Shown here one piece after another: positions 1 to 64,000 of a stretch of 64,000 nucleotides of DNA; positions within the stretch are counted from its first letter, which is position 1, and each line of letters opens with the position of its first letter. The translations under genes and the position numbers were made by a program. The stretch covers positions 19,211,146 through 19,275,145 of the forward strand of contig OY720348.1 of NCBI GenBank assembly GCA_963082975.1, read 5' to 3'. The notes beneath the pieces were generated by a model that saw only the letters and a program-made list of their open reading frames with translations, searched no databases and was not told where the DNA came from. The stretch comes from Labia minor (taxonomy: Eukaryota; Arthropoda; Insecta; Dermaptera; Spongiphoridae).

Positions 1-1879
1 TAAGAGAATATATAAATTTTAATTCTAATAAATTTATTTACAAACACATTTCTTATTCTAAAAGATTTATAATTTTTTTTTTCTTTATTTTATTTTGAAT
101 ATAAAAATTAACTAAAATTTAAAATTTATAAATTTTAAATCTACTAAACAATATTTGAACAACGAATTTTTATTTTCATTTTTATTTATTTAAAAAAAAA
201 AAAAAAAAAATAAAAATAAAAAAAATTAAAATTTTTTTTTTCTTTTACATTGAAAATAGCAATGTTTTGATAAACCAAATTCAAATGAGATCACGATTCT
301 CAAGATTAGAGTTTCGTTTAATAAAAAAAAAAAAAATAACGAATCCGACCCGTTTCGGGGAAGGGTGGATGCCAAATGAAAAGCTTACGAGAAAATAAAT
401 TGATTAACTAACCGAAATATTGAAGAAGATTAAAAAAGAATAATTATCTTATTGTTTAGGTAAATTAATATATTTATTTAAAATTATGGAAGATGAGCGG
501 AGGTCATTTGGTCATTTAAGCATGTAAAGGGGAGGTTGGAGACCCAATCGACCGAGGTCGGGGCGTGGCCTGGATGACCCCCTTGAGCTCCGGGAGAGAC
601 TAACCCCAGGGCTCAAATATTTGGACGTTCGTGACAAACGTTTTGTATACGGGATAATATCTACCTATTCTCACCTTTTTTTGTCCTTGCTATGTTTTAT
701 TACTAGTTTTGTTATTTTGAACACAACAATTTCTCTTAAACAAATTCGTATATCAACTCCCTGGATGACCTTTACTCCATTAGACTCTACAAGAGATTGA
801 ACAATTTTTGTAAAGAGAGGAACAGAAAAGTAGATGATGAATTTCCGGTCAATTTTTATATTATTTTAAAAATTAAGTTTTTTTTTCATTTTTTTTTTTT
901 ATTAAAAAATTGTCTAAATGAAATATGCATTTTTAGTTTGTTATAAGTGGAAACACACATTTGGCCTATTTATTCAATTCGTCGCCCTACCAATGACCTC
1001 ACCGATGAAAAAATCACATCTAATTTCATTATTCCCAATAATTAATAAATATATAAAAAGCTATAATGTGTGATAATAAGTATTAGAAATAATTTTTTTA
1101 TAAAAAAATAAAAGTTTTCTAATTAACAAATAAATTTATAAATAAATTACTAATTAAATCTTTAAAAGATTTTAAAAATTTTATTAATAAAATAAATCTT
1201 TAAAAATAAATTTGTTATCTAACACGTAAAAGTAATTACTTATATATATATATATATATATAATAGGGATCTGAGTTATTAAAAAATGTATAAAGTTTTA
1301 ATGATTTCCGTTTCAGTGATAAGCTTAGTTATGGATTCATGTTCAAATAATATATCAATAAATGGTGCGATAAAACTATTGAAGAATGATGTGCGGGAGG
1401 GGGGGGGGAGTAATTCAGGAACCTATAATGATCTACAATGATCTGTCTTTAAGAAAATAATATCCTGTGGGGTAAATTTGTGTTTGCTAAACAAAAAAGA
1501 AATCTAAAGTAATAGTGGGCACATTTAACGGGATTGTGCAATAAAAACAAAATAAAAACAAAACAAACAATTTAAGGGGTTATTCCAAAGGGAAATATGA
1601 AAGGCTTTAAAGGAATAGTCTTTTTTTATTTGTAAAATATCAAAATTTTTATTTTATCTTTTGTCATTTAATATATATATATGTAGTGTGTATGAATGAA
1701 CATTATTCCATGAGTATATATATATATATATATATATATATTTAGGAGTTGGTGGGGGGGAATGAGTAATGTAAAATTTGGAATAAATGTAGATGAATGA
1801 GATAATTTGAATAAATATATCGCATGAATTTTTGTTGAATGGTCCAATTCTTTTGGCAAGCGGTGACTGGCTGCTCATT
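1..1879. other. A+T-rich upstream flank, no gene seen
   Basis: No coding or RNA gene is recognisable. It holds a G+C-richer patch at about 535-625, TA microsatellites near 1238-1262 and 1720-1741, and a G-run near 1392-1408. Short open frames here are low-complexity and on the wrong side of any splice signal I can see. Confidence 0.6.
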
Positions 1880-2370
1880 CCGAAATGGGTGCATGTTTGC
1901 CAGTAAGGTGCGCGAGGTATATTCTAGGGTTGTTTAGGGTGACGTCGATTGCGCCCTTCTGCGGCGGCGCAGGGCGTCAGTTCTACTCCGGCGCCGTCGC
2001 TGCAGTTGTCCGCGGAACTTGGTGCTTAAAGCAATTATCTCGATCAAACATGTACATTTATTCACAGCAATACAATCTAGGATTGTAATAGGAGGTTGGA
2101 TTGAAAGGACGAGAAGACGGGAGTTGACGTTGGTGTTGGCGAGGCGGAATGAAGCCACGATAATGTAATTATGCAGAGAATCCATTGATTGAGGTCATGG
2201 GGCATATCTAGATGGAATAATTTTAGATATAAATAGGTATCGTATTGAACAATTCAATTTATGTTAAATAACGATAGTGTTTGTGACATTAGTAAAAGCC
2301 TAGAATGTGTTGTGCTTCCGATGACAGGCAAATAAGGATGTGAAAAAAGAGCGGTTACTAATCCATCAGG
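1880..2370 (+). promoter_or_regulatory. Candidate promoter and 5' UTR of the Dpr-family gene
   Basis: The block is strikingly G+C- and CpG-rich (for example gcggcggcgc at about 1961) in a window that is otherwise mostly A/T, and it ends just before the signal-peptide exon. An arthropod initiator-like TCAGTT lies at 1977-1982. I did not find a convincing TATA box or a downstream element at the canonical spacing. Assignment as promoter/5' UTR rests on position and composition only; 5' RNA ends would decide it. Confidence 0.4.
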
Positions 2371-2431
2371 ATGGCACCACGTCGATTTGTATCATTTGCC
2401 ATCCTCTACCTTGTACTTGGTCCGGAAACTT
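2371..2431 (+). CDS. Dpr-family gene, exon 1 (signal peptide)
   Basis: The ATG at 2371 sits in a good context (caggATGG) and opens 20 codons plus one base: MAPRR followed by a hydrophobic core FVSFAILYLVLG, a typical secretory signal peptide. The exon ends at T2431 before a consensus donor GTAAGT (2432-2437), leaving phase 1. Joining that T to the next exon restores a Cys codon and the frame that carries the Ig domain, which supports the pairing. Intron 1 is about 12.0 kb. The exon is too short for ordinary ORF finders. An alternative first exon cannot be excluded without RNA evidence. Confidence 0.78.
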
Positions 2432-4593
2432 GTAAGTAATATTATCATTACGTTGTTGTTTATTTATTAAATAATTTTACGAATAATATTTTAATCCAAA
2501 TATGAATCATTGAATTTATCCTATAACTAAGTGATTTATTTTAGTATAAAATGTCTAAATACTGAGGATACTAAAATATTTCACTTTTTGATTGATGCTT
2601 ATCACACGCAGCAACGGGGAAATTATTTCGAAGAAATGGAAAACAATTCTTTGACCTTCTCGCAATGTTCATTGAGGTTTACTAACAAAACCGACAAGAG
2701 TTGATTAGGTGGGATCTATGAAAAAGAACCCAACGGATCCCCTTAGCCAATGAAACCAAATGCAGAACGGAATTGCTGACCTTAGCGATGGTAATTGATT
2801 TTTTTCCTCAAGTTTAGAAAATTTGTGTATACTCGATGCCATTTCCAAATAATTGATCAATTTTTTTTAGTGTTATTATGTTATACTAGTTCTTTAGTAT
2901 TCTTGTTGTATTCACACAATGAATGAATTCAAAAGAAACAAATTGTCTTGAGCATTTAGGTCATTTACCTTTGGTGAATTTCATTGGTAAAGAACTGACA
3001 GCAATGCTACTCTTCGCTGACCGTTGACCTTTGAAAAATTTAACTACGCCCCCGCGTATCATATCTATGCTCCTCTGCCAAAAACTTTTATACCTTCCTC
3101 AGGTTAATTGGTTAAAGGTATTCGCAAGTAATTCAAATGTTACTAACCACGAAATGACTAGCATATAAAACAATACCTCCCTTACTATCGTCGGTCGGTA
3201 AAAAACTATTCCAGGTCAAGTTATTACATATCAAATCGTATTAATCCCTTCCCTGGAAATGTAAATCAACATAAATCTTTCTCTACACTATGACCTTCAA
3301 TAAACTATTATTTTGTTTATTTTAATAAAAGTGATACGATGAAATGTTGTATTTTCGTTTATATAAAATAGGATATATACCGGTTGGCACAAATTCCATT
3401 TAAATGAAAATAAATGTATCGATAATGTAAAAGATAAACATGGAGAAAACAATCAAGAAGCTCACGTTTATGGTTTTTAATCTTTTATTCGATTCGATCA
3501 CGAATGGTAGAAATTAAAAATTAATTAAGTTATTGGTTCGTAATTAATGAATGAATGAAAGAAAATGGAGAAAAATAAAAAGTGAAAATAAGGGATTGTA
3601 ACTGAAATCAATTGAATACTATCAACGAGCAGATGACACTTGTTGTTTAGTTCATTAAATTATATTTACCACCGCAAATTAAACTAGTTGAAGTTTATGT
3701 TACAAAATGTTGGAGGTATACAAAAAATTGACATAATGAAAGAAGAAAAAAAAAATTCTTTTCAAAACAAATTAAACCAAAACAAGGCTCAAACATTGTC
3801 ACTTTTTTATTTTGTTTTTTTTTTTTTGAAATTAATTACTATATATAAGAAGGTAAAAAGCATTATCCATTCATGATGACATTCATCCAAGTAAATAAGC
3901 AAGCAATTATAAAAATAAACAAATAAAATTACAATAGCAAATGTTAATTTAAATTATTAAAAATAAAATAAACGGCAATGGAGTAAAACTCCATATAAGA
4001 AATAATGTACTAAGAGAAATGTTTATATATATGTTACTCAGATAAAACAATAAGATGTTTATAGTATATAAAAAACTTTATATAATCTTCCAAATCAATT
4101 TTAACAGCATAAAAAGTACTTCCTGTGAAACTCAAGGCACATCTGCCAAAGTTTTTTTATCTAATTCTTAAAACAGTCAGAGAAATCTTTCTTCTACTTT
4201 CTTCGATTCGCTGCCGATAATTCTGGCCTCTTGAGGAAAATAGATTTCTAAGCTCAAATAATATTCCTTGTTGACAGTTAGTCCTGGTGAAATAATTCAT
4301 TATATTTGCGGGTATTTATTTTTTTGTTTTTTTCCACAATACTCGATCGATTAGTCTATTGTTTCTGGATCATATTCATAGATCTAAGTCCCATCTCCCG
4401 TATTTCATTCCTGAAATCATTGTTTCATGGATGCCAAGACCGATTCTTTTCAAAAAAAAAATGATTTGACACGATTGAGAAAGAAAACTGCTTTTAAAAT
4501 GATTTAGATTGATCCATATAATATACCCGTAACAATAAATTTTCAACCACTTAATCTATTATTTTATTGGAATTGTTCATAGTAGATCTTGAT
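2432..4593. other. Intron 1, proximal part
   Basis: Intronic A+T-rich DNA with no gene. Apart from a 39-bp repeat tail (3167-3205) and poly-A/poly-T tracts I see no recognisable element. Confidence 0.5.
3167..3205 (-). repeat. R2 repeat fragment (end with GTCGGTCGGT)
   Basis: The stretch aaaacaatacctccc followed by ttactatcgtcggtcggta is almost identical to the far end of the full R2 element at 34828-35479. It holds only the non-hairpin terminus. Confidence 0.7.
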
Positions 4594-5103
4594 GGGGTAA
4601 TTATATTGAATAGTCATCCAGTCATGGATTTGGATAAAACTTTACCACTGGATTCCTTTTTTAATTCAAAATAAACTTTTCTTATGCAATTTTTGCGGGT
4701 CGCTTCTAGTTTGCGAGATAAAAAGGATTAAATTTTGCATATAAATCCGTTGATATTCTATTTAGCTACCATGTTTTATTATTTGACTGCCAGAAGGCTC
4801 CACTAATTTTCTGTTTTTATGAGTTCGGTTTGGATATAAGAAGATTAAAAAATTAATTAATTAAATAATTTTCCTATATCCAAACCAAACCGAAATTATG
4901 AATAAGTGAATAATTAGTGAATTAGTCAATAAAAAATTACTTAATGAATCCTATTTCGAGGTTAATAAGCTAATCTGACAAACTTTAATCCTTAACCCGC
5001 AAAAATTGCCAAAGAAAAGTTTATTTTGAATTAAAAAAGGAATCCAGTGGTAAAGTTTTGTCCAAATCCATGTGACTGGATGACCATTCAATATAATTAC
5101 CCT
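4594..5103. repeat. Foldback (long inverted repeat) element F1
   Basis: Two arms of about 250 bp are inverted copies. The outer part is gggtaattatattgaat at 4595 against attcaatataattaccc ending at 5102. The inner part is ggtttggatata facing tatatccaaacc around a TTAATTAATTAA centre near 4855. The arms have diverged and one has a private segment. A sister element lies at 25957-26484 and shares the centre and the ttaatcctttttatctcgaaaactag-type arm. No ORF is present, so it is non-autonomous. A transcript would fold into a long hairpin. Confidence 0.75.
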
Positions 5104-6935
5104 TGATGGTTTTCCGGGACCTTCGTTCAGAGTTCTCCCAAATTTTTGTATCACTCTTCACATACTTTTAAACAAATAATCTTCAAAAAATAACCGGTGT
5201 CCAAGAGCTATAAAATAGTGAATGAAAATTGATCTTATTTTTTGATTAAACTGTTACGATAGCAAGCCAATAAATCCAATCCAATTATTAATTCATTAAT
5301 TTTATTTATTTATTTATTTATATTATCTAATGCCCGAAATAAAAATGAAATAAGAAAAAAGAAAAAGAAGAATGATGAACTTGATAAATTTAACCATTAA
5401 TATTTTGTTTTATTTTAAAATTATAAATTAAACTTTAAAAATGTTCATTTCAATTTAAAATTTGTCAATATTTTTAATTTCATTTATTTGTTTATTTGAC
5501 ATTTTAATTACTTTTATTAAAAAATTATATTTTAACTCAATTTTATTCTATTGTATTCTTATCCCTTCAATCAATCCATCAGTCGCAATAAAAACAAAAA
5601 TAATTATTTTAGCAATTACCACAATAATTAAAATAAATCAATTCAAAAATCAATTTATAAATAATCATCAAATAACATTTAAATGAAAAAAATGTATAAT
5701 AAAAGTTATTATTTTGTTTCATTTAATGTCATTATAATATTAATAATAAGTAAATATACCAATATTAACTTCTACCTTTATTTGCAAGTTTATTTTATTT
5801 TTTTAATTAGAAATAAATTATTATAGTTTGCTATTTTATGTATATATTGTCAATTTAATATAATTTGTATTTACTGTAAAAAACGTTTAAGTTTTGAAGA
5901 TAACATAGAAGTAGACAGATGTCAAGGGAATAACTAGAAATTTGGAACTTAATAAATTATATAAAATTATATAAAATATATACACACAATTATATTAATA
6001 CAATAATATTTTAATTTTAAATTATTTCAAAATATTCATATTTATCTCTCATTTTTTACTTCAATTATAATAAAATTAATTTTAAATATATATTTTTCTT
6101 TAAGAGAGGTGGGATGTTGAGTAGTAGAGGAGATTTGAGCATAAATGTTATTTTTATATATTACAACTATTTTATAAATATAGTGAAAAGGAAAGGAAAG
6201 TGATCTATCAAGATTTTAGCAATTTAGGAAGTTTAACTTGGAATCTTACTATTAATATGGCAAAAGCACAAGGTTGGGGTGGGAGGCTCAAGCTACTTAT
6301 AATTTCCATCTAAGAGAGTTGACGTCTATTGCCTCAAATTATTAGTATTCAGAGGCTTTCCTTTTCTATAAAAGACATATTATATATATATATATTTATA
6401 ATTAAAATTTTGCCTTGGAATTTTGTGACGTCCCGAGATCATTCCGATTATATAGTCTTATATTTTTTAAATATAATTGAAATATTATAATATTTCCAAT
6501 AAAAATATCTATTCTTTTAATTAATAAGAATTATCTTTAATTTTATGGGAATAAAACAGTTAAAGTATATAATGCAGTAAGTGAATACACCCCCTAGCTA
6601 AAAAAATACACAAATAAATTTATGAATACTTCCACAAGTTACTGTATACACCTTATACTTTAGATTAATAAAGTATTTCAATGGCTTGTTTATTATCTAC
6701 TATCATTTATGATAGATATTTTTACAATTTATTAAAAGAGACAATTTCTTAAATTTTCTTTTCAAATAATTAAATATATATTTTCGGTTCACTTTTTGAT
6801 ATAAAACATATTCATCTCAGAAACAAGGATCAGAAGAATCTAAGGATTTTGATAAACCACTAAAAATCCAATTTATGATATTTATAAACGATAATCTCTC
6901 TTAAAAATTAGTTTATTAAGCCAAGAGCTGGATGG
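5104..6935. other. Intron 1, A+T-rich, nothing recognised
   Basis: Low-complexity A+T-rich DNA with a TA microsatellite near 6378-6392. No gene, element end or inverted repeat seen. Confidence 0.5.
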
Positions 6936-6999
6936 AATAATAACAATATATACATGATTATTCATTAAAAACAAATTGATAATTTTTTAGACTTTTTGG

Positions 7000-7480
7000 G
7001 TGGCGGGTAGGAACTCCTTTATGAGGGTAGGCCTTCTTCAGGGACGCAATTCTGTTCTTTCGCGATGACTTTATATTTCCTCCCCATCTGTGGAGGAATA
7101 GTAAGCCCTATCCAAAAAATCCTATCCACACACAAAGTCCCATTCTTACTCCTTACTAAACTTCAGAGTACGGCAGATCTTGAGCTGAAAGGGATTGCCG
7201 CCCCTTCCTCTACTGAAGCCAATATTACCTATGAATATGGAGAACTATGGATTAAGTCTTGTAAAGCGGCTTTTTATTGGGCATATCTGTAGCAGGTGCT
7301 GGATCTGACAGCGTACGAATCACCGGTGGTAGGGTGTTGATGAAGCGGACTTCTACCATCCAACAACCTACAGCTTCTATTAAGCAACCAAAGAATCATT
7401 ACAAAACCAAGGGATCAGATGGTGCCGGGCACTTGTGCTGCGTTGGATGGGTGTAGTCTTAAACACATAAAATGGACCAA
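7000..7480 (+). other. G+C-richer patch with a 75-codon open frame, unidentified
   Basis: This stretch is clearly less A+T-rich than its surroundings. An open frame at 7065-7292 reads MTLYFLPICGG then VSPIQKILSTHKV. That opening loosely resembles the region before the GIY-YIG domain in Penelope-like retroelements, but no GIY-YIG motif follows, so I do not assign it. A (TAA)n run lies beyond it at about 7665-7690. Confidence 0.3.
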
Positions 7481-7933
7481 AGAAATGAATATAGAAGTAA
7501 TGGAATAATTTTATAGAATTAATGATTGTAGAGGTGATTCATTCTCTGGATAGAGATATAAACTTCCAAGATGATTTGATAAAATTCACCCAGAATTGAA
7601 GCTGTCTGAATAAAACATCTCAGACAGAATAAAATATTATTATTACAAAATGGAGAAATACTTCTAATAATAATAATAATAATAATAATTTCTGTAGAGA
7701 GCATCTCCTCAATTAATCTCAAAAGCAATATTAGAGTTTTAGGACTACCCGATGGTCGAAAAAGAGAGAAGAGAAGATGCTATAAAAATTATATGATGAT
7801 TGTGGGTGAAGGTGAATTACTTTTCTACATCGTCTATGTTTAATTATAAATACAGGACAAGGTGATGGCTCTCAAAAGAAATAATGGAAAAAAAGATAAT
7901 AATAATATATACATGATTATTCATTAAAAAATA

Positions 7934-8377
7934 AGCTGGAGTGTCTCCACTCGACTATCTCGCAAATTTGATTGGATTAATTAACATATATTATATTTAA
8001 ATTAAATTTAATTAATTATAAATTAAAATTAATAAATAATGTTTATTAAATCAGCGCATGTTTGGCTCTTTGTTGATGGCACCATGTCACGTGTTGGCGC
8101 GTGATTTGCAGTGTTAAAAAATTAATTCTGATACTTTCAGCGATTCAATCAAGCTGAAATTCTATATATAGCAGTCTTATACAATTTTTAATCATGTGAT
8201 AAAACTATCAGACATATATCTTTAGTTTTACGGTCAGTTTAGAGGAAAAAATATAAAAACGTTGTAGAGGTAATGACCCTCTTCCGGTTGAGCTATATTT
8301 CTCAAAAGTATTAACTTAACTACGAATTTTGAATAATGCCCATTTACCAAATTGCATGATTCTTCTGGCGAGATAGT
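7934..8377 (-). mobile_element. R1 element, copy 1 (HINE-like, internally deleted)
   Basis: R1 defines a non-autonomous family of about 600 bp. From the low-coordinate end it shows AGCTGGAGTGTCTCCACTC (a hairpin, TGGAG/CTCCA), then GACTATCTCGC. At the far end it shows the inverted match GCGAGATAGT, part of the palindrome actatctcTGGCgagatagt. Full copies carry an (AC)n tract in between. Subterminal inverted repeats, a central microsatellite and a hairpin at one end are the features known for Helentron-associated elements (DINE-1/HINE). This copy lacks the AC tract and about 150 bp. Polarity is given with the hairpin end as 3'. Confidence 0.7.
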
Positions 8378-8465
8378 AAAAAATTGATAATTGTGTTTTC
8401 TGAACTTTTTAAGGGATATTGAAGATTATATTAAATGTTTTTAATAATTTACACTTATATTATAC

Positions 8466-8718
8466 CAGCGTTTCTCAACCTTTCAATATTCAGGGCCCAG
8501 TGTTCAATCACAATTTTCACCGTACCCATTTATACAACATATGATAATGTATATTGAGTATTTTGGATTCTGTTTTTAAATTATTTTGAACCAACTGCCA
8601 AAAAAACAACACAGTTAATCAATTTTTTTAAATAATATTTTCTCTTGGATAATCTCGCGCTCCCTTAGGGTGATTGCGCTCCCCTTGGTGGGCTGTCATC
8701 ACTGATTGAAAATCACTG
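8466..8718 (+). mobile_element. hAT-type MITE
   Basis: The ends are imperfect inverted repeats: CAGCGTTTCTCAACC at 8466 and gattgaaaatcactg ending at 8718. This is the familiar CAGNGNTTCTCAACC end of many animal hAT MITEs. No coding capacity. A related copy lies at 16355-16600. A clear 8-bp target duplication is not visible. Confidence 0.6.
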
Positions 8719-8736
8719 CATTACATTATTATTATT

Positions 8737-8787
<51 letters not shown>

Positions 8788-9665
8788 ATTCAATAAAAAA
8801 ATTGATAATTATGTTTTTTTTGACTTATTAAGGGATCTAAGGGATTGTATTAAATGCTTTTATTAATTTAGACTTATATTATACTATAGCTATATCTAAT
8901 TTGTTATTTAATTAAATGGAATTTTATTATTAGAAAATTCAGTAAAGAGACTTTGCCACCTCCCTACATGTACCACCAGTAAACAAATGATCCTTAAATG
9001 TTAAACGATCTTAATGATAAAGAAAACAAAACAGAAAATATCAAATTTTCTCCGTTCTACTTTCATTTATTCATATATGCTATATGTCGTTTTGCTTGTT
9101 AGCTAGATGAATATTGTCAATAAAAGTGAAATTTATGTTTCTTCCCAAAAATTCGATATTTCAACGAAAATAAAGGGTGAAAGAATGCCTTGAATCTAAA
9201 CATCAATTTACAGAAATTGATCTTTGTTTATCTGTCCACACTAGAGCAAAAATTATAGATGCTATCACGATGAAATTTTATATTTATTATAGATTGGTTG
9301 TGATTTATAGGATATTATAGAAATATTCATTCATTCAAATTAACCAACCAGAAGTGTTAGATTACGACTTTATATTGTAAATTAATATTTTTATAATATT
9401 GATTTTTTATGAAATGAAGCCTTAATTATTTAAATTATTAATTAAATCTTTTTTTAAATTTAAATTAATAAAGTTACTAAATTATTAATATATAATAATT
9501 ATTAATTAATAATCAAAAAATTAAACAACACAGATAGAATTTACTATTTCTTATACCTATTAGAGTTGGATAAATTTTCAAATAAAAAATTTTACATTTA
9601 ACATTTGATATATTTATTTTTGAAAGAGAATTACAAATTATTTATTTATATGTTATTAAAAAAAA
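8719..9665. other. Intron 1, TA microsatellite and unassigned DNA
   Basis: A (TA)n run of about 44 bp occupies 8741-8784. Around 9225-9290, tttatctgtcc followed by cgatgaaatttt resembles the core shared by R1 and R2, possibly a decayed relative. No gene. Confidence 0.45.
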
Positions 9666-10258
9666 TCTGGAGTGTCTCCACCCGACTATCTCGCAATTTT
9701 GAATTGGATTAATTAACATATATTATATTTAAATTAAATTTAATTAATTAAATTAGAAATTAAAATTAAAAAATAATATTTATTAAACCAGCGCGTGTTT
9801 TGCTCTTTGTTGATGACACGTCACATGCTGGCGCGTGATTTGCAGTGTTAAAAAATTAATTCGGATACTTTCAGCGATTCAATCAACCTGAAATTCTATA
9901 TATAGCAGTTTTATACAATTTTTAATCATGTGAAAAACTATCAAACATATATCTTTATTTTTACGGTCAGTTTATATGAAAAAAAAAATGAAAACGTGGT
10001 AGATAATGGTCCTCTTCCAAATGAGCTACATTTCGCAAAAGTGGACAGAAAAATACAAATTTTAAATAATACCCGTGTACCAAATTTCATTATTCTAGTT
10101 CAAACCGTTTTTGCATAATCTTTTCTACATACACACATACACAGTCATTTTTCTCAAACTTAGTGAAAATGGCTCAGGGACCTTCAAAACGTATAAAAAC
10201 ATCAAAATCTCGACATCGAAAATTTTCGTGATCGCAATACTATTTCTGGCGAGATAGT
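9666..10258 (-). mobile_element. R1 element, copy 2
   Basis: Runs from tctggagtgtctccacccg to tttctggcgagatagt. It keeps the glimpse of a core (gtaccaaatttcattattc), a short AC tract (about 10129-10142) and the far-end palindrome with one change. An open frame at 9930-10118 is incidental. Confidence 0.72.
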
Positions 10259-10964
10259 AAAAACAACATAAATATTTCATTTTTTTTTTTATATTATTTG
10301 ATTTTTATAAATATTATTACATGCACGTAGGAGCATAAAATTCAATTCAATTCTCAATATTCATTATATGAAATTTATATTTTTCTTTAGTCCTCCCACC
10401 AGATTATCAATATAATTGACGTTTTTTCATAAAAAATACACTTATGATTAAATCAATTCTCTACAAAGAAATCAATAAATATTTCATTTGACAATTACAA
10501 TATTCTTAAACAAAAAAATATATATATAAATATTGTGAAGTGAAAAAAACACAAATTTATTTAATATTTTCCTTTTCATGGTATATAAATATCGTATAAG
10601 CACAAACCAGATTTTTTTTTTCTTTAAATATTATATTATATTATATCGTCTACCTCTAAACTGAATTATTGTTATCTGATATTTTTTTTTAATGTTGGTT
10701 GTTTGTTAATATAAATATATTTAATAATATTTGTGGATAAATTCCACTCGTTGCCTCCTTTAATAAAATAAAACATGAACATTACTTTCACCGAATGCGT
10801 AGTAATCCGTCAGCAGGTATATATTACTCTTACTCACCCAATGTAAATCAGTTAAACAAAATAATTCAAAAATGAATAATATGAAATATTTTAATACTTA
10901 TATCTAATATTATGAATTATTATTAAAATAATAGAAAAAGTTTATTAAAAACTATTATGAAATT
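10259..10964. other. Intron 1, A+T-rich, nothing recognised
   Basis: A+T-rich sequence between two R1 copies, with no ORF or repeat end that I can identify. Confidence 0.5.
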
Positions 10965-11539
10965 AGCTGGAGTGTCTCCACTCGACTATCTCGCAATTTG
11001 AATTGGATTAAATAATATAATATATTATATTTAAATTAAATTTAATTATTTATAAATTATAAATTATAATAAATAAATAATATTTATTAAACCAGCGCAT
11101 GTTTGGCTCTTTGTTGATGGCACCAAGTCACGTGTTGGCGCGTGAGATTTGCAGTCTTAAAAAATTAATTCTGGTACTTTCAGTGATTCAATCAAGCTGA
11201 AATTCTATATATAGCAGTTTTACACAATGATGAAAAAAATTATCAGACATATATCTTTATTTTTAGGAAAAAAATGAAAACGTGGTAGGTAATGACCCTC
11301 TTGAGATACATTTCTCAAAAGTTGATAGAAAACTACGAATTTTGAATAATGCCCGTACACCAAATTTCATTATTCTAGCTCAAACCGTTTTTACATAATC
11401 TTGTCTACATACATACACATATACACACATACACACAAACACAGACAATTTTTTCAACCTTAGTGAAAATGATTCAGGAACCTTAAAAGCGTATAAAAAC
11501 ATCAAAATTTCAACATCGAAAATTTTCTGGCGAGATAGT
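10965..11539 (-). mobile_element. R1 element, copy 3
   Basis: Starts agctggagtgtctccactc at 10965 and ends ctggcgagatagt at 11539. The AC tract is longer here (about 11407-11445). The far end has lost the outer half of its palindrome (ttttctggcgagatagt). Confidence 0.73.
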
Positions 11540-11614
11540 AAAAAAAATCTAATTATACTATATTTATTTTAAATGGCTATATATATATATATATATATAT
11601 ATTGAACGTTGGCC

Positions 11615-11745
11615 TTTTGTCAAGCATTCTAATGATTCAGAATCTTAAAAAATATCTTTCTAATCTTGAAAATGGTGTCTTCATGAATGCCGAAACGTCG
11701 AGATTCAAATCTCACAATAAAACGCGAAAATAACTTAATATATAT
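11615..11745 (+). repeat. Penelope-like 3' motif, degenerate hammerhead-like core
   Basis: The segment ttgaaaatggtgtc, a loop, then gccgaaacgtcgag matches a pattern common in animal repeats, where CTGAAGA, a short stem and GAAAC form a hammerhead ribozyme core; such ribozymes are known from Penelope-like retroelements. The core here is changed (TTGAAAA for CTGANGA), so activity is unlikely. A second copy with a better stem lies at 35885-35925. Confidence 0.35.
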
Positions 11746-11788
11746 ATATAACTTAAAATCATTTAAAAATATCTAAATATAAAAAAAT

Positions 11789-12371
11789 TTGGGGTGTCTC
11801 CACTTGACTATCTCGCAATTTGAATTAGTTAAATAACATATATTATATTTAAATTAAATTTAATTAATTAAATTATAAATTAAAATTAATAAATAATATT
11901 TATGAAACCAGCGCGTATTTGGCTCTTTGTTGATGGGACCATATCAGGTGCTGGCGCGTGATTTGCAGTGTTACAAAATTAATTCTGATACTTTCAGCGA
12001 TTCAATCAAGCTGAAATTCTATATATGGCAGTTTCATACAATCATGTGACAAATTATCAAACATATATCTTTATTTTTACGGTCAGTTTATAGGAAAAAA
12101 AATGAAAACGTGGTAGGTAATGGTCCTCTTCCAAATGAGCTACATTTCGCAAAAGTGGATAGAAAAATACGAATTTTAAATAATGCCCGTGTACCAAATT
12201 TCATTATTCTAGCTCAAACCGTTTTTGCATAATCTTGTCTACATACACACACACACACAGTCATTTTGCTCATCTTTAGTGAAAATGACTCAATGACCTT
12301 CAAAACGTATAATAACATCAAAATTTCGATATCGAAAATTTTCGTGATCACAATACTATTTCTGGCGAGAA
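11789..12371 (-). mobile_element. R1 element, copy 4
   Basis: From ggggtgtctccacttgac to ctggcgagaa. The hairpin end is decayed (GGGG for TGGAG), and the far-end GATAGT is replaced, so this is an older copy. Body and AC tract (about 12244-12260) are intact. Confidence 0.7.
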
Positions 12372-12734
12372 AATTCATATTTTGTCCTGACCCATAAAAT
12401 TTTCGACATTATCCCTATTTATGAAATTTGAGATTTCCTTGATTATAAATTGCTTGCCAAGTCAGTCATCCCTATCTAATATTTTTATATAATTAAATTA
12501 GAACTTGTGTTCTTCGTCAATGGTATTATCTGCATTTCATTTTTTTGAAGAATATTTAATTTTTCTTGAACCTTTTTCATAATTTTCGTAAAGGATTTAA
12601 CAAATTGCTATTTACACTGTATAAAAAAATATAAAATTGTTTTTATTTAATTTCTCGTTTTTATACTTAATGTTATATTTAATTTTCAAATTAATATACA
12701 ATACTAATATATATAGTTAATTTTATCTTCTTAA

Positions 12735-12975
12735 GGTGCCGTCTCCCTTTCGGAGTTTGCCTATCATCATGACTAGGATAGCCTTAGAAGCTGCCCAGCC
12801 ATGATAATTTTTCTTGGAAATGTTAATGCGGTGGTTTCTGACAGTTCTTGGAGCCGGAGGCAGCTGATGTTAAATTGAATTTTATTAGAAAAATTTGTTC
12901 TTAGTTGAAATCGAACGCCGACTTTTTGTGTAGAAAATTACTATGCTACACTCTCGGTTAGCTGCCTCCAAGTTA
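12735..12975 (-). mobile_element. Candidate tRNA-derived SINE, second family
   Basis: On the minus strand the head reads ggaggcagctaaccgaga and then gtgtagcatagt. It is followed about 30 bases later by gcgttcgatttcaac, which resembles a pol III B box (GGTTCGANTCC). The body continues to aaagggagacggcacc. Only one copy is in the window and no target duplication is evident, so the call rests on the tRNA-like head. Confidence 0.4.
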
Positions 12976-13540
12976 ATTTTATAGATATTATGTATTTCAC
13001 GAATATATGTATTAAAACTTTTGTGGTTTTTATAATTATTAAAGGGATTTTTATCTCAAGCTTGAGTCGAGCAAGCGAACGGTACTTGATACGACTGCAG
13101 AATAAACAGTCAAATAAATAAATAAATTATACAATTATGTTGTGTTTTAATATAAATTCCTTTAATATTATATACTTATATGAAATTTTTATTGAAAATT
13201 TTAATGAGAGCTTAAAATAAAATTTTCCAAAATTGTGAACTTATAAGAAATGTAATTAAAATTTAGGATTAGGTACTATTTGTTAAAATATTTAAAAGGA
13301 TAATTAGATTATTACCATGATCATTTTTGTTAATTATTTTTTTTACTAATTTGAAAAAATGTTTAAGTCATATATATATATATAGTGTTAAACCGTCTTG
13401 TTCCATTAATTCTCGTTATATTTAATGTAATTATAATTGTATATAATTTAACATAATGAAAAAAGGGGGATATTCAAATATTTAAAATGTACCATCAACC
13501 CATTTTACAGATTAATTATGCAACCTACCATAGCATCATT
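12976..13540. other. Intron 1, nothing recognised
   Basis: A+T-rich intron sequence with a short TA run near 13371-13383. No gene or element end identified. Confidence 0.5.
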
Positions 13541-14016
13541 TTTACCGACCGACGATAGGAAGGGAAGGTATTGTTTTCACACCAAATTTCACATCTGGAG
13601 ATTTTTACATATCTCCACGAATCATCCATTTTGTTAACAGAAAAAAGTATTTTTTTGTCTGTCCGTCTGTGTGTCCGTTTAGACATGTACAGCTTGAACG
13701 GCTCAACGGATTTTGATAAAATTTGGTATATTTACTTAAAGCATCAGTACGATCAATTCATCAACTTTTGTTGTATATCCGGAAACCGGAAATGGTAGTA
13801 TTACCGATCAACCATAGGAAGGGAAGGGTTATTTTCACACCAAATTTCACATGAGGAGATTTTTTACTTATCTCCACAAATCATGCACTTTGTATTGGTT
13901 TTATCCTCGTGAAATATCATCTTCGTTAGTTTGTGGTAGTTTACAAATTATTAATTTTATATTCATTGTCGGAAATTTTTTATTACATTAAACTAACTGG
14001 TGAAATAAAAAAAAAC

Positions 14017-14051
<35 letters not shown>

Positions 14052-14107
14052 ATGTTGGTTTTAATTATTTTTAATTCGTCGGTCGGTTCTGTGCCTGGTC
14101 ACAGTCT
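13541..14107 (+). mobile_element. R2 element (HINE-like), long copy
   Basis: R2 is a second family with the R1 plan. Here it starts at ACCGACCGAC (13544) and passes a GTCTGTCCGTCTG tract (13661-13675). It then runs through the core ggctcaacggattttgat aaatttggta and the box accggaaac. It ends with the inverted match GTCGGTCGGT (14079-14088) and a hairpin (CTGTG/CACAG, seen as tgtgcctggtcaca). A TA run at 14017-14050 was gained inside. The open frame 13571-13798 is incidental. The family was judged from 34828-35479. Confidence 0.7.
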
Positions 14108-14412
14108 TCCTATAACTTCAAAATGTCCTCGAATTACCCCCCGGGTTTGTATAGTCCTTTTTTTACCAACATGTTGTACTCAACAACGTATAGATATTAA
14201 ATGAAAAGCATAGAAGGTGAATAGAACTTTTTCCAAATCTCATCTTGCTCGTGTGATTGGTTATTCATATTTTATGAACAATCTCTAAACCACTTGTAGA
14301 ATATTCGAAATCCTCTTTCATTTTTAATCTAAATTCACATGAAATTAATATTTAAATTCTATCATCTGTTCGAAGGCGTCTTTTAATAATTCATAAACTG
14401 TTATTATTTTAG

Positions 14413-14621
14413 GTTGTTGTGCGCAAAGGGAAACGGTGAAAACGAAAGAATCGTCCACGTCAACTGGGACGAGTGTGCCTGGAGGGGTGACATCAAACGC
14501 GGTTGATCAAGTTCCTCGAACCGGACCCTACTTTGATAAGATTGCCAGCAAAAACGTGACAACACTTCTTGGGAAGACAGCCTATCTCAATTGTCGAGTG
14601 AAAAACCTCGGGAACAAAACA
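14413..14621 (+). CDS. Dpr-family gene, exon 2 (N-terminal stalk and first half of Ig1)
   Basis: After the acceptor ttattttAG (14411-14412) the phase-1 join gives CCAQRETVKTKESS, a Ser/Thr-rich stalk, then GPYFDKIASKNVTTLLG and AYLNCRVKNLGNKT. LNCRV is the B strand of an Ig V-set domain with its first disulphide Cys. NVT and NKT are N-glycosylation sequons. GPYFDK followed by NVT.LLGKTA.LNCRVKNLGNKT is highly characteristic of insect Dpr proteins. The exon ends at A14621 (codon complete, phase 0) before GTAAGT. Dpr proteins are secreted or membrane-anchored neuronal Ig proteins that bind DIP partners in synaptic matching. I cannot say which paralogue this is. Confidence 0.9.
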
Positions 14622-15012
14622 GTAAGTTTGCAAACCATTGATTTTTTTTTTCTTTTGTTTTCTTTTGAATGTTTAATATGAGTATAAATATCAACGCCAC
14701 TTCATGAGAAGAGCAGATGATTAAACCATCAATGAGGTATTGGAATTACAATGAAAATGCCAACCAGCATGGAATATTCTTGTCTGCTTTTAAGCTGAAA
14801 CCATTGATTTATACCCACATAGGCTAGAAACACAACCAACATGAATTTGTTTATTATAATAACCTTTCTATTGTACCTTTAGGAATAATTTATGTATTAT
14901 TACAAATTTGATAAGAATTATATGAATTCAAGATAAAATTTTATTAAATTTCAATATTTATTTTTATTAACCACCAATCCACTAATTTATTTCCGTACTA
15001 CTTACTATAAAC

Positions 15013-15299
15013 CATAGGTTCCCCAAACTTTTTTGTATCGTAGACCCCTTGCCATGTTTTTCGGTTGGGTACACCCCCTACTTAACCTGAAATTGATTTT
15101 TTGTAAAAAAAGTTTACCTTTTTTTTAGAGCCATATTAAATTATAAGATAATATAATGTAAGTAAATAGGCTTGAGATTCACTATCGTAGATCCCCATTT
15201 TCATTTCATGTACCCCCAAATTTTTTATTCCCTGGCGTAGACCTCTTGAAGATTGCATAGACCCCAGGGGGTCGATATAAACCACTTTGGGAACCACTG
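15013..15299 (+). mobile_element. hAT MITE with perfect 8-bp target duplication
   Basis: Ends are inverted repeats (cataggttccccaaac at 15013, tttgggaaccactg ending 15299). The element is flanked on both sides by CTATAAAC (15005-15012 and 15300-15307), the 8-bp duplication expected of hAT transposition. It is 287 bp, has no ORF, and sits in intron 2. Confidence 0.82.
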
Positions 15300-15307
15300 C
15301 TATAAAC

Positions 15308-16039
15308 AATATAAATTAATTAAAATAAAATGAAAAAAAATTAGTTATCTTCAGTTCAATCATGAAATGGTGTATATTTAAAATCTAAATAAATAATTAA
15401 TTCAATATTAAATATTTTATAATAATGAATTAATAAATAATTCAAAAAAAAAAACATTTTCAAAAAACACGTATAACATTTTTTCATTATATAATCGCCT
15501 TTAAATTTATGAAGTGTAAAAAAAAAATTAATATTGAAACGTTTATTAAATTTCATTATAGCTATTTTTCAGAATATGAAAAGAATCTTAAAAATCACTC
15601 AAGCAAAATGAGAACGTTCATTGTGATAAATGGGGATTAAAGTCCTTTTTTATAAAAATTCTTATTGGCAAATTTATATTTTATTTTTATAAAAATATCA
15701 CCATTCTAAAAATGTTCTTTTGAATTGAGTGAGTGATTCAAAATAAATTCAATTTTAAGATATCTTTATGTTTTTAATTTATTTTAATTCTTAAAAACAT
15801 TTGAAGAATAATTTTAAAATATTATTGAACAAATCTAATAAAGCTTTGATTTTTTTTTTAAATTATTTATTAGTAAATTTTAATATAATAGGTTTCAATT
15901 ATGGGTCAGATAGAATTGTGAAAAAAAAGTTTTAAAGACAAAAACTTTATATTTTGATATCTAAAAAAACCGATCGAAAGTAAAGTAATTTTCACATCTT
16001 ATACGGGAAGGGTGAAAATTTATAAAAGGTATTTAACAA
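15308..16039. other. Intron 2, A+T-rich, nothing recognised
   Basis: Poly-A and poly-T rich intron DNA. The minus-strand open frame at 15356-15556 is low-complexity Phe/Lys/Asn and is not supported as a gene. Confidence 0.5.
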
Positions 16040-16155
16040 AAAAAACCTAAAAAAAGTCCTACGCAAGTACAACGCCTATCAAGTCCGGGACTTGAACCCA
16101 GGTCCACGAGAATGTGAGCCAGCTATGCTACCTCTCACCCTGTGGCGCCTCTTTA
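16040..16155 (-). mobile_element. tRNA-derived SINE, copy 1 (internally deleted)
   Basis: On the minus strand it begins ggcgccacagggtgagagg, passes a B-box-like gggttcaagtccc, and then jumps straight to acttgataggcgttg, the family's 3' tail. About 150 bp of body present in the copy at 23957-24241 is missing. The breakpoint falls in a short GTCC/ACTTG context that could have served for slippage. Confidence 0.72.
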
Positions 16156-16354
16156 AAAAAAAATATATACAAGTAAAATATTTAAAAAAAAAATGATAAA
16201 TTTTAAATATAATAAAATAAAATTATAAAATCGAGTGCCTTGCGATTGGCGGGTTATGTGGTTTGAATGGGTGAGGAAAGATTAAGGAGAAATTTATTTA
16301 TATAGAAACAATTGGGAAAGGACCGGTGAATAGTCAAGACAGTGCCGGATTAGG

Positions 16355-16600
16355 TGAGCATTTCTAAACCGTTCAATATTCGCCGCTCAGTTTCCAATTA
16401 TATTTTTCATCGCGTAACAAGAATATGTATTAAGTATTTTGGATTTTGTTTTTAAATTATTTCTAACTAACTGTCAAAACAAGAATCTTTCTATGTGTAT
16501 GTGTGCTTTCCTACCAGTCAGTTAATCAATTTTTTATGATTTTCTCTTGAATATTCTCGCACCCCCTCAAGGGGGCGCACCCACAAGTTAAAAGTTCTGA
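16355..16600 (+). mobile_element. hAT-type MITE, relative of 8466-8718
   Basis: Shares with the earlier copy the tract aagtattttggatt, the tgtttttaaattattt block, and the tail with cagttaatcaattttt and a G+C-rich gcgca block. The ends (tgagcatttctaaacc, and gttaaaagttctg) are decayed. An extra insert of about 35 bp near 16480-16515 is private to this copy. Just upstream, cagtgccggattagg (16339) resembles another hAT end. Confidence 0.55.
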
Positions 16601-17510
16601 ATTAAAAGGAGTAGAATATTGCCTATGGGTTCACACTTTAAAAATTAGATTAAAAACTATAAATAAAATAAATAAATATAATTCCAAGATATTTTAAAAG
16701 AATCTACAGATAAAAAAATAAGAAAACCAATATTTAGGTAGTTTTATTTTTTTTATTCTATATAGGAAACATTTAATAATTAACGTTTGTATATATTTTA
16801 TATTAATTTTTGGACAAAATTATATTTATTCTAAAATAAGATCATATTCGTAAAATTATTCAGAAGCAGTGCCCTAAGTTTTTGACTTCTATGTTAAACC
16901 GGCAGTAGACAGTAAGCAGAAAATATAATAGTTTGAGAGAGTTCAATAAAGTTATGAAATGTATGGGATTGGTGGCTCAGGGTAAAGAGAGTAGAAATAG
17001 GATTGCTGTTTCAAGATAGATATATAATATTAAATGAATTGTGTAAAGAACGTGTTTCATTATTTTATTTAAAATACTATTAGTGATTTAGGGATTCTAC
17101 CCACCTCTTTTGGCTATTATGGTGCCCCTGACGAAGTAACCCAAAGCCATTGAGGGATTCCCAAAATGCTATGTTCTGATCTCTCTCTACCAGAAAGGAG
17201 AGTTTGAACCCAATCCTTTTTAGCTTTGCGTTCCAATCCCCCATTTAGTAATAAAATCGATCCTAATTCAAACCAGAATCGGTTATTTGTATTATTTAAC
17301 AATCCCAAATGTTTTTCTATTCATTTATATATATTTTTCTATTATTTATACAATTTTATAATTAACAATAAATTTAAATTTTAAATTATTTATAAGTCTC
17401 TACTGCTTTTTTCTAAATATTGAAAGATTTTTAAATTAATTTTCCAGTTAATTTTAAGTTAATTTATAATTTATTACAATATATTTTATATTATTATGCT
17501 TGTATATATA
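16601..17510. other. Intron 2, nothing assigned
   Basis: A+T-rich except for a G+C-richer patch at about 17100-17290, which holds a 63-codon minus-strand open frame (17117-17308) with no recognisable motif. I do not call it a gene. Confidence 0.45.
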
Positions 17511-17987
17511 CGAGGGTGGGATGAAAAGTTTCCGACATGACCAAGAAAAACGATGTTTTTCAATTTTTCTTTTGTTTTATTTTTCAAAGTTCAAGATAGC
17601 TGAGACCTGTACGATGTCAGCTGAACGTGTGCGAAATATTTTGCAAAACCATTTGAATATGGAAAGCTATATGCAATGCGGGTGCCGCATTTCCTAACGT
17701 TAGACCAAAAATTGCTTCGAAAAACCATTTCTAACGACAATTTGGCGCTGTAGGCGTAATCCAAACGAATTTTTGCGTCGATTCATAACTGTTGATGAGA
17801 CTTAAATTAAATTAAATCAAATTTAATTAAATAATTAAATAATTTATTAATTAATTAAATTAATTAGAATACCGTTATGAGAAATGTATCAGTGTTGATG
17901 GAGATTATGTTGAAAAATATAGCAAAAAAAAAAATTTAAAAATATCGTTTTTCTTGGTCAGGTCGGAAACTTTTCATCCCACCCTTG
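17511..17987 (+). mobile_element. Mariner deletion derivative with matching ends and TA target site
   Basis: Terminal inverted repeats CGAGGGTGGGATGAAAAG (17511) and its near-perfect complement ending at 17987 are each flanked by TA, the mariner target. Inside is a transposase remnant: MSAERVRNILQNHLNM (helix-turn-helix), then a second-frame stretch ending FLRRFITVDET, which includes the first catalytic Asp. The sequence then jumps to the 3' end, so about two thirds of the transposase is deleted and an A+T filler remains. Non-autonomous, 477 bp. Confidence 0.82.
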
Positions 17988-18602
17988 TATCTATAACTTC
18001 ATTGAATAGTTGTGCATGAAACCATTTGCAGTAAACCGCAGAGTGCAATTAGTTGTTCTATTGGGAGAAATTCAAAATACTTAGGAAAGATTCAGAAAGA
18101 TAGTCATAAATTATTATTATTTTAAATATATATATATATATTTCTAAGTTAATTGTCTTTAGGACATAGTTAACTAATTATAAAAATTAATTTTTTGAAA
18201 GCAAAAAATATATTAAATTTTTAAAATAAAGTTTGTTTTTCATTTTTTATCAAAGAATCCTTATAGGAACAATTTCAGAACTTTTTTTTTGTTTTTTGTT
18301 TTAGTTGACTTTATAAATTAAGAGTGTTCTCTCTTCTTCAGGTATTTGTAAAAAATTAGTCTAAACCGGAGAGATTGTTCGGACATATATCCTATAATAT
18401 ATATACAATATTATATGCACACGTCAAACAATTAATTAAAATTTTAAAAAATAATTTACAATATAATTAATTATTTGGAATTATAAAGTAAATATTGATA
18501 ATTGAATAATGATCTGGACAGAAATATTATTAAAAATCATTTGTATTGTATTCAAAAATTATATAAATTATAATGTTATTGATTGGATACTACCCAAACT
18601 AA

Positions 18603-18660
<58 letters not shown>

Positions 18661-18741
18661 GCGTACCTAGGGTAATAAAAGAAGATTATAATATTTTCAC
18701 GGTTTGGAATTCAAATATAAAAAGAAATGATCGATATGCTA
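17988..18741. other. Intron 2, TA and GA microsatellites
   Basis: A (TA)n run followed by (GA)n occupies about 18607-18660. The rest is A+T-rich with no recognised element. Confidence 0.5.
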
Positions 18742-19594
18742 CAGGGTGGGGCAACTAAACTTGCTGATTTGAATTGGTCGCTATTATAGGTGAACTTTAG
18801 CCTGTAAAGTGTGGATAGTATCATTCGAAAGAGGGCCTCGGTACGTTTTTAACCTTTATTCTTTAGTTACGATGTCGCATTCAACAAGGCAATAGCGTGC
18901 CTTTACCGTAAAACTGTACTTTTCAAACAGTCATTTAATCGCCTTTACACAAAATATGTGCTATTAGAGTGATGCCAATCCCAGAGAACTTCATGAGAGA
19001 CCACTTCATTAGTCACTGCGTAGTGTGCTTTGTCGCCCTTAGGAATTATTGGTCTTTATTTTTTTTTGAGGAAAAGTACGTTGCAGTTACAGTTACAAAT
19101 GCTCGATATGTGCACATTCTCCAAAACTTTTTTCCCCCAAATCTTAATGAGAGATTTAGATGATATCTGGTTCCAACAGGATAAGGCTAAGGTTCATACG
19201 GCGGTACCTGTGATGAGGATTTTGTGAATACACTTCCCTGGGCAACTAATCTCTTTGAGAGATGATATTCAATGACCATTCATTTGACCCTTGCGATTTT
19301 TTTATGGGGCTATTTTAAGTCTATTGTGTATACCGATCGCCTAAGGACCCTCCCTGAAATTAAAAACAATATTCGTCAAGCTGTCGCCAATATATCGATT
19401 GCTATGTTGAAAAGAGCCTATCGAAGTTTTAAGAATCAAGCAAATCAGTGCATTGCTAATGGAGGGCGTCATCTGTCCGATACAATATTTAAAACAAATT
19501 TACAAAGTTGTTAAATAAGTGTCTAAAAAAATCAATCAATAACCAATTCTGTTTTATTAACTCTCTAAATCAGCAAGTTAAGTTGCCCACCCTC
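18742..19594 (+). mobile_element. Degenerate Tc1/mariner-superfamily element (second type)
   Basis: Ends cagggtggggcaact (18742) and agttgcccaccctc (ending 19594) are inverted repeats flanked by TA. Transposase pieces in several frames read ARYVHILQNFFPP, DDIWFQQDKAKVHTA (second catalytic Asp) and FLWGYFKSIVYTDRLRTLPE, ending NGGRHLSDTIF before a stop at about 19512-19514. The N-terminal DNA-binding half is deleted, and frameshifts separate the remaining pieces. At 853 bp it is shorter than an intact element, which is about 1.2-1.3 kb. It cannot encode active transposase. Confidence 0.78.
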
Positions 19595-20098
19595 TATTAT
19601 CATCATTCGTAACGAATGTTTCCAGGAAATAACAGGCAACCTATCGAATATACATAAATCATTTATTAAATAAATCCTAATTAAAAAATGCTGGAAGTGT
19701 CCATTTTTAAATGATTAAAATTACTGTTTCAAAATGATGATGTTGATATTTATGGGTAAAATTTATGTAGCAGCTTTTTTATTTATTACCGATTGACATT
19801 GGATTATTCAGCGATGTTATCGTTGGTGTCGTCTTTCTCGGTTTAGAGCTTTAAACAATTCAAGCTGAGAGCCCATCAACTCCTTCTTAACGTAAACGTC
19901 GCTTCGTGAATCCTCTCTTTTATTTCTTACATTGTAAAAAAATGTTTTATGACATTCACTTTTTCGTATCCATTAATTAATATTAGTTTTGATATTAAAC
20001 ATTGAAACATCGATACAAATCTAACTATTTACTTTTATTTTACCTCAGAACAACAATTATAACAATTTAGCAAAAAAAAATTGAAATTATTAAACAAT
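19595..20098. other. Intron 2, nothing recognised
   Basis: Somewhat less A+T-rich around 19800-19920, but no motif or element end was identified. Confidence 0.45.
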
Positions 20099-20395
20099 AT
20101 AAGACGTCTCGGAGGGTATTGGTTAACCGTGTTAACTCACATTCTCGTGGCTCCAGGTTGAAGTCCTGGGCCTGGCAAGGGAATTTCCTTAGCTGAGATA
20201 TATGGGACGGTGTCAACCGAACCTCCAGGACCAAAATTGGGAAGCTACTTGAATAAAAAGTAGCGCCTCCGATCAAGAAAATCCAGGTAGAGGTTAATAG
20301 GACCCGTTCTACTGATCATAGGAAACTTAATTGATATAACCGACTTGATAGGCGCTGTCCTTGCGTAGGATGTACAAAAGTCAGAGGTTTGTTTT
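20099..20395 (+). mobile_element. tRNA-derived SINE, copy 2
   Basis: The head is diverged (agacgtctcggagggtatt), followed by actcacattctcgtgg and a B-box-like caggttgaagtcct. The full body follows (aagtagcgcctccgatcaag, ctactgatcatagga) and then the tail gacttgataggcgctgtc. Longest body of the four copies, and the most diverged head. Confidence 0.75.
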
Positions 20396-21068
20396 AAACC
20401 AATTTTGGAACGTACTACTGATTAAATGAAAAAACTGGTTTTTCCTCTCTTCTTACTTGAACGAAGGGTTCGCCAATCCCTTCTTGTTCCTCTATGGATA
20501 TTTTTTTTGCTTAAATTTAATATTTTTAGTAGATTAAATTTAATAAAATAGAGATAATATTTATTCTTTCGGAAAGACAATGTTGTTTCGTTGTTTTGTC
20601 TCTCTCTCTTTCTCTGATTTTTTTCTCTATATTTAATTTATTAACTGTTTTTGACACATTATTTTCAAGATCCACAATTTCGTTTTTAGCATTTATTAAT
20701 TTAAAAAATATAAAATAAAATATATAATTAATAAAGTATTAAAAGTACTTTTTCAATGCTCCCTTTGTTTAATACGTTGCGATGAATTTTGAACAAAAAA
20801 AAAAAGTTGTATTTATTAAACGAATTTAAAATCACTATATAACTTTTATTATTATTATTATTATTATTATACTTTATTCTCTCCTTTAACTTTTTTTTCT
20901 CTCTCTCTTCTTTCTTCTTTATTTTTCGACAAGATAATATAATAATCTGATCAAAATCTTCGTGAAATGATAAAAGATGAAAAGGAACATTTTTAATGAA
21001 TATTTGTTTATAAATATATTTTGTTTGAATATAAAATTGGAGATTTAGCTTGATCTTTATTTTTGCAG
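20396..21068. other. Intron 2, distal part
   Basis: A+T-rich with (TTA)n at about 20848-20870 and a polypyrimidine stretch. It ends in the acceptor ttatttttgcAG used by exon 3. The 119-codon minus-strand frame at 20728-21087 is Lys/Asn low complexity and overlaps the splice acceptor, so it is not a gene. Confidence 0.5.
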
Positions 21069-21291
21069 ATGGTTCTTCAGGTGTCATGGGTTAGGCATCG
21101 TGACATACATTTACTCACCGTCGGACATTATACATACACTTCGGATCAACGTTTTCGAGCAATCCACACTCCGAATAGCGAAGATTGGACTTTAATGATA
21201 AAATACCCGCAACATAGAGATTCTGGAATTTATGAATGTCAGATATCAACAACTCCTCATATGAGTCACTATATTCATCTAAATGTCGTTG
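21069..21291 (+). CDS. Dpr-family gene, exon 3 (second half of Ig1)
   Basis: Begins right after tttttgcAG in phase 0 and reads MVLQVSWVRHRDIHLLTVG, then YTYTSDQRFRAIHT, EDWTLMIKYPQHRDSGIYEC and QISTTPHMSHYIHLNVV. The conserved Ig Trp (VSWVR) and the DSGIYEC motif with the second disulphide Cys complete domain 1, and HRDIHLLTVG with YTYTSDQRF is the Dpr signature. The exon ends with one base of the next codon (phase 1) at G21291 before GTGAGT. It is about 75 residues long and open throughout, with no lesion. Confidence 0.96.
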
Positions 21292-22239
21292 GTGAGTAAA
21301 CACGCACCTATTCAAATTCTCTTTCAGTCTATTTTTATTCAAATAAGAAAATAATACAAGTTGAATAAGTGATCAAGGGAAATTTGGACTCTTTTCCTCT
21401 TCTATTATCATATAATTACAAAATATAACAGGACTGTTTATCCTTTATGTATTTGTAATCTACTTAGATGCCTATATTTTGTTACCATGTAGTCAGTGAC
21501 CGTGAAGCATTTTCAAAAAATATGGATTCGGCCAACATGGTATTTTTTGAAAATTAAATATTTCAATTATCCTATTATATTTATTATAACATTTTTCTTA
21601 ACTTCACTTGTAGTCTGTCTCTCTGTCTCTGTGTCTGTCTGTTCGCTCTTTTGACAAATTGAAATCGATTTTTCATCGACTTTTTATTGAGATAGACTTT
21701 TGAAAATTTTTATAGATATTTCAATGGATCCCAAGAAGGTATAGAATAAATATAATTGAATTATAATTAATTGATTGTAATTAATTAGCGATTAATTACT
21801 TTTAGTAACTAACTCCTTTTGTATTGCTCCGATTAATTTTTTTCAACGGATTCTAAAACATAAATATTGATTTCAGGATAGATTTTCATTTTGAACGTAT
21901 TTAAAATTTTTTTATAGCATTAAAATTAATGATGAATTTTTATTAATCAGTTGTATCGCCAATGAGAGAGGGGGGGGGGGTGAAAAAAAAACATAGCATT
22001 GACCTTTTTTTTGAAGACAATATGAGCATATAATATATATATCCTATATACATTTATAAAATCTTATATTAATAAAAATTATTTATTTCAATAATAACAT
22101 TTACTTAACATAAATGCATAAAATCAATTTTGGAAGATTAATATATTTTTTTGTTTTATTCAATATGTAAATATTCGAATAACTTCATCTTTTCTATTTC
22201 TCTTGTTATATTAAATAAATTTATCATAGTAAAATTGCA
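21292..22239. other. Intron 3, proximal part
   Basis: A GTCTGTCTCT-type tract lies at 21613-21645 with A+T-rich flanks, similar in style to the R2 centre but without its ends. A G-run lies at about 21970-21980. Confidence 0.5.
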
Positions 22240-22890
22240 CTAAAAAGAATAAAATAATATAAATATAAAAAAAATTTATAAAATAACGTTTTTCCAATAG
22301 ACTAAAAAGAATAAAATAATTTTTCTATAAGCCTGAGAAAGTTTATGGATGAATTGCTTCATATTCAACTAAAAACGTTGGGCGCTTTTAGTTTTCATTT
22401 GATTTCTATGCAATTAACTTCCTTTATAAAGCTATAATTCATATACAATACTAAGATACATACTACACTAAAACACTTCATTAAAAAGTAACACTATTTC
22501 TTCTAATATAATCAACCATTTTGGATTTGATTGATAATATGTAAATTTAATAAAAATTCTTTTAAATTTTGATACATACTTTGATATATAAGTATATTAC
22601 AGTAAAAATAATAAAAGATTAATTTCTTAGCTCTTAAAATATCAATTTTATTGCATGATAAAAAAATTTGTCAGTTTATGTGTTTAATAAAATTTTTATT
22701 ATTACAAAAATTTGACTTGATTGTTAATATAAATAAATAAAACTAAATGCGCCCAACGTTTTTCGTTGAATATGAAGCAATTTATCCATAAACTTTGTTA
22801 GGCTTATAGAAAAATTATTTTATTCTTTTTAGTCCATTGGAAAAACGTTATTTTATAAAAAAATTTTATATTTATATTATAATTAAATAT
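22240..22890. repeat. Long inverted-repeat element (foldback)
   Basis: Left arm about 22252-22388 and right arm about 22752-22890 are inverted copies of some 135 bp with only a few differences. Key inner ends are aaaacgttgggcgc and gcgcccaacgttttt. A 360-bp A+T-rich spacer separates them. The inner side of the right arm with adjoining spacer (attacaaaaatttgact to atgcgccca) recurs at 23692-23756, so the family is dispersed. Confidence 0.7.
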
Positions 22891-22918
22891 ATACTTAAAA
22901 AGAACCAATTGGACATCC

Positions 22919-22969
<51 letters not shown>

Positions 22970-23956
22970 ATTTGAATATTTTAACATTTAGATATTAATA
23001 TTGAATAATTAATTATAAACCTTAAAAATACAAAATTACAAATATTTCTTGTAATTAAATATAATTTCTATTTTCTTCCCCCTCCGTAGTGTTTTATGTC
23101 CATAAGATGCATTATTTGAATTTTTGATACTTAAAATATAAAATAGAATACAAACGCGGCTTAAACTATGACTTAATTTGCTGCCTGCCTTGGCTATTAT
23201 TTTAGTCCACTAGATTCATCAAACCTTTATAAAATATATTTATTTTATAATAGTCATAATGAAAAAAAACACATTTATTAAATTTTTAGATGATATAATG
23301 TTCAAAAATTTAGCACATTCCAAAAACTAACTCAAAATTAATTCTCAGTGAAGTTATCATGCATTCCTAAAATGCCCGTAAAATCATTTGGGTTGGCCAC
23401 CTCTGATTTAAATTAAATTAAAAGAATGTTAAAAAATACCCCGCATGTTCTACAAATTAGAAAAAAATTCAAATAGTACTAGAAGTATTTTAATAATTTA
23501 ATATATAAAAATAATATATATATATAGATAAGAGAATTATTAAAATTATTACCTATAATGTATATTAAATAAAATGATTTAATATTAAAAAAAAATATTC
23601 ATTTATGAGAACATATCTTGCCAATTCAAACAATATACAATAATTGCTACTGTTGTTGGTTTTTATTTTTATGTTATTAATTCTAATGATCTAATTTTTA
23701 TTATTACAAAAATTTGACTTGATTGTTCATATAAATAAATAAACTAAATGCGCCCAAATTATAGTGATATTCTTGAAAGAGGAACGATGAGGTTTAAACA
23801 TGATAACTCAAATATTCATTGAAATTTGTTATTATATATCTGATCTTCCACCATATATCATTTATCGATCAAAACGACTAAATATATTTCATTTTGTTGT
23901 CTTGGAAACTTTCTATTCTTTATCAATTATTTCACAAGTTTCATAGCTGAATAAAA
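22891..23956. other. Intron 3, TA microsatellite and a partial repeat
   Basis: (TA)n at about 22921-22966. The segment 23692-23756 copies part of the foldback element upstream. Nothing else is recognised. Confidence 0.5.
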
Positions 23957-24241
23957 GGCGCCACAGGGTGAGAGGATAGCGAAGCTGCCTCACATTCTCG
24001 TGGCCCCGGGTTCAAGTCCCGGGCCTGGCAAAGGAATTTCTCTAACCGAGGTCTATGGGACGAAGTCAATCTAGCTGCCTGGATCAAAATTGGGAAAACT
24101 ACTTGATAGAGGCTCCGATCAAGAAAATCAAGGTAAAGGTTGATAGGACCCGTTCTACTGATCATAGGACACCTAACAATAACAACAACAGACAACTGAC
24201 TTGATAGGCGTTGTCCTTGCGTAGGACGTACAGAGGTTATT
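23957..24241 (+). mobile_element. tRNA-derived SINE, copy 3, full length with 15-bp target duplication
   Basis: The element starts ggcgccacagggtgagagg, has a tRNA-like head with the B box gggttcaagtccc, a body of about 200 bp, and the tail gacttgataggcgttgtcc. TTTCATAGCTGAATA occurs at both ends (23939-23953 and 24242-24256), a perfect target duplication typical of LINE-driven insertion. This is the reference copy of the family and looks recent. An A/C-rich interruption (aacaataacaacaacag) near 24175-24192 is private. Confidence 0.88.
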
Positions 24242-24354
24242 TTTCATAGCTGAATATTCTAAGTGCAAGATCTTGCATTATCAATGAATTCATTTTATTG
24301 ATTATAAAGCTGTCCTAAGATTCCAATTGGCCAAAAAATCCCAATTTATAATGT

Positions 24355-24389
<35 letters not shown>

Positions 24390-24734
24390 GGTTTTTAACA
24401 TGACATAAACCACAATATATTGGATAAATTGTGCTTGTGTAATGGAGAAAAATTATAAATCATATTTCTTTATAATTACTAATAATAGGGCAAACACATA
24501 ACATTATGAAGTGGCTAATTTATCTAGACAAAAGCCATTTAGGTTCATTAATGGCAATACTATTATTTGCCTCTATATTTAAAGTTTTCCAAACAAGAAA
24601 GTAAAAGTACCCCTCCCTGGCCCTATAAACGCCCTTTAAACGTCACTGTTATTAATAAGATTAGAGGCTTAGATATAAATGTCTCTTTAACATTAAGACT
24701 TAGTAACTAATTGAATTACGATGGTTTATACCAG
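24242..24734. other. Intron 3, distal part
   Basis: TA run near 24357-24386, otherwise unremarkable intron DNA ending in the acceptor ggtttataccAG used by exon 4. Confidence 0.5.
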
Positions 24735-24862
24735 AACCCACCACCGATATCATTGGAGGTCCAGATCTCTACATCGACAGGGGAAGTACCATCAATTTAA
24801 CTTGCGTGGTTCTCTTCATGCCAGAGCCTCCAGCATACATCTTTTGGAATCATAATGATGAG
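24735..24862 (+). CDS. Dpr-family gene, exon 4 (start of Ig2)
   Basis: With the base carried over from exon 3 it reads EPTTDIIGGPDLYIDRG, then STINLTCVVLFMPEPPAYIFWNHNDE. TTDIIGGPDLYI and GSTINLTC are the linker and first Cys strand of Dpr Ig domain 2, and IFWNHN holds the core Trp. The exon ends at a complete codon before GTAAGT (24863). The rest of Ig2, usually a DS.RGG.S..TEKG-type exon and the C-terminal anchor, is not visible in the remaining 39 kb, so the next exon is probably outside the window. Confidence 0.95.
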
Positions 24863-25797
24863 GTAAGTGATAAATTAGTTGCTTTCATTGTCTCCTTTTG
24901 ATATGAACTGATTACAGAATTTTTTTTTATATAACTCAGCTACCCTTTTATAATATTAATTGAAGAAATATAAAAAAAAAAATTTTCTCTTTGTAATGGG
25001 ATTATTATTAATTTTCTTAATAATTTGAAATTATTATTTTGTTTTAAGAGTGTCACATATATTAATATAATATTATTATTATAAATTCATTTATCTCATT
25101 TCTTATGCAAAACCAAATGTTAAATTTCGGGGTCACTTTTTTAAGCTTAAAAATTCATTAAAATTACATCAAATAAGTTAAAATACAATTTTTCTTGAAT
25201 CTTTATAGTTCTCCACTCCTCCTTCGATACTCTTCCACTAATATATTGGAGTCTAAAATAATTTTTAGAAAATAAATTAATAATTTGAAATTGAACCTAT
25301 ATACGTGTTGTAATGGTTTGAAATGAATAAAAAAACTTTACTAATTTGGTATGCCAATAGGGAAAATATATAAAGCATATTTTTAATAAATCATTTTTCT
25401 AAATAAATTTGTCAACATTTCAAGTGTTCTGAAGCATTTAATTTAATTCTCTACACAAAATTTGATGCGAATTCTTTGATGTCGAATATTCCAAAACACT
25501 TCTAACTTTTATACCTTTCACAAACGAACAAAGAATAGTTAATAGGTAAAACAGTGAATATATGCTTGTATGAATTGCATTGGATGAACTTAAAAAAAAA
25601 ACAAAGATCGAATTGAGGTATTCCAATAAATACCAAAAGTCACCTTTGATCCAATAACATATACATATCAATATATAACATTAGGTTTGGTCAAATTAAC
25701 TCCAAATGGTAAGAAATTATTTAGATAACCCCAAAAACGATATTTATTTGACATAAAGTGAATTTTAAATTCCTCCAGTACCAATATGAAAAATAAG
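24863..25797. other. Intron 4, proximal part, nothing recognised
   Basis: A+T-rich intron sequence; the minus-strand open frame at 25438-25671 has no motif or codon-use support. Confidence 0.45.
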
Positions 25798-25870
25798 CTG
25801 TGGCCAGACACAGAACCGACCTACGATTTGAAATAAATTAATTTCCAGCTACCTTTAGCTACATTTGTAA
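25798..25870 (-). repeat. R2 fragment, hairpin end
   Basis: Preserves the terminal aaaataagctgtggccagac, giving the CTGTG/CACAG hairpin, then gaaccgacctacgattt and aattaatttccagctac. It stops after about 70 bp. Useful because it shows the ATAAGCTG end that R2 shares with R1. Confidence 0.7.
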
Positions 25871-25956
25871 GATGATCCAAACTATGGAGCACTTATAATG
25901 ACCCACGATGACTGTGAATTGTATTATAAGTAAATTATGGGCGCCAAGCTTTGGGT

Positions 25957-26484
25957 GTATAGATTAGAGGGACCTCTCACCTCGCAGAATTTGATGAAAC
26001 TTCGCCAGCTGATTCTTTGATTAATTCTAAGAAACTTTTTCTTGGGTAAACTTCTAGTTTTCGAGATAAAAAGGATTAAAGATTGGATATAAATTAGATA
26101 GTTATGAATGTCGAAATGTACAGCCATTAAGTAATTTTTATTGACTAATTCACTAATTATTCACATATTCACCAATTTTTGGTTTTTTCTGTTCGGTTTG
26201 GATATAGGAAAATTATTTAATTAATTAATTTTTTAATTTTTCTATATACAATCCGAACTGAAAAAACCGAAAATTAGTCGCGCCCTCTGCTGGTCAGACT
26301 GATAAGACATGGTAGCTAAATGGGATATCAATGTATTTATATCCAATGTTTAATCCTTTTTATCTCGAAAACTAGAAGTTTACCCAAGAATTGCCTAAGG
26401 AAAAAGTTTCTTAGAATTAATCAAAGAATCAACTGGCGAAGTTTCATCAAATTCTGCGAGGTGAGAGGTCCCTTTAATCTATAC
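25957..26484. repeat. Foldback element F2
   Basis: Arms of about 250 bp: gtatagattagagggacctc at 25957 mirrors gaggtccctttaatctatac ending 26484, and both arms carry ctagttttcgagataaaaag or its complement. The centre again has ggtttggatata facing an inverted copy around TTAATTAATTAA (about 26217-26230). The arms match better than in F1, so this copy is younger or better preserved. Confidence 0.78.
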
Positions 26485-28185
26485 CTCTTTGGGTAAATTG
26501 TCTTTATCCCAGAATACAAAAGGGTGTTAAAAAAATTAAGGGAAAGGAAAAAAAAAATTAATGTTCACACTAAAATACACTTTAATTAAAAATAAAAATT
26601 TAAACAAATTAAATATAAGAAATTTAAATAACAACATAAGATAATGTAATTCACTATTATTACAGGGAGTAACAGGAATAGTTATCACAGGGGGTGTGAT
26701 GATTTATAAAAAAAAATAATTATATCACGGGACGTGATAGTTACAAGCTCATATCAGGATGATATTTCTTTTTCAACTGCCAATTCTCAACTCACTAAAT
26801 TATAAAAACTTGAAGGGAGATTATCCCTCCCCTTAGTCGAAATATTATATCTATATACATTTATTACATTTTAACATTAATGGGACAAAATAACTTTGTT
26901 AATATAATAAGAAAAATAGAAAAACAAAATAAAATGAATAATAAAAAAAAAAAGCAAAATGTGCAGCATCGTACACGTGGCGGAAGTGAAACTTCTTACA
27001 ATCTAGAGAATAAGATAAATTTTAGTTGAGAGTGTGAGTGATTGAGAAATAGAGAAAAATAAACCACACTGCCCTCTCCTACAAAGAATATTTCCAAGCA
27101 CATACAATTAACAAGTCCACCCTTGCAATTTTCAATTGAATGACTCTCGCCAAGTGTTTTACCTGCTAAATGCTAAGAACCTTAATTTTAAGAGGTTGAT
27201 TGATACATTGCAAATTATGTCGAATCATAAACTTACTATTTCAATTGTAATGTTCACATGTGGAAGTGTGAACGTGACAAACATAACTTACTTATTCTTA
27301 ATTGTAATGGACACATGTGGGAGCTTGACATTATAAGCCTTTCTGGGAAATTGCAAAATGTGTTTATTTTTTTATATAAATAATGATCATGCAAATTACA
27401 CTAAAAATTAAAAAATTATTAGCTATAATAAACTATTATTGGCTATAAATTAATTAAAATTAATTAAATTAATAAAAATAATTTAAAGATACAACTCGTT
27501 GAGAAATGAACTTATAATTAACATTTCCTTTAAAACTGTTTAAAACCCCAGAGTGGACGCTGACAATTTGGGTTTTTCCTGGTAAGACTGCCCCCCCCCT
27601 GGTTTTTCCCAATAACAAAGTGAAAGAAAATTCCCTTATGTTGCCTCCCCTTCCGACCCCCTAAGAGGGGTTATTTTAAAGGAACAATCGGAAAATAATT
27701 TTAAATGAATGAATAAATGAAAATTCAAATTTTATATATAGTTTTTTATATATGTTTATTTATTCACAAAAAATTAATTAAATTGTAATTTAAATTCTTA
27801 TAGTTTTATTAAATAAATCATTTTTAGTTATAATTTTATATAAGCATTTTTTAATTGAACCTATTCAATCTTGTCATTCCCTAATCAGCATACGCGGTTT
27901 CAATAACCCTTTTAATTATTCTAAATTCAATCTTTAATTAAATCTAATTTAACACACAACAATTCCGTCTCATTATTGTAATACAAAGTTAGAAATATTA
28001 AGTTAATATAATTAATATTATTTATTTATTAATACCAATTAATAATATTAATTACTTATAAATAATTCATAATAATAATAAATTGTGATACCAACTTATA
28101 GGAATATTAAAATAATATAATTATTATTTTACATATATATGAATATAATATAAATATTTTTAATTTTATTTTAAGAATAGATATA
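26485..28185. other. Intron 4, mostly unassigned
   Basis: Holds a short tandem duplication at about 27235-27330 (attgtaatg then cacatgtgg repeated about 65 bp apart), a C-rich patch near 27580-27670, and long A+T-rich stretches. At 26980-27055, ggaagtgaaacttctt and ttgagagtgtgagtg resemble the inverted complement of 28530-28590, so this and the next feature may be the two ends of one element of about 1.6 kb. Confidence 0.4.
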
Positions 28186-28605
28186 TATCTAAAAGGCGGT
28201 AACTGTGAGGTCACATACTAATTTTTATTCTTTCACCCAGCAGAGGCTAAGAAATATTATTCCGCGTCAACGTACTAGTGCGCATGCGCGCCGTGGACTT
28301 TCAACCTAGCGACAGGGTATTAGAACGAAAGACAGCATAAAACGAAGACGCAGATAGCCTCTTTCTCAAAGACGAAAGACCGGACAAAAGAAAGACCCAG
28401 ATAGCCTCTCTCTCAAAAACGAAACACCGCACAAAAGAGAGACAGAGATAGAGGCTATCTCATTCTCACTCGTTATATCTATATCTTTTTTCTCTCTTGC
28501 GTTTCGTAACGCGTTACGAAATTTCAATTTTTCAATTCACTCTCCATTCTCAACCAAATGTCAGGACGCCGCTAAAGAAGTTTCACTTCAAAAATAAAAA
28601 AAATA
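28186..28605. repeat. G+C-richer block with 47-bp tandem repeat
   Basis: Two complete 47-bp units (28348-28394 and 28395-28441, each containing cagatagcctct and ctcaaa) and a partial third (to about 28471) stand in tandem. The flanks contain gcgcatgcgcgcc (about 28291) and the self-complementary aagaagtttcacttc (28576). No ORF. Likely a decayed DNA element or satellite-like insertion; I cannot name the family. Confidence 0.5.
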
Positions 28606-28747
28606 TAAATACTTTGTCCGTTACACATTGAATTTTTATCTCAAATGAAGTAATCAGAGAGACAGAAATTTAATGCATTTTATTATATAATTTTCCTTAT
28701 TCTATTTATTATTTCTATTTGAATTACTCAAATATTAATTACTACTA

Positions 28748-28935
28748 TATTTTAAGTGAAAATTTTCCGACAATGAATATAAAATTAATACTTTGTAAAC
28801 TAACACTTCCGGTTTCCGGATATACACCAAAAGTTAATTAATTCATGCTAGTGATGCATTAAGTAAATATAACCAATTCTATCAAAATCCGTTGAGCCGT
28901 TCGAGTTGTACACGTATATTTTACGATATTTATCT
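28748..28935 (-). repeat. R2 fragment, middle part
   Basis: Contains ttttccgacaatgaatat, then aaactaacacttccggtttc and atcaaaatccgttgagccg, in the order of the R2 middle, with a deletion between the first two blocks. Neither end is present. Confidence 0.65.
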
Positions 28936-29490
28936 ATCAATTTAACTGAACTAGTAAATATTTTAGTTGGTTAAAAAAATTCAAAGAGATGTAACTATGA
29001 TATATTATATATATATATATGTATATTCCTATAGTAGGTACATATACATAGAATTAAATAGTTTTACATATTTACAAGTATAATAAACAAATCCGGAATA
29101 TTAATTCTTCTAGAATAAAGACATCACCCTACATAGAAGAAAATTAATTTCTCTGAGCCCACCCTTATGCTACGTTCATGCCATTAATGAGATTTCACCC
29201 CTAAATTGCCGAAATCTGAACAAAACACTTTCCTTTCCCTTCTCTTAAGATATAATATTATATTTAAAAGGTTTTTGTCTCCACATTTCTTAAAATTTAT
29301 CAATTTTTACATATTTTTACGATTATTGACTATTTTATATTTTTACAAAATTTATAAAATAAAATCATTAAAAAATCTATATTTTTTAAAATACCTAGAT
29401 AACTTAAAAAAAGGTTAATTAATAAATTGTATTAGTTTAATTTAGAAAAAATAATATCAATACAACACAAACAATGTAAATATATATATA
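28936..29490. other. Intron 4, nothing recognised
   Basis: A+T-rich with TA runs near 29001-29017 and 29479-29490; the + strand open frame 29206-29418 is low-complexity. Confidence 0.45.
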
Positions 29491-29588
29491 CAGAGGCGGA
29501 TTATCCGTAAGGCAAACTAGGCACGTGCCTAGGGGCGTATAGTTACAAGGGGCGCGCGAGCTCAGAATTTTTAAAATTTATAGTATTA

Positions 29589-31629
29589 CTAGCTGCTCAG
29601 AGCTCCTTCGTCGCTCTTCACATCTAGACGGGGGCTCCGCCCCCTGTACCCCCGAGTGGTACATAGTATTTGGTTGAAAGTAGTAAAAGGTTTTCATCCA
29701 TTTTGTTTCAAACAATGTATAACATAAAACATTCATTTCTTATTGTGTGATTATTTAAAATATATTTTAATTTATTTAGTAAATTAATTATATATATTAT
29801 TATTGAATATGTTATATCTATCTACTCGAAAGTTCTTGGCAGCTACAACCACATTTCTCCAAGTGTCCCCGGTGACCTCATCTTTCTTTGGCCAATAAAT
29901 GCTGGAAAGAATAATCTGAATCTACTCTCATCTCCCAGGGTCATAGACCATGCGTGGCTCAACGGTACTCGAAAGTTCTTGGCAGCTACAACCACATTTC
30001 TCCAAGTGTCCTTATCCTGAGCCTCTGTTCCATCTCTCGTACGTCATTCCCTGATGTACTCATCTTTCTTTGGCCCATAAATGCTGGGGAGAATCCTATT
30101 CTCTGAATCCACTCTCATCTCCAAAGATCATAGACCATGTCTAACACTCATATAATACAACAGACAAAATAATTGTTTTATATATTTTAATTTTCATTCC
30201 CTTTTATAATAATTTTGATGAGATAAGCCTCTTTACTGCATGATAACAGGCGTTTTCCGATTGCAACTTCGATTTCAATTCTTCTCAAATATTATTATCC
30301 TTCGTGATTACATTCAATTTTTCTACATATTCAAATTCTACATTTTGTATGTTAATACTGCTCCTGTTTGTTTCTAAATATATTTATTTATCATTATTAA
30401 TTTCAAACCTCATCTCTTTTCCTACCTCGATTAATTTTTCCTCGCTATCTGTAATTGCAATTGCCGAATCTCCTATTATATTTAAGTCGTCTGGGTCACC
30501 TAATATTTTACAATTGATTTCCACATCTTACTCTTTCTTTACTACCTTCAAGATAAATTTTAAGATCAAAATTTGAAAAAGTTTATCCGGATCTATTGAG
30601 TCATGCGTAGGTTTTACTAAAGTCTACAAATAATTAGTGAACAGAGATATTGAATTCGCGGTTTTTTTAATATCTGTCATAATGAAAATATCTTAATTAA
30701 TGTTGATCGATTTGGCATGAACCCGCAATGATATCGTCTAATATTTCCTCCGCCTATAGTTTATAAGTATTGTATATGTTATAATAGAGTATAATATTTC
30801 TTGATCATTTCATTTCGATATTTTAATTTCATTGTTTGATTTTTATTGAATATTTTTAATTATAATAAAATTAGAGAAAATGCAAAGTTAGAGACTTGAG
30901 ACAATTTATAAAAATTAATTTATAAAAATTAACGGTATAAAAGTATTGATAAAACTAAAGATAAATTAACAATATATACATTCATTAATAGTATTAATTT
31001 AAATTAATGGATTTATTTGATTTTTTATTATTAAGTTCATTTATTAATTTTTTTAGATCATAGTTAATTCCCTCCCTTAAAATAAAAGAAGTACCTATTC
31101 AAATATGGAAAGAATAAATACAAAATAATTTAAGTTAAATATGATTTAAATATTTTATTATATTAATTAAAATGAGAACTTTTAGAATAAATTATTTAAT
31201 TGAAATGATATTTGAATATTAGAATTTAAAATAAAAAGTTAAAATTTATAATAATTCTTTGATTGCTAGTTATATACATTGTGTAAAATGAGTCCGCCAG
31301 TCAGTGGGCCACGCCTGGCTCTTGAATGAACAACACGGAGAACTATATATAAACTTTAAATCTCTCTCTCTCCCGCTCACACACACTCTCACCTCTCTCC
31401 TCATCCCCTCCACCTCTCATTTCTTAGTTATTTCAATTTCCACAAATTGTCTAATTTTTAAAATATTCACTAATTTACTTTCTATTTTTATTCTTTAATC
31501 CTTAAATAATATATTTTCTATTTTATGTTAAAATGTAAATAACTTACATTTTAACATATTAAACTATGACAGCAAAAAAGTAAACGAATTACATACATAC
31601 ATACAAACAGTCTCCTTTATATATATAGA
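29589..31629 (-). mobile_element. Helitron (rolling-circle element), 2,041 bp, non-autonomous
   Basis: Read on the minus strand it begins TCTATATATATAAAGGAGAC and ends gaaggagctctgagcagCTAG, fitting the Helitron TC...CTRR rule. A G+C hairpin ggggGCGGAGCCCCC lies about 50 bases before the end. It sits between host A and T with no target duplication. The intact sister MITE reads CCCATCA|TAATACT exactly where this element interrupts (ends at 31630 and 29588). No Rep/helicase coding is visible. It contains decayed LINE sequence. Confidence 0.82.
29800..30840 (-). mobile_element. Decayed LINE fragments (RT and C-terminal end) inside the Helitron
   Basis: On the minus strand, pieces in several frames are recognisable. 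First comes a finger/palm stretch with REFNIS and LFVDFSKTY (RT motif A with the catalytic Asp) near 30630-30700, then DDLNIIGDSAIAITDSEEKL (motif C region) near 30450-30510. Two tandem copies of the C-terminal DTWRNVVVAAKNFRV lie near 29820-29870 and 29970-30010. Many stops and shifts; not functional. The order is that of an RTE-like non-LTR element. Confidence 0.6.
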
Positions 31630-31731
31630 TGATGGGCATTTATGGCCGATACAGGGGCGCCGATAAAGTGATTGCCTAGGGCGCTCTGGACCTTTAATCC
31701 GCCACTGTATATATATATAAATAGTATATAC

Positions 31732-32583
31732 CAGGGATGGCGAACCTATGGCACTCGTGCCAAAAGTGGCACGTTTGAAAAATTTCATGGCACGCATAAA
31801 GACAAAATTATTTTTTTAATAATTATAACTTTTTACAATAGAAATAAATTAAAAATGAATAAATCACATTAAAATTAAAATTTATGAAATTTGAAGTACT
31901 GAATGTTTATTTATCTATCTTTGTAGATTAAACCGGCAAATTATACATGTCATTTTATCTGTCTGTTTGTCTGGGAAATTGTGAAGTTATAAACTCAAAA
32001 TTGATTGAGGCGATGAAATAGACCTATTACCAGAATATTCTTATATGCTCTTATTTTAATATATGCTGTAAATTTCATCAATATTTATTAAAACAAAAAG
32101 AAAAATTAATTTTATAAAATTTATATTAAGCTTTACTTTACGCATAGGACGGTTGGAGAATAGTGCCAGAATCGCAATATTTTTCTAGAATTTAACATAT
32201 CATTATCAAAACAAGAAAATGTAAGTGGTTCACGGTTTCAAATATAAATTTTGCTTTTTTGTCATTATCTACAACTAAAAACTACAAACTAAAATCAATT
32301 AAAGAATTTCCATACAATAAAAATAAAAAAAATTTTTTAGGAAAGATATATTTTTACCAAAAAGAAATTCCAAATTTTTCAATAATCATTTTATTTTTTT
32401 GGAATAAAGTTTAATATTTAAAATTATAACACTTTTATACAGGATAGTTAGAAGTTATACAAAAATATTCGATTATATATTCAAGCTAGAGAAAAAAATG
32501 ACAATTTTGTGGCACGTTAGTTACTTCATAAAGATTTTTTATAATTTTGTGGCACGGACATTGAAAAAGGTTCGCCATCCGTG
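31732..32583. mobile_element. hAT element 'C', non-autonomous
   Basis: Ends CAGGGATGGCGAACC (31732) and ggttcgccatccgtg (ending 32583) are inverted repeats of the common animal hAT type. Flanks are gtatatac and gtagatac, an 8-bp duplication with one change. The 852-bp interior keeps GTGGCAC motifs at each end (cgtgccaaaagtggcac at about 31758; gtggcacg near 32510 and 32548) but no ORF. Confidence 0.75.
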
Positions 32584-32592
32584 GTAGATACG

Positions 32593-32768
32593 CAGTGGCG
32601 GATTTAAGGTCCAGAGCGCCCTAGGCAATCACTTTATCGGCGCCCCTGTATCGGCCATAAATGCCCATCATAATACTATAAATTTTAAAAATTCTGAGCT
32701 CGAGCGCCCCTTGTAACTACACGCCCCTAGGCACGTGCCTAGTTTGCCTTACGGATAATCCGCCTCTG
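32593..32768 (-). mobile_element. hAT MITE 'B', intact sister of A
   Basis: 176 bp, starting cagtggcggatttaagg and ending ggataatccgcctctg, with flanks tagatacg and tatatacg (7 of 8 match). It lies 9 bp from element C, so its target overlaps C's own duplication. Because it lacks the Helitron it documents the pre-insertion sequence of MITE A. Confidence 0.82.
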
Positions 32769-33696
32769 TATATACGATTAAATGATTTCAAAAATATGAA
32801 TTGATGATATAAATTTTGTAAAAATATAAAATAAAATCATGAATTTTGTAAAAATATAAAATAAAATCATTAAAAAATCTATATTTTTTAAAATATGTAC
32901 CTATATAACTTAAAAAAAGGTTAATTAATAAATAGTAAATGTTAATTAATATATAGTATTATTTTAATTTAGAAAAAATAATATCAATTTTTATATTTTT
33001 GAAATCATTTAATATATACTATATATATACATCATAATATGAAACAATATAATTGTTGAAATATATAAATATAATACATTGAAATTGAACTTCGTCGATA
33101 GAAAAATTTATTGGATTGTCTGTAGCAGACACAATCCTACTGGAACGGAAGAGGGGGAGGGGGGTTGTTGTAACTCAACAGGCCTCTTAAACTTACTATA
33201 TATATAGGTATAGGTATAGGTATTGGTAAATCGAAAAATCGAGCCTTTTATTTTATTTCTTTTTTCATTACCCATATACTTCAATTGGCAACACTAAATA
33301 ATTTAATTATAGTATATAGATTTTACATCTCCATATGAATTAATATAATCTCTAAAAAAGGGTTAAGAAGAGGTATTATATATTAGAGATAACAAAATTC
33401 ATAGTTTAAATTTTTCAAAAAATCAGTTATTCATCAGTTATTTTAATTTCAACTTTTAAAATACATTATTATATAATAAGATATATATATATATTAAAAT
33501 TTTTATAGTCAGGGACCTTTATATATAATTTTTCGAAATCTCCATTAAAACCCATAAAGGTAATTTTCAGGTTAATAAATCAGAAACAATAAGTAAAGTA
33601 GCTACCGATTTTTACTTCTTTTCACTCGAATTAATATATATACGTTTATTATTTTATTTTCTATAAAGAAAATGATATTAAGTCTATTATAAAAAA
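32769..33696. other. Intron 4, unassigned
   Basis: Contains aattttgtaaaaatataaaa repeated in tandem near 32812-32870 and again resembling 29340-29400, an ATAGGT microsatellite near 33205-33230, and a small palindrome at 33115-33139 (ggattgt...acaatcc). No gene. Confidence 0.45.
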
Positions 33697-34251
33697 TCTG
33701 GAGTGTCTCCACTCGAATATCTCGCAAATTTGAATGGGATTAAATAACATATATTATATTTAAATTAAATTTAATTAATTAAATTATAAATTAAAATTAA
33801 TAAATAATATTTGTTGATGACATCAATCACCTGCTGGCGCATGATTTGCAGTGTTAAAAAATTAATTCTGATACTTTCAGCGATTCAATCAACCTGAAAT
33901 TCTATATATAGCAGTTTTATACAATTTTTAATCATGTGCAAAACTATCAAACATAGCATTATGTATTTATATAGTCAGGAAAAAAATGAAAACGTGGTAG
34001 GTAATGGCCCTCTTCCGAATGAGCTCTACATTTCTCAAAAGTTGAAAGAAAACTACGAATTTTGAATAATGCCTTGTACCAAATTTCATTATTCTAGCTC
34101 AAACGTTTTTGTGTAATCTTGTCTACATACACACACACATACATTTTTCTCAACCTTAGTAAAAATGAATCAGGGACATTCAAAACGTATAAAAACATCA
34201 AAATCCTCGTCGAAAATTTTCGTTATCGCAATACTATCTATGGCGAGATGT
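33697..34251 (-). mobile_element. R1 element, copy 5
   Basis: From tctggagtgtctccactcg to tatggcgagatgt. It has lost about 35 bp after the A+T-rich left part (the cagcgcgtgttt block) and its far palindrome is mutated. AC tract short. Confidence 0.72.
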
Positions 34252-34827
34252 AAAAAATTTTAAATTTTACATACGCAGTTAGGTATGTCTGATTTGCTTA
34301 TTAAGAACTGTTTTTCCTTCGAGTCCCAATCGACCCCCATTCGACCCCTTGAGTCAGATTGACCTCTACTGTTGTTATTCATGAGTTAAATGTCTATATA
34401 TTTTTGGCGATCCCTGATCTAGATAATAATACCTAGATGGACATTTAACTTAATTGTATTTATAGTGTTTCATATCAAATTCTGCATGATTAAAAATTAG
34501 AATTATATATATATATCTATATATAGATATATAGATATATATTCAACGTAGTACAAGATTTGGTGTTTGAAAAGAATATATCCGAATAAGAATAAATTGC
34601 TATTATTTTGGCAATTTAACCCAAGAAAAGGAAAACAAAAAGAAAGATTGCTTCTAGAATATTATAGAATATTATATTTCTTGGACGATTATTGATTTAA
34701 TATTCCGTGAAGAGTTCAGATGGAAAATAATTCAATTTTGTTTATATTTTGAAATTAATTTTTTTTATAAAGAAAATAAATTGCATAAAATTTGTTCAAT
34801 TTATTAAAATTATTATTAAAGAAAAAT
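34252..34827. other. Intron 4, unassigned
   Basis: A C-rich stretch near 34320-34375 and an A/T palindrome near 34505-34545; nothing else. Confidence 0.45.
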
Positions 34828-35479
34828 AAGTTGACCTGTGGCCAGGTCCGAACCGACCGACTGTTTGAAATAAATTAATTTCCAGCTACAGAAACAATTT
34901 CAAATAATTTTCATATATCTATTAATGTAATAAAAAACAGATAAGGATACATAAATAATAAATATAAACATTTTTAATTTTATTTTATTTATAATATATA
35001 TGCAAGACCAGGCTGTGACGTCATGAATGGCTGGATGACGTCATATAATTTTAAATCAAGAAAAAACTAATAAATATGATTTTTCTCGAGGATAAAACCA
35101 ATACAAAGTGCATGATTCGTGGTGATATATAAAAAAATCTCCTTTGGTGTGAAAATAACCCTTTCCTTCCTATCGTCGATCGCTAATACTACCACTTCCG
35201 GTTTCCGGAATTGCACCAAAAGTTGATCAATTCATCTCAATGGTGCATTAAGTAAATATACCAAATTTCATCAAAATCGGTTGAGCCGTTCAGGCTGTAC
35301 ACATCTATACGGACGGACGGACAGACGGACAGACGGACAGGCGGACGGACAGACATCATGCTAAAAATACTTTTTTCTGTTTAGAAAATGCATGATTCGT
35401 GGAGATATGTAAAAATCTCCACATGTGAAATTTGGTGTGAAAACAATACCTCCCTTACTATCGTCGGTCGGTAAAAATT
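34828..35479 (-). mobile_element. R2 element, full-length reference copy
   Basis: The 652 bp run from aaataagttgacctgtggcc (hairpin GACCTG/CAGGTC at 34832-34847) through ACCGACCGAC (inverted repeat) and a pair of TGACGTCAT palindromes (about 35016 and 35036). Next come ttccggtttccgg, the core accaaatttcatcaaaatcg and a (GGAC/AGAC)n tract (35312-35356), ending gtcggtcggtaaaaa. The 10-bp inverted repeats ACCGACCGAC/GTCGGTCGGT, the central GACGGACAGAC tract and the single terminal hairpin give the same plan as DINE-1/HINE elements. No ORF. Confidence 0.78.
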
Positions 35480-36130
35480 GAAATATATAGGGTAGAGTAG
35501 TTTACTTTCGCAAATAGTACACGTCGGGACAGGCCTTTTTTTGCCCTAAATGTTAACTCTTAGTTCTTGGTGATCTAGAGAAAGTGCAGCATAATTTAAT
35601 TGTCAGATTGGTTTCGATGGAATTGACCAAGCTGCTTAGAATATATTAAAATTGTTATTTTTAGAACAATTTCGATAATTTGTAGGTAAAGTGTATTTTT
35701 ATTGAAAATATTTTGAAATAAAAGGTACTATAACGAAACTTAACGTCTTTTCTTTAAAACTAAAGCATAATAACGGAGTGAGTACAAAACCATCCAACCT
35801 ATCAACCCAAAATCCCGATAAAAATCCTTGGTCACACAGACTAAGACCCAGAATCCCAAAAAAAAAAATATTCTTACCTAAATAATCTCTTGAAAATGGC
35901 GCCAAAATGGGTGCCGAAACGTCGAGAAAACAATCTCATAAAAATACGTGATTATATCCCTGATAAAAATCTGATAGTAATAATAACAATAACATTCAAG
36001 GAAACCTAAACCAACATATATATATATATATATAATATAATATTTATAAAAAATAAGATTGAATTCAATATATAAGAAGAAGAAGAAAAATACGAGATGT
36101 GCAAATATAGTTGAATAATCTTTGATTTTT
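35480..36130. other. Intron 4, unassigned with a Penelope-like end
   Basis: Slightly less A+T-rich from 35480 to 35660 with no motif. The hammerhead-like motif at 35885-35925 is described separately. TA run near 36017-36034. Confidence 0.45.
35885..35925 (+). ncRNA. Degenerate hammerhead-like motif (Penelope-like 3' region)
   Basis: TTGAAAAT, then GGCGCC - aaaatg - GGTGCC (a perfect 6-bp stem II with one wobble), then GAAACGTCGAG. Layout and GAAAC box match the hammerhead ribozymes known in Penelope-like retroelements, but the CTGANGA box is altered at two positions. I regard it as a remnant. Confidence 0.35.
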
Positions 36131-36241
36131 ACTATCTCGCCAGAGATAGTATTGCGATCACGAAAATTTTCGATGTTGAGATTTTGATGTTTTTATACGT
36201 TTTGAAGGTTCCTGAATCATTTTCACTAAGGTTGAGAAAAA

Positions 36242-36279
<38 letters not shown>

Positions 36280-36751
36280 TATGTGTGTATGTATGTAGGC
36301 AAGATTACGCAAAAACGCTTTGAGCTAGAATGATGAAATTTGGTACATGGACATTATTCAAAATTCATAGTTTTCTATCAACTTTTGAGAAATGTAGCTC
36401 AACCGGAAGAGGGTCATTACCTACAACGTTTTGATTTTTTTTCCTCTAAAGTGACCGTAAAAATAAAGATATATGTTTGATAATTTTTCACATGATTAAT
36501 AATTGTATAAAACTGCTATATATAGAATTTCAGCTTGATTGATTCGCTGAAATTACCAGAATTAATTTTTTAACACTGCAAATCTCACGCGCCAACACGT
36601 GACGTGGTGCCATCAACAAAAAGCCAAACATGCGCTGGTTTAATATTTATTATTTATAATTTATAATTAATTAAATTTAATTTAAATATAATATATTATG
36701 TTATTTAATCCAATTCAAATTGCGAGATAGTCGAGTGGAGGCACTCCAGCT
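36131..36751 (+). mobile_element. R1 element, copy 6, well preserved
   Basis: Complete from actatctcgccagagatagt to gtggaggcactccagct. The (TG)n tract at 36245-36300 is the longest in the family. Apart from the microsatellite and short A+T indels I count about five differences from copy 8 at 60053-60664, so the two separated recently. Confidence 0.8.
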
Positions 36752-36779
36752 AATTTTAAATAAGACCACACTACGATGA

Positions 36780-37480
36780 TCGTATTTAATAAAAAATTGA
36801 TTCTCTTAATAATCAACTTTATCAGGTAAACCAGATCTTTATTAATATTCAGAAACACTTTTCAGGAATGAGAGCAGAGAACCAGGTCCTTTCAAATAAT
36901 ATATCTGTTATGAAATCAGACATTAATGATATAAAAGTTGGCTTGAAAAAAACAGCTGACAAGATTGTTGAATTATGTTGAAAAATCAAGATAATTTCGT
37001 AAATAGGTTTAATGAGTTGAAATATCAAATGCCACACACAAAATACCATACTCAAAGAAAGAGGATATATTTGAGATTAACTAATATACTAATATAAATT
37101 TATTGGATTTATATTAGATGAAAATCTACTTGGATTTTTATTATCGTTTTGGTATGGAGAAATTTAGAATTATATCTCTAATCATAATTAAGGTATTATA
37201 AGAACTAATCAAATGGATCATTTCCTAAAATTATTTAGAGGAAAGAGCAGATGAATGCTAATTTGTTTTCCCATACAATAGCCGATAACTCTAAAAGACT
37301 TTTTATCTCAGAAAAATTGGGACGAGAAGCTTTTCACTATTGGAAAACAATTACAATTATTACAGAAGAAGGAAAGAATTAAAACAAAATCCTTATACTA
37401 TATATATTAGGTTTTCGTAAATTCCTAATTGATGGTCTTAACATCACTTAATGATTTTTGGCAACAATGCATTTTACAGG
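36780..37480 (+). pseudogene. Decayed coding-like segment with coiled-coil character, unidentified
   Basis: The + strand frame at about 36835-36980 reads FSGMRAENQVLSNNISVMKS and then DINDIKVGLKKTADKIVEL, a heptad-like helical stretch such as is found in LINE ORF1 proteins, followed by stops. Later pieces (KDFLSQKNWDEKLF) are in another register. I cannot name the family. Confidence 0.3.
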
Positions 37481-37516
37481 TAGTTCAATATTGTGGTGTA
37501 TATTGATAGTCTAGGT

Positions 37517-37817
37517 CAGTGATTCTCAACCTTTTTTTTACCGCGGCACACTTTTAACGGTTTAATAATTTGGCGGCACACAAAGAAAAAGATAAGTGTA
37601 AAAATTTACCATATTGAAAAAAAGTGGGTCCCAAAAACGGTTTACCTTTTTTTTTTAGAACCATGTTAAGAAAATTTAGAAAGTCGGAAATGTTTAAGAG
37701 CCTAGTCCCAAAAACGATTTACCTTTGTTTTTCTTTTAGAACCAAATTGAAAAAATTTAAAAAAAAAGTCGGAAATGTTTAAGAGCATCATAATCTCGCG
37801 GCACAGTGGTTGAGAAT
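37517..37817 (+). mobile_element. hAT-type MITE with internal tandem duplication
   Basis: Starts CAGTGATTCTCAACC and ends cacagtggttgagaat. Inside, ccgcggcacac near the left end mirrors cgcggcaca near the right. A segment of about 100 bp (cccaaaaacggtttacc... aaatgtttaagagc) is duplicated in tandem near 37620-37790. The right terminus is eroded. Confidence 0.62.
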
Positions 37818-38645
37818 TTAGACTCTAGATTCTAAACTGTATCTAGATGATATAGTAGACTTATGACCCTCTAGAAGCAAAAGCAATAATAAATTAAATA
37901 TTGAAGAAAACAAAATAAAATGATATTATAACCACTAATAAAACTACCTTAATTATTTAGAATTATTTTCTAAATTTTCTTTTTGGTACATCCCTTTTTG
38001 CAGTTTAAAAAAAATATTATGCGTTAAATAAAAGTAAGAATAAATATAATAAATTCAATACATTTTAAAGTTCCTACACATAAATAGGAAAAATGCGGCT
38101 TGTGATATTTATAAGAACAATTCAAAATTAATACAAAGTTGTTTGAAACGATTTTGGTATGAAGAATTTACTAAAACTTCGTGATAAATTTTAAACTATA
38201 AAAACTATATTAAAGTGGATTGCTGCAAATGAACTTACTATAGTAAATGTTAAGACAGTACCGACTTTCTGCATAGGCAATTAAGAGAGCATCATCATTT
38301 TAACTTTCGTATCGTAGAATAACAAACTCGAGTGTTATCCACGATAAGTTACTCAGTGACCATAAAATAAAAAAACCTTTTCAAAGTCAAAGGGCAAACT
38401 ATATTGGAAGGAGAAGAAATCAAAACAGTTATAAACTACTCAATAGGAGGAGCTAGAAAGAAAAAAAAGGAAGAGTCTTCTGACATCCAGACGGTGCGTC
38501 AGGAAGTGCTAAAGTCACAGGGAAAATGAGACTAAGCTAGAGAAGTTAGGTGGACTTGAAGGCTCATCTAAAAATATACGAATGGTACAAAAGGAAACAG
38601 GAAGAATCGAATTTCCAGCTGACCCTATCACGGGTGTAAAAGAGT
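37818..38645. other. Intron 4, unassigned
   Basis: A+T-rich to 38250, then a less A+T-rich stretch to 38645 with no open frame of note or recognisable motif. Confidence 0.4.
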
Positions 38646-39018
38646 GTGATACCTAGAGGGTTATTCCCGCCCAGTAATTCCAGGGAAAACCTTTCAATTT
38701 TTATTTCCCGTTACCCGGGAAAAAACGAAACATATATGTAAAAAAACAAATTATTATTATTATTATGCCGATACCGAAATCTTTATTTATTAACTGAAAT
38801 AATCGTAATAAATATAAAATACAAGTGTACATACATCCATTTGTCTTTTGTTATAATTTTTTTTCCTTTTCTTTCTTTCTCTCCCTTTAATTTTTCTTTA
38901 TAATTTTTCTATTTTTTGAGTTTTTTTACAATGAATTCTGACAGAAGGCAGTTGCCATTGCCAAATTATTTTGTATTTAACTTTTTTTTGTATATATATA
39001 TATATATATATATATATA

Positions 39019-40341
39019 CGAGGTAGGGTCAAAAAGTTCGCGGAATGGTCGCTTATAGTTAAGTATTTCTTAGCTGAAAGGGAAATTTTTGTTTGTGAGG
39101 TTGGCATAACTGGTAGTGAATGTGCTTTTGAGGTTAGCAGGCAGTTGTAGTTGGTTCCGTGCGTTAGGTGTTTAATATTGTAGATCGTAGTTTCTTTCTT
39201 TCGTCGGATTGTGCAATGTCGTCATTAGAGCAGCGTGGCAATATTAAATTCTGTGTGTTGCTGGAGAAATCACCCTCGGAGACTCTTGAGATGCTAAAAA
39301 AAGCATACGGAAATTCTGCGATGAAGAAAACAGCAGTTTACGAGTGGCATAAGCGTTTTCGCGACGGTCGCACAACAATTGATGATGACGTTCGGACTGG
39401 GCGGCCTTCCACTTCCACTACAGACGACAATGTTGAGCGCGTTCGACAAATTGTGCGTGCGGACAGATGAACAACCATCAATAATATTGCCTCTGAAGTT
39501 GGTATTTCACATGGGAGTGTTCACAGCATTCTTCATAATGACTTGAACATGCATCGTGTTTGCTTGCACTTTGTTCCAAAAATGTTATCCCCTGAGCAAA
39601 AGGAAATGAGAGTGACCGTGTCCAGGGATTTGATTGAAATGGCTGATGCAGATGACAGCTTCCTGCGCAAAATTGTTACAGGTGATGAGACATGGTGCTT
39701 TCTTTACGACCCTCAGACAAAACGGCAGTCCGCTGAATGGAAGTCAAAAACTTCACCAAGAAAACAAAAATTTCGCTTGGACAGAAGCCGGGGTAAGGTG
39801 ATGTTGGAGGTGTTTTTTGATTACCGTGGAGTGTGATTCATTATGAATTTATTCCTGAAGGGAGAACAGTAAATAAAGAATTGTACACAGAGATCTTAAA
39901 ACGGCTACGAGATGCAATTCGACGAAAACGACCTGAAAAATGGGCAGAGAATGACTGGTGTTTGTTGCACGACAATGCCCCAGCACATCGATCCCTAATG
40001 GTGAAACAATACCTTGCCAAGCATAATGTTACCACTCTGGAACATCCTCCATATTCTCCCGATCTCGCACCACCAGATTTCTACCTGCTTCCAAGGTTAA
40101 AAATGGCATTGAAGGGACATCGTTTTGCTGATTCGTCAGAGGTGATTGAAAATGCGACGGAGCGGCTGAAGGAACTTTCAAAAAACGGCTTTCAAGAGTG
40201 TTTCCAACAATTATATGAACGGTGGAATAAATGTGTAGATGCAGGAGGAGAGTATTTTGAAGGGAAATAATGTAAGAATGTTATAAATATTTTTAATAAA
40301 TTTTTAATAACCAATTCCGCGAACTTTTTGACCCTACCTCG
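39019..40341 (+). mobile_element. Mariner element, almost full length (1,323 bp)
   Basis: Perfect 28-bp terminal inverted repeats (starting CGAGGTAGGGTCAAAAAG) at 39019-39046 and 40314-40341 are flanked by TA on both sides. The length is normal for mariner. It inserted in a TA microsatellite inside hAT element D. The perfect ends and only two lesions in the gene suggest a young copy. Confidence 0.92.
39216..40270 (+). pseudogene. Mariner transposase, two lesions
   Basis: The ATG at 39216 opens MSSLEQRGNIKFC and an N-terminal helix-turn-helix (TAVYEWHKRFRDGR, then DDDVRTGRPSTS). The catalytic D,D34D triad is complete: TGDETW (about 39682), HDNAPAH (about 39970) and PPDFYLLP (about 40070). The C-terminus ends AGGEYFEGK before TAA at 40268-40270. 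Lesions are an in-frame TGA at 39468-39470 (one change from CGA) and a 2-bp TG insertion at about 39835, after which reading resumes as VIHYEFIPEG. The HPPYSPDLAPPD box is intact. Expected length is about 350 residues. Confidence 0.9.
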
Positions 40342-41182
40342 TATAGTTATATATCTACACGTGTAATAGAAATTGGCATAAATTATAACTGTCAATCAAC
40401 TTTTAGACTTAAAATTCGATTTCACAAGCTTGGGTCTGTTTTAATTTCCATACCTGACCCCTTGGTAAAGGTTCTATATAAAATAGTTATTGAATAGGTA
40501 ACAATAATAAAATACACTATTGCACTTGACCATTTGGAAAGAGAGTAATTTTCCTTACACCCTTCAAATTAACCCCTCTCCATCACCTGCTCCTTAACTT
40601 AAATTAATATAAATAAGCTGTCGTTGAGAGCGAGTAAGGTAAAGATATAATTATATTTTTTGATAAATAAATAAATATTATTATTTATTTATTCAAGAAA
40701 TATATATACATTCATTCTGTATGTTATTTCAGTCCACCTTTTTGGGTGGTGACAAAAAAATAGCATAAACATCCAAAAAGCAAACAAAAACAAAAAAAAG
40801 CAAAACATATTTACATATTTACATAATAACTAACACTGTAATCAACGATCATAAATGTCTTTAATTGAGGGCACACATAATCACAGACTCAGAGTTTCAG
40901 TTTTCCATCTTTTTTATACAGTAAAGAAAAACCAAAATAAGAAAAACAAAATACAAAAAAAAAATACCCAAAAGAAAATAAATGCAAAAAAAACACAAAG
41001 AAAGAAAGAAAAAAAAAGAAAAAGGAATAACTAATCGTTACTCCTCTAATATGAAGGATCTCAGTTTTAGGCGACATTTCCCTTGATTGCCTCTCGTTTC
41101 TAAAATGTTATTTATTATCCCGGAAAATGCATGATTCCCGGGAACGAAAATACTCCGGGAAAAATAACCCTCTAGTGATACC

Positions 41183-42002
41183 GTTAAAAGAAAACTAACA
41201 AACTAGGGTACTCGGGGATGACAAATGAAATTAGACTCCGGCAATAAATGTAGAGGCCGATAAAAGTCTTGCTCTACCTAACAATATACACTCTACTAGT
41301 GCGTGTAGTTCATGACGATTTCTTCTTTTATATATTAAAATAAATAAAAAAATAAATATTGTGTTATATTAAATGTTTGGAGAGGATTTAATTTTTATTT
41401 CACGCCAGCAAGATTTACATTGGATGGTAATGTTTGGTCTCCCTCAGCGTGGTGCATCAAAACCACCCAACAATTATTTTTTTTTTTCCATCCAAATTTA
41501 CCAGGCATGGCAGAGAATAATCAATAAATCACGACCGTTATTTATAATAGAAAGTGAAAGAATTGGATTCATAAAAGATTATTTTTATTTATTTAAGTGA
41601 AACCAAAAGGATACCTTATCATTAATTGTTCATCTTAATTAAAATTTGATTTTTAAAAAGAATTAATAACAGGAATAAATCTTTTAAATGTTGTTGGATC
41701 GATATGACTATTTATTTTATATATTCATAAAGTCAGAATGAGGAATAAAGAAAAAGTGATTTTTCTTAAGTGAATTTTTGTTTGATATCATAATCATAAT
41801 TTATAATTCATTATTATTATCACGGATATCAGCATTTTTTTTTTAATTTTATTTTGTTTTATTTATTGTACTAGGAAGATCTATTCCAATTATCATAAAT
41901 ATATATACATATATATATTTGATATTGAAAACCCCATATGTGAAAAAGATAAAAATATTTACATTAATCCCATTTTAAAAGAGAAAATTAAGAAATATAT
42001 AT
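41183..42002. other. Intron 4, unassigned
   Basis: The + strand open frame 41373-41600 (MFGEDLIFISRQQDLHW...) has no recognised motif or flanking splice signals that fit the Dpr frame, so I do not call it. Confidence 0.4.
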
Positions 42003-42062
42003 ATGTCTCTCTGTGGCTCTACGGAACTCGAAAGTTCATGTCAGCATCAACCACTTGAGCCA
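42003..42062 (-). repeat. LINE C-terminal scrap
   Basis: The minus strand reads a shortened form of the C-terminal LINE peptide seen at 43384-43478 (MNFRVP with a following SH). A fragment only. Confidence 0.45.
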
Positions 42063-42115
42063 CCCATATATGGTATATAAAATAATTATAAAATAAATAT
42101 GAAAAATAATTATCA

Positions 42116-42146
<31 letters not shown>

Positions 42147-43025
42147 ATGGAATTATTTCAATTTTAAATATAGTACTAACTATCTATTTCACTTATTATT
42201 TGCTTTGTTTTGTTTATTTACTTAAACTCTTTACAATTTACTTTTTATGTAACGTTTATGAAATTAATAAAACTTGGTTGATTAATAAGTAAATTTTTAT
42301 TAGAAATATCCCTAAAATCTCCAACGTGGGATGAACACTTTGTTTTAAATAGACATAAATGATCATTCTATCAATATGGAGAGAATTTTCAAAATCAAAC
42401 AAAAATGGCAGTTATTAAAACTTTTAAAGAAATTAAAAGAAGAATCTTGATTTATCTTCTTGAATTTTGCTTTTTTTTTGGTAAATATTGACAATATAAA
42501 CGAATTATCAGAGATTTTACTCAAATCAAGTCATAAAAATAATAATGACTCTGACGAAGAAGAACAAGTAATGATTGATGGCAAATCCCAGTTTAATCTG
42601 ATTATACAAAATACTGTAGCTTTTAGTATGAGAGGTAAATATCCAAGAAAGTATTACCTCGTTTGGCATTAATGATTATCCAATTGAAAAATTCATTGTT
42701 TTCGAAGAATAATGCCACATAATTCACATATCTGCATATGATTATTTATGCTAGGAAGAAAGCTTGGAGATACATCAAAAATGAAATATTCAGGCACAGA
42801 ATGGAAGATTTCCTCGCGGATCCAATTAAAAAAAAATTATTTTGGAAAAATAAAAAGAAAAAACGACTGTAGTTGTAGAAATATCAAAAAAAAAGAGATA
42901 TTAATACAAATACAATAAATAATTGAGATTATAAAAGTAAATAATATGATATATATTATAAGGCATGACTGGCCCAAAATAATTTAAAAATCAATTATAT
43001 GAAAAATTTAAGAACTAATAAGAAG
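42063..43025. other. Intron 4, unassigned
   Basis: The open frame 42460-42672 reads DSDEEEQVMIDGKSQF and so on without a family I recognise. A TA run lies at 42117-42143. Confidence 0.35.
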
Positions 43026-43313
43026 CAGTGGCGTCATTTCAAATTTTACTTTGTGCGACCAACCTTTTTTTTCTTAATATTACCAAAAAATTAATTTGTA
43101 AAAGATATCTTTGTAGTAACAAACTGGAATCTATTTATTACCATATTTGTAGTACTTTAATTAGAATAAGATCAAAAAATTTAAAATAAACTTAGAAGAA
43201 TTAAGAAGGTTTTTTTATTTTTTATTCATTATAAAATTTAATAAAAAACAAAGCCCTTGGGTGGGGGGGAGGAAATGCACCACCCTCCAAAATGATGCCA
43301 CTGATAAGAAGGA
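43026..43313. mobile_element. hAT MITE with perfect 8-bp target duplication
   Basis: CAGTGGCGTCATTT at 43026 and aaatgatgccactg ending 43313 are inverted repeats with one mismatch. ATAAGAAG flanks both (43018-43025 and 43314-43321). 288 bp, no ORF, G-rich run near the right end. Confidence 0.85.
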
Positions 43314-43383
43314 ATATGAGACCGATTTAAAAAAAATCTTAAGTTGTTAAAGACACCATTAATGACTTGAAAATGATTATTAT

Positions 43384-43478
43384 TGTAATCTATCTATCTC
43401 TCTGTGGCTCTTTTGAACTCGAAAGTTCATGACCGCAGCAACCACACTTCTCCAAGTATCCCTATCTTGAGCCACAAT
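43384..43478 (-). repeat. LINE C-terminal fragment
   Basis: The minus strand encodes VAQDRDTWRSVVAAVMNFRV followed by KSH, the C-terminal tail of RTE-like LINE proteins (pattern AQDRxxWRxxV). No other part is preserved nearby. Confidence 0.6.
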
Positions 43479-44878
43479 ACAAAAGAGATATTCCCCAGTA
43501 GTTATTGAGCTTGGTTCTATTTCCCTTCTTAAAAATGGGATAATTACTGCCTCTTACCATTCTAATGGATCTTCTTTTGCCAGATCGAAAGAACTAATTT
43601 GTGCATACATTATTATTGTAATAAAATTGGATATTAGGCGGACCACACACACACACACACATTGTCATCTTCTCAAATGTATTCAAGGCACTTGTTATAC
43701 TTGTAGTAAAATGACACAAAATCTTCAACTGCCCGACTAGAACAGCAATGAAGAAACATCAACAATGCTAATTGAGTCGATGAGTCCTAGCTGCTATGTT
43801 ACAGCAAACTTGCTTAATCAAGATGGCACTAAATCAATGGACTTAATTGAAATAATAGACTCAGGCAGTTCAATTAATATTCATATTTAGTTCAAAATTA
43901 ATTTAGAAACCATTAAAAGTAAAAACTAAGTTAGAATTCATATTTAACAATTAAATATCCTCTCTAATTTGATATTTGTATATCAATTTTTTAATATGTT
44001 GTGTCTGAGCAAATCATAAGCCATGATTTGATTCATCAAATCAATTAAAAATTTTGAATCCCCCCCTGCTAGTAGAATAAGAGTGTTCTATAAAAAAAAC
44101 TGATGATAAGTAATTTGAATTTAAGAAAAATTAAGTTAAAAAGGAAATTAAAATAATTAAAAAAAGAAAAATATAAATTAAAAGTCACTCAAAATTAAAC
44201 CAATTATAATTTTGTTTATAATTTAGTTTAAATTATTTAATAAAATTTACTCTTAAGAGTAAAATCCTTAAATGTAAATTCAGTTATACCATAGAAAACT
44301 GACAAATAAAATAAAAGAGATGAGAAATAATAAAATATTAATATAATTAATATATTATTTGGATAGGTGGATGAAATATAAAATTTATTTTTTCTTCTTA
44401 TGATATTTAACTATAAACAGTGTATATACATATCTGCACTACACCCCCTATAAATAAGAGCAATAAGATTAACTGATTCGAGTCTTTAAATCAATAATTT
44501 TTTTCAATATTTTAAATGAAATAGTTTTATTATTATAAAATATAAAATAGAAAGGACTAAGAGAAGTAATATAGAGTATATAAAAACAAACTTGGGTTTT
44601 GTTTTGTAACTATTGTTAACACTCGTGACAACCCCAACCTCCACAAAAAATATTTGCCTATATATACTTATATATACTTATATATATATATAAATATATA
44701 TATTCATATACCTTAATGAAGTATTTATTTTTTCCTTTATTTTCCCATTAAATGTGGTTATTCATGTGTGTTTAAGTGTGTTTTTTTATCATGATTTCAT
44801 TACTCAAATAGTATATCTCGGATAATTTTTAGATTTCAAGGATTGAGAAATGAACAGAAAATTCTATAATTTCGAATA
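43479..44878. other. Intron 4, unassigned
   Basis: An (AC)n run lies at 43646-43660, and TA-rich repeats at 44660-44710. Nothing else that I can support. Confidence 0.4.
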
Positions 44879-45367
44879 CGAGGGCAGGTCAATAAGTCCG
44901 TAACTTTTTGAATGAAACACACAGGTTTTTGGATAAAAAATTATTTTATTTTTCAACGTAGTCTCCTTTGATCTCTATACTCTTCGTCCAACGTTTTTTC
45001 AATTTTTTTTATCCCCTCCAAAAATAAGATTTGTCGAGAACATCTTTGGTGCCGATTCACCCTGAGAAACCCACTGTTTTGACTGCTGTTTGGTTTCTGG
45101 TGAGTTGTGGTTGATCCACGGTCATGAAACGGCACAAAAACTCGGTTTCAGTGATGTTTTTTTTTCCACAAAAAATAATGCTTAATGAGCATACGAAATT
45201 CACTTTTTTTCCATTTTCTTTTAAAATCACGAGTTAGTCGGCTATTAACGAATGTCAAACAAAAACTAAAAGACCCAGCTCGTTCAAATTTCGACAGAAT
45301 TCAGCTGATAGTTGCCTGCTGACAGGAGCAGTGTTCACAAAGTCACAGACTTATTGACCTGCCCTCA
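44879..45367 (-). mobile_element. Mariner deletion derivative, 489 bp (copy a)
   Basis: Ends cgagggcaggtcaataag and cttattgacctgccctca, flanked by TA. Read on the minus strand it keeps the 5' leader, then a transposase piece (FHDRGSTTTHQKPN, the region after the first catalytic Asp) fused to the C-terminal end (LFLEGIKKIEKTLDEE). The DNA-binding domain and the central catalytic part are gone. Same family as 58250-58719 and 60910-61387. Confidence 0.82.
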
Positions 45368-45514
45368 TAAAAATAAAAATTGAGTTTTCCTTAGGGGACA
45401 TTAAATGAAGTAAAGTACTCCTTTTTATATCAGAGACTCCAAATGTTATCGATTTTTTTTCATTTATTATATGTCTACTATATTCCCGACATTAAATTAA
45501 CATATTTTAACTAA

Positions 45515-45885
45515 AAAGAATATGGGAAGGTTAGAAACTACCAATAGATCCCTATTGAGAAGCATCGTAGGTGTAAAGAGTAGAGTCTATGTTAATATAT
45601 GGATAAAATTTAAAAAAAGACACAATTGACCAAGATTAATTTTCTTATTAAAAAACATCAAATGGAGATGGAACACCTATTTAGAACAGAAGACGAAAGA
45701 TGGATTACCGAATGGAGCCCACTAGATAAAAGAGAAAAATAGGAAGACAAATGACGAGATGGACTGACGACATTACAAAGACTACAGGGATTGAATGACA
45801 AAGAATTGTCAAACAAAGAAGAGTTGGGAGACACATGGGAGAGGCCTATGCCCGCAAGGGCCTGGTTCCACTTTAAAAAAAAAAA
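45515..45885 (+). mobile_element. LINE 3' fragment (RT thumb and C-terminus)
   Basis: Pieces read SLLRSIVGVKSRV, KNIKWRWNTYLEQ, KIGRQMTRWTDDI and MGEAYARKGLVPL, the order of the C-terminal end of RTE-like LINE proteins (WxWxGH.xR ... RGRPxxRWxDDI ... GEAYxxK). It ends in a short poly(A) near 45876-45885. Frame shifts and stops make it a dead 5'-truncated copy. Confidence 0.65.
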
Positions 45886-45941
45886 CAATTATTGATTTAA
45901 TCTTTAAATTTAATTAATATATAAATTGTTTGAATTAATTA

Positions 45942-47140
45942 GTATTTTGTAGAAAAAAAAATATTCAAATGTAAATAATAGAATTATGAATAAATAAGAA
46001 AGGCTATAAATAAATAAATATACCAACTAGATAATAATATTAGTATATTTTGTAAATTGATAGAAAGTAAAAATAAATGAATATTGAAAATCACTGTTGG
46101 AAATCTTCTATCATCTTATAATCATATTTTTACTGTCCAACGTGTAAAAAAGTAAATAAGCTGGAGTGTCTCCACTCGACTATCTCGCAAGATGAATTGG
46201 ATTAAATAATATATATTATATTTAAATTAAATTATAAATTAAAATTAATAAATAATATTTTTTAAAACAGAGCGTGTTCGGCTCTTTGTTGATGGCACCA
46301 CGTCACGTGCTGGAGCGTGATTGCCAGTCAACGTGTTAAAAAATTAATTCCGGTACTTTCCGCGATTCAATCAAGCTGAAAATCTATATATAGCAGTTTT
46401 ATACAATTTTTAATCATGTGAAAAACTATCAAATATATATCTTTATTTTTACGGTGAGTTTAGAAGAAAAAAAGTGAAAACGTGGTAGGTAATGGTACTC
46501 TTCCAAATGAGCTACATTTCGCAAAAGTGGATAGAAATTACGAATTTTAAATAATGCCCGTGTACAAAATTTCATTATTCTAGCTCAAACCGTTTTTGCG
46601 TAATCTTGTCTACCTACATATACACATACATTTTTCTCAACCTTAGTGAATATGACTCAGGGACCTTCAAAACGTATAAAAACATCAAAATCTCGACATC
46701 GAAAATTTTCGTGATCGCAATACTATCTCTGGCGAGATAGTAAAAATGTAAATAAAAGTATATTCATTTAATGAGCAGCAAATGAAATCGTTATGCATTT
46801 TTTTATTTTATTTGTTTTAAAATTTTTTTTATATTTTAATTAATACTTGAAATAAATTAATCAATTTAATATAATTGATCAAATCTTATATAAAATATAC
46901 TTTTATTTACATTTTTTTCTGTTTTACACGTTGGACAGTAAAAATATGATTCTAAGACGATAGAAGATTTTTTCAACAGTGATTTTCAATATTCATTTAT
47001 TTATACTTTCTATCAATTTACGAAATATACTAATATTATTGTCTAGTAGGTATATTTATTTATTTATTTATTTTATAGTCTTTCTTATTTATTCATGATT
47101 CTATTATTTACATTTGAATATTTTTTTTTCTACAAAATAC
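45942..47140. mobile_element. Long inverted-repeat element, interrupted by R1 copy 7
   Basis: The left arm starts gtattttgtagaaaaa (45942) and the right arm ends ctacaaaatac (47140). The arms match through tttttactgtccaacgtg and on to aatgtaaataaaagtatatt, about 235 bp with around a dozen differences. The left arm is split at 46158 by the R1 copy. Remaining spacer is about 130 bp of A+T. No ORF. The family is not obvious. Confidence 0.72.
46159..46741 (-). mobile_element. R1 element, copy 7, nested
   Basis: From agctggagtgtctccactcg (preceded by AT A) to ctctggcgagatagt, with the far-end palindrome actatctctggcgagatagt perfect. It interrupts the left arm of the long inverted repeat; the right arm shows what the arm looked like before insertion. 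Confidence 0.8.
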
Positions 47141-47165
47141 AAATACTGAACTAGACCGAGAAATA

Positions 47166-47233
47166 TTGCACAAGGAAAGTTTCTTTGGAATTAGAAAAAG
47201 GAATCCTCTGGTAAAGTTTAATCCAAATCCCTG
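47166..47233 (+). repeat. Fragment of foldback family F
   Basis: Matches the right arm of F1 (about 4996-5071): aaagtttctttggaattag and gaatcctctggtaaagttt against aaagtttattttgaattaa and gaatccagtggtaaagttt. Confidence 0.6.
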
Positions 47234-47415
47234 AAGCCTCCCGTTTGGTAAACAGTTTCCCAATTACAATAGAGTAGTAGTAAGAGAGTTTTATGAGTAT
47301 AAAGCTTGCAAAATAAAATTTTAATTTCATTTTTTTTTATATTATTGAAATATTAAACAATTTATAGTTTATTTATATTAGTTTCTATAATATATTTTAT
47401 TAATAATTATAATAT

Positions 47416-47451
<36 letters not shown>

Positions 47452-47679
47452 TATTATTTCAGAAAATATACAATCTGCCCATTTTAATATAGGCAATAAG
47501 TAATTTTTATAAAAAATGAAATACAAACAATACATACATATCATTGGCAATACAATATCATGCCAAGCAACATATTTGCACTTGACACACACATATTAGT
47601 TTTAAATATTATACACTAAACACACACACTCATCCCGAACATTTCATAAACACGCACTTCAGTTTGTCACACATGAATG

Positions 47680-50364
47680 TCAAAATTTTCTATTAACGAG
47701 ATCCAATATATCATATCTTTTTAATCTCTTGATTGTATCATCCCTAACTAGTAATTTTTTAACTAACACATTTGGATGGTTTTCCATTTTTTTAATATAC
47801 TTTTCACTTAGGATGTTTATTTCATCATTTAAGTTTTTAATTTCTAAGTCCCTTTGTATGAATCTAATTGGAACATACCACGGGGCTCTTACAAGATTTT
47901 TAAGTGTTTTGTTTTGAAAACTTTCAATTTTTTTTATGTTAGTTTTTGAGGCTGATCCCCAGAGTTGGATCCCATACATCAGTTTTGGTTTGATTATGGA
48001 TTTGTATAGAAGAACTTTGCTTTCTAATCCTAGGCTAGAATGTCTCCCTAAAAGCCAATATAGTTTTCTATACTCTTCCCTTGAGTGGACAATTCTAGCT
48101 GAAATATGTTTTTTCCAAGTCAAGCGCCTATCTAGATGGATTCCTAGGTATTTTGCCTCATCTTTTTGCGGAATGATAGATTTATTCATGTATATTGGTG
48201 GGCATGTTTGCCTATTTAAGGTGTAGGTGACAAATATAGATTTGGTTGCATTTATCTTTAACCGCCATCTTTTAAACCAAAGATATAACATATCGAGATG
48301 AGTTTGAAGTCTTTCAGATACCACATTATGATTTACATTTGTTGAAATGATTGCAGTATCATCAGCGAAAGTTGCTATGTCATTATAAGGAGAGAGAGGC
48401 ATGTCTATCATATATAATAGGAAAAGGGCTGGCCCTAGAATACTACCCTGAGGGACTCCTGCTCTAAATTGCATTAAGTTGGAGGAAGAACACCCATATT
48501 TAACAAAAAAGTGTCTATTCGATAGATAAGACTTTAATAATTGATAAAATGTGTCTGGTAAATAGTTTTTAATTTTATAAATTAACCCTGTGTGCCAAAT
48601 TTTATCAAAAGCCTGTGTTATATCAAGATATACTATTCCACAGTAAGATTTACTTTCAAATGCATCTTTAATTTTTTTAACTACCCTATGCACCTGTTCG
48701 ATAGTAGAGTGTTCTTGACGAAAGCCGAATTGATATTCAGGAATTATATTTGTTAAGTAAGGCTTTAATTCTCGGAATAAAATTTTTTCCAAGATCTTTC
48801 CCAAAATTGGAAGAAGACTAATAGGCCTATATGATGTTAATTCATTTGGATTTTTACCTGGTTTTGGTATCATTATAATTTGAGCTACTTTCCATAATGT
48901 TGGAAAGTAATTTAATTTAATTATAGCATTATAAATATTTGCAATAAAAATAAAGGCTATTTTGGGAAGTTCTTTTAATAATTTGCCTGAAATCAGATCA
49001 TATCCAGGAGATTTTTTATCTTTTATATTTTTAATTTCGTCAAGAACCTGCTCAAGTTTGATTTTTTTAAATCTATGGGTGTCCTTATGTAATTTACTAG
49101 TTTTTATGATGATTTCATCACACTTGTATTTATTTTCATTTTCAGGGGGTTCATTGAACACATTAAATAAGTGCTTAGCAAAAGTATCTACTTTTTCTTT
49201 CTCACCTCTAGCCCATCCCTTAGAAGTTTTTATTGGTGGAATTTGGGTTTGGGGTCTTTTTAAGGTCTTAGTTGCCTTCCACAAAGAGTAATTGCTTTCT
49301 TCCCCTGGACTAAGGTTACTTAAGTATTTCTGAATACCTTTTTCTTTTTCAATTTTTAATATTTTTTTTAAATTTTTTATACATTTATTTAGAGTTTTTT
49401 TATCCGTAGGGGACCTTGTCTTTTGCCATCTCTGTCTAGCTTTGCGTTTTTCATCTATTTTGTCCTTAATTAATTGAGAACAAAGGTTTTTTTGATTTTT
49501 AATATTTGCTATGGGGGTAGATTGCAGAGAAGCTTTTTGAATTATTTTTGTTAAGTAGTTTATATTATCCTCAATATCATGTTTGTCTTTTATACAAATA
49601 TTGAGGTTTATATTTTTTGTTATTAAATTTCTATAGTGGTTCCAATTTGTATATCTATTGAAAAGGGGAACATTTTTTACTCTTTTATCTAATTGGGTTG
49701 ATACAGTTAAAATTATAGGAGAGTGATCAGATGATAAATCCAAACTAGATTCAATATTTAAGCAATCAAGAGAAATACCTTTAAAAATACAAAAATCTAA
49801 TAGATCAGGGGTTTTTTTTGGATCTGAAGGCCAGTAGGTTGGTTGACGAGTTGAAATTTCATTCAGATTTCTTTCTTGAATAGCTTGGTAAAGTTGCCTC
49901 CCTCTAGGTGTTGTCAATCTTGAGCCCCAATGGGTGTGCTTAGCGTTGAAATCTCCACCTGAGATGAATTTGTGGCCCAAGGTATTAAAAAACTGTTTAA
50001 AATGTTCACACTCAATTTTAGTACCCGGCGGGCAGTAAACTGCAGATAGTGAAAGTTTCCCTAGCCATTCATCAATTTCAATTGTTGTTGCTTGAAGATG
50101 CTTTTCCGAATAGCTATTTAATTGATGGTGTTGAATATTTTTTTTAATTATAATAGCAGTTCCTCCTCTAGCTTTTCCATCCGGATGCTTAGTGTCATAT
50201 ATATTGTATTGGGGTATTTTAATGTAGCTTCTATTAGTTAAATGTGTTTCACTTATGAGCATAATATCAATGTTGTTAATTATAAGAAATTTTTTGATTT
50301 CGAGTAAATGATTAAATAAACCATTTGCATTCCATATTACAATTTTAAGTGTTTTTCTATCCAT
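47680..50364 (-). CDS. LINE ORF2: AP-endonuclease and reverse transcriptase, 894 aa
   Basis: Residues 1-225 are an exonuclease/endonuclease/phosphatase domain: WNANG (11-15), SETH with E39, GGDFNAKH with D138 and N140, and SSDHSP with D213/H214. Reverse transcriptase follows at about 450-800: SYRPISLLP (about 511), FGFRQEHST (about 546), LDITQAFD (D581), GVPQGSILGP (about 636) and FADD (D668, D669), then KYLGIHLD. All catalytic positions are present. Length fits Jockey ORF2 (about 900 aa); there is no RNase H domain. It nicks the target and primes reverse transcription there. The start codon overlaps the ORF1 stop (TAATG), which implies translation by termination-reinitiation. Confidence 0.95.
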   Translation of the reverse strand: MDRKTLKIVIWNANGLFNHLLEIKKFLIINNIDIMLISETHLTNRSYIKIPQYNIYDTKHPDGKARGGTAIIIKKNIQHHQLNSYSEKHLQATTIEIDEWLGKLSLSAVYCPPGTKIECEHFKQFFNTLGHKFISGGDFNAKHTHWGSRLTTPRGRQLYQAIQERNLNEISTRQPTYWPSDPKKTPDLLDFCIFKGISLDCLNIESSLDLSSDHSPIILTVSTQLDKRVKNVPLFNRYTNWNHYRNLITKNINLNICIKDKHDIEDNINYLTKIIQKASLQSTPIANIKNQKNLCSQLIKDKIDEKRKARQRWQKTRSPTDKKTLNKCIKNLKKILKIEKEKGIQKYLSNLSPGEESNYSLWKATKTLKRPQTQIPPIKTSKGWARGEKEKVDTFAKHLFNVFNEPPENENKYKCDEIIIKTSKLHKDTHRFKKIKLEQVLDEIKNIKDKKSPGYDLISGKLLKELPKIAFIFIANIYNAIIKLNYFPTLWKVAQIIMIPKPGKNPNELTSYRPISLLPILGKILEKILFRELKPYLTNIIPEYQFGFRQEHSTIEQVHRVVKKIKDAFESKSYCGIVYLDITQAFDKIWHTGLIYKIKNYLPDTFYQLLKSYLSNRHFFVKYGCSSSNLMQFRAGVPQGSILGPALFLLYMIDMPLSPYNDIATFADDTAIISTNVNHNVVSERLQTHLDMLYLWFKRWRLKINATKSIFVTYTLNRQTCPPIYMNKSIIPQKDEAKYLGIHLDRRLTWKKHISARIVHSREEYRKLYWLLGRHSSLGLESKVLLYKSIIKPKLMYGIQLWGSASKTNIKKIESFQNKTLKNLVRAPWYVPIRFIQRDLEIKNLNDEINILSEKYIKKMENHPNVLVKKLLVRDDTIKRLKRYDILDLVNRKF

Positions 50365-51857
50365 TATGCCATTTTAGTTACAAGAACTGTTAGAATATCT
50401 AACATTTTGTCCATTTTAACCATCATTTTAAGCATAAAATCTTCAAGTTTATGTAAATTTGATTCTTGAACATTTACTGGTGTAGGTTTCTCTTTAGTCC
50501 ATGCATTTTGTACTGGTGGAACACTCTCAATGGTCTCATTTTTGAAATTGGGGGATATTTTCTCTTTTGGTTGTTGAGATACCTTTATCCTCAAAGGTGG
50601 AAACTGTTTATTTTTTAACTCTTGATATATTGTACATCCTTTATAACTTGCTGGATGGTTTTCGCCGCAGTTAGCACATAAAGGAGTTGTATTGTTATCC
50701 TTAATTTTGCAGTCTTTTGTTAAATGTGCCATAGCACATTTCACACATTTGGGTTTTCTTGCACAAAAATTTTTTGTGTGGCCAAAAAGTTGACAATTAA
50801 AACATTGAGGAATTTCTCTTTTAGGATATGGTGGCTCAAATGTTACAATTGTATTAAGGATATTTTTAATATTGTATATTTCTTTATTATTAGGTTTAGG
50901 TTTAAGGTCTATGAAGAATAAAGGTAGAGGGTTTTTATTTTTATTTTTTATATTGTGTAAATTTATTACATCATGTCCATGATTTAGTAGTGCCTCTTTA
51001 ATATCTTCGGCAGGCATTGAATGATGCATGTTCCTTAATACAACTTTAAAAGGCCTATCTTTCTTTAACTGATATGTATGGAATTGAGTGTTTTTAGATT
51101 CTAACTCTTTAACAATTGATGTATAAATGTGAGGTTCATATGGTTGGATCTTAACCTCATTTTCCTTCAAACATTTTATATTAAAACAATTTGGTCCCAT
51201 TTTATTTAATAGATTCATTAGCGGTTGAATATTTTCAACTCCCGCTACAAAGATCGGAGGAGGTTTTACTGCTTTTCCAGTTGTTTTTTTATTTATAGTT
51301 TCAACCTGAAGATTTTCAAAACGATTTGCTGTTTTTACGTTTGGATTGTTTAACCAATATGATTCAGTAGTTTGCTGTTTAGCATTTCTATTATTAGATT
51401 TTTCAAAATTGTCCTCTTTATTTTGTAAATTTTCAGGAGAATAAAAAGTTTTCCTTTTTTTATTCCCATGTCTATTTACCGTTGACCATCCTATTTCATT
51501 TTCCAATTCCTCTTCGTCCGTGAGATATACAATTGCATTGTCGGAAGTTTTCAAATTTTGCAATTTAGTGTCTACTTCCTGTTTATCAGATGTAATTTCA
51601 GGGCAAGGATTTCCTAAGATCTTGCTTTTTATTTCTTGAAGATCTTTGGTGAGGTTTTTTATCACCTCTTTTAAATGACTATTTTCATTTTTTAAAATTT
51701 CATTTTCAGATAATGTTTCTAATTCATTATTTGAATTTTCAGTGATTTCCCTATTTACATCCTTCTTACACACATCTTCCATTTGAGATTTGAGCGGCGG
51801 GGTTCTCTGTAATTTTGTCCCTTGGAAAGGGTTTATTGACTCCTTATCCAAGTTCAT
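50364..51857 (-). CDS. LINE ORF1: gag-like RNA-binding protein, 497 aa
   Basis: A helical, coiled-coil-prone segment (about residues 40-82, NNELETLSENEILKNENSHL and on) precedes a charged linker. Next is a domain starting PPPIFVAGV (about 199) of the kind seen before the knuckles in Jockey ORF1. Three zinc knuckles follow from residue 352: CFNCQLFGHTKNFC (CX2CX4HX4C), CVKCAMAHLTKDC and CANCGENHPASYKGC. Such proteins coat the LINE RNA and form the particle in which ORF2 acts. The start is the first ATG of the open frame (51857). The frame is uninterrupted. A short C-terminal tail carries a second helical stretch. Confidence 0.93.
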   Translation of the reverse strand: MNLDKESINPFQGTKLQRTPPLKSQMEDVCKKDVNREITENSNNELETLSENEILKNENSHLKEVIKNLTKDLQEIKSKILGNPCPEITSDKQEVDTKLQNLKTSDNAIVYLTDEEELENEIGWSTVNRHGNKKRKTFYSPENLQNKEDNFEKSNNRNAKQQTTESYWLNNPNVKTANRFENLQVETINKKTTGKAVKPPPIFVAGVENIQPLMNLLNKMGPNCFNIKCLKENEVKIQPYEPHIYTSIVKELESKNTQFHTYQLKKDRPFKVVLRNMHHSMPAEDIKEALLNHGHDVINLHNIKNKNKNPLPLFFIDLKPKPNNKEIYNIKNILNTIVTFEPPYPKREIPQCFNCQLFGHTKNFCARKPKCVKCAMAHLTKDCKIKDNNTTPLCANCGENHPASYKGCTIYQELKNKQFPPLRIKVSQQPKEKISPNFKNETIESVPPVQNAWTKEKPTPVNVQESNLHKLEDFMLKMMVKMDKMLDILTVLVTKMA

Positions 51858-52757
51858 GCCGACTCATATTATAATAAAATAGAAACAATAATTATTCCTA
51901 TAATCTATTTAATTAACTATTTACTTATTGTAAAAAAAAAAAAAAAAAAAAAAAACAAAAATAAAAATATACAAATATATACATTTATATTTATAAAAGG
52001 TGTGTACAAGGGAAGGATATGGGGGGAGGTGAGAGGATAAATTTTCTTCACACAGCCCTGGCTCTTTGGTGTGACTGACCTTAGGAGATAAAGCCTTGGA
52101 AAAATTAAAGATAATTTAAAATTAAAAATAAATAAAATCCTTAACTAGGATTTTGGATAAGGCGATTTAAGGATAAAAATCTAAAATAAGAAAGTATTTA
52201 ACTAACAATCCTATTATTTAGCAAGAAAATTATAGAAAAAATACATAAAATTATATAAAATTTTTATAAAAACACAACAAAATTGTCAAAATTTGACAAT
52301 TCAGTTTGTTTAATTTAAGTAAATATACACATATACATGCGTAGTGAATCAGATCTCACCAAAATTGGCAGACTTGAAACAAAAAAAAAGCTAGAAGGTC
52401 CCACAAATCCACTTCGGGAGCAGGAATCCGATTTAACACATCCAATCTATTCGAGAGCTACTCACTGAATGAATAATTATAATATAAATAAACACACATT
52501 TATTCACATAAAACATATTTGTTTGATAATAAAAATATAAGACTGGGGAGGGGTGTCATTTTAACCTTTAGCACATCATGCACTGGAAGATCATTAAAGG
52601 ATGAATGCACTCTAACCCTTTAAACTTTTCTAATTATATGCAATATCATTCATAAAAAATTTAAATATATATAGCAATATAAATAAAATAAATATAATAT
52701 ATAATTATAATATTTATGAATTTATTTTTTAGAATTTATAAATTGAAATCTTACCAA

Positions 52758-53290
52758 TTTTTACCGACCGTCGATAGTAAGGGAGGTATTGTTTTCACTC
52801 CAAATTTCGCATGTGGAGATTTTTACATATTTCCACGAATCATCCATTTTGTAAGCAGAAAAAAGTATTTTTAGCATGATGTCCGTCCGTCTGTCCGTCC
52901 GACCGACGATAGTGGTGAATGGCTCAACGGATTTTGATAAAATTTGGTATATTTACTTAATGCATCAGTATGATGAATTGATAAACTTTTGGTGTATATC
53001 CGGAAACCGGAAGTGGTAGTATTACCGATCAACGATAGGAAGGGAAGGGTTATTTTCACACCAAATTTCACATGAGGAGATTTTTTACATATCTCCACGA
53101 ATCATGCACTTTGTTAACAGAAAAAAGTATTTTTTTTTGTCTGTCCGTCTGTGTGTCCGTTTAGACATGTACAGCTTGAACGGCTCAACGGAAGCCTTTG
53201 AAAAAATCATCTTTATTAGTTTTTTCTTATATTAAAATAGGAAATTTAAATGACGTCAGCAACTACGTCAGACAGCACTTTCTTAAATAC
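52758..53290 (+). mobile_element. R2 element, right part replaced by R3-like sequence
   Basis: Begins tttttaccgaccgtcgat (52758) and runs through two GTCCGTC tracts, the core and accggaaac box, then a second block of cacatgaggagat and gtctgtccgtctg. From about 53195 it continues into the module attagttttttctt and tgacgtcagc, and no R2 hairpin follows. The repeated core indicates an internal duplication. Confidence 0.65.
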
Positions 53291-53475
53291 AAAATATTAT
53301 AAATATAAATAAAATCAAATTACGAAATATACATTATGTTATATCCACAGGCCATACTTTTCTGTCTTTCAGTGCATTAATACGTATATTTAAGGTCAGT
53401 ATGTTTTATGACTATTATTTTTTTAATTTATGGTCTTTTAAATTATTTGAAATGCGACTCGGTGAACCAGGTACT
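53180..53475 (-). repeat. R3 repeat, copy a
   Basis: Read on the minus strand it starts agtacctggttcaccgagtc (53475) and ends in the module with tgacgta/tgacgtca and aatttaaat...aactaataaagatgattt. It is followed by a TA microsatellite at 53475-53493 on the R3 start side. Joined to R2 without a visible boundary. Confidence 0.55.
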
Positions 53476-54639
53476 ATATATATATATATATATACATACG
53501 TGTATACTTCTATAATATTCATAAAATATATTGAAATTTACCAGATTTTAATAACTTTATCTCTATGCCTATAAAAATGAATGAATATACGTATGTATAC
53601 CATATTCAGAGGTTGAGAATATTTGTTTTTAATTGCAAAGCCCTTCTGGCTAGAAAAGAAGACCTGCGTAGGTATATTGACCCGCTAGAACATACTTATA
53701 ATGTATACATATAATGTATATATATATATATTATGAGAGAGAGAGAAAGATAGAAGAGAAAAGAATATATAGCTAATTTTGTCTGTGTGTTTATCATGAT
53801 ATTTTTAAAATTACAATTATTTCTGAAAAGTTTATACATGATTATTTTTGTATTTTTTCTCAAAGAAAATAATAGTTTTAATCAAAATTTTTTTATTGTT
53901 TGACAAGAAAAAAATTTTGAAAGGATTTTAATGCGACAGTCTATTTATACATAAGATAATATACTCTTTGACTTTGAAAGTGCTGTTAACGTCCTTTGAG
54001 AGTGGATTAATCACAAATACAAGATAACTAAGTAAAACATTAAATAAAAATCATTGCTGTGTGTTAGTCAAAAGTTTAAATATAAATTTTGTTTCAACGG
54101 TTGAAATGTCGAATTTAAATGTTTGAATTGCAAACAACTCAAATTACTTAAATCTTTTATTTTTATGAAAAATCAAAGCACGACTTTTGAAAGACCCTAT
54201 ATTATTGATTATATTTTATTTTAGATTAACTTTAATTATATTTGATTACTCTCTTTATATATGAACTCTGTAGTGTAATAATCTTGCACCCAGTAATGAA
54301 TTAAGAATGACAAGGTTTTAATTAATACATAATATATAACTTAATTAGAAATATTAGCGGTATAATACATCTTGTTTATTATATTATAAAAAATATATTT
54401 TATATATATAATAACTAATATAAAATGAAAACATTAATTTACTTCTATTAAAAAAACTTTGATTTGTATAACTGAACTCGAAAATTATTTGCCTCAACAA
54501 TTACATATGGTATAATCCTATAATTTTACAACGACCAATTTCAATTTTTTTAAATTTCCTATCTTATCTTATTATAATTACTGGCAAAAATTGTATACAT
54601 ATATATATATATATATATTTATGTATATTTTTGAGATAT
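53476..54639. other. Intron 4, unassigned
   Basis: TA runs near 53474-53493 and 53716-53732, a GA run near 53735-53750, otherwise A+T-rich without features. Confidence 0.45.
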
Positions 54640-55575
54640 TAAACCGCTCTAAGGATTTTTTGAAATTCACACCATAGATAATAATTATAAAGAAAAATCG
54701 ACTGTATTGTTTTCAGCTTCGAGAAAAATCAAATTTATTAGTATTTTCTTTATTTAAAATAGAAAATTTAAATGTCTGCAATTACGTCATCCATATTGAA
54801 ATTTACCTCTCGCAATTCTTTTTTAATTGATATTATATTAATATTTTGTTATATTTGAAATATTTTAAAATTTTTTATTTAATATCGAAATATAATTAAA
54901 AATATTTATTTTAATAATATTTTTGAATAGAATTACGAAATATATATTCCGCCTCCAAAAAAAAAATATTCATGAAGTTAGCAACATATAACACATATGA
55001 ACAATTATAAAGGAAGGGTTTTAAAATAAATTGTTGAATAAATTTGATCTAATAATATTAAATAAATTATATTATAATAATTAAAATGTTTTTAGATTAA
55101 ATTATAAATAATATAAATGATATTTGATTATTATAAATAAAAAGAAAAAATATAACTTCCTGTCTTAATCCTTCTTTCTTAATTAAATTATCGACAAGTA
55201 CAGATGTCAATATAATTTCAGAATGTATATTATTATCAGTAGTAATCCTTGGTCGAAACAGTCTATAAGCTATTGTTACTTTGTAAAATATAAAACTGAA
55301 GCCATCTAATTATAACAACATATATATATATATAATATAGGATCAAATATTATATCAAGTAAATTCAATTTTCATTTTGAAATGAAAATCAAGTTATTTT
55401 AATTAATTTTTATTATTTTAGGAAACAAATATTTAATGAGTCATTTTTAAAATACCCATTTAACAATTTTAATAAATAATTAAAAAATTGTAAAATTTTT
55501 AAAGTTTATAATAATAAATTCTACAAATTTGTTAAAGGGTCGAGCGATAGCTTGGTGTTCCAGGAACTTATCTAT
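54640..55575 (-). repeat. R3 repeat, copy b
   Basis: On the minus strand: gttcctggaacaccaagcta, tcgctcgaccc, a long A+T-rich middle, caatatggatgacgtaatt, the module taataaatttgatttttctc, and a tail tggtgtgaatttcaaaaaat. Longest copy (about 930 bp). Confidence 0.6.
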
Positions 55576-55699
55576 TTACATTAGGTATACATTTTCTTTC
55601 TATGGTTATGATAGAAAGATAAATATTATAGAATATTATTTTAATTAATAGTATATGTATATCTTAAAATAAAATATTAGTGGTTGGATATTGTTTATC

Positions 55700-56275
55700 T
55701 TATTTTAAAAATAGAAAATATTTATAAAGATAAATCGATCTGTATTGGTTTCAGCCTCGGGAAAAATCATCTTCATTAGTTTTTTCTTAATTTAAATTTA
55801 TATGACGACACAAATGACGTCATCCATATTGAAAAAATAACAATGGTAATTGGTAATTTATTTGTCTTGTAAACATTGTAAGAATTGTTATTTTTTTTCT
55901 AAAATATTTTAAATTTTTTAATCTGCTTTGTCCTTTAATTTTTTGTTAATTCTTATAAATTTTTATTAGTTAATTTTATATGTTTTTTAATCTATTTACG
56001 TGTTTTTTTATACTAATTTATATATATTTATTCATTGTTCTTTTATTAATTAATTTTTAGATAATTTTATAATATTTAGTGTTTTTTCACTAAAATATCA
56101 TTTAATATTTATTAATATTATTTATCATTATTGAGAACCCCAAATTCCATTCTTTTTAATCAGATTGATGCAATGTAACATTTAATAATTGTAATAATAA
56201 TTTAATAATTAAAGAATTGTCTATAAATATATTTCTGAAAGGGTCGATCGATAGCTCGGTGTTCCAGGTACTTAT
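55700..56275 (-). repeat. R3 repeat, copy c
   Basis: On the minus strand: gtacctggaacaccgagcta, tcgatcgacccttt, A+T-rich middle, tggatgacgtcatttgtg, tcgtcatataaatttaaatt, and aactaatgaagatgattttt. Best-preserved module of the family; the far end is lost. Confidence 0.65.
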
Positions 56276-56663
56276 ACATTATATTAGTAATTATCTATAT
56301 ATATATATATACATATATATAAATTATCATATAATTAGTGATATAAATAGAGAATAGTAAAAAAAAATTGATCAATTTGAATAAATATTAGATTATGGGT
56401 CACGGGTAGACTCTTTTCTATAATCCCAGTAGAAAAGAAATCTCCTTCAGTGAGTAGCATCCCTGCACTGGCGTTTTCCATTTTTCCTTTTTAAATTTTT
56501 TTCACCCTTCTCTTACCTGTAAGAATCAGGTCATTTACTTTTGGACTCGCTTGAATCGATTCCTTTACTATTCCTCTCTCAAATCCAAAAAAAAAAAATT
56601 ATTTGAGTTTAGGACAGTGCCTATAATATATTTATTAATAGGTAAAAAAGTAATTTTTCACGC
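56276..56663. other. Intron 4, unassigned
   Basis: TA microsatellite at 56296-56321 directly beside the R3 end, then a slightly less A+T-rich stretch with no feature. Confidence 0.45.
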
Positions 56664-56684
56664 TTAAGAGGAGGCTCTGTAAAG

Positions 56685-56879
56685 CGCCACAGGATAACAT
56701 CGTATGGGACGGAGTCAACCGAACCTCCAGGGCTAAAATTGGAAAGCTACTTGATAAAAAGTAGCGCCTCCGATCAAGAAAATCAAGATAATAGTTGATA
56801 GGACTCGTTCTACGGATCATAGGACACCTAATTGATATAACTGACTTGATAGGTGTTACCCTTGCTTAGAAAGTCAGAG
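56685..56879 (+). mobile_element. tRNA-derived SINE, copy 4, promoter region deleted
   Basis: Starts cgccacaggataacatc and goes straight to tatgggacggagtcaaccg, missing about 90 bp that hold the B box. The rest of the body and tail follow. A 21-bp target duplication with one mismatch flanks it (56664-56684 and 56880-56900, core ctctgtaaag), so it inserted as a unit. Confidence 0.8.
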
Positions 56880-56900
56880 TTAAGAGGAGACTCTGTAAAG

Positions 56901-58249
56901 AGCCGATTATTGTATTTGAATTTATATTGCCCCTGAGAGGTCCACACCTCTCCTCGCTACTTAATATTAGAAAACTTGAAAATCATCTTATACATTATAT
57001 TCTTTGAAAATTTATTAAAACAATCATTCAATGTTTTTCCCCTTATATAAATTTTTGACAAAATATTTAAAAATTCATATTAAAACACATGAATCAACAC
57101 AATTTTCAACAGATTTTAAATAAAAACCAGTTTAATATATGTGGTAGCACCCTTTTGACTTTTCACTCGATATATGCAGTAGTTGAACTATATTTGTACC
57201 CATTGCTTATCCACTTTTTAAATATATTAAAAAACAAAAATTTTTAATCAATAAAATAGTAAAATAATATTAGTAAAAGTATATTGAAAATAAAATAAAT
57301 ATATATACGTCAACAGGAAAACCATTTTTTTTGGAATCGGAATGTCTTGAAACGTGGAGATCTGTGTAAAAACACATACCGGAAATGAATTGGCATGATA
57401 GTGCTTTAGTTTCAAAAAACTTAAAAATTTTTCATATAGAAAAGTAAAATATAATGAAATTGAACTTTTTAAGTAAAAATAATTAATCTCAGTTTTTTGC
57501 ACTTTCAAAAACTTTTCATTATAACAATAGGTAATATGTAATTATGTATATATCAAAATACTCGTTACAAAAAAAAAAGATTTATTTTCACTAGAATTAT
57601 ATAATTTTATGAAGCTTCCTTAATTAAATATTAATTAATGAATTTTGGCAGATGGAAAAGTGAAATTTGCCGCCATGTTGGTTGGCCGCCACCCCGAATA
57701 TATACTTCCTTAATTTGTTCATATTAAATTATTCTTTTATTCCAACACTTTTCTCTTTGAGATTATGAATTTTTAATCTTTTTTTTTTTTTAAATTCTTT
57801 ACTCATATTTTTATAATTCACATTGAATTAATTCATATTTAATGAGTAAATGATTTACAATGCTTATGGGATGATGTGTTTTGTGTTTATATATCTATAT
57901 ATATATTTAATACTCTTACTTGTATCTTTTTTAAATTAGAAAATAATAGATATAATAATGCCTTTGTTAGTCTCAATTATTGTCTACCATTTACTATAGT
58001 AGTATTAAATGAATTGTCATTACAAATATGAGATAATAATTAATAATATATGGAAGAATAATGTGTGTATATGGAAATATGTTCATTGTCTTTTATTTAA
58101 ATTTATCAACATAACATGAGAGAGAGAGAGAGAGAGTAAATATCCCGCATAATAAGGCATTAAAATTTTCATATGTTTATTGATTTATTTAAAATATTTT
58201 TTTGACAATTTCTCTATATTATTTTATAAAAGAGGGTAGCTTAAGTTGC
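56901..58249. other. Intron 4, unassigned
   Basis: A+T-rich; GA microsatellite at 58120-58137; no gene. The minus-strand frame at 57248-57508 is Phe/Tyr/Leu low-complexity. Confidence 0.45.
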
Positions 58250-58719
58250 AGTATGTAGGTCAAAAGTCCTTAAGTTTTTGAATTTCTCGTCCTTTAGATA
58301 AAATTGCAACACTGTTTCTGTCAGCATGCAACTATCAGCTGACTCCTGTCAAAATTTGAACCAGCTGGATCTTTTAGTTTTTGTTTGACATTCATTTATA
58401 GCAGACTACCTCGTATTTTAAAAGAAAATTGAAAAAAGTGAATTTAAGCATTATTTTTTCGAAAAAAAAAACAATTTTTGCGCCGTTTCGTGACGTGGAT
58501 GAAACGTGGATCCACCACAACACATCAGAGAAACAGTGGGTTTCTTAGGGTGAATCGGCACCAAATCTTATTTTTTGCAAGGGATAAAAAAATTGGAGAA
58601 AAGTTGGACGAAGTGTATAGTATACAGCTTAAAGGAGACTACATTGAAAAATAAAATAAGTTTTGATCCAAAAACCTGTGTTTCATTCAAAAAGTTACGG
58701 ACTTATTGGCCTGCCCTCG
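58250..58719 (+). mobile_element. Mariner deletion derivative, about 470 bp (copy b)
   Basis: The right end cttattggcctgccctcg plus TA is well preserved; the left end is eroded (tgtaggtcaaaagtcc). The interior shows the same fusion as copy a: a piece with DETW-like gtggatccaccac and cagtgggtttct joined to tcttattttttgcaaggg and the C-terminal gagaaaagttggacg. The deletion end differs from copy a by some 13 bases. Confidence 0.78.
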
Positions 58720-60052
58720 TATATAAATTTAATTATTTATTTTTTTTATTCCTTAAATAAATTTCAAACAGATTTAGTTTTACAAATTAATGAATTAAAT
58801 GAAATATTTTATTCCTACATATTCGTTGAACCAGGCATCCATCCGAGTAACAAACTTTCTCTAATGCTTTAGATAACTACTGTTTATTTTAATTTAATTA
58901 AAATAACATATTTGAATTAAATAAATAATCGACTAATTACTGCAAAGGGTTTATAAAGTTGATGTAATATAGAAAATGAGAATTTCAATATCATCAGAGG
59001 AGAAAGCAAAGATGGAGGAAGATCTTAAAAGTGAATAACAAAGATACAATTGAAAAAATAGATAAGCAAAAGCAAGTAACTATTTCAGTATACTTAAAGA
59101 TTTAGAATATAAATAATGGATCTTGGGATAAACTTCGATTGGTTGAATTGAGAAGAGAATGGTAGGATGAGTAGGTAAATAAGCTATATAATAATATTTC
59201 TTTAACAAGAATGTCTTGTTTCAACAACAACTCCTGTGTTTAGGTTTAGTTTAAACTGAAATTGTAGTCTCTCTCTTAATCCACAATGATCTACCACAAC
59301 GTTATTAATTTTAATGTATTGGTATAATTAAATATTTCCCCTATATAGAAATCTTTTTCTATTGAAAATAGATAATAAATTTAAAATTTATATTTTTTAT
59401 TTATTTATATACATATATTCGAGTATTATTTTTTTTCTATACTATCTATATAATTGAATTTGCTGAGTCTTCTAATTCACAACGGCCCCGGGCGCATTAA
59501 AGTAAAGAAGGCAGCTTTTATATTACAATATTATAAAAATTTTAATATTCATAATAATGTTTGTATTGAAGTTAAAAAAAAAATTATTTTAAATTAATAT
59601 TAAATATTTATTTTTGAATTATAAATATATTTTTTTTTTTTATGAGTAAAGGGAAGAAATTTAATAAATCTTGGCCTTGGGTGCAAGTTTTCCTTGGTCG
59701 ATCGTGTCACTAATATATTTAGAGTATTTTTTTGTTTTTTTTTTGTTTAATTGGATTTCGTTCGAATTTTCGTCGAATTGGTCAATCACATATTCCAATA
59801 CTAGATTAAATAAAATTGGTCATCCTTTTCGAATTAAAAATGCATCCTTCTTTTACTTACTTCAAGATAAATTAAATTCTACCAACTTTTTTTTAATCTT
59901 CCACTAAATACAAAATTTGTAATAATTTTTTTTAGATCTTTTTTTTGATTTGTTAAAATCTACACATAATTATGTACAAAATTATTTGTTTTAGAGAAAA
60001 TATTTTGATCTAAGGTCGTAAGGTCATATGGTCGTAATTTTTACTATCTCGC
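58720..60052. other. Intron 4, unassigned
   Basis: A+T-rich with no element end recognised. The open frames at 58663-58872 and 59671-59907 have no motif. Confidence 0.45.
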
Positions 60053-60153
60053 CAGAGATAGTATTGCGATCACGAAAATTTTCGATGTTGAGATTTTGAT
60101 GTTTTTATACTTTTTGAAGGTTCCTGAATCATTTTCACTAAGGTTGAGAAAAA

Positions 60154-60186
<33 letters not shown>

Positions 60187-60664
60187 CTGTGTGTGTGTAT
60201 GTAGGCAAGATTACGCAAAAACGGTTTGAGCTAGAATGATGAAATTTGGTACATGGACATTATTCAAAATTCATAGTTTTCTATCAACTTTTGAGAAATG
60301 TAGCTCAACCGGAAGAGGGTCATTACCTACAACGTTTTGATTTTTTTTCCTCTAAAGTGACCGTAAAAATAAAGATATATGTTTGATAATTTTTCACATG
60401 ATTAATAATTGTATAAAACTGCTATATATAGAATTTCAACTTGATTGATTCGCTGAAATTACCAGAATTAATTTTTTAACACTGCAAATCTCACGCGCCA
60501 ACACGTGACGTGGTGCCATCAACAAAAAGCCAAACATGCGCTGGTTTAATATTTATTATTTATTATTTATAATTTATAATTAATTAAATTTAATTTAAAT
60601 ATAATATATTATGTTATTTAATCCAATTCAAATTGCGAGATAGTCGAGTGGAGACACTCCAGCT
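60053..60664 (+). mobile_element. R1 element, copy 8, well preserved
   Basis: Complete from actatctcgccagagatagt to gtggagacactccagct, with a (TG)n tract at 60157-60199. Closest relative of copy 6; both stand in the same orientation, opposite to copies 1-5 and 7. Confidence 0.82.
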
Positions 60665-60909
60665 AATTTTATAAAATAACAATCAAAGGTTTTTTTTTAA
60701 AATGTCAAAAGAGAGATTCCCCTGTAATTATTTCAGTCGGTTTTGTATATTTTTTTAACAGCTGGATAATAACCACCTTTTGTAATTCTTTAGAGATAAT
60801 TTCTTTATGTCAAATTGAATAAAAATAATTTGTGGTTATATTCTATGTATTAAAAGTTTTCCACTATATTTAATTAATTCTGTAAAATTTCCATTTGTTC
60901 TTGATTTTA

Positions 60910-61387
60910 TGAGGGCGAGTCAATAAGTTGGTGTCTTTTTGAATTTCCCAGCTCCTAAATGAAATGGCAACACTGTTCCTGTCAAAATTTTAACCAGCTG
61001 GCTCTTTTAGTTTTTGTCTGACAAGCATTAATAGCAGACTATTACGTGAATTGAGAAGAAAATAGAAAAAAGTGAATTTCCTTGAAAATCCATGAATTGG
61101 AATATGAATTGCTCCATCATCCGCCCTATTCTCCAGTTTTAGCGCTGAGTGACTACTTCTTGTTTCCAAACCTGAAGAAATAGCTCAAACAATGAAATCA
61201 TCTCACCTACAAATACTTATTTTGTTGTCCTCGACAAATCTTATTTTTCGGAAGGGATAAAAAAATTGGAGAAACTTTGGACGAAGTGTATTGAGCTCAA
61301 AGGAGACTACGTTGAGAAATAAAATAATTTTTGATCCAAAAACCTGTGTTTCATTCAAAATGTCATGGACATATTGACCTGCCCTCG
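60910..61387 (+). mobile_element. Mariner deletion derivative, 478 bp (copy c)
   Basis: Ends tgagggcgagtcaataag and atattgacctgccctcg, flanked by TA. The internal deletion is different from copies a and b. The leader is joined to HHPPYSPVLALSDYFLFPNL (third catalytic region, changed from SPDLAPSDYF), and the C-terminal end follows. Despite different breakpoints the final size is the same. Confidence 0.82.
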
Positions 61388-61394
61388 TATATTA

Positions 61395-62430
61395 TTTTTG
61401 AATTTTCCCATTTGCCTATTTTTCTTTTTTTTAACTATTGGTTTCTTTAAATTATTTTCTGTCAAGTTTATCGTTATCGTTCCTATTTTATTTGAATTTA
61501 TAATAATTTTTTAAGATAATTCCTGCATCTATTCTTGATACTATTCAGAATTCTCTTATTAAATTATTATTATTATCATGATTTATTAAAATGTAACCGT
61601 ATCTGATAACCTCTTTTGATACCATTTTAATTCCTAAGTATTAATCTATACTATTCCTATTACGGCCATTTTCTCTCTATCTCCAGTATTTTATTTTTAA
61701 GATTTTATTTTTTATTTTTAATAACTTTCGTCACCGTTTTCATGATATTAATGTACCATAACCTTCGCGTTTATTATTAATCCATAGTAATTTTACTTTT
61801 TTTCCTATTCTCTATTCATTGTCAACATTTCTTATCGAACCATTACTTTTCTTTTTGTTCTTTTTAATATCCATATTATTTCATGCCATCTTTCTTCCGG
61901 ATCTTTGAATTCCATGTGCCTTTATATTTAAAATAAATGCTTTTAATTATTAAATCTTTTACTTATTCTCTTCAGCCCATTATCGTTGCTTATCTCATGG
62001 AAACTCCTTTACCCTAAATATGGCCGAAATTATTTTACTCTCCCAATTTTGGCATTGAACTCACTTACTATAATTTTATTATTATAATTTAAGATTCCTT
62101 TTACCAAGGATTTTAATTTCTCATAAAATGCACCTTTAATTTCTCTCTTTTTATCTTCTGTAGATGTAGTGTATGAACATTAGTTATTGTTATGGTTATC
62201 CTTGTGGAACTAAAATGGATTTTTAATAATGAAACACCTGTCTTGGTGTCTTTGAGCATAAAGTATACTTACTACCCGACATCTCTCAATCCTCCCTTCT
62301 AACTCCCATCTAACTTCCGGTAACGCAATTATCTTTATTTTTGGCATTCGATTATTAAATTTTGGAATACCCTTTGCTTATATAAACTCTGTACATTTAA
62401 TGTTTCCAATTTTAATTAGCTTAATTTATT
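61395..62430 (-). mobile_element. Decayed LINE endonuclease region (RTE-like)
   Basis: Read on the minus strand from 62430: IGNIKCTEF, PKIKIIALPEVRWELEG (EVRW box with the metal-binding Glu), RIERCRVV, then EDKKREIKGAFYEKLKSLV, KIIVSEFNAKIGR (a DFNAKIG box in which Asp has become Glu), and FHEISNDNGLKRI. The order and motifs match the endonuclease half of RTE-like LINEs (craniofacial-development-protein-2-like in databases). Stops and frameshifts are frequent. The RT part is lost or unreadable toward 61395. Confidence 0.65.
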
Positions 62431-62756
62431 AATTAAACGTCTCTGTGAAGTGGTTCATGATTTTGTTTTATTTTTTGGGGCGAAGAGTCGTCCAATTCAC
62501 CAAATCGGGGGAGAAAGACTGTAATAAAAAGAACTATTTACATATTCAATTAAAACAAATGAAACAAAAAAAAAAGTAATCAATTATAGAATCAATTAAT
62601 TAAATATTTAATTAATCAATCAGACATCTAGAATACAATATATTTTAAATAAAAATATAAATATATACATATGTAACTACACCTATGCAATATTTATTTT
62701 TTGTTAATTTTATGAATTTTTTGATTTTTGGAATATGCCCCATTGTGGCATCTTTT

Positions 62757-62880
62757 TTTTTGTAAATTAATTATATAATCTTATATCTAAGTGCACTTGG
62801 GGAAGTTCGATCCCTTGATCTCTAGATAGACGGACGAATATTATAATCAATAAGCTACCATCCTGATGAACTATTGAATA
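62757..62880 (-). mobile_element. Candidate tRNA-derived SINE, third family
   Basis: The minus strand reads atcaggatggtagcttattg (A-box-like), then about 35 bases later aagggatcgaacttcccc (B-box-like GGATCGAACTTCC), then a body ending near gatgccacaatggggc. Only one copy is present and no duplication was found. Confidence 0.4.
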
Positions 62881-63097
62881 TTTCCTATATTACAAAAAAA
62901 ATATTAAATTTATTTATTAAAAGTTGACGCGCCAGCTATTACATAACTAGTAGTCACGTGGATACTAACTAAGAATATCAACTTATTAATTAATAAGTTA
63001 AATTAATTAATTAATATTATTATAATTATTTTTCAATCCTCTTAAAAGTTTAAATTCTTTCAATTTGGGAAATAAAGTGACAGAATATATATATAGT

Positions 63098-63345
63098 ACC
63101 TGGAACACACCGAGCTAGATTAAATTAAAAGACAAAACATTAAAAAATTGTTTTTAAAATATCATAAATAAACTTATATAATGTTTGCAAGAAAAAATAC
63201 ATTTAAAATTTTTTTTATTTGTGACGTCATATAAATTTAAATTAAGAAAAAACTAATGAAGATGATTATTCTCCAGACTAAAAAATAGAGATCGATTTGT
63301 CTTTATAAAAATTATGTATGGTGTGAATTTCAAAAAAATCCTTTG
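63098..63345 (+). repeat. R3 repeat, copy d
   Basis: Starts gtacctggaacacaccgagc after a TA run, has a shortened A+T middle, tgtgacgtcatataaattta, aactaatgaagatgatta, and the tail tatggtgtgaatttc then cctttgagcggttaa. Confidence 0.65.
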
Positions 63346-63391
63346 AGCGGTTAATTAATAAATTAATTCTAAAATGTACAAATATATATAT

Positions 63392-63396
<5 letters not shown>

Positions 63397-63463
<67 letters not shown>

Positions 63464-63556
63464 CCTGGTTCACCGAGCCGCCGTTCATTAAAAAAATATT
63501 ATTCCTTATTATCGGGTTTGCCTAGTAATATTAATACCTGGTTAACCGAGTCGCCG
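63397..63556. repeat. TA microsatellite followed by two R3-start motifs
   Basis: (CA)n then (TA)n covers about 63393-63461. It is followed by atacctggttcaccgagccg (63462) and, 70 bp later, atacctggttaaccgagtcg (63533). These are the first 20 bases of R3, repeated in tandem without the rest of the element. Confidence 0.6.
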
Positions 63557-63589
63557 CTCAAATAATAAAAAACAAATTAAAATTAAATA

Positions 63590-63656
63590 AAAATCAAAAC
63601 GTTGTAGGTAATGACCCTCTTCCGGTTGATCTACATTTTTCAAAAGTTAATAAAAA
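63590..63656 (-). repeat. R1 fragment abutting R2
   Basis: aaaacgttgtaggtaatgac and cctcttccggttga are the R1 middle. The fragment ends exactly where an R2 copy begins (ataagttgacctg at 63658). Confidence 0.65.
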
Positions 63657-64000
63657 ATAAGTTGACCTGTGGCCAGGTCCGAACCGACCGACGGTTTGAA
63701 ATAAATTAATTTCCAGCTACAGAAACAATTTCAAATAATTTTAATATATCTATTAATGTAATAAAAAACAGAAATGGATATAACATAAATATTTTTAATT
63801 TTATTTTATTTATAATATATAGCTGAAGTAGCCGGCGTTACCCGAGGCTGTGACGTCATGAAGGGCTGGGTGACGTCATATAATTTTAAATTAAGAAAAA
63901 CATAATGAAGATGATTTTTCCCGAGGATAAAATCAATACATTCGTGGTGATATGTAAAAAAATCTCCTTATGTGAAATTTGGTGCGAAAATAACCCTTCC
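63657..64000 (-). mobile_element. R2 element, cut by the window edge
   Basis: Hairpin gacctgtggccaggtc at 63663-63678, ccgaaccgaccgacgg, the two TGACGTCAT palindromes (about 63850 and 63871), the module with aatgaagatgatttttcccg, and tgaaatttggtgcgaaaata. It has a gtagccggcgttacccg block near 63826 not seen in the other copies. The core and far end lie outside the window. Confidence 0.75.

Follow-up and report, generated by a model that had tools for sequence, protein, structure and literature searches.

The window analysed here, a stretch of 64,000 nucleotides (G000:C10:19211146-19275145) with a G+C content of about 28% (about 72% AT), belongs to a genome of 604 Mb in 71 contigs. It contains copies of two repeat families, R1 and R2, whose features are listed in Table 1. 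No frame of at least 90 aa was found inside R1 or R2, save one overlapping R1 in its initial 62 bp. The window also includes a LINE at 47680-51863 (minus strand) with two stop-free open frames of 897 and 499 aa (RVT_1, Exo_endo_phos, PRE_C2HC), and three adjacent frames at 39168-40270 (plus strand) which we take to resemble a mariner-type transposase. From its G+C content and these LINE frames, the genome is taken to be eukaryotic and animal-like.

Table 1. Features of the R1 and R2 families in the window.
Feature	Position	Strand	Remark
R1 element, HINE-type, young subfamily copy	36126..36757	+	98-99% identity to L002-L008, which were picked as best R1 matches
R1 5' subterminal inverted repeat ACTATCTCGC	36131..36140	+	T5 before
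R1 5' palindrome ACTATCTC-GCCA-GAGATAGT	36131..36150	+	fold z -3.05
R1 (TG)n/(TATG)n microsatellite	36245..36297	+	
R1 core module	36317..36425	+	alignable with R2 and the 5' leader of Helentron L047
R1 3' subterminal inverted repeat GCGAGATAGT	36722..36731	+	
R1 3' hairpin GAGTG-GAGG-CACTC	36733..36746	+	then CAGCTAATTTT end
R1 copy	60038..60670	+	97-99% to the 36125 copy
R1 copy	46154..46746	-	paralogous empty site at 46894-46985
R1 copy, older	33685..34256	-	
R1 copy, older	11784..12374	-	decayed 5' end, without T-run
R1 copy, older	10960..11539	-	
R1 copy, older	9653..10263	-	
R1 copy, shortened	7928..8377	-	
R2 element, HINE-type	34825..35477	-	
R2 5' subterminal inverted repeat ACCGACCGAC	35463..35472	-	T5 before
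R2 (GTCY)n microsatellite	35309..35345	-	
R2 core module	35165..35287	-	GGCTCAACCGATTTTGATGAAATTTGGTA through to AACCGGAAGTGGTA
R2 internal stretch that partly duplicates the 5' end and leader	35102..35186	-	R2 17-109 vs 305-389, 75%
R2 3' subterminal inverted repeat GTCGGTCGGT	34852..34861	-	
R2 3' hairpin GACCTG-GCCA-CAGGTC	34833..34848	-	then AACTTATT end
R2 copy, older	13539..14116	+	decayed 3' end
R2 copy	52755..53389	+	without exact 3' repeat
R2 3' part	63647..63998	-	cut off by window end
Decayed R2-like 3' end	25788..25852	-	ATAAGCTG at 25793

In several copies, the 5' border of R1 was read as a T-run followed by ACTATCTCGCCAGAGATAGT, and the 3' border as GCGAGATAGT-C-GAGTG-GAGA-CACTC-CAGCTAATTT (or CAGCTTATTT). 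The 5' palindrome is an inverted repeat adjoining the 5' subterminal inverted repeat, and the fold of the 3' hairpin is modest (z -1.50; 15 of 200 shuffles were equally good). The two young R1 copies in the window are 99% alike and match L002-L008 at 97-99%, and the six remaining ones have 87-94% identity to the rest. The exact 20-mer of the R1 5' end gave 9,600 matches in the 604 Mb (4,772 forward and 4,828 reverse) and its reversed control gave 0. The core and R1 5' end patterns had zero exact matches in viral contigs, and bacterial and archaeal genomes had none to a 26-base R1 5' end. The R1 3' end did match viral contig L049, which resembles phage coding sequence, and this was taken as chance.

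The 5' border of R2 in several copies consists of a T-run and ACCGACCGACGATAG, and the 3' border of GTCGGTCGGTTCG-GACCTG-GCCA-CAGGTC-AACTTATT, with a similarly modest hairpin fold (z -1.85; 9 of 200 shuffles equally good). By reading, an inverted repeat adjoining the 5' subterminal repeat was not seen in the first 60 bases of R2. At 13803 and 53024 (plus strand), too, R2 copies contain a second stretch resembling the 5' end and its leader, again a partial duplicate. Of the first-look candidates in genome searches the best 40 were scored, with identities of 92-100% for R1 (40 of 1,198, including the copy in the window) and 96-100% for R2 (40 of 2,339); as scoring was confined to the closest matches, these identities are no estimate of age.

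A big imperfect inverted repeat at 25900-26500 adjoins the decayed R2-like end at 25793, and a further ATAAGCTG is located at 40613. Other repeats, which have the sequence of R2 positions 386-455 in common with R2, were noticed at 54640-54820, 55680-55860 and 63200-63300, some of them with TGACGTCA motifs, and they perhaps represent a further family.

Layout and core module common to R1 and R2

An earlier note on this DNA had described R1 and R2 as unrelated-looking families built on one HINE/Helentron-like plan. The elements of this plan were found where it had placed them, namely the 10-bp subterminal pairs (ACTATCTCGC at 36131 and GCGAGATAGT at 36722 in R1, ACCGACCGAC at 34852 and GTCGGTCGGT at 35463 in R2), a microsatellite in both families, located on the 5' side of each, and a hairpin outside one repeat only, which is on the 3' side in both. 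Subterminal inverted repeats at both ends and a hairpin near the 3' end only are features of HINEs. The 3' CTRR end of canonical Helitrons is absent, R1 and R2 ending with CTAATT/CTTATT in T-runs. The terminal octamer that had been proposed as common to the two families does occur at some R1 ends, but varies among copies: in the window, AGCTTATT was found at two of eight R1 ends, AGCTAATT at three and other letters at three, and AACTTATT at all six tabulated R2 ends. The octamer at 25793 belongs to the decayed R2-like end.

We scanned a set of 289,253 bases (the window, L002-L008 and L029-L048) for a T-run and a 10-mer followed by the reverse complement of this 10-mer, a hairpin and CT[TA]ATT. 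The scan returned 14 whole-layout elements, 7 of which sit in loci fetched for their R1 match, and none in each of three Markov-shuffled sets, which supports the HINE-like arrangement.

The core TGATGAAATTTGGTA, reported earlier as common to both families, was indeed present in exact form at 36331 and 60237 (R1, plus strand) and at 35259 (R2, minus strand). No other exact TGATGAAATTTGGTA exists in the window, so the core has one direction relative to the hairpin in R1 and R2; in the remaining copies of both families it differs by at least one base. Outside the ends and the module R1 and R2 are mostly unlike, as had been observed, but the part that can be aligned is longer than first noted and covers about 100 bp past the microsatellite (TGATGAAATTTGGTA ... 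ATCAACTTTT ... AACCGGAAG). With the first scoring this alignment reached 28.9, the highest of 2,000 shuffles being 19.6; with the other it reached 37 vs 31 (again 2,000 shuffles). The suggestion that selection has kept the ends and the core agrees with what is seen between families, but not with what is seen within one, as among the eight R1 copies in the window the core and ends were no better conserved than the neighbouring sequence.

Rep lineages and Helentrons in the genome

The genome gave 104 matches to the PF14214 profile, some loci being counted more than once, and from these we examined 20 ten-kb Rep neighbourhoods and 20 shorter ones (L009-L028). The Rep motif reads RGLPH in all ten loci L029-L038 and RGSPH in all eight loci L041-L048, and it is absent in L039 and L040. 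In the Rep tree, which included 18 of the 20 ten-kb loci, the first group split from the second with a support of 1.000. This split agrees with the published diagnostic residue, L in Helitrons and S in Helentrons, as given in the cited part of PMC4067079. Judged by their Rep sequences, L029-L038 are canonical Helitrons and L041-L048 are of the Helitron2/Helentron types. The L031 and L035 families have a hairpin plus CTAG / ACTA ends. Among the shorter loci, L015-L021 and L023 form a canonical Helitron family with eight equal or near-equal scores and frames of 1651-1655 aa (seven) and 1537 aa (one), which perhaps was recently active. In G000:C5:46739897-46792979, Rep matches of equal score follow one another at intervals of about 9.8 and 5.7 kb and look like a tandem Helitron array.

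Two Helentrons turned out to be related to the repeats of the window. L046 codes for Rep and PIF1. When the piece of its protein concerned was scanned alone, PF14529 revealed an endonuclease part (E 7.3e-5) and PF02902 an Ulp1-like part (E 8.1e-4), both under the curated cut-off; in the whole-protein scan these parts were invisible at E 0.001. When the endonuclease part of L046 was searched against PDB sequences, nothing credible as a relative came up (best E 0.72). In L047, the reading frames of which are broken, the endonuclease part matched PF03372 over the cut-off (E 2e-5) and, over 83 aa, had 42% identity with its counterpart in L046.

An initial automated search that paired subterminal repeats with hairpins near Helentron frames gave no result. 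Comparison of the ends with the Helentrons, which the earlier note had recommended, was successful for one end of one family. An R1 3' end is located on the strand of the L046 frame, 1.25 kb downstream of it, with 34 of the final 35 bp and 49 of the final 60 bp identical, and no R1 body was found ahead of the L046 terminus beyond short AT-rich matches. No Helentron with R2 ends and none with the R1 5' end was found in the 20 ten-kb and 20 shorter Rep loci; in the shorter loci there were no R1 or R2 ends at all. The L046 3' UTR together with the R1 3' end recurs at C1:44693910-44694158 with 99% identity, 4.2-4.5 kb downstream of another Rep match (C1:44698381) and on the same strand. The other 37 places scored match only the last ~50 bp, like R1 copies. 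In L050 (C1:7258088), an 84% relative of the L046 3' UTR, R1 sequence is present at the identical point and begins with ACTATCTC. Its microsatellite and core aligned with R1 with a score of 48.7 vs a maximum of 38.5 in 1,000 shuffles; this alignment starts at R1 position 134, and the R1 5' end in L050 was identified by reading. The R1-like 5' part, microsatellite and core joined to the Helentron 3' UTR lie at G000:C1:7258350-7258500.

Since R1 sequence occupies this very point of the 3' UTR in L050, the terminus of L046 may be acquired, and we consider that the R1 3' end of the L046-type Helentrons probably originated from an R1 insertion. An R1 copy would have inserted into the Helentron 3' UTR; in one lineage its central part would have been deleted, and the leftover 3' end would then have served as the Helentron terminus. 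Alternatively, L046 and its relative at C1:44693910 may not move via the R1 end, an R1 remnant being shared through segmental duplication. We regard this as the less likely course, though one of some weight, as the sequence in L050 makes an R1 insertion at this point likely and the join in L046 looks like an internal deletion of R1. However, the right flanks of L046 and C1:44693910 diverge directly after the R1 terminus, a pattern that a transposition end would give but a longer duplication would not. The possible acquisition of an end from R1 is the less usual part of our findings: if Helentrons adopt the 3' ends of their parasites, this would be a simple route for one enzyme lineage to serve several end types.

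The relation to L047 concerns the other side of the element. The layout scan revealed a third family of the same plan, R3 (L039:10-1190), with ACTTTCCCGC ends and, as in R1, an inverted repeat adjoining the 5' subterminal repeat. The R1/R3 module scored 57.0 vs a shuffle maximum of 18.2, and 79 vs 36 with the other scoring; the R2/R3 module scored 28.5 vs 20.0, and with the other scoring 36 vs a maximum of 37, one shuffle reaching the observed score (2,000 shuffles in each case). Over its first 450 bp, R3 has 96% identity with the L047 leader (1858-2302, minus strand), and the matching stretch of L047 begins 603 bp upstream of a 508-aa stop-to-stop frame with the Rep motif. The leader contains the microsatellite and the core module, and R1 aligned with it at 74-76% identity over 169 bp (E 3.8e-26, microsatellite included). 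By these matches, the leader of a Helentron that has an endonuclease part contains a HINE-type core.

A query of 551 bp across the junction of the L047 leader and Rep frame gave 39 places besides itself among the best 40 of 424 candidates that were scored. Within these best 40, all matches are contiguous beyond the leader, reach at least ~20 bases into the Rep frame and pass the point where R2 interrupts the R3 copy of L039; 31 of them end at query positions 331-373, 7 at 427-466 and 1 at 498. From this pattern we infer that the R3-like set may represent derivatives of one Helentron, R3 elements having presumably arisen by internal deletion. The 3' end of the R3/L047 Helentron was not found in the 166 bases downstream of C1:44693910.

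Insertion sites and probable mobilization of R1 and R2

The joined flanks of 20 both-ended copies (17 R1 and 3 R2) were compared with the sequence set examined. Paralogous empty sites were found for four of the 17 R1 insertions (L008, L002, L003 and window 46741) and a clean one for none of the three R2 copies. The L008 site is clean, and the other three are weaker, with drifted flanks. In L008, R1 interrupts a T-run at the end of a canonical Helitron; this run is 8 to 10 T long in the empty copies, and the filled site has 6 T on the left and 4 on the right, with no other duplication. The T counts at R1 insertion sites vary. A T-run of at least five precedes 17 of 19 R1 5'-end matches (at most one mismatch, inverted 3' ends excluded), the exceptions, L002:3290 and L006:862, being without R1 context, and all six R2 5' ends (at most one mismatch, one internal match left out). 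Among more decayed R1 ends, the one at 12374 is without a T-run and L008:2512 has only two T. For R1, these four empty sites, one of them clean, bear out the expected preference for T-rich targets, in this case T-runs, and none of them has a fixed-length target duplication.

Taken together, the data make it likely that R1 and R2 are two separate HINE families, each moved via its own end signals by a matching Helentron. The Helentron Rep/helicase/endonuclease would act on the ends of the non-coding R1 and R2 and copy them, presumably by rolling-circle steps. The signals of each family would comprise the T-run and 10-bp repeat on the 5' side, and the repeat, hairpin and CTTATT/CTAATT on the 3' side. 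An L046-type enzyme is the candidate for R1, and R2 would have a sister Helentron of its own. The module (microsatellite, core and AACCGGAAG box) would be a remnant of the 5' leader of related Helentrons. The two families appear unrelated since they have kept in common no more than the arrangement of their ends and the ~100-bp module. In this way two unlike-looking repeats, one of them in thousands of copies, can be linked to an enzyme lineage in the same genome.

The earlier note had gone further and treated R1 and R2 as parasites of the same Helentron. The common layout, similar terminal CTTATT and shared module speak for a single mobilizing element, but the subterminal repeats and hairpins of R1 and R2 differ, which in the published scheme, as laid out in the section of PMC4067079 referred to here, makes them different families, and among the 40 loci examined only R1 ends, and no R2 partner, were found on a Helentron. 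Thus the proposal found no support, and we consider it improbable that one and the same Helentron moves both. Even less credit can be given to cut-and-paste MITEs with subterminal repeats: R1 and R2 are short, non-coding and have inverted repeats, and DINE-1 itself was formerly called a MITE (PMC2374699, in the passage cited), but the one-ended hairpin, the non-terminal position of the repeats and the lack of fixed duplication at the four R1 empty sites led us to reject this explanation as very improbable. A chance or convergent match in AT-rich DNA, for which the base composition of the window and the shortness of 15 bp taken alone might speak, is hardly credible as the source of the shared core and was rejected, because the ~100-bp alignment exceeds 2,000 shuffles and R1 matches the L047 leader as given above.

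The layout of R1 and R2 is that of the HINEs and DINE-1 in the descriptions we cite (PMC4067079, PMC2374699, PMC7492417, PMC3630058, each for the sections concerned). The HINEs and Helentrons of mite, Culex and Drosophila (Thomas et al. 2014, PMC4067079) likewise have subterminal inverted repeats and a 3' palindrome, T-rich sites without duplication, a Rep/helicase/endonuclease partner and, in some, a microsatellite. According to the same sections, HINE and Helentron partners share 84-99.9% in the mite and over 95% in Culex; unlike these pairs, R1 has its 3' end in common with L046 and a 74% module in common with L047, and R2 had no partner in the loci examined. DINE-1/INE-1/mini-me, in the account excerpted from Yang and Barbash (2008, PMC2374699), resembles R1 in the inverted repeat beside the 5' subterminal repeat and R2 in its GTCY microsatellite, and has a 3' stem-loop and TT sites. 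Its repeats are of 13 bp, as opposed to 10 bp in R1 and R2, and its conserved core of 33 to 90 bp in the 5' block is comparable with ours by description and not by letters. Cg_HINE of Crassostrea gigas (PMC7492417, in part) has a left module of subterminal repeat, inverted repeat and microsatellite, a right module of subterminal repeat and palindrome, and several families that are module combinations, as here; in the portion of that paper cited it differs in its central satellite-like arrays and in that no autonomous partner could be related to it. A text search for the core 13-mer in published text gave nothing, and a search of the literature that covered few subscription papers led to no recognized description of the two families. 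R1 and R2 look like new families of HINEs, themselves a known sort of mobile DNA.

The core outside the Helentrons and its possible role

Core-like sequence of the form GGCTG(A/G)ACCGATT...GAAATT was also found in L039 (minus strand, 7465-7535), L044 (minus strand, 846-879) and L033 (7885, minus strand), with a GTCT microsatellite ahead of it in L039 and L033. In L039 it belongs to the 3' portion of a canonical Helitron and in L044 to an insert with a canonical-type 3' end, in both in the direction of the element. For this reason the 33 bp of L044 were rejected as the leader core of a Helentron, and a core-like match in the coding frame of L041-L043 was rejected as a module, as it has one mismatch and lies in frame. 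These core-bearing canonical Helitrons are resembled by Hel-2/MITE01 of Lepidoptera (Coates 2015, PMC4344730), in which, in the passages quoted, (CTGT)n follows the 5' SIR, and which differ from R1 and R2 in their TC...CTRR termini and A/T flanks.

It may be tentatively proposed, though we think it rather unlikely, that the microsatellite and core form a cis-acting part of rolling-circle transposition, with exchangeable end signals, and that a Helentron took the 3' end of its parasite R1. Such a module would be kept across Helentrons, their HINEs and canonical Helitrons, and could, for example, serve as the start of second-strand synthesis on a circular single strand, like the single-strand origin of a plasmid. 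A strict rule of core orientation is opposed by the L047/R3 leader, because this has an inverted copy of the exact core beside a diverged forward one.

With a pattern of 29 letters and at most five mismatches, the core was matched 11 times in the sequence set examined (seven R2 copies or pieces, the three sites in L039, L044 and L033, and the L047 leader) and not once in two shuffled sets. At six and seven mismatches there were 28 matches, mostly R1, vs 12 in the two shuffled sets.
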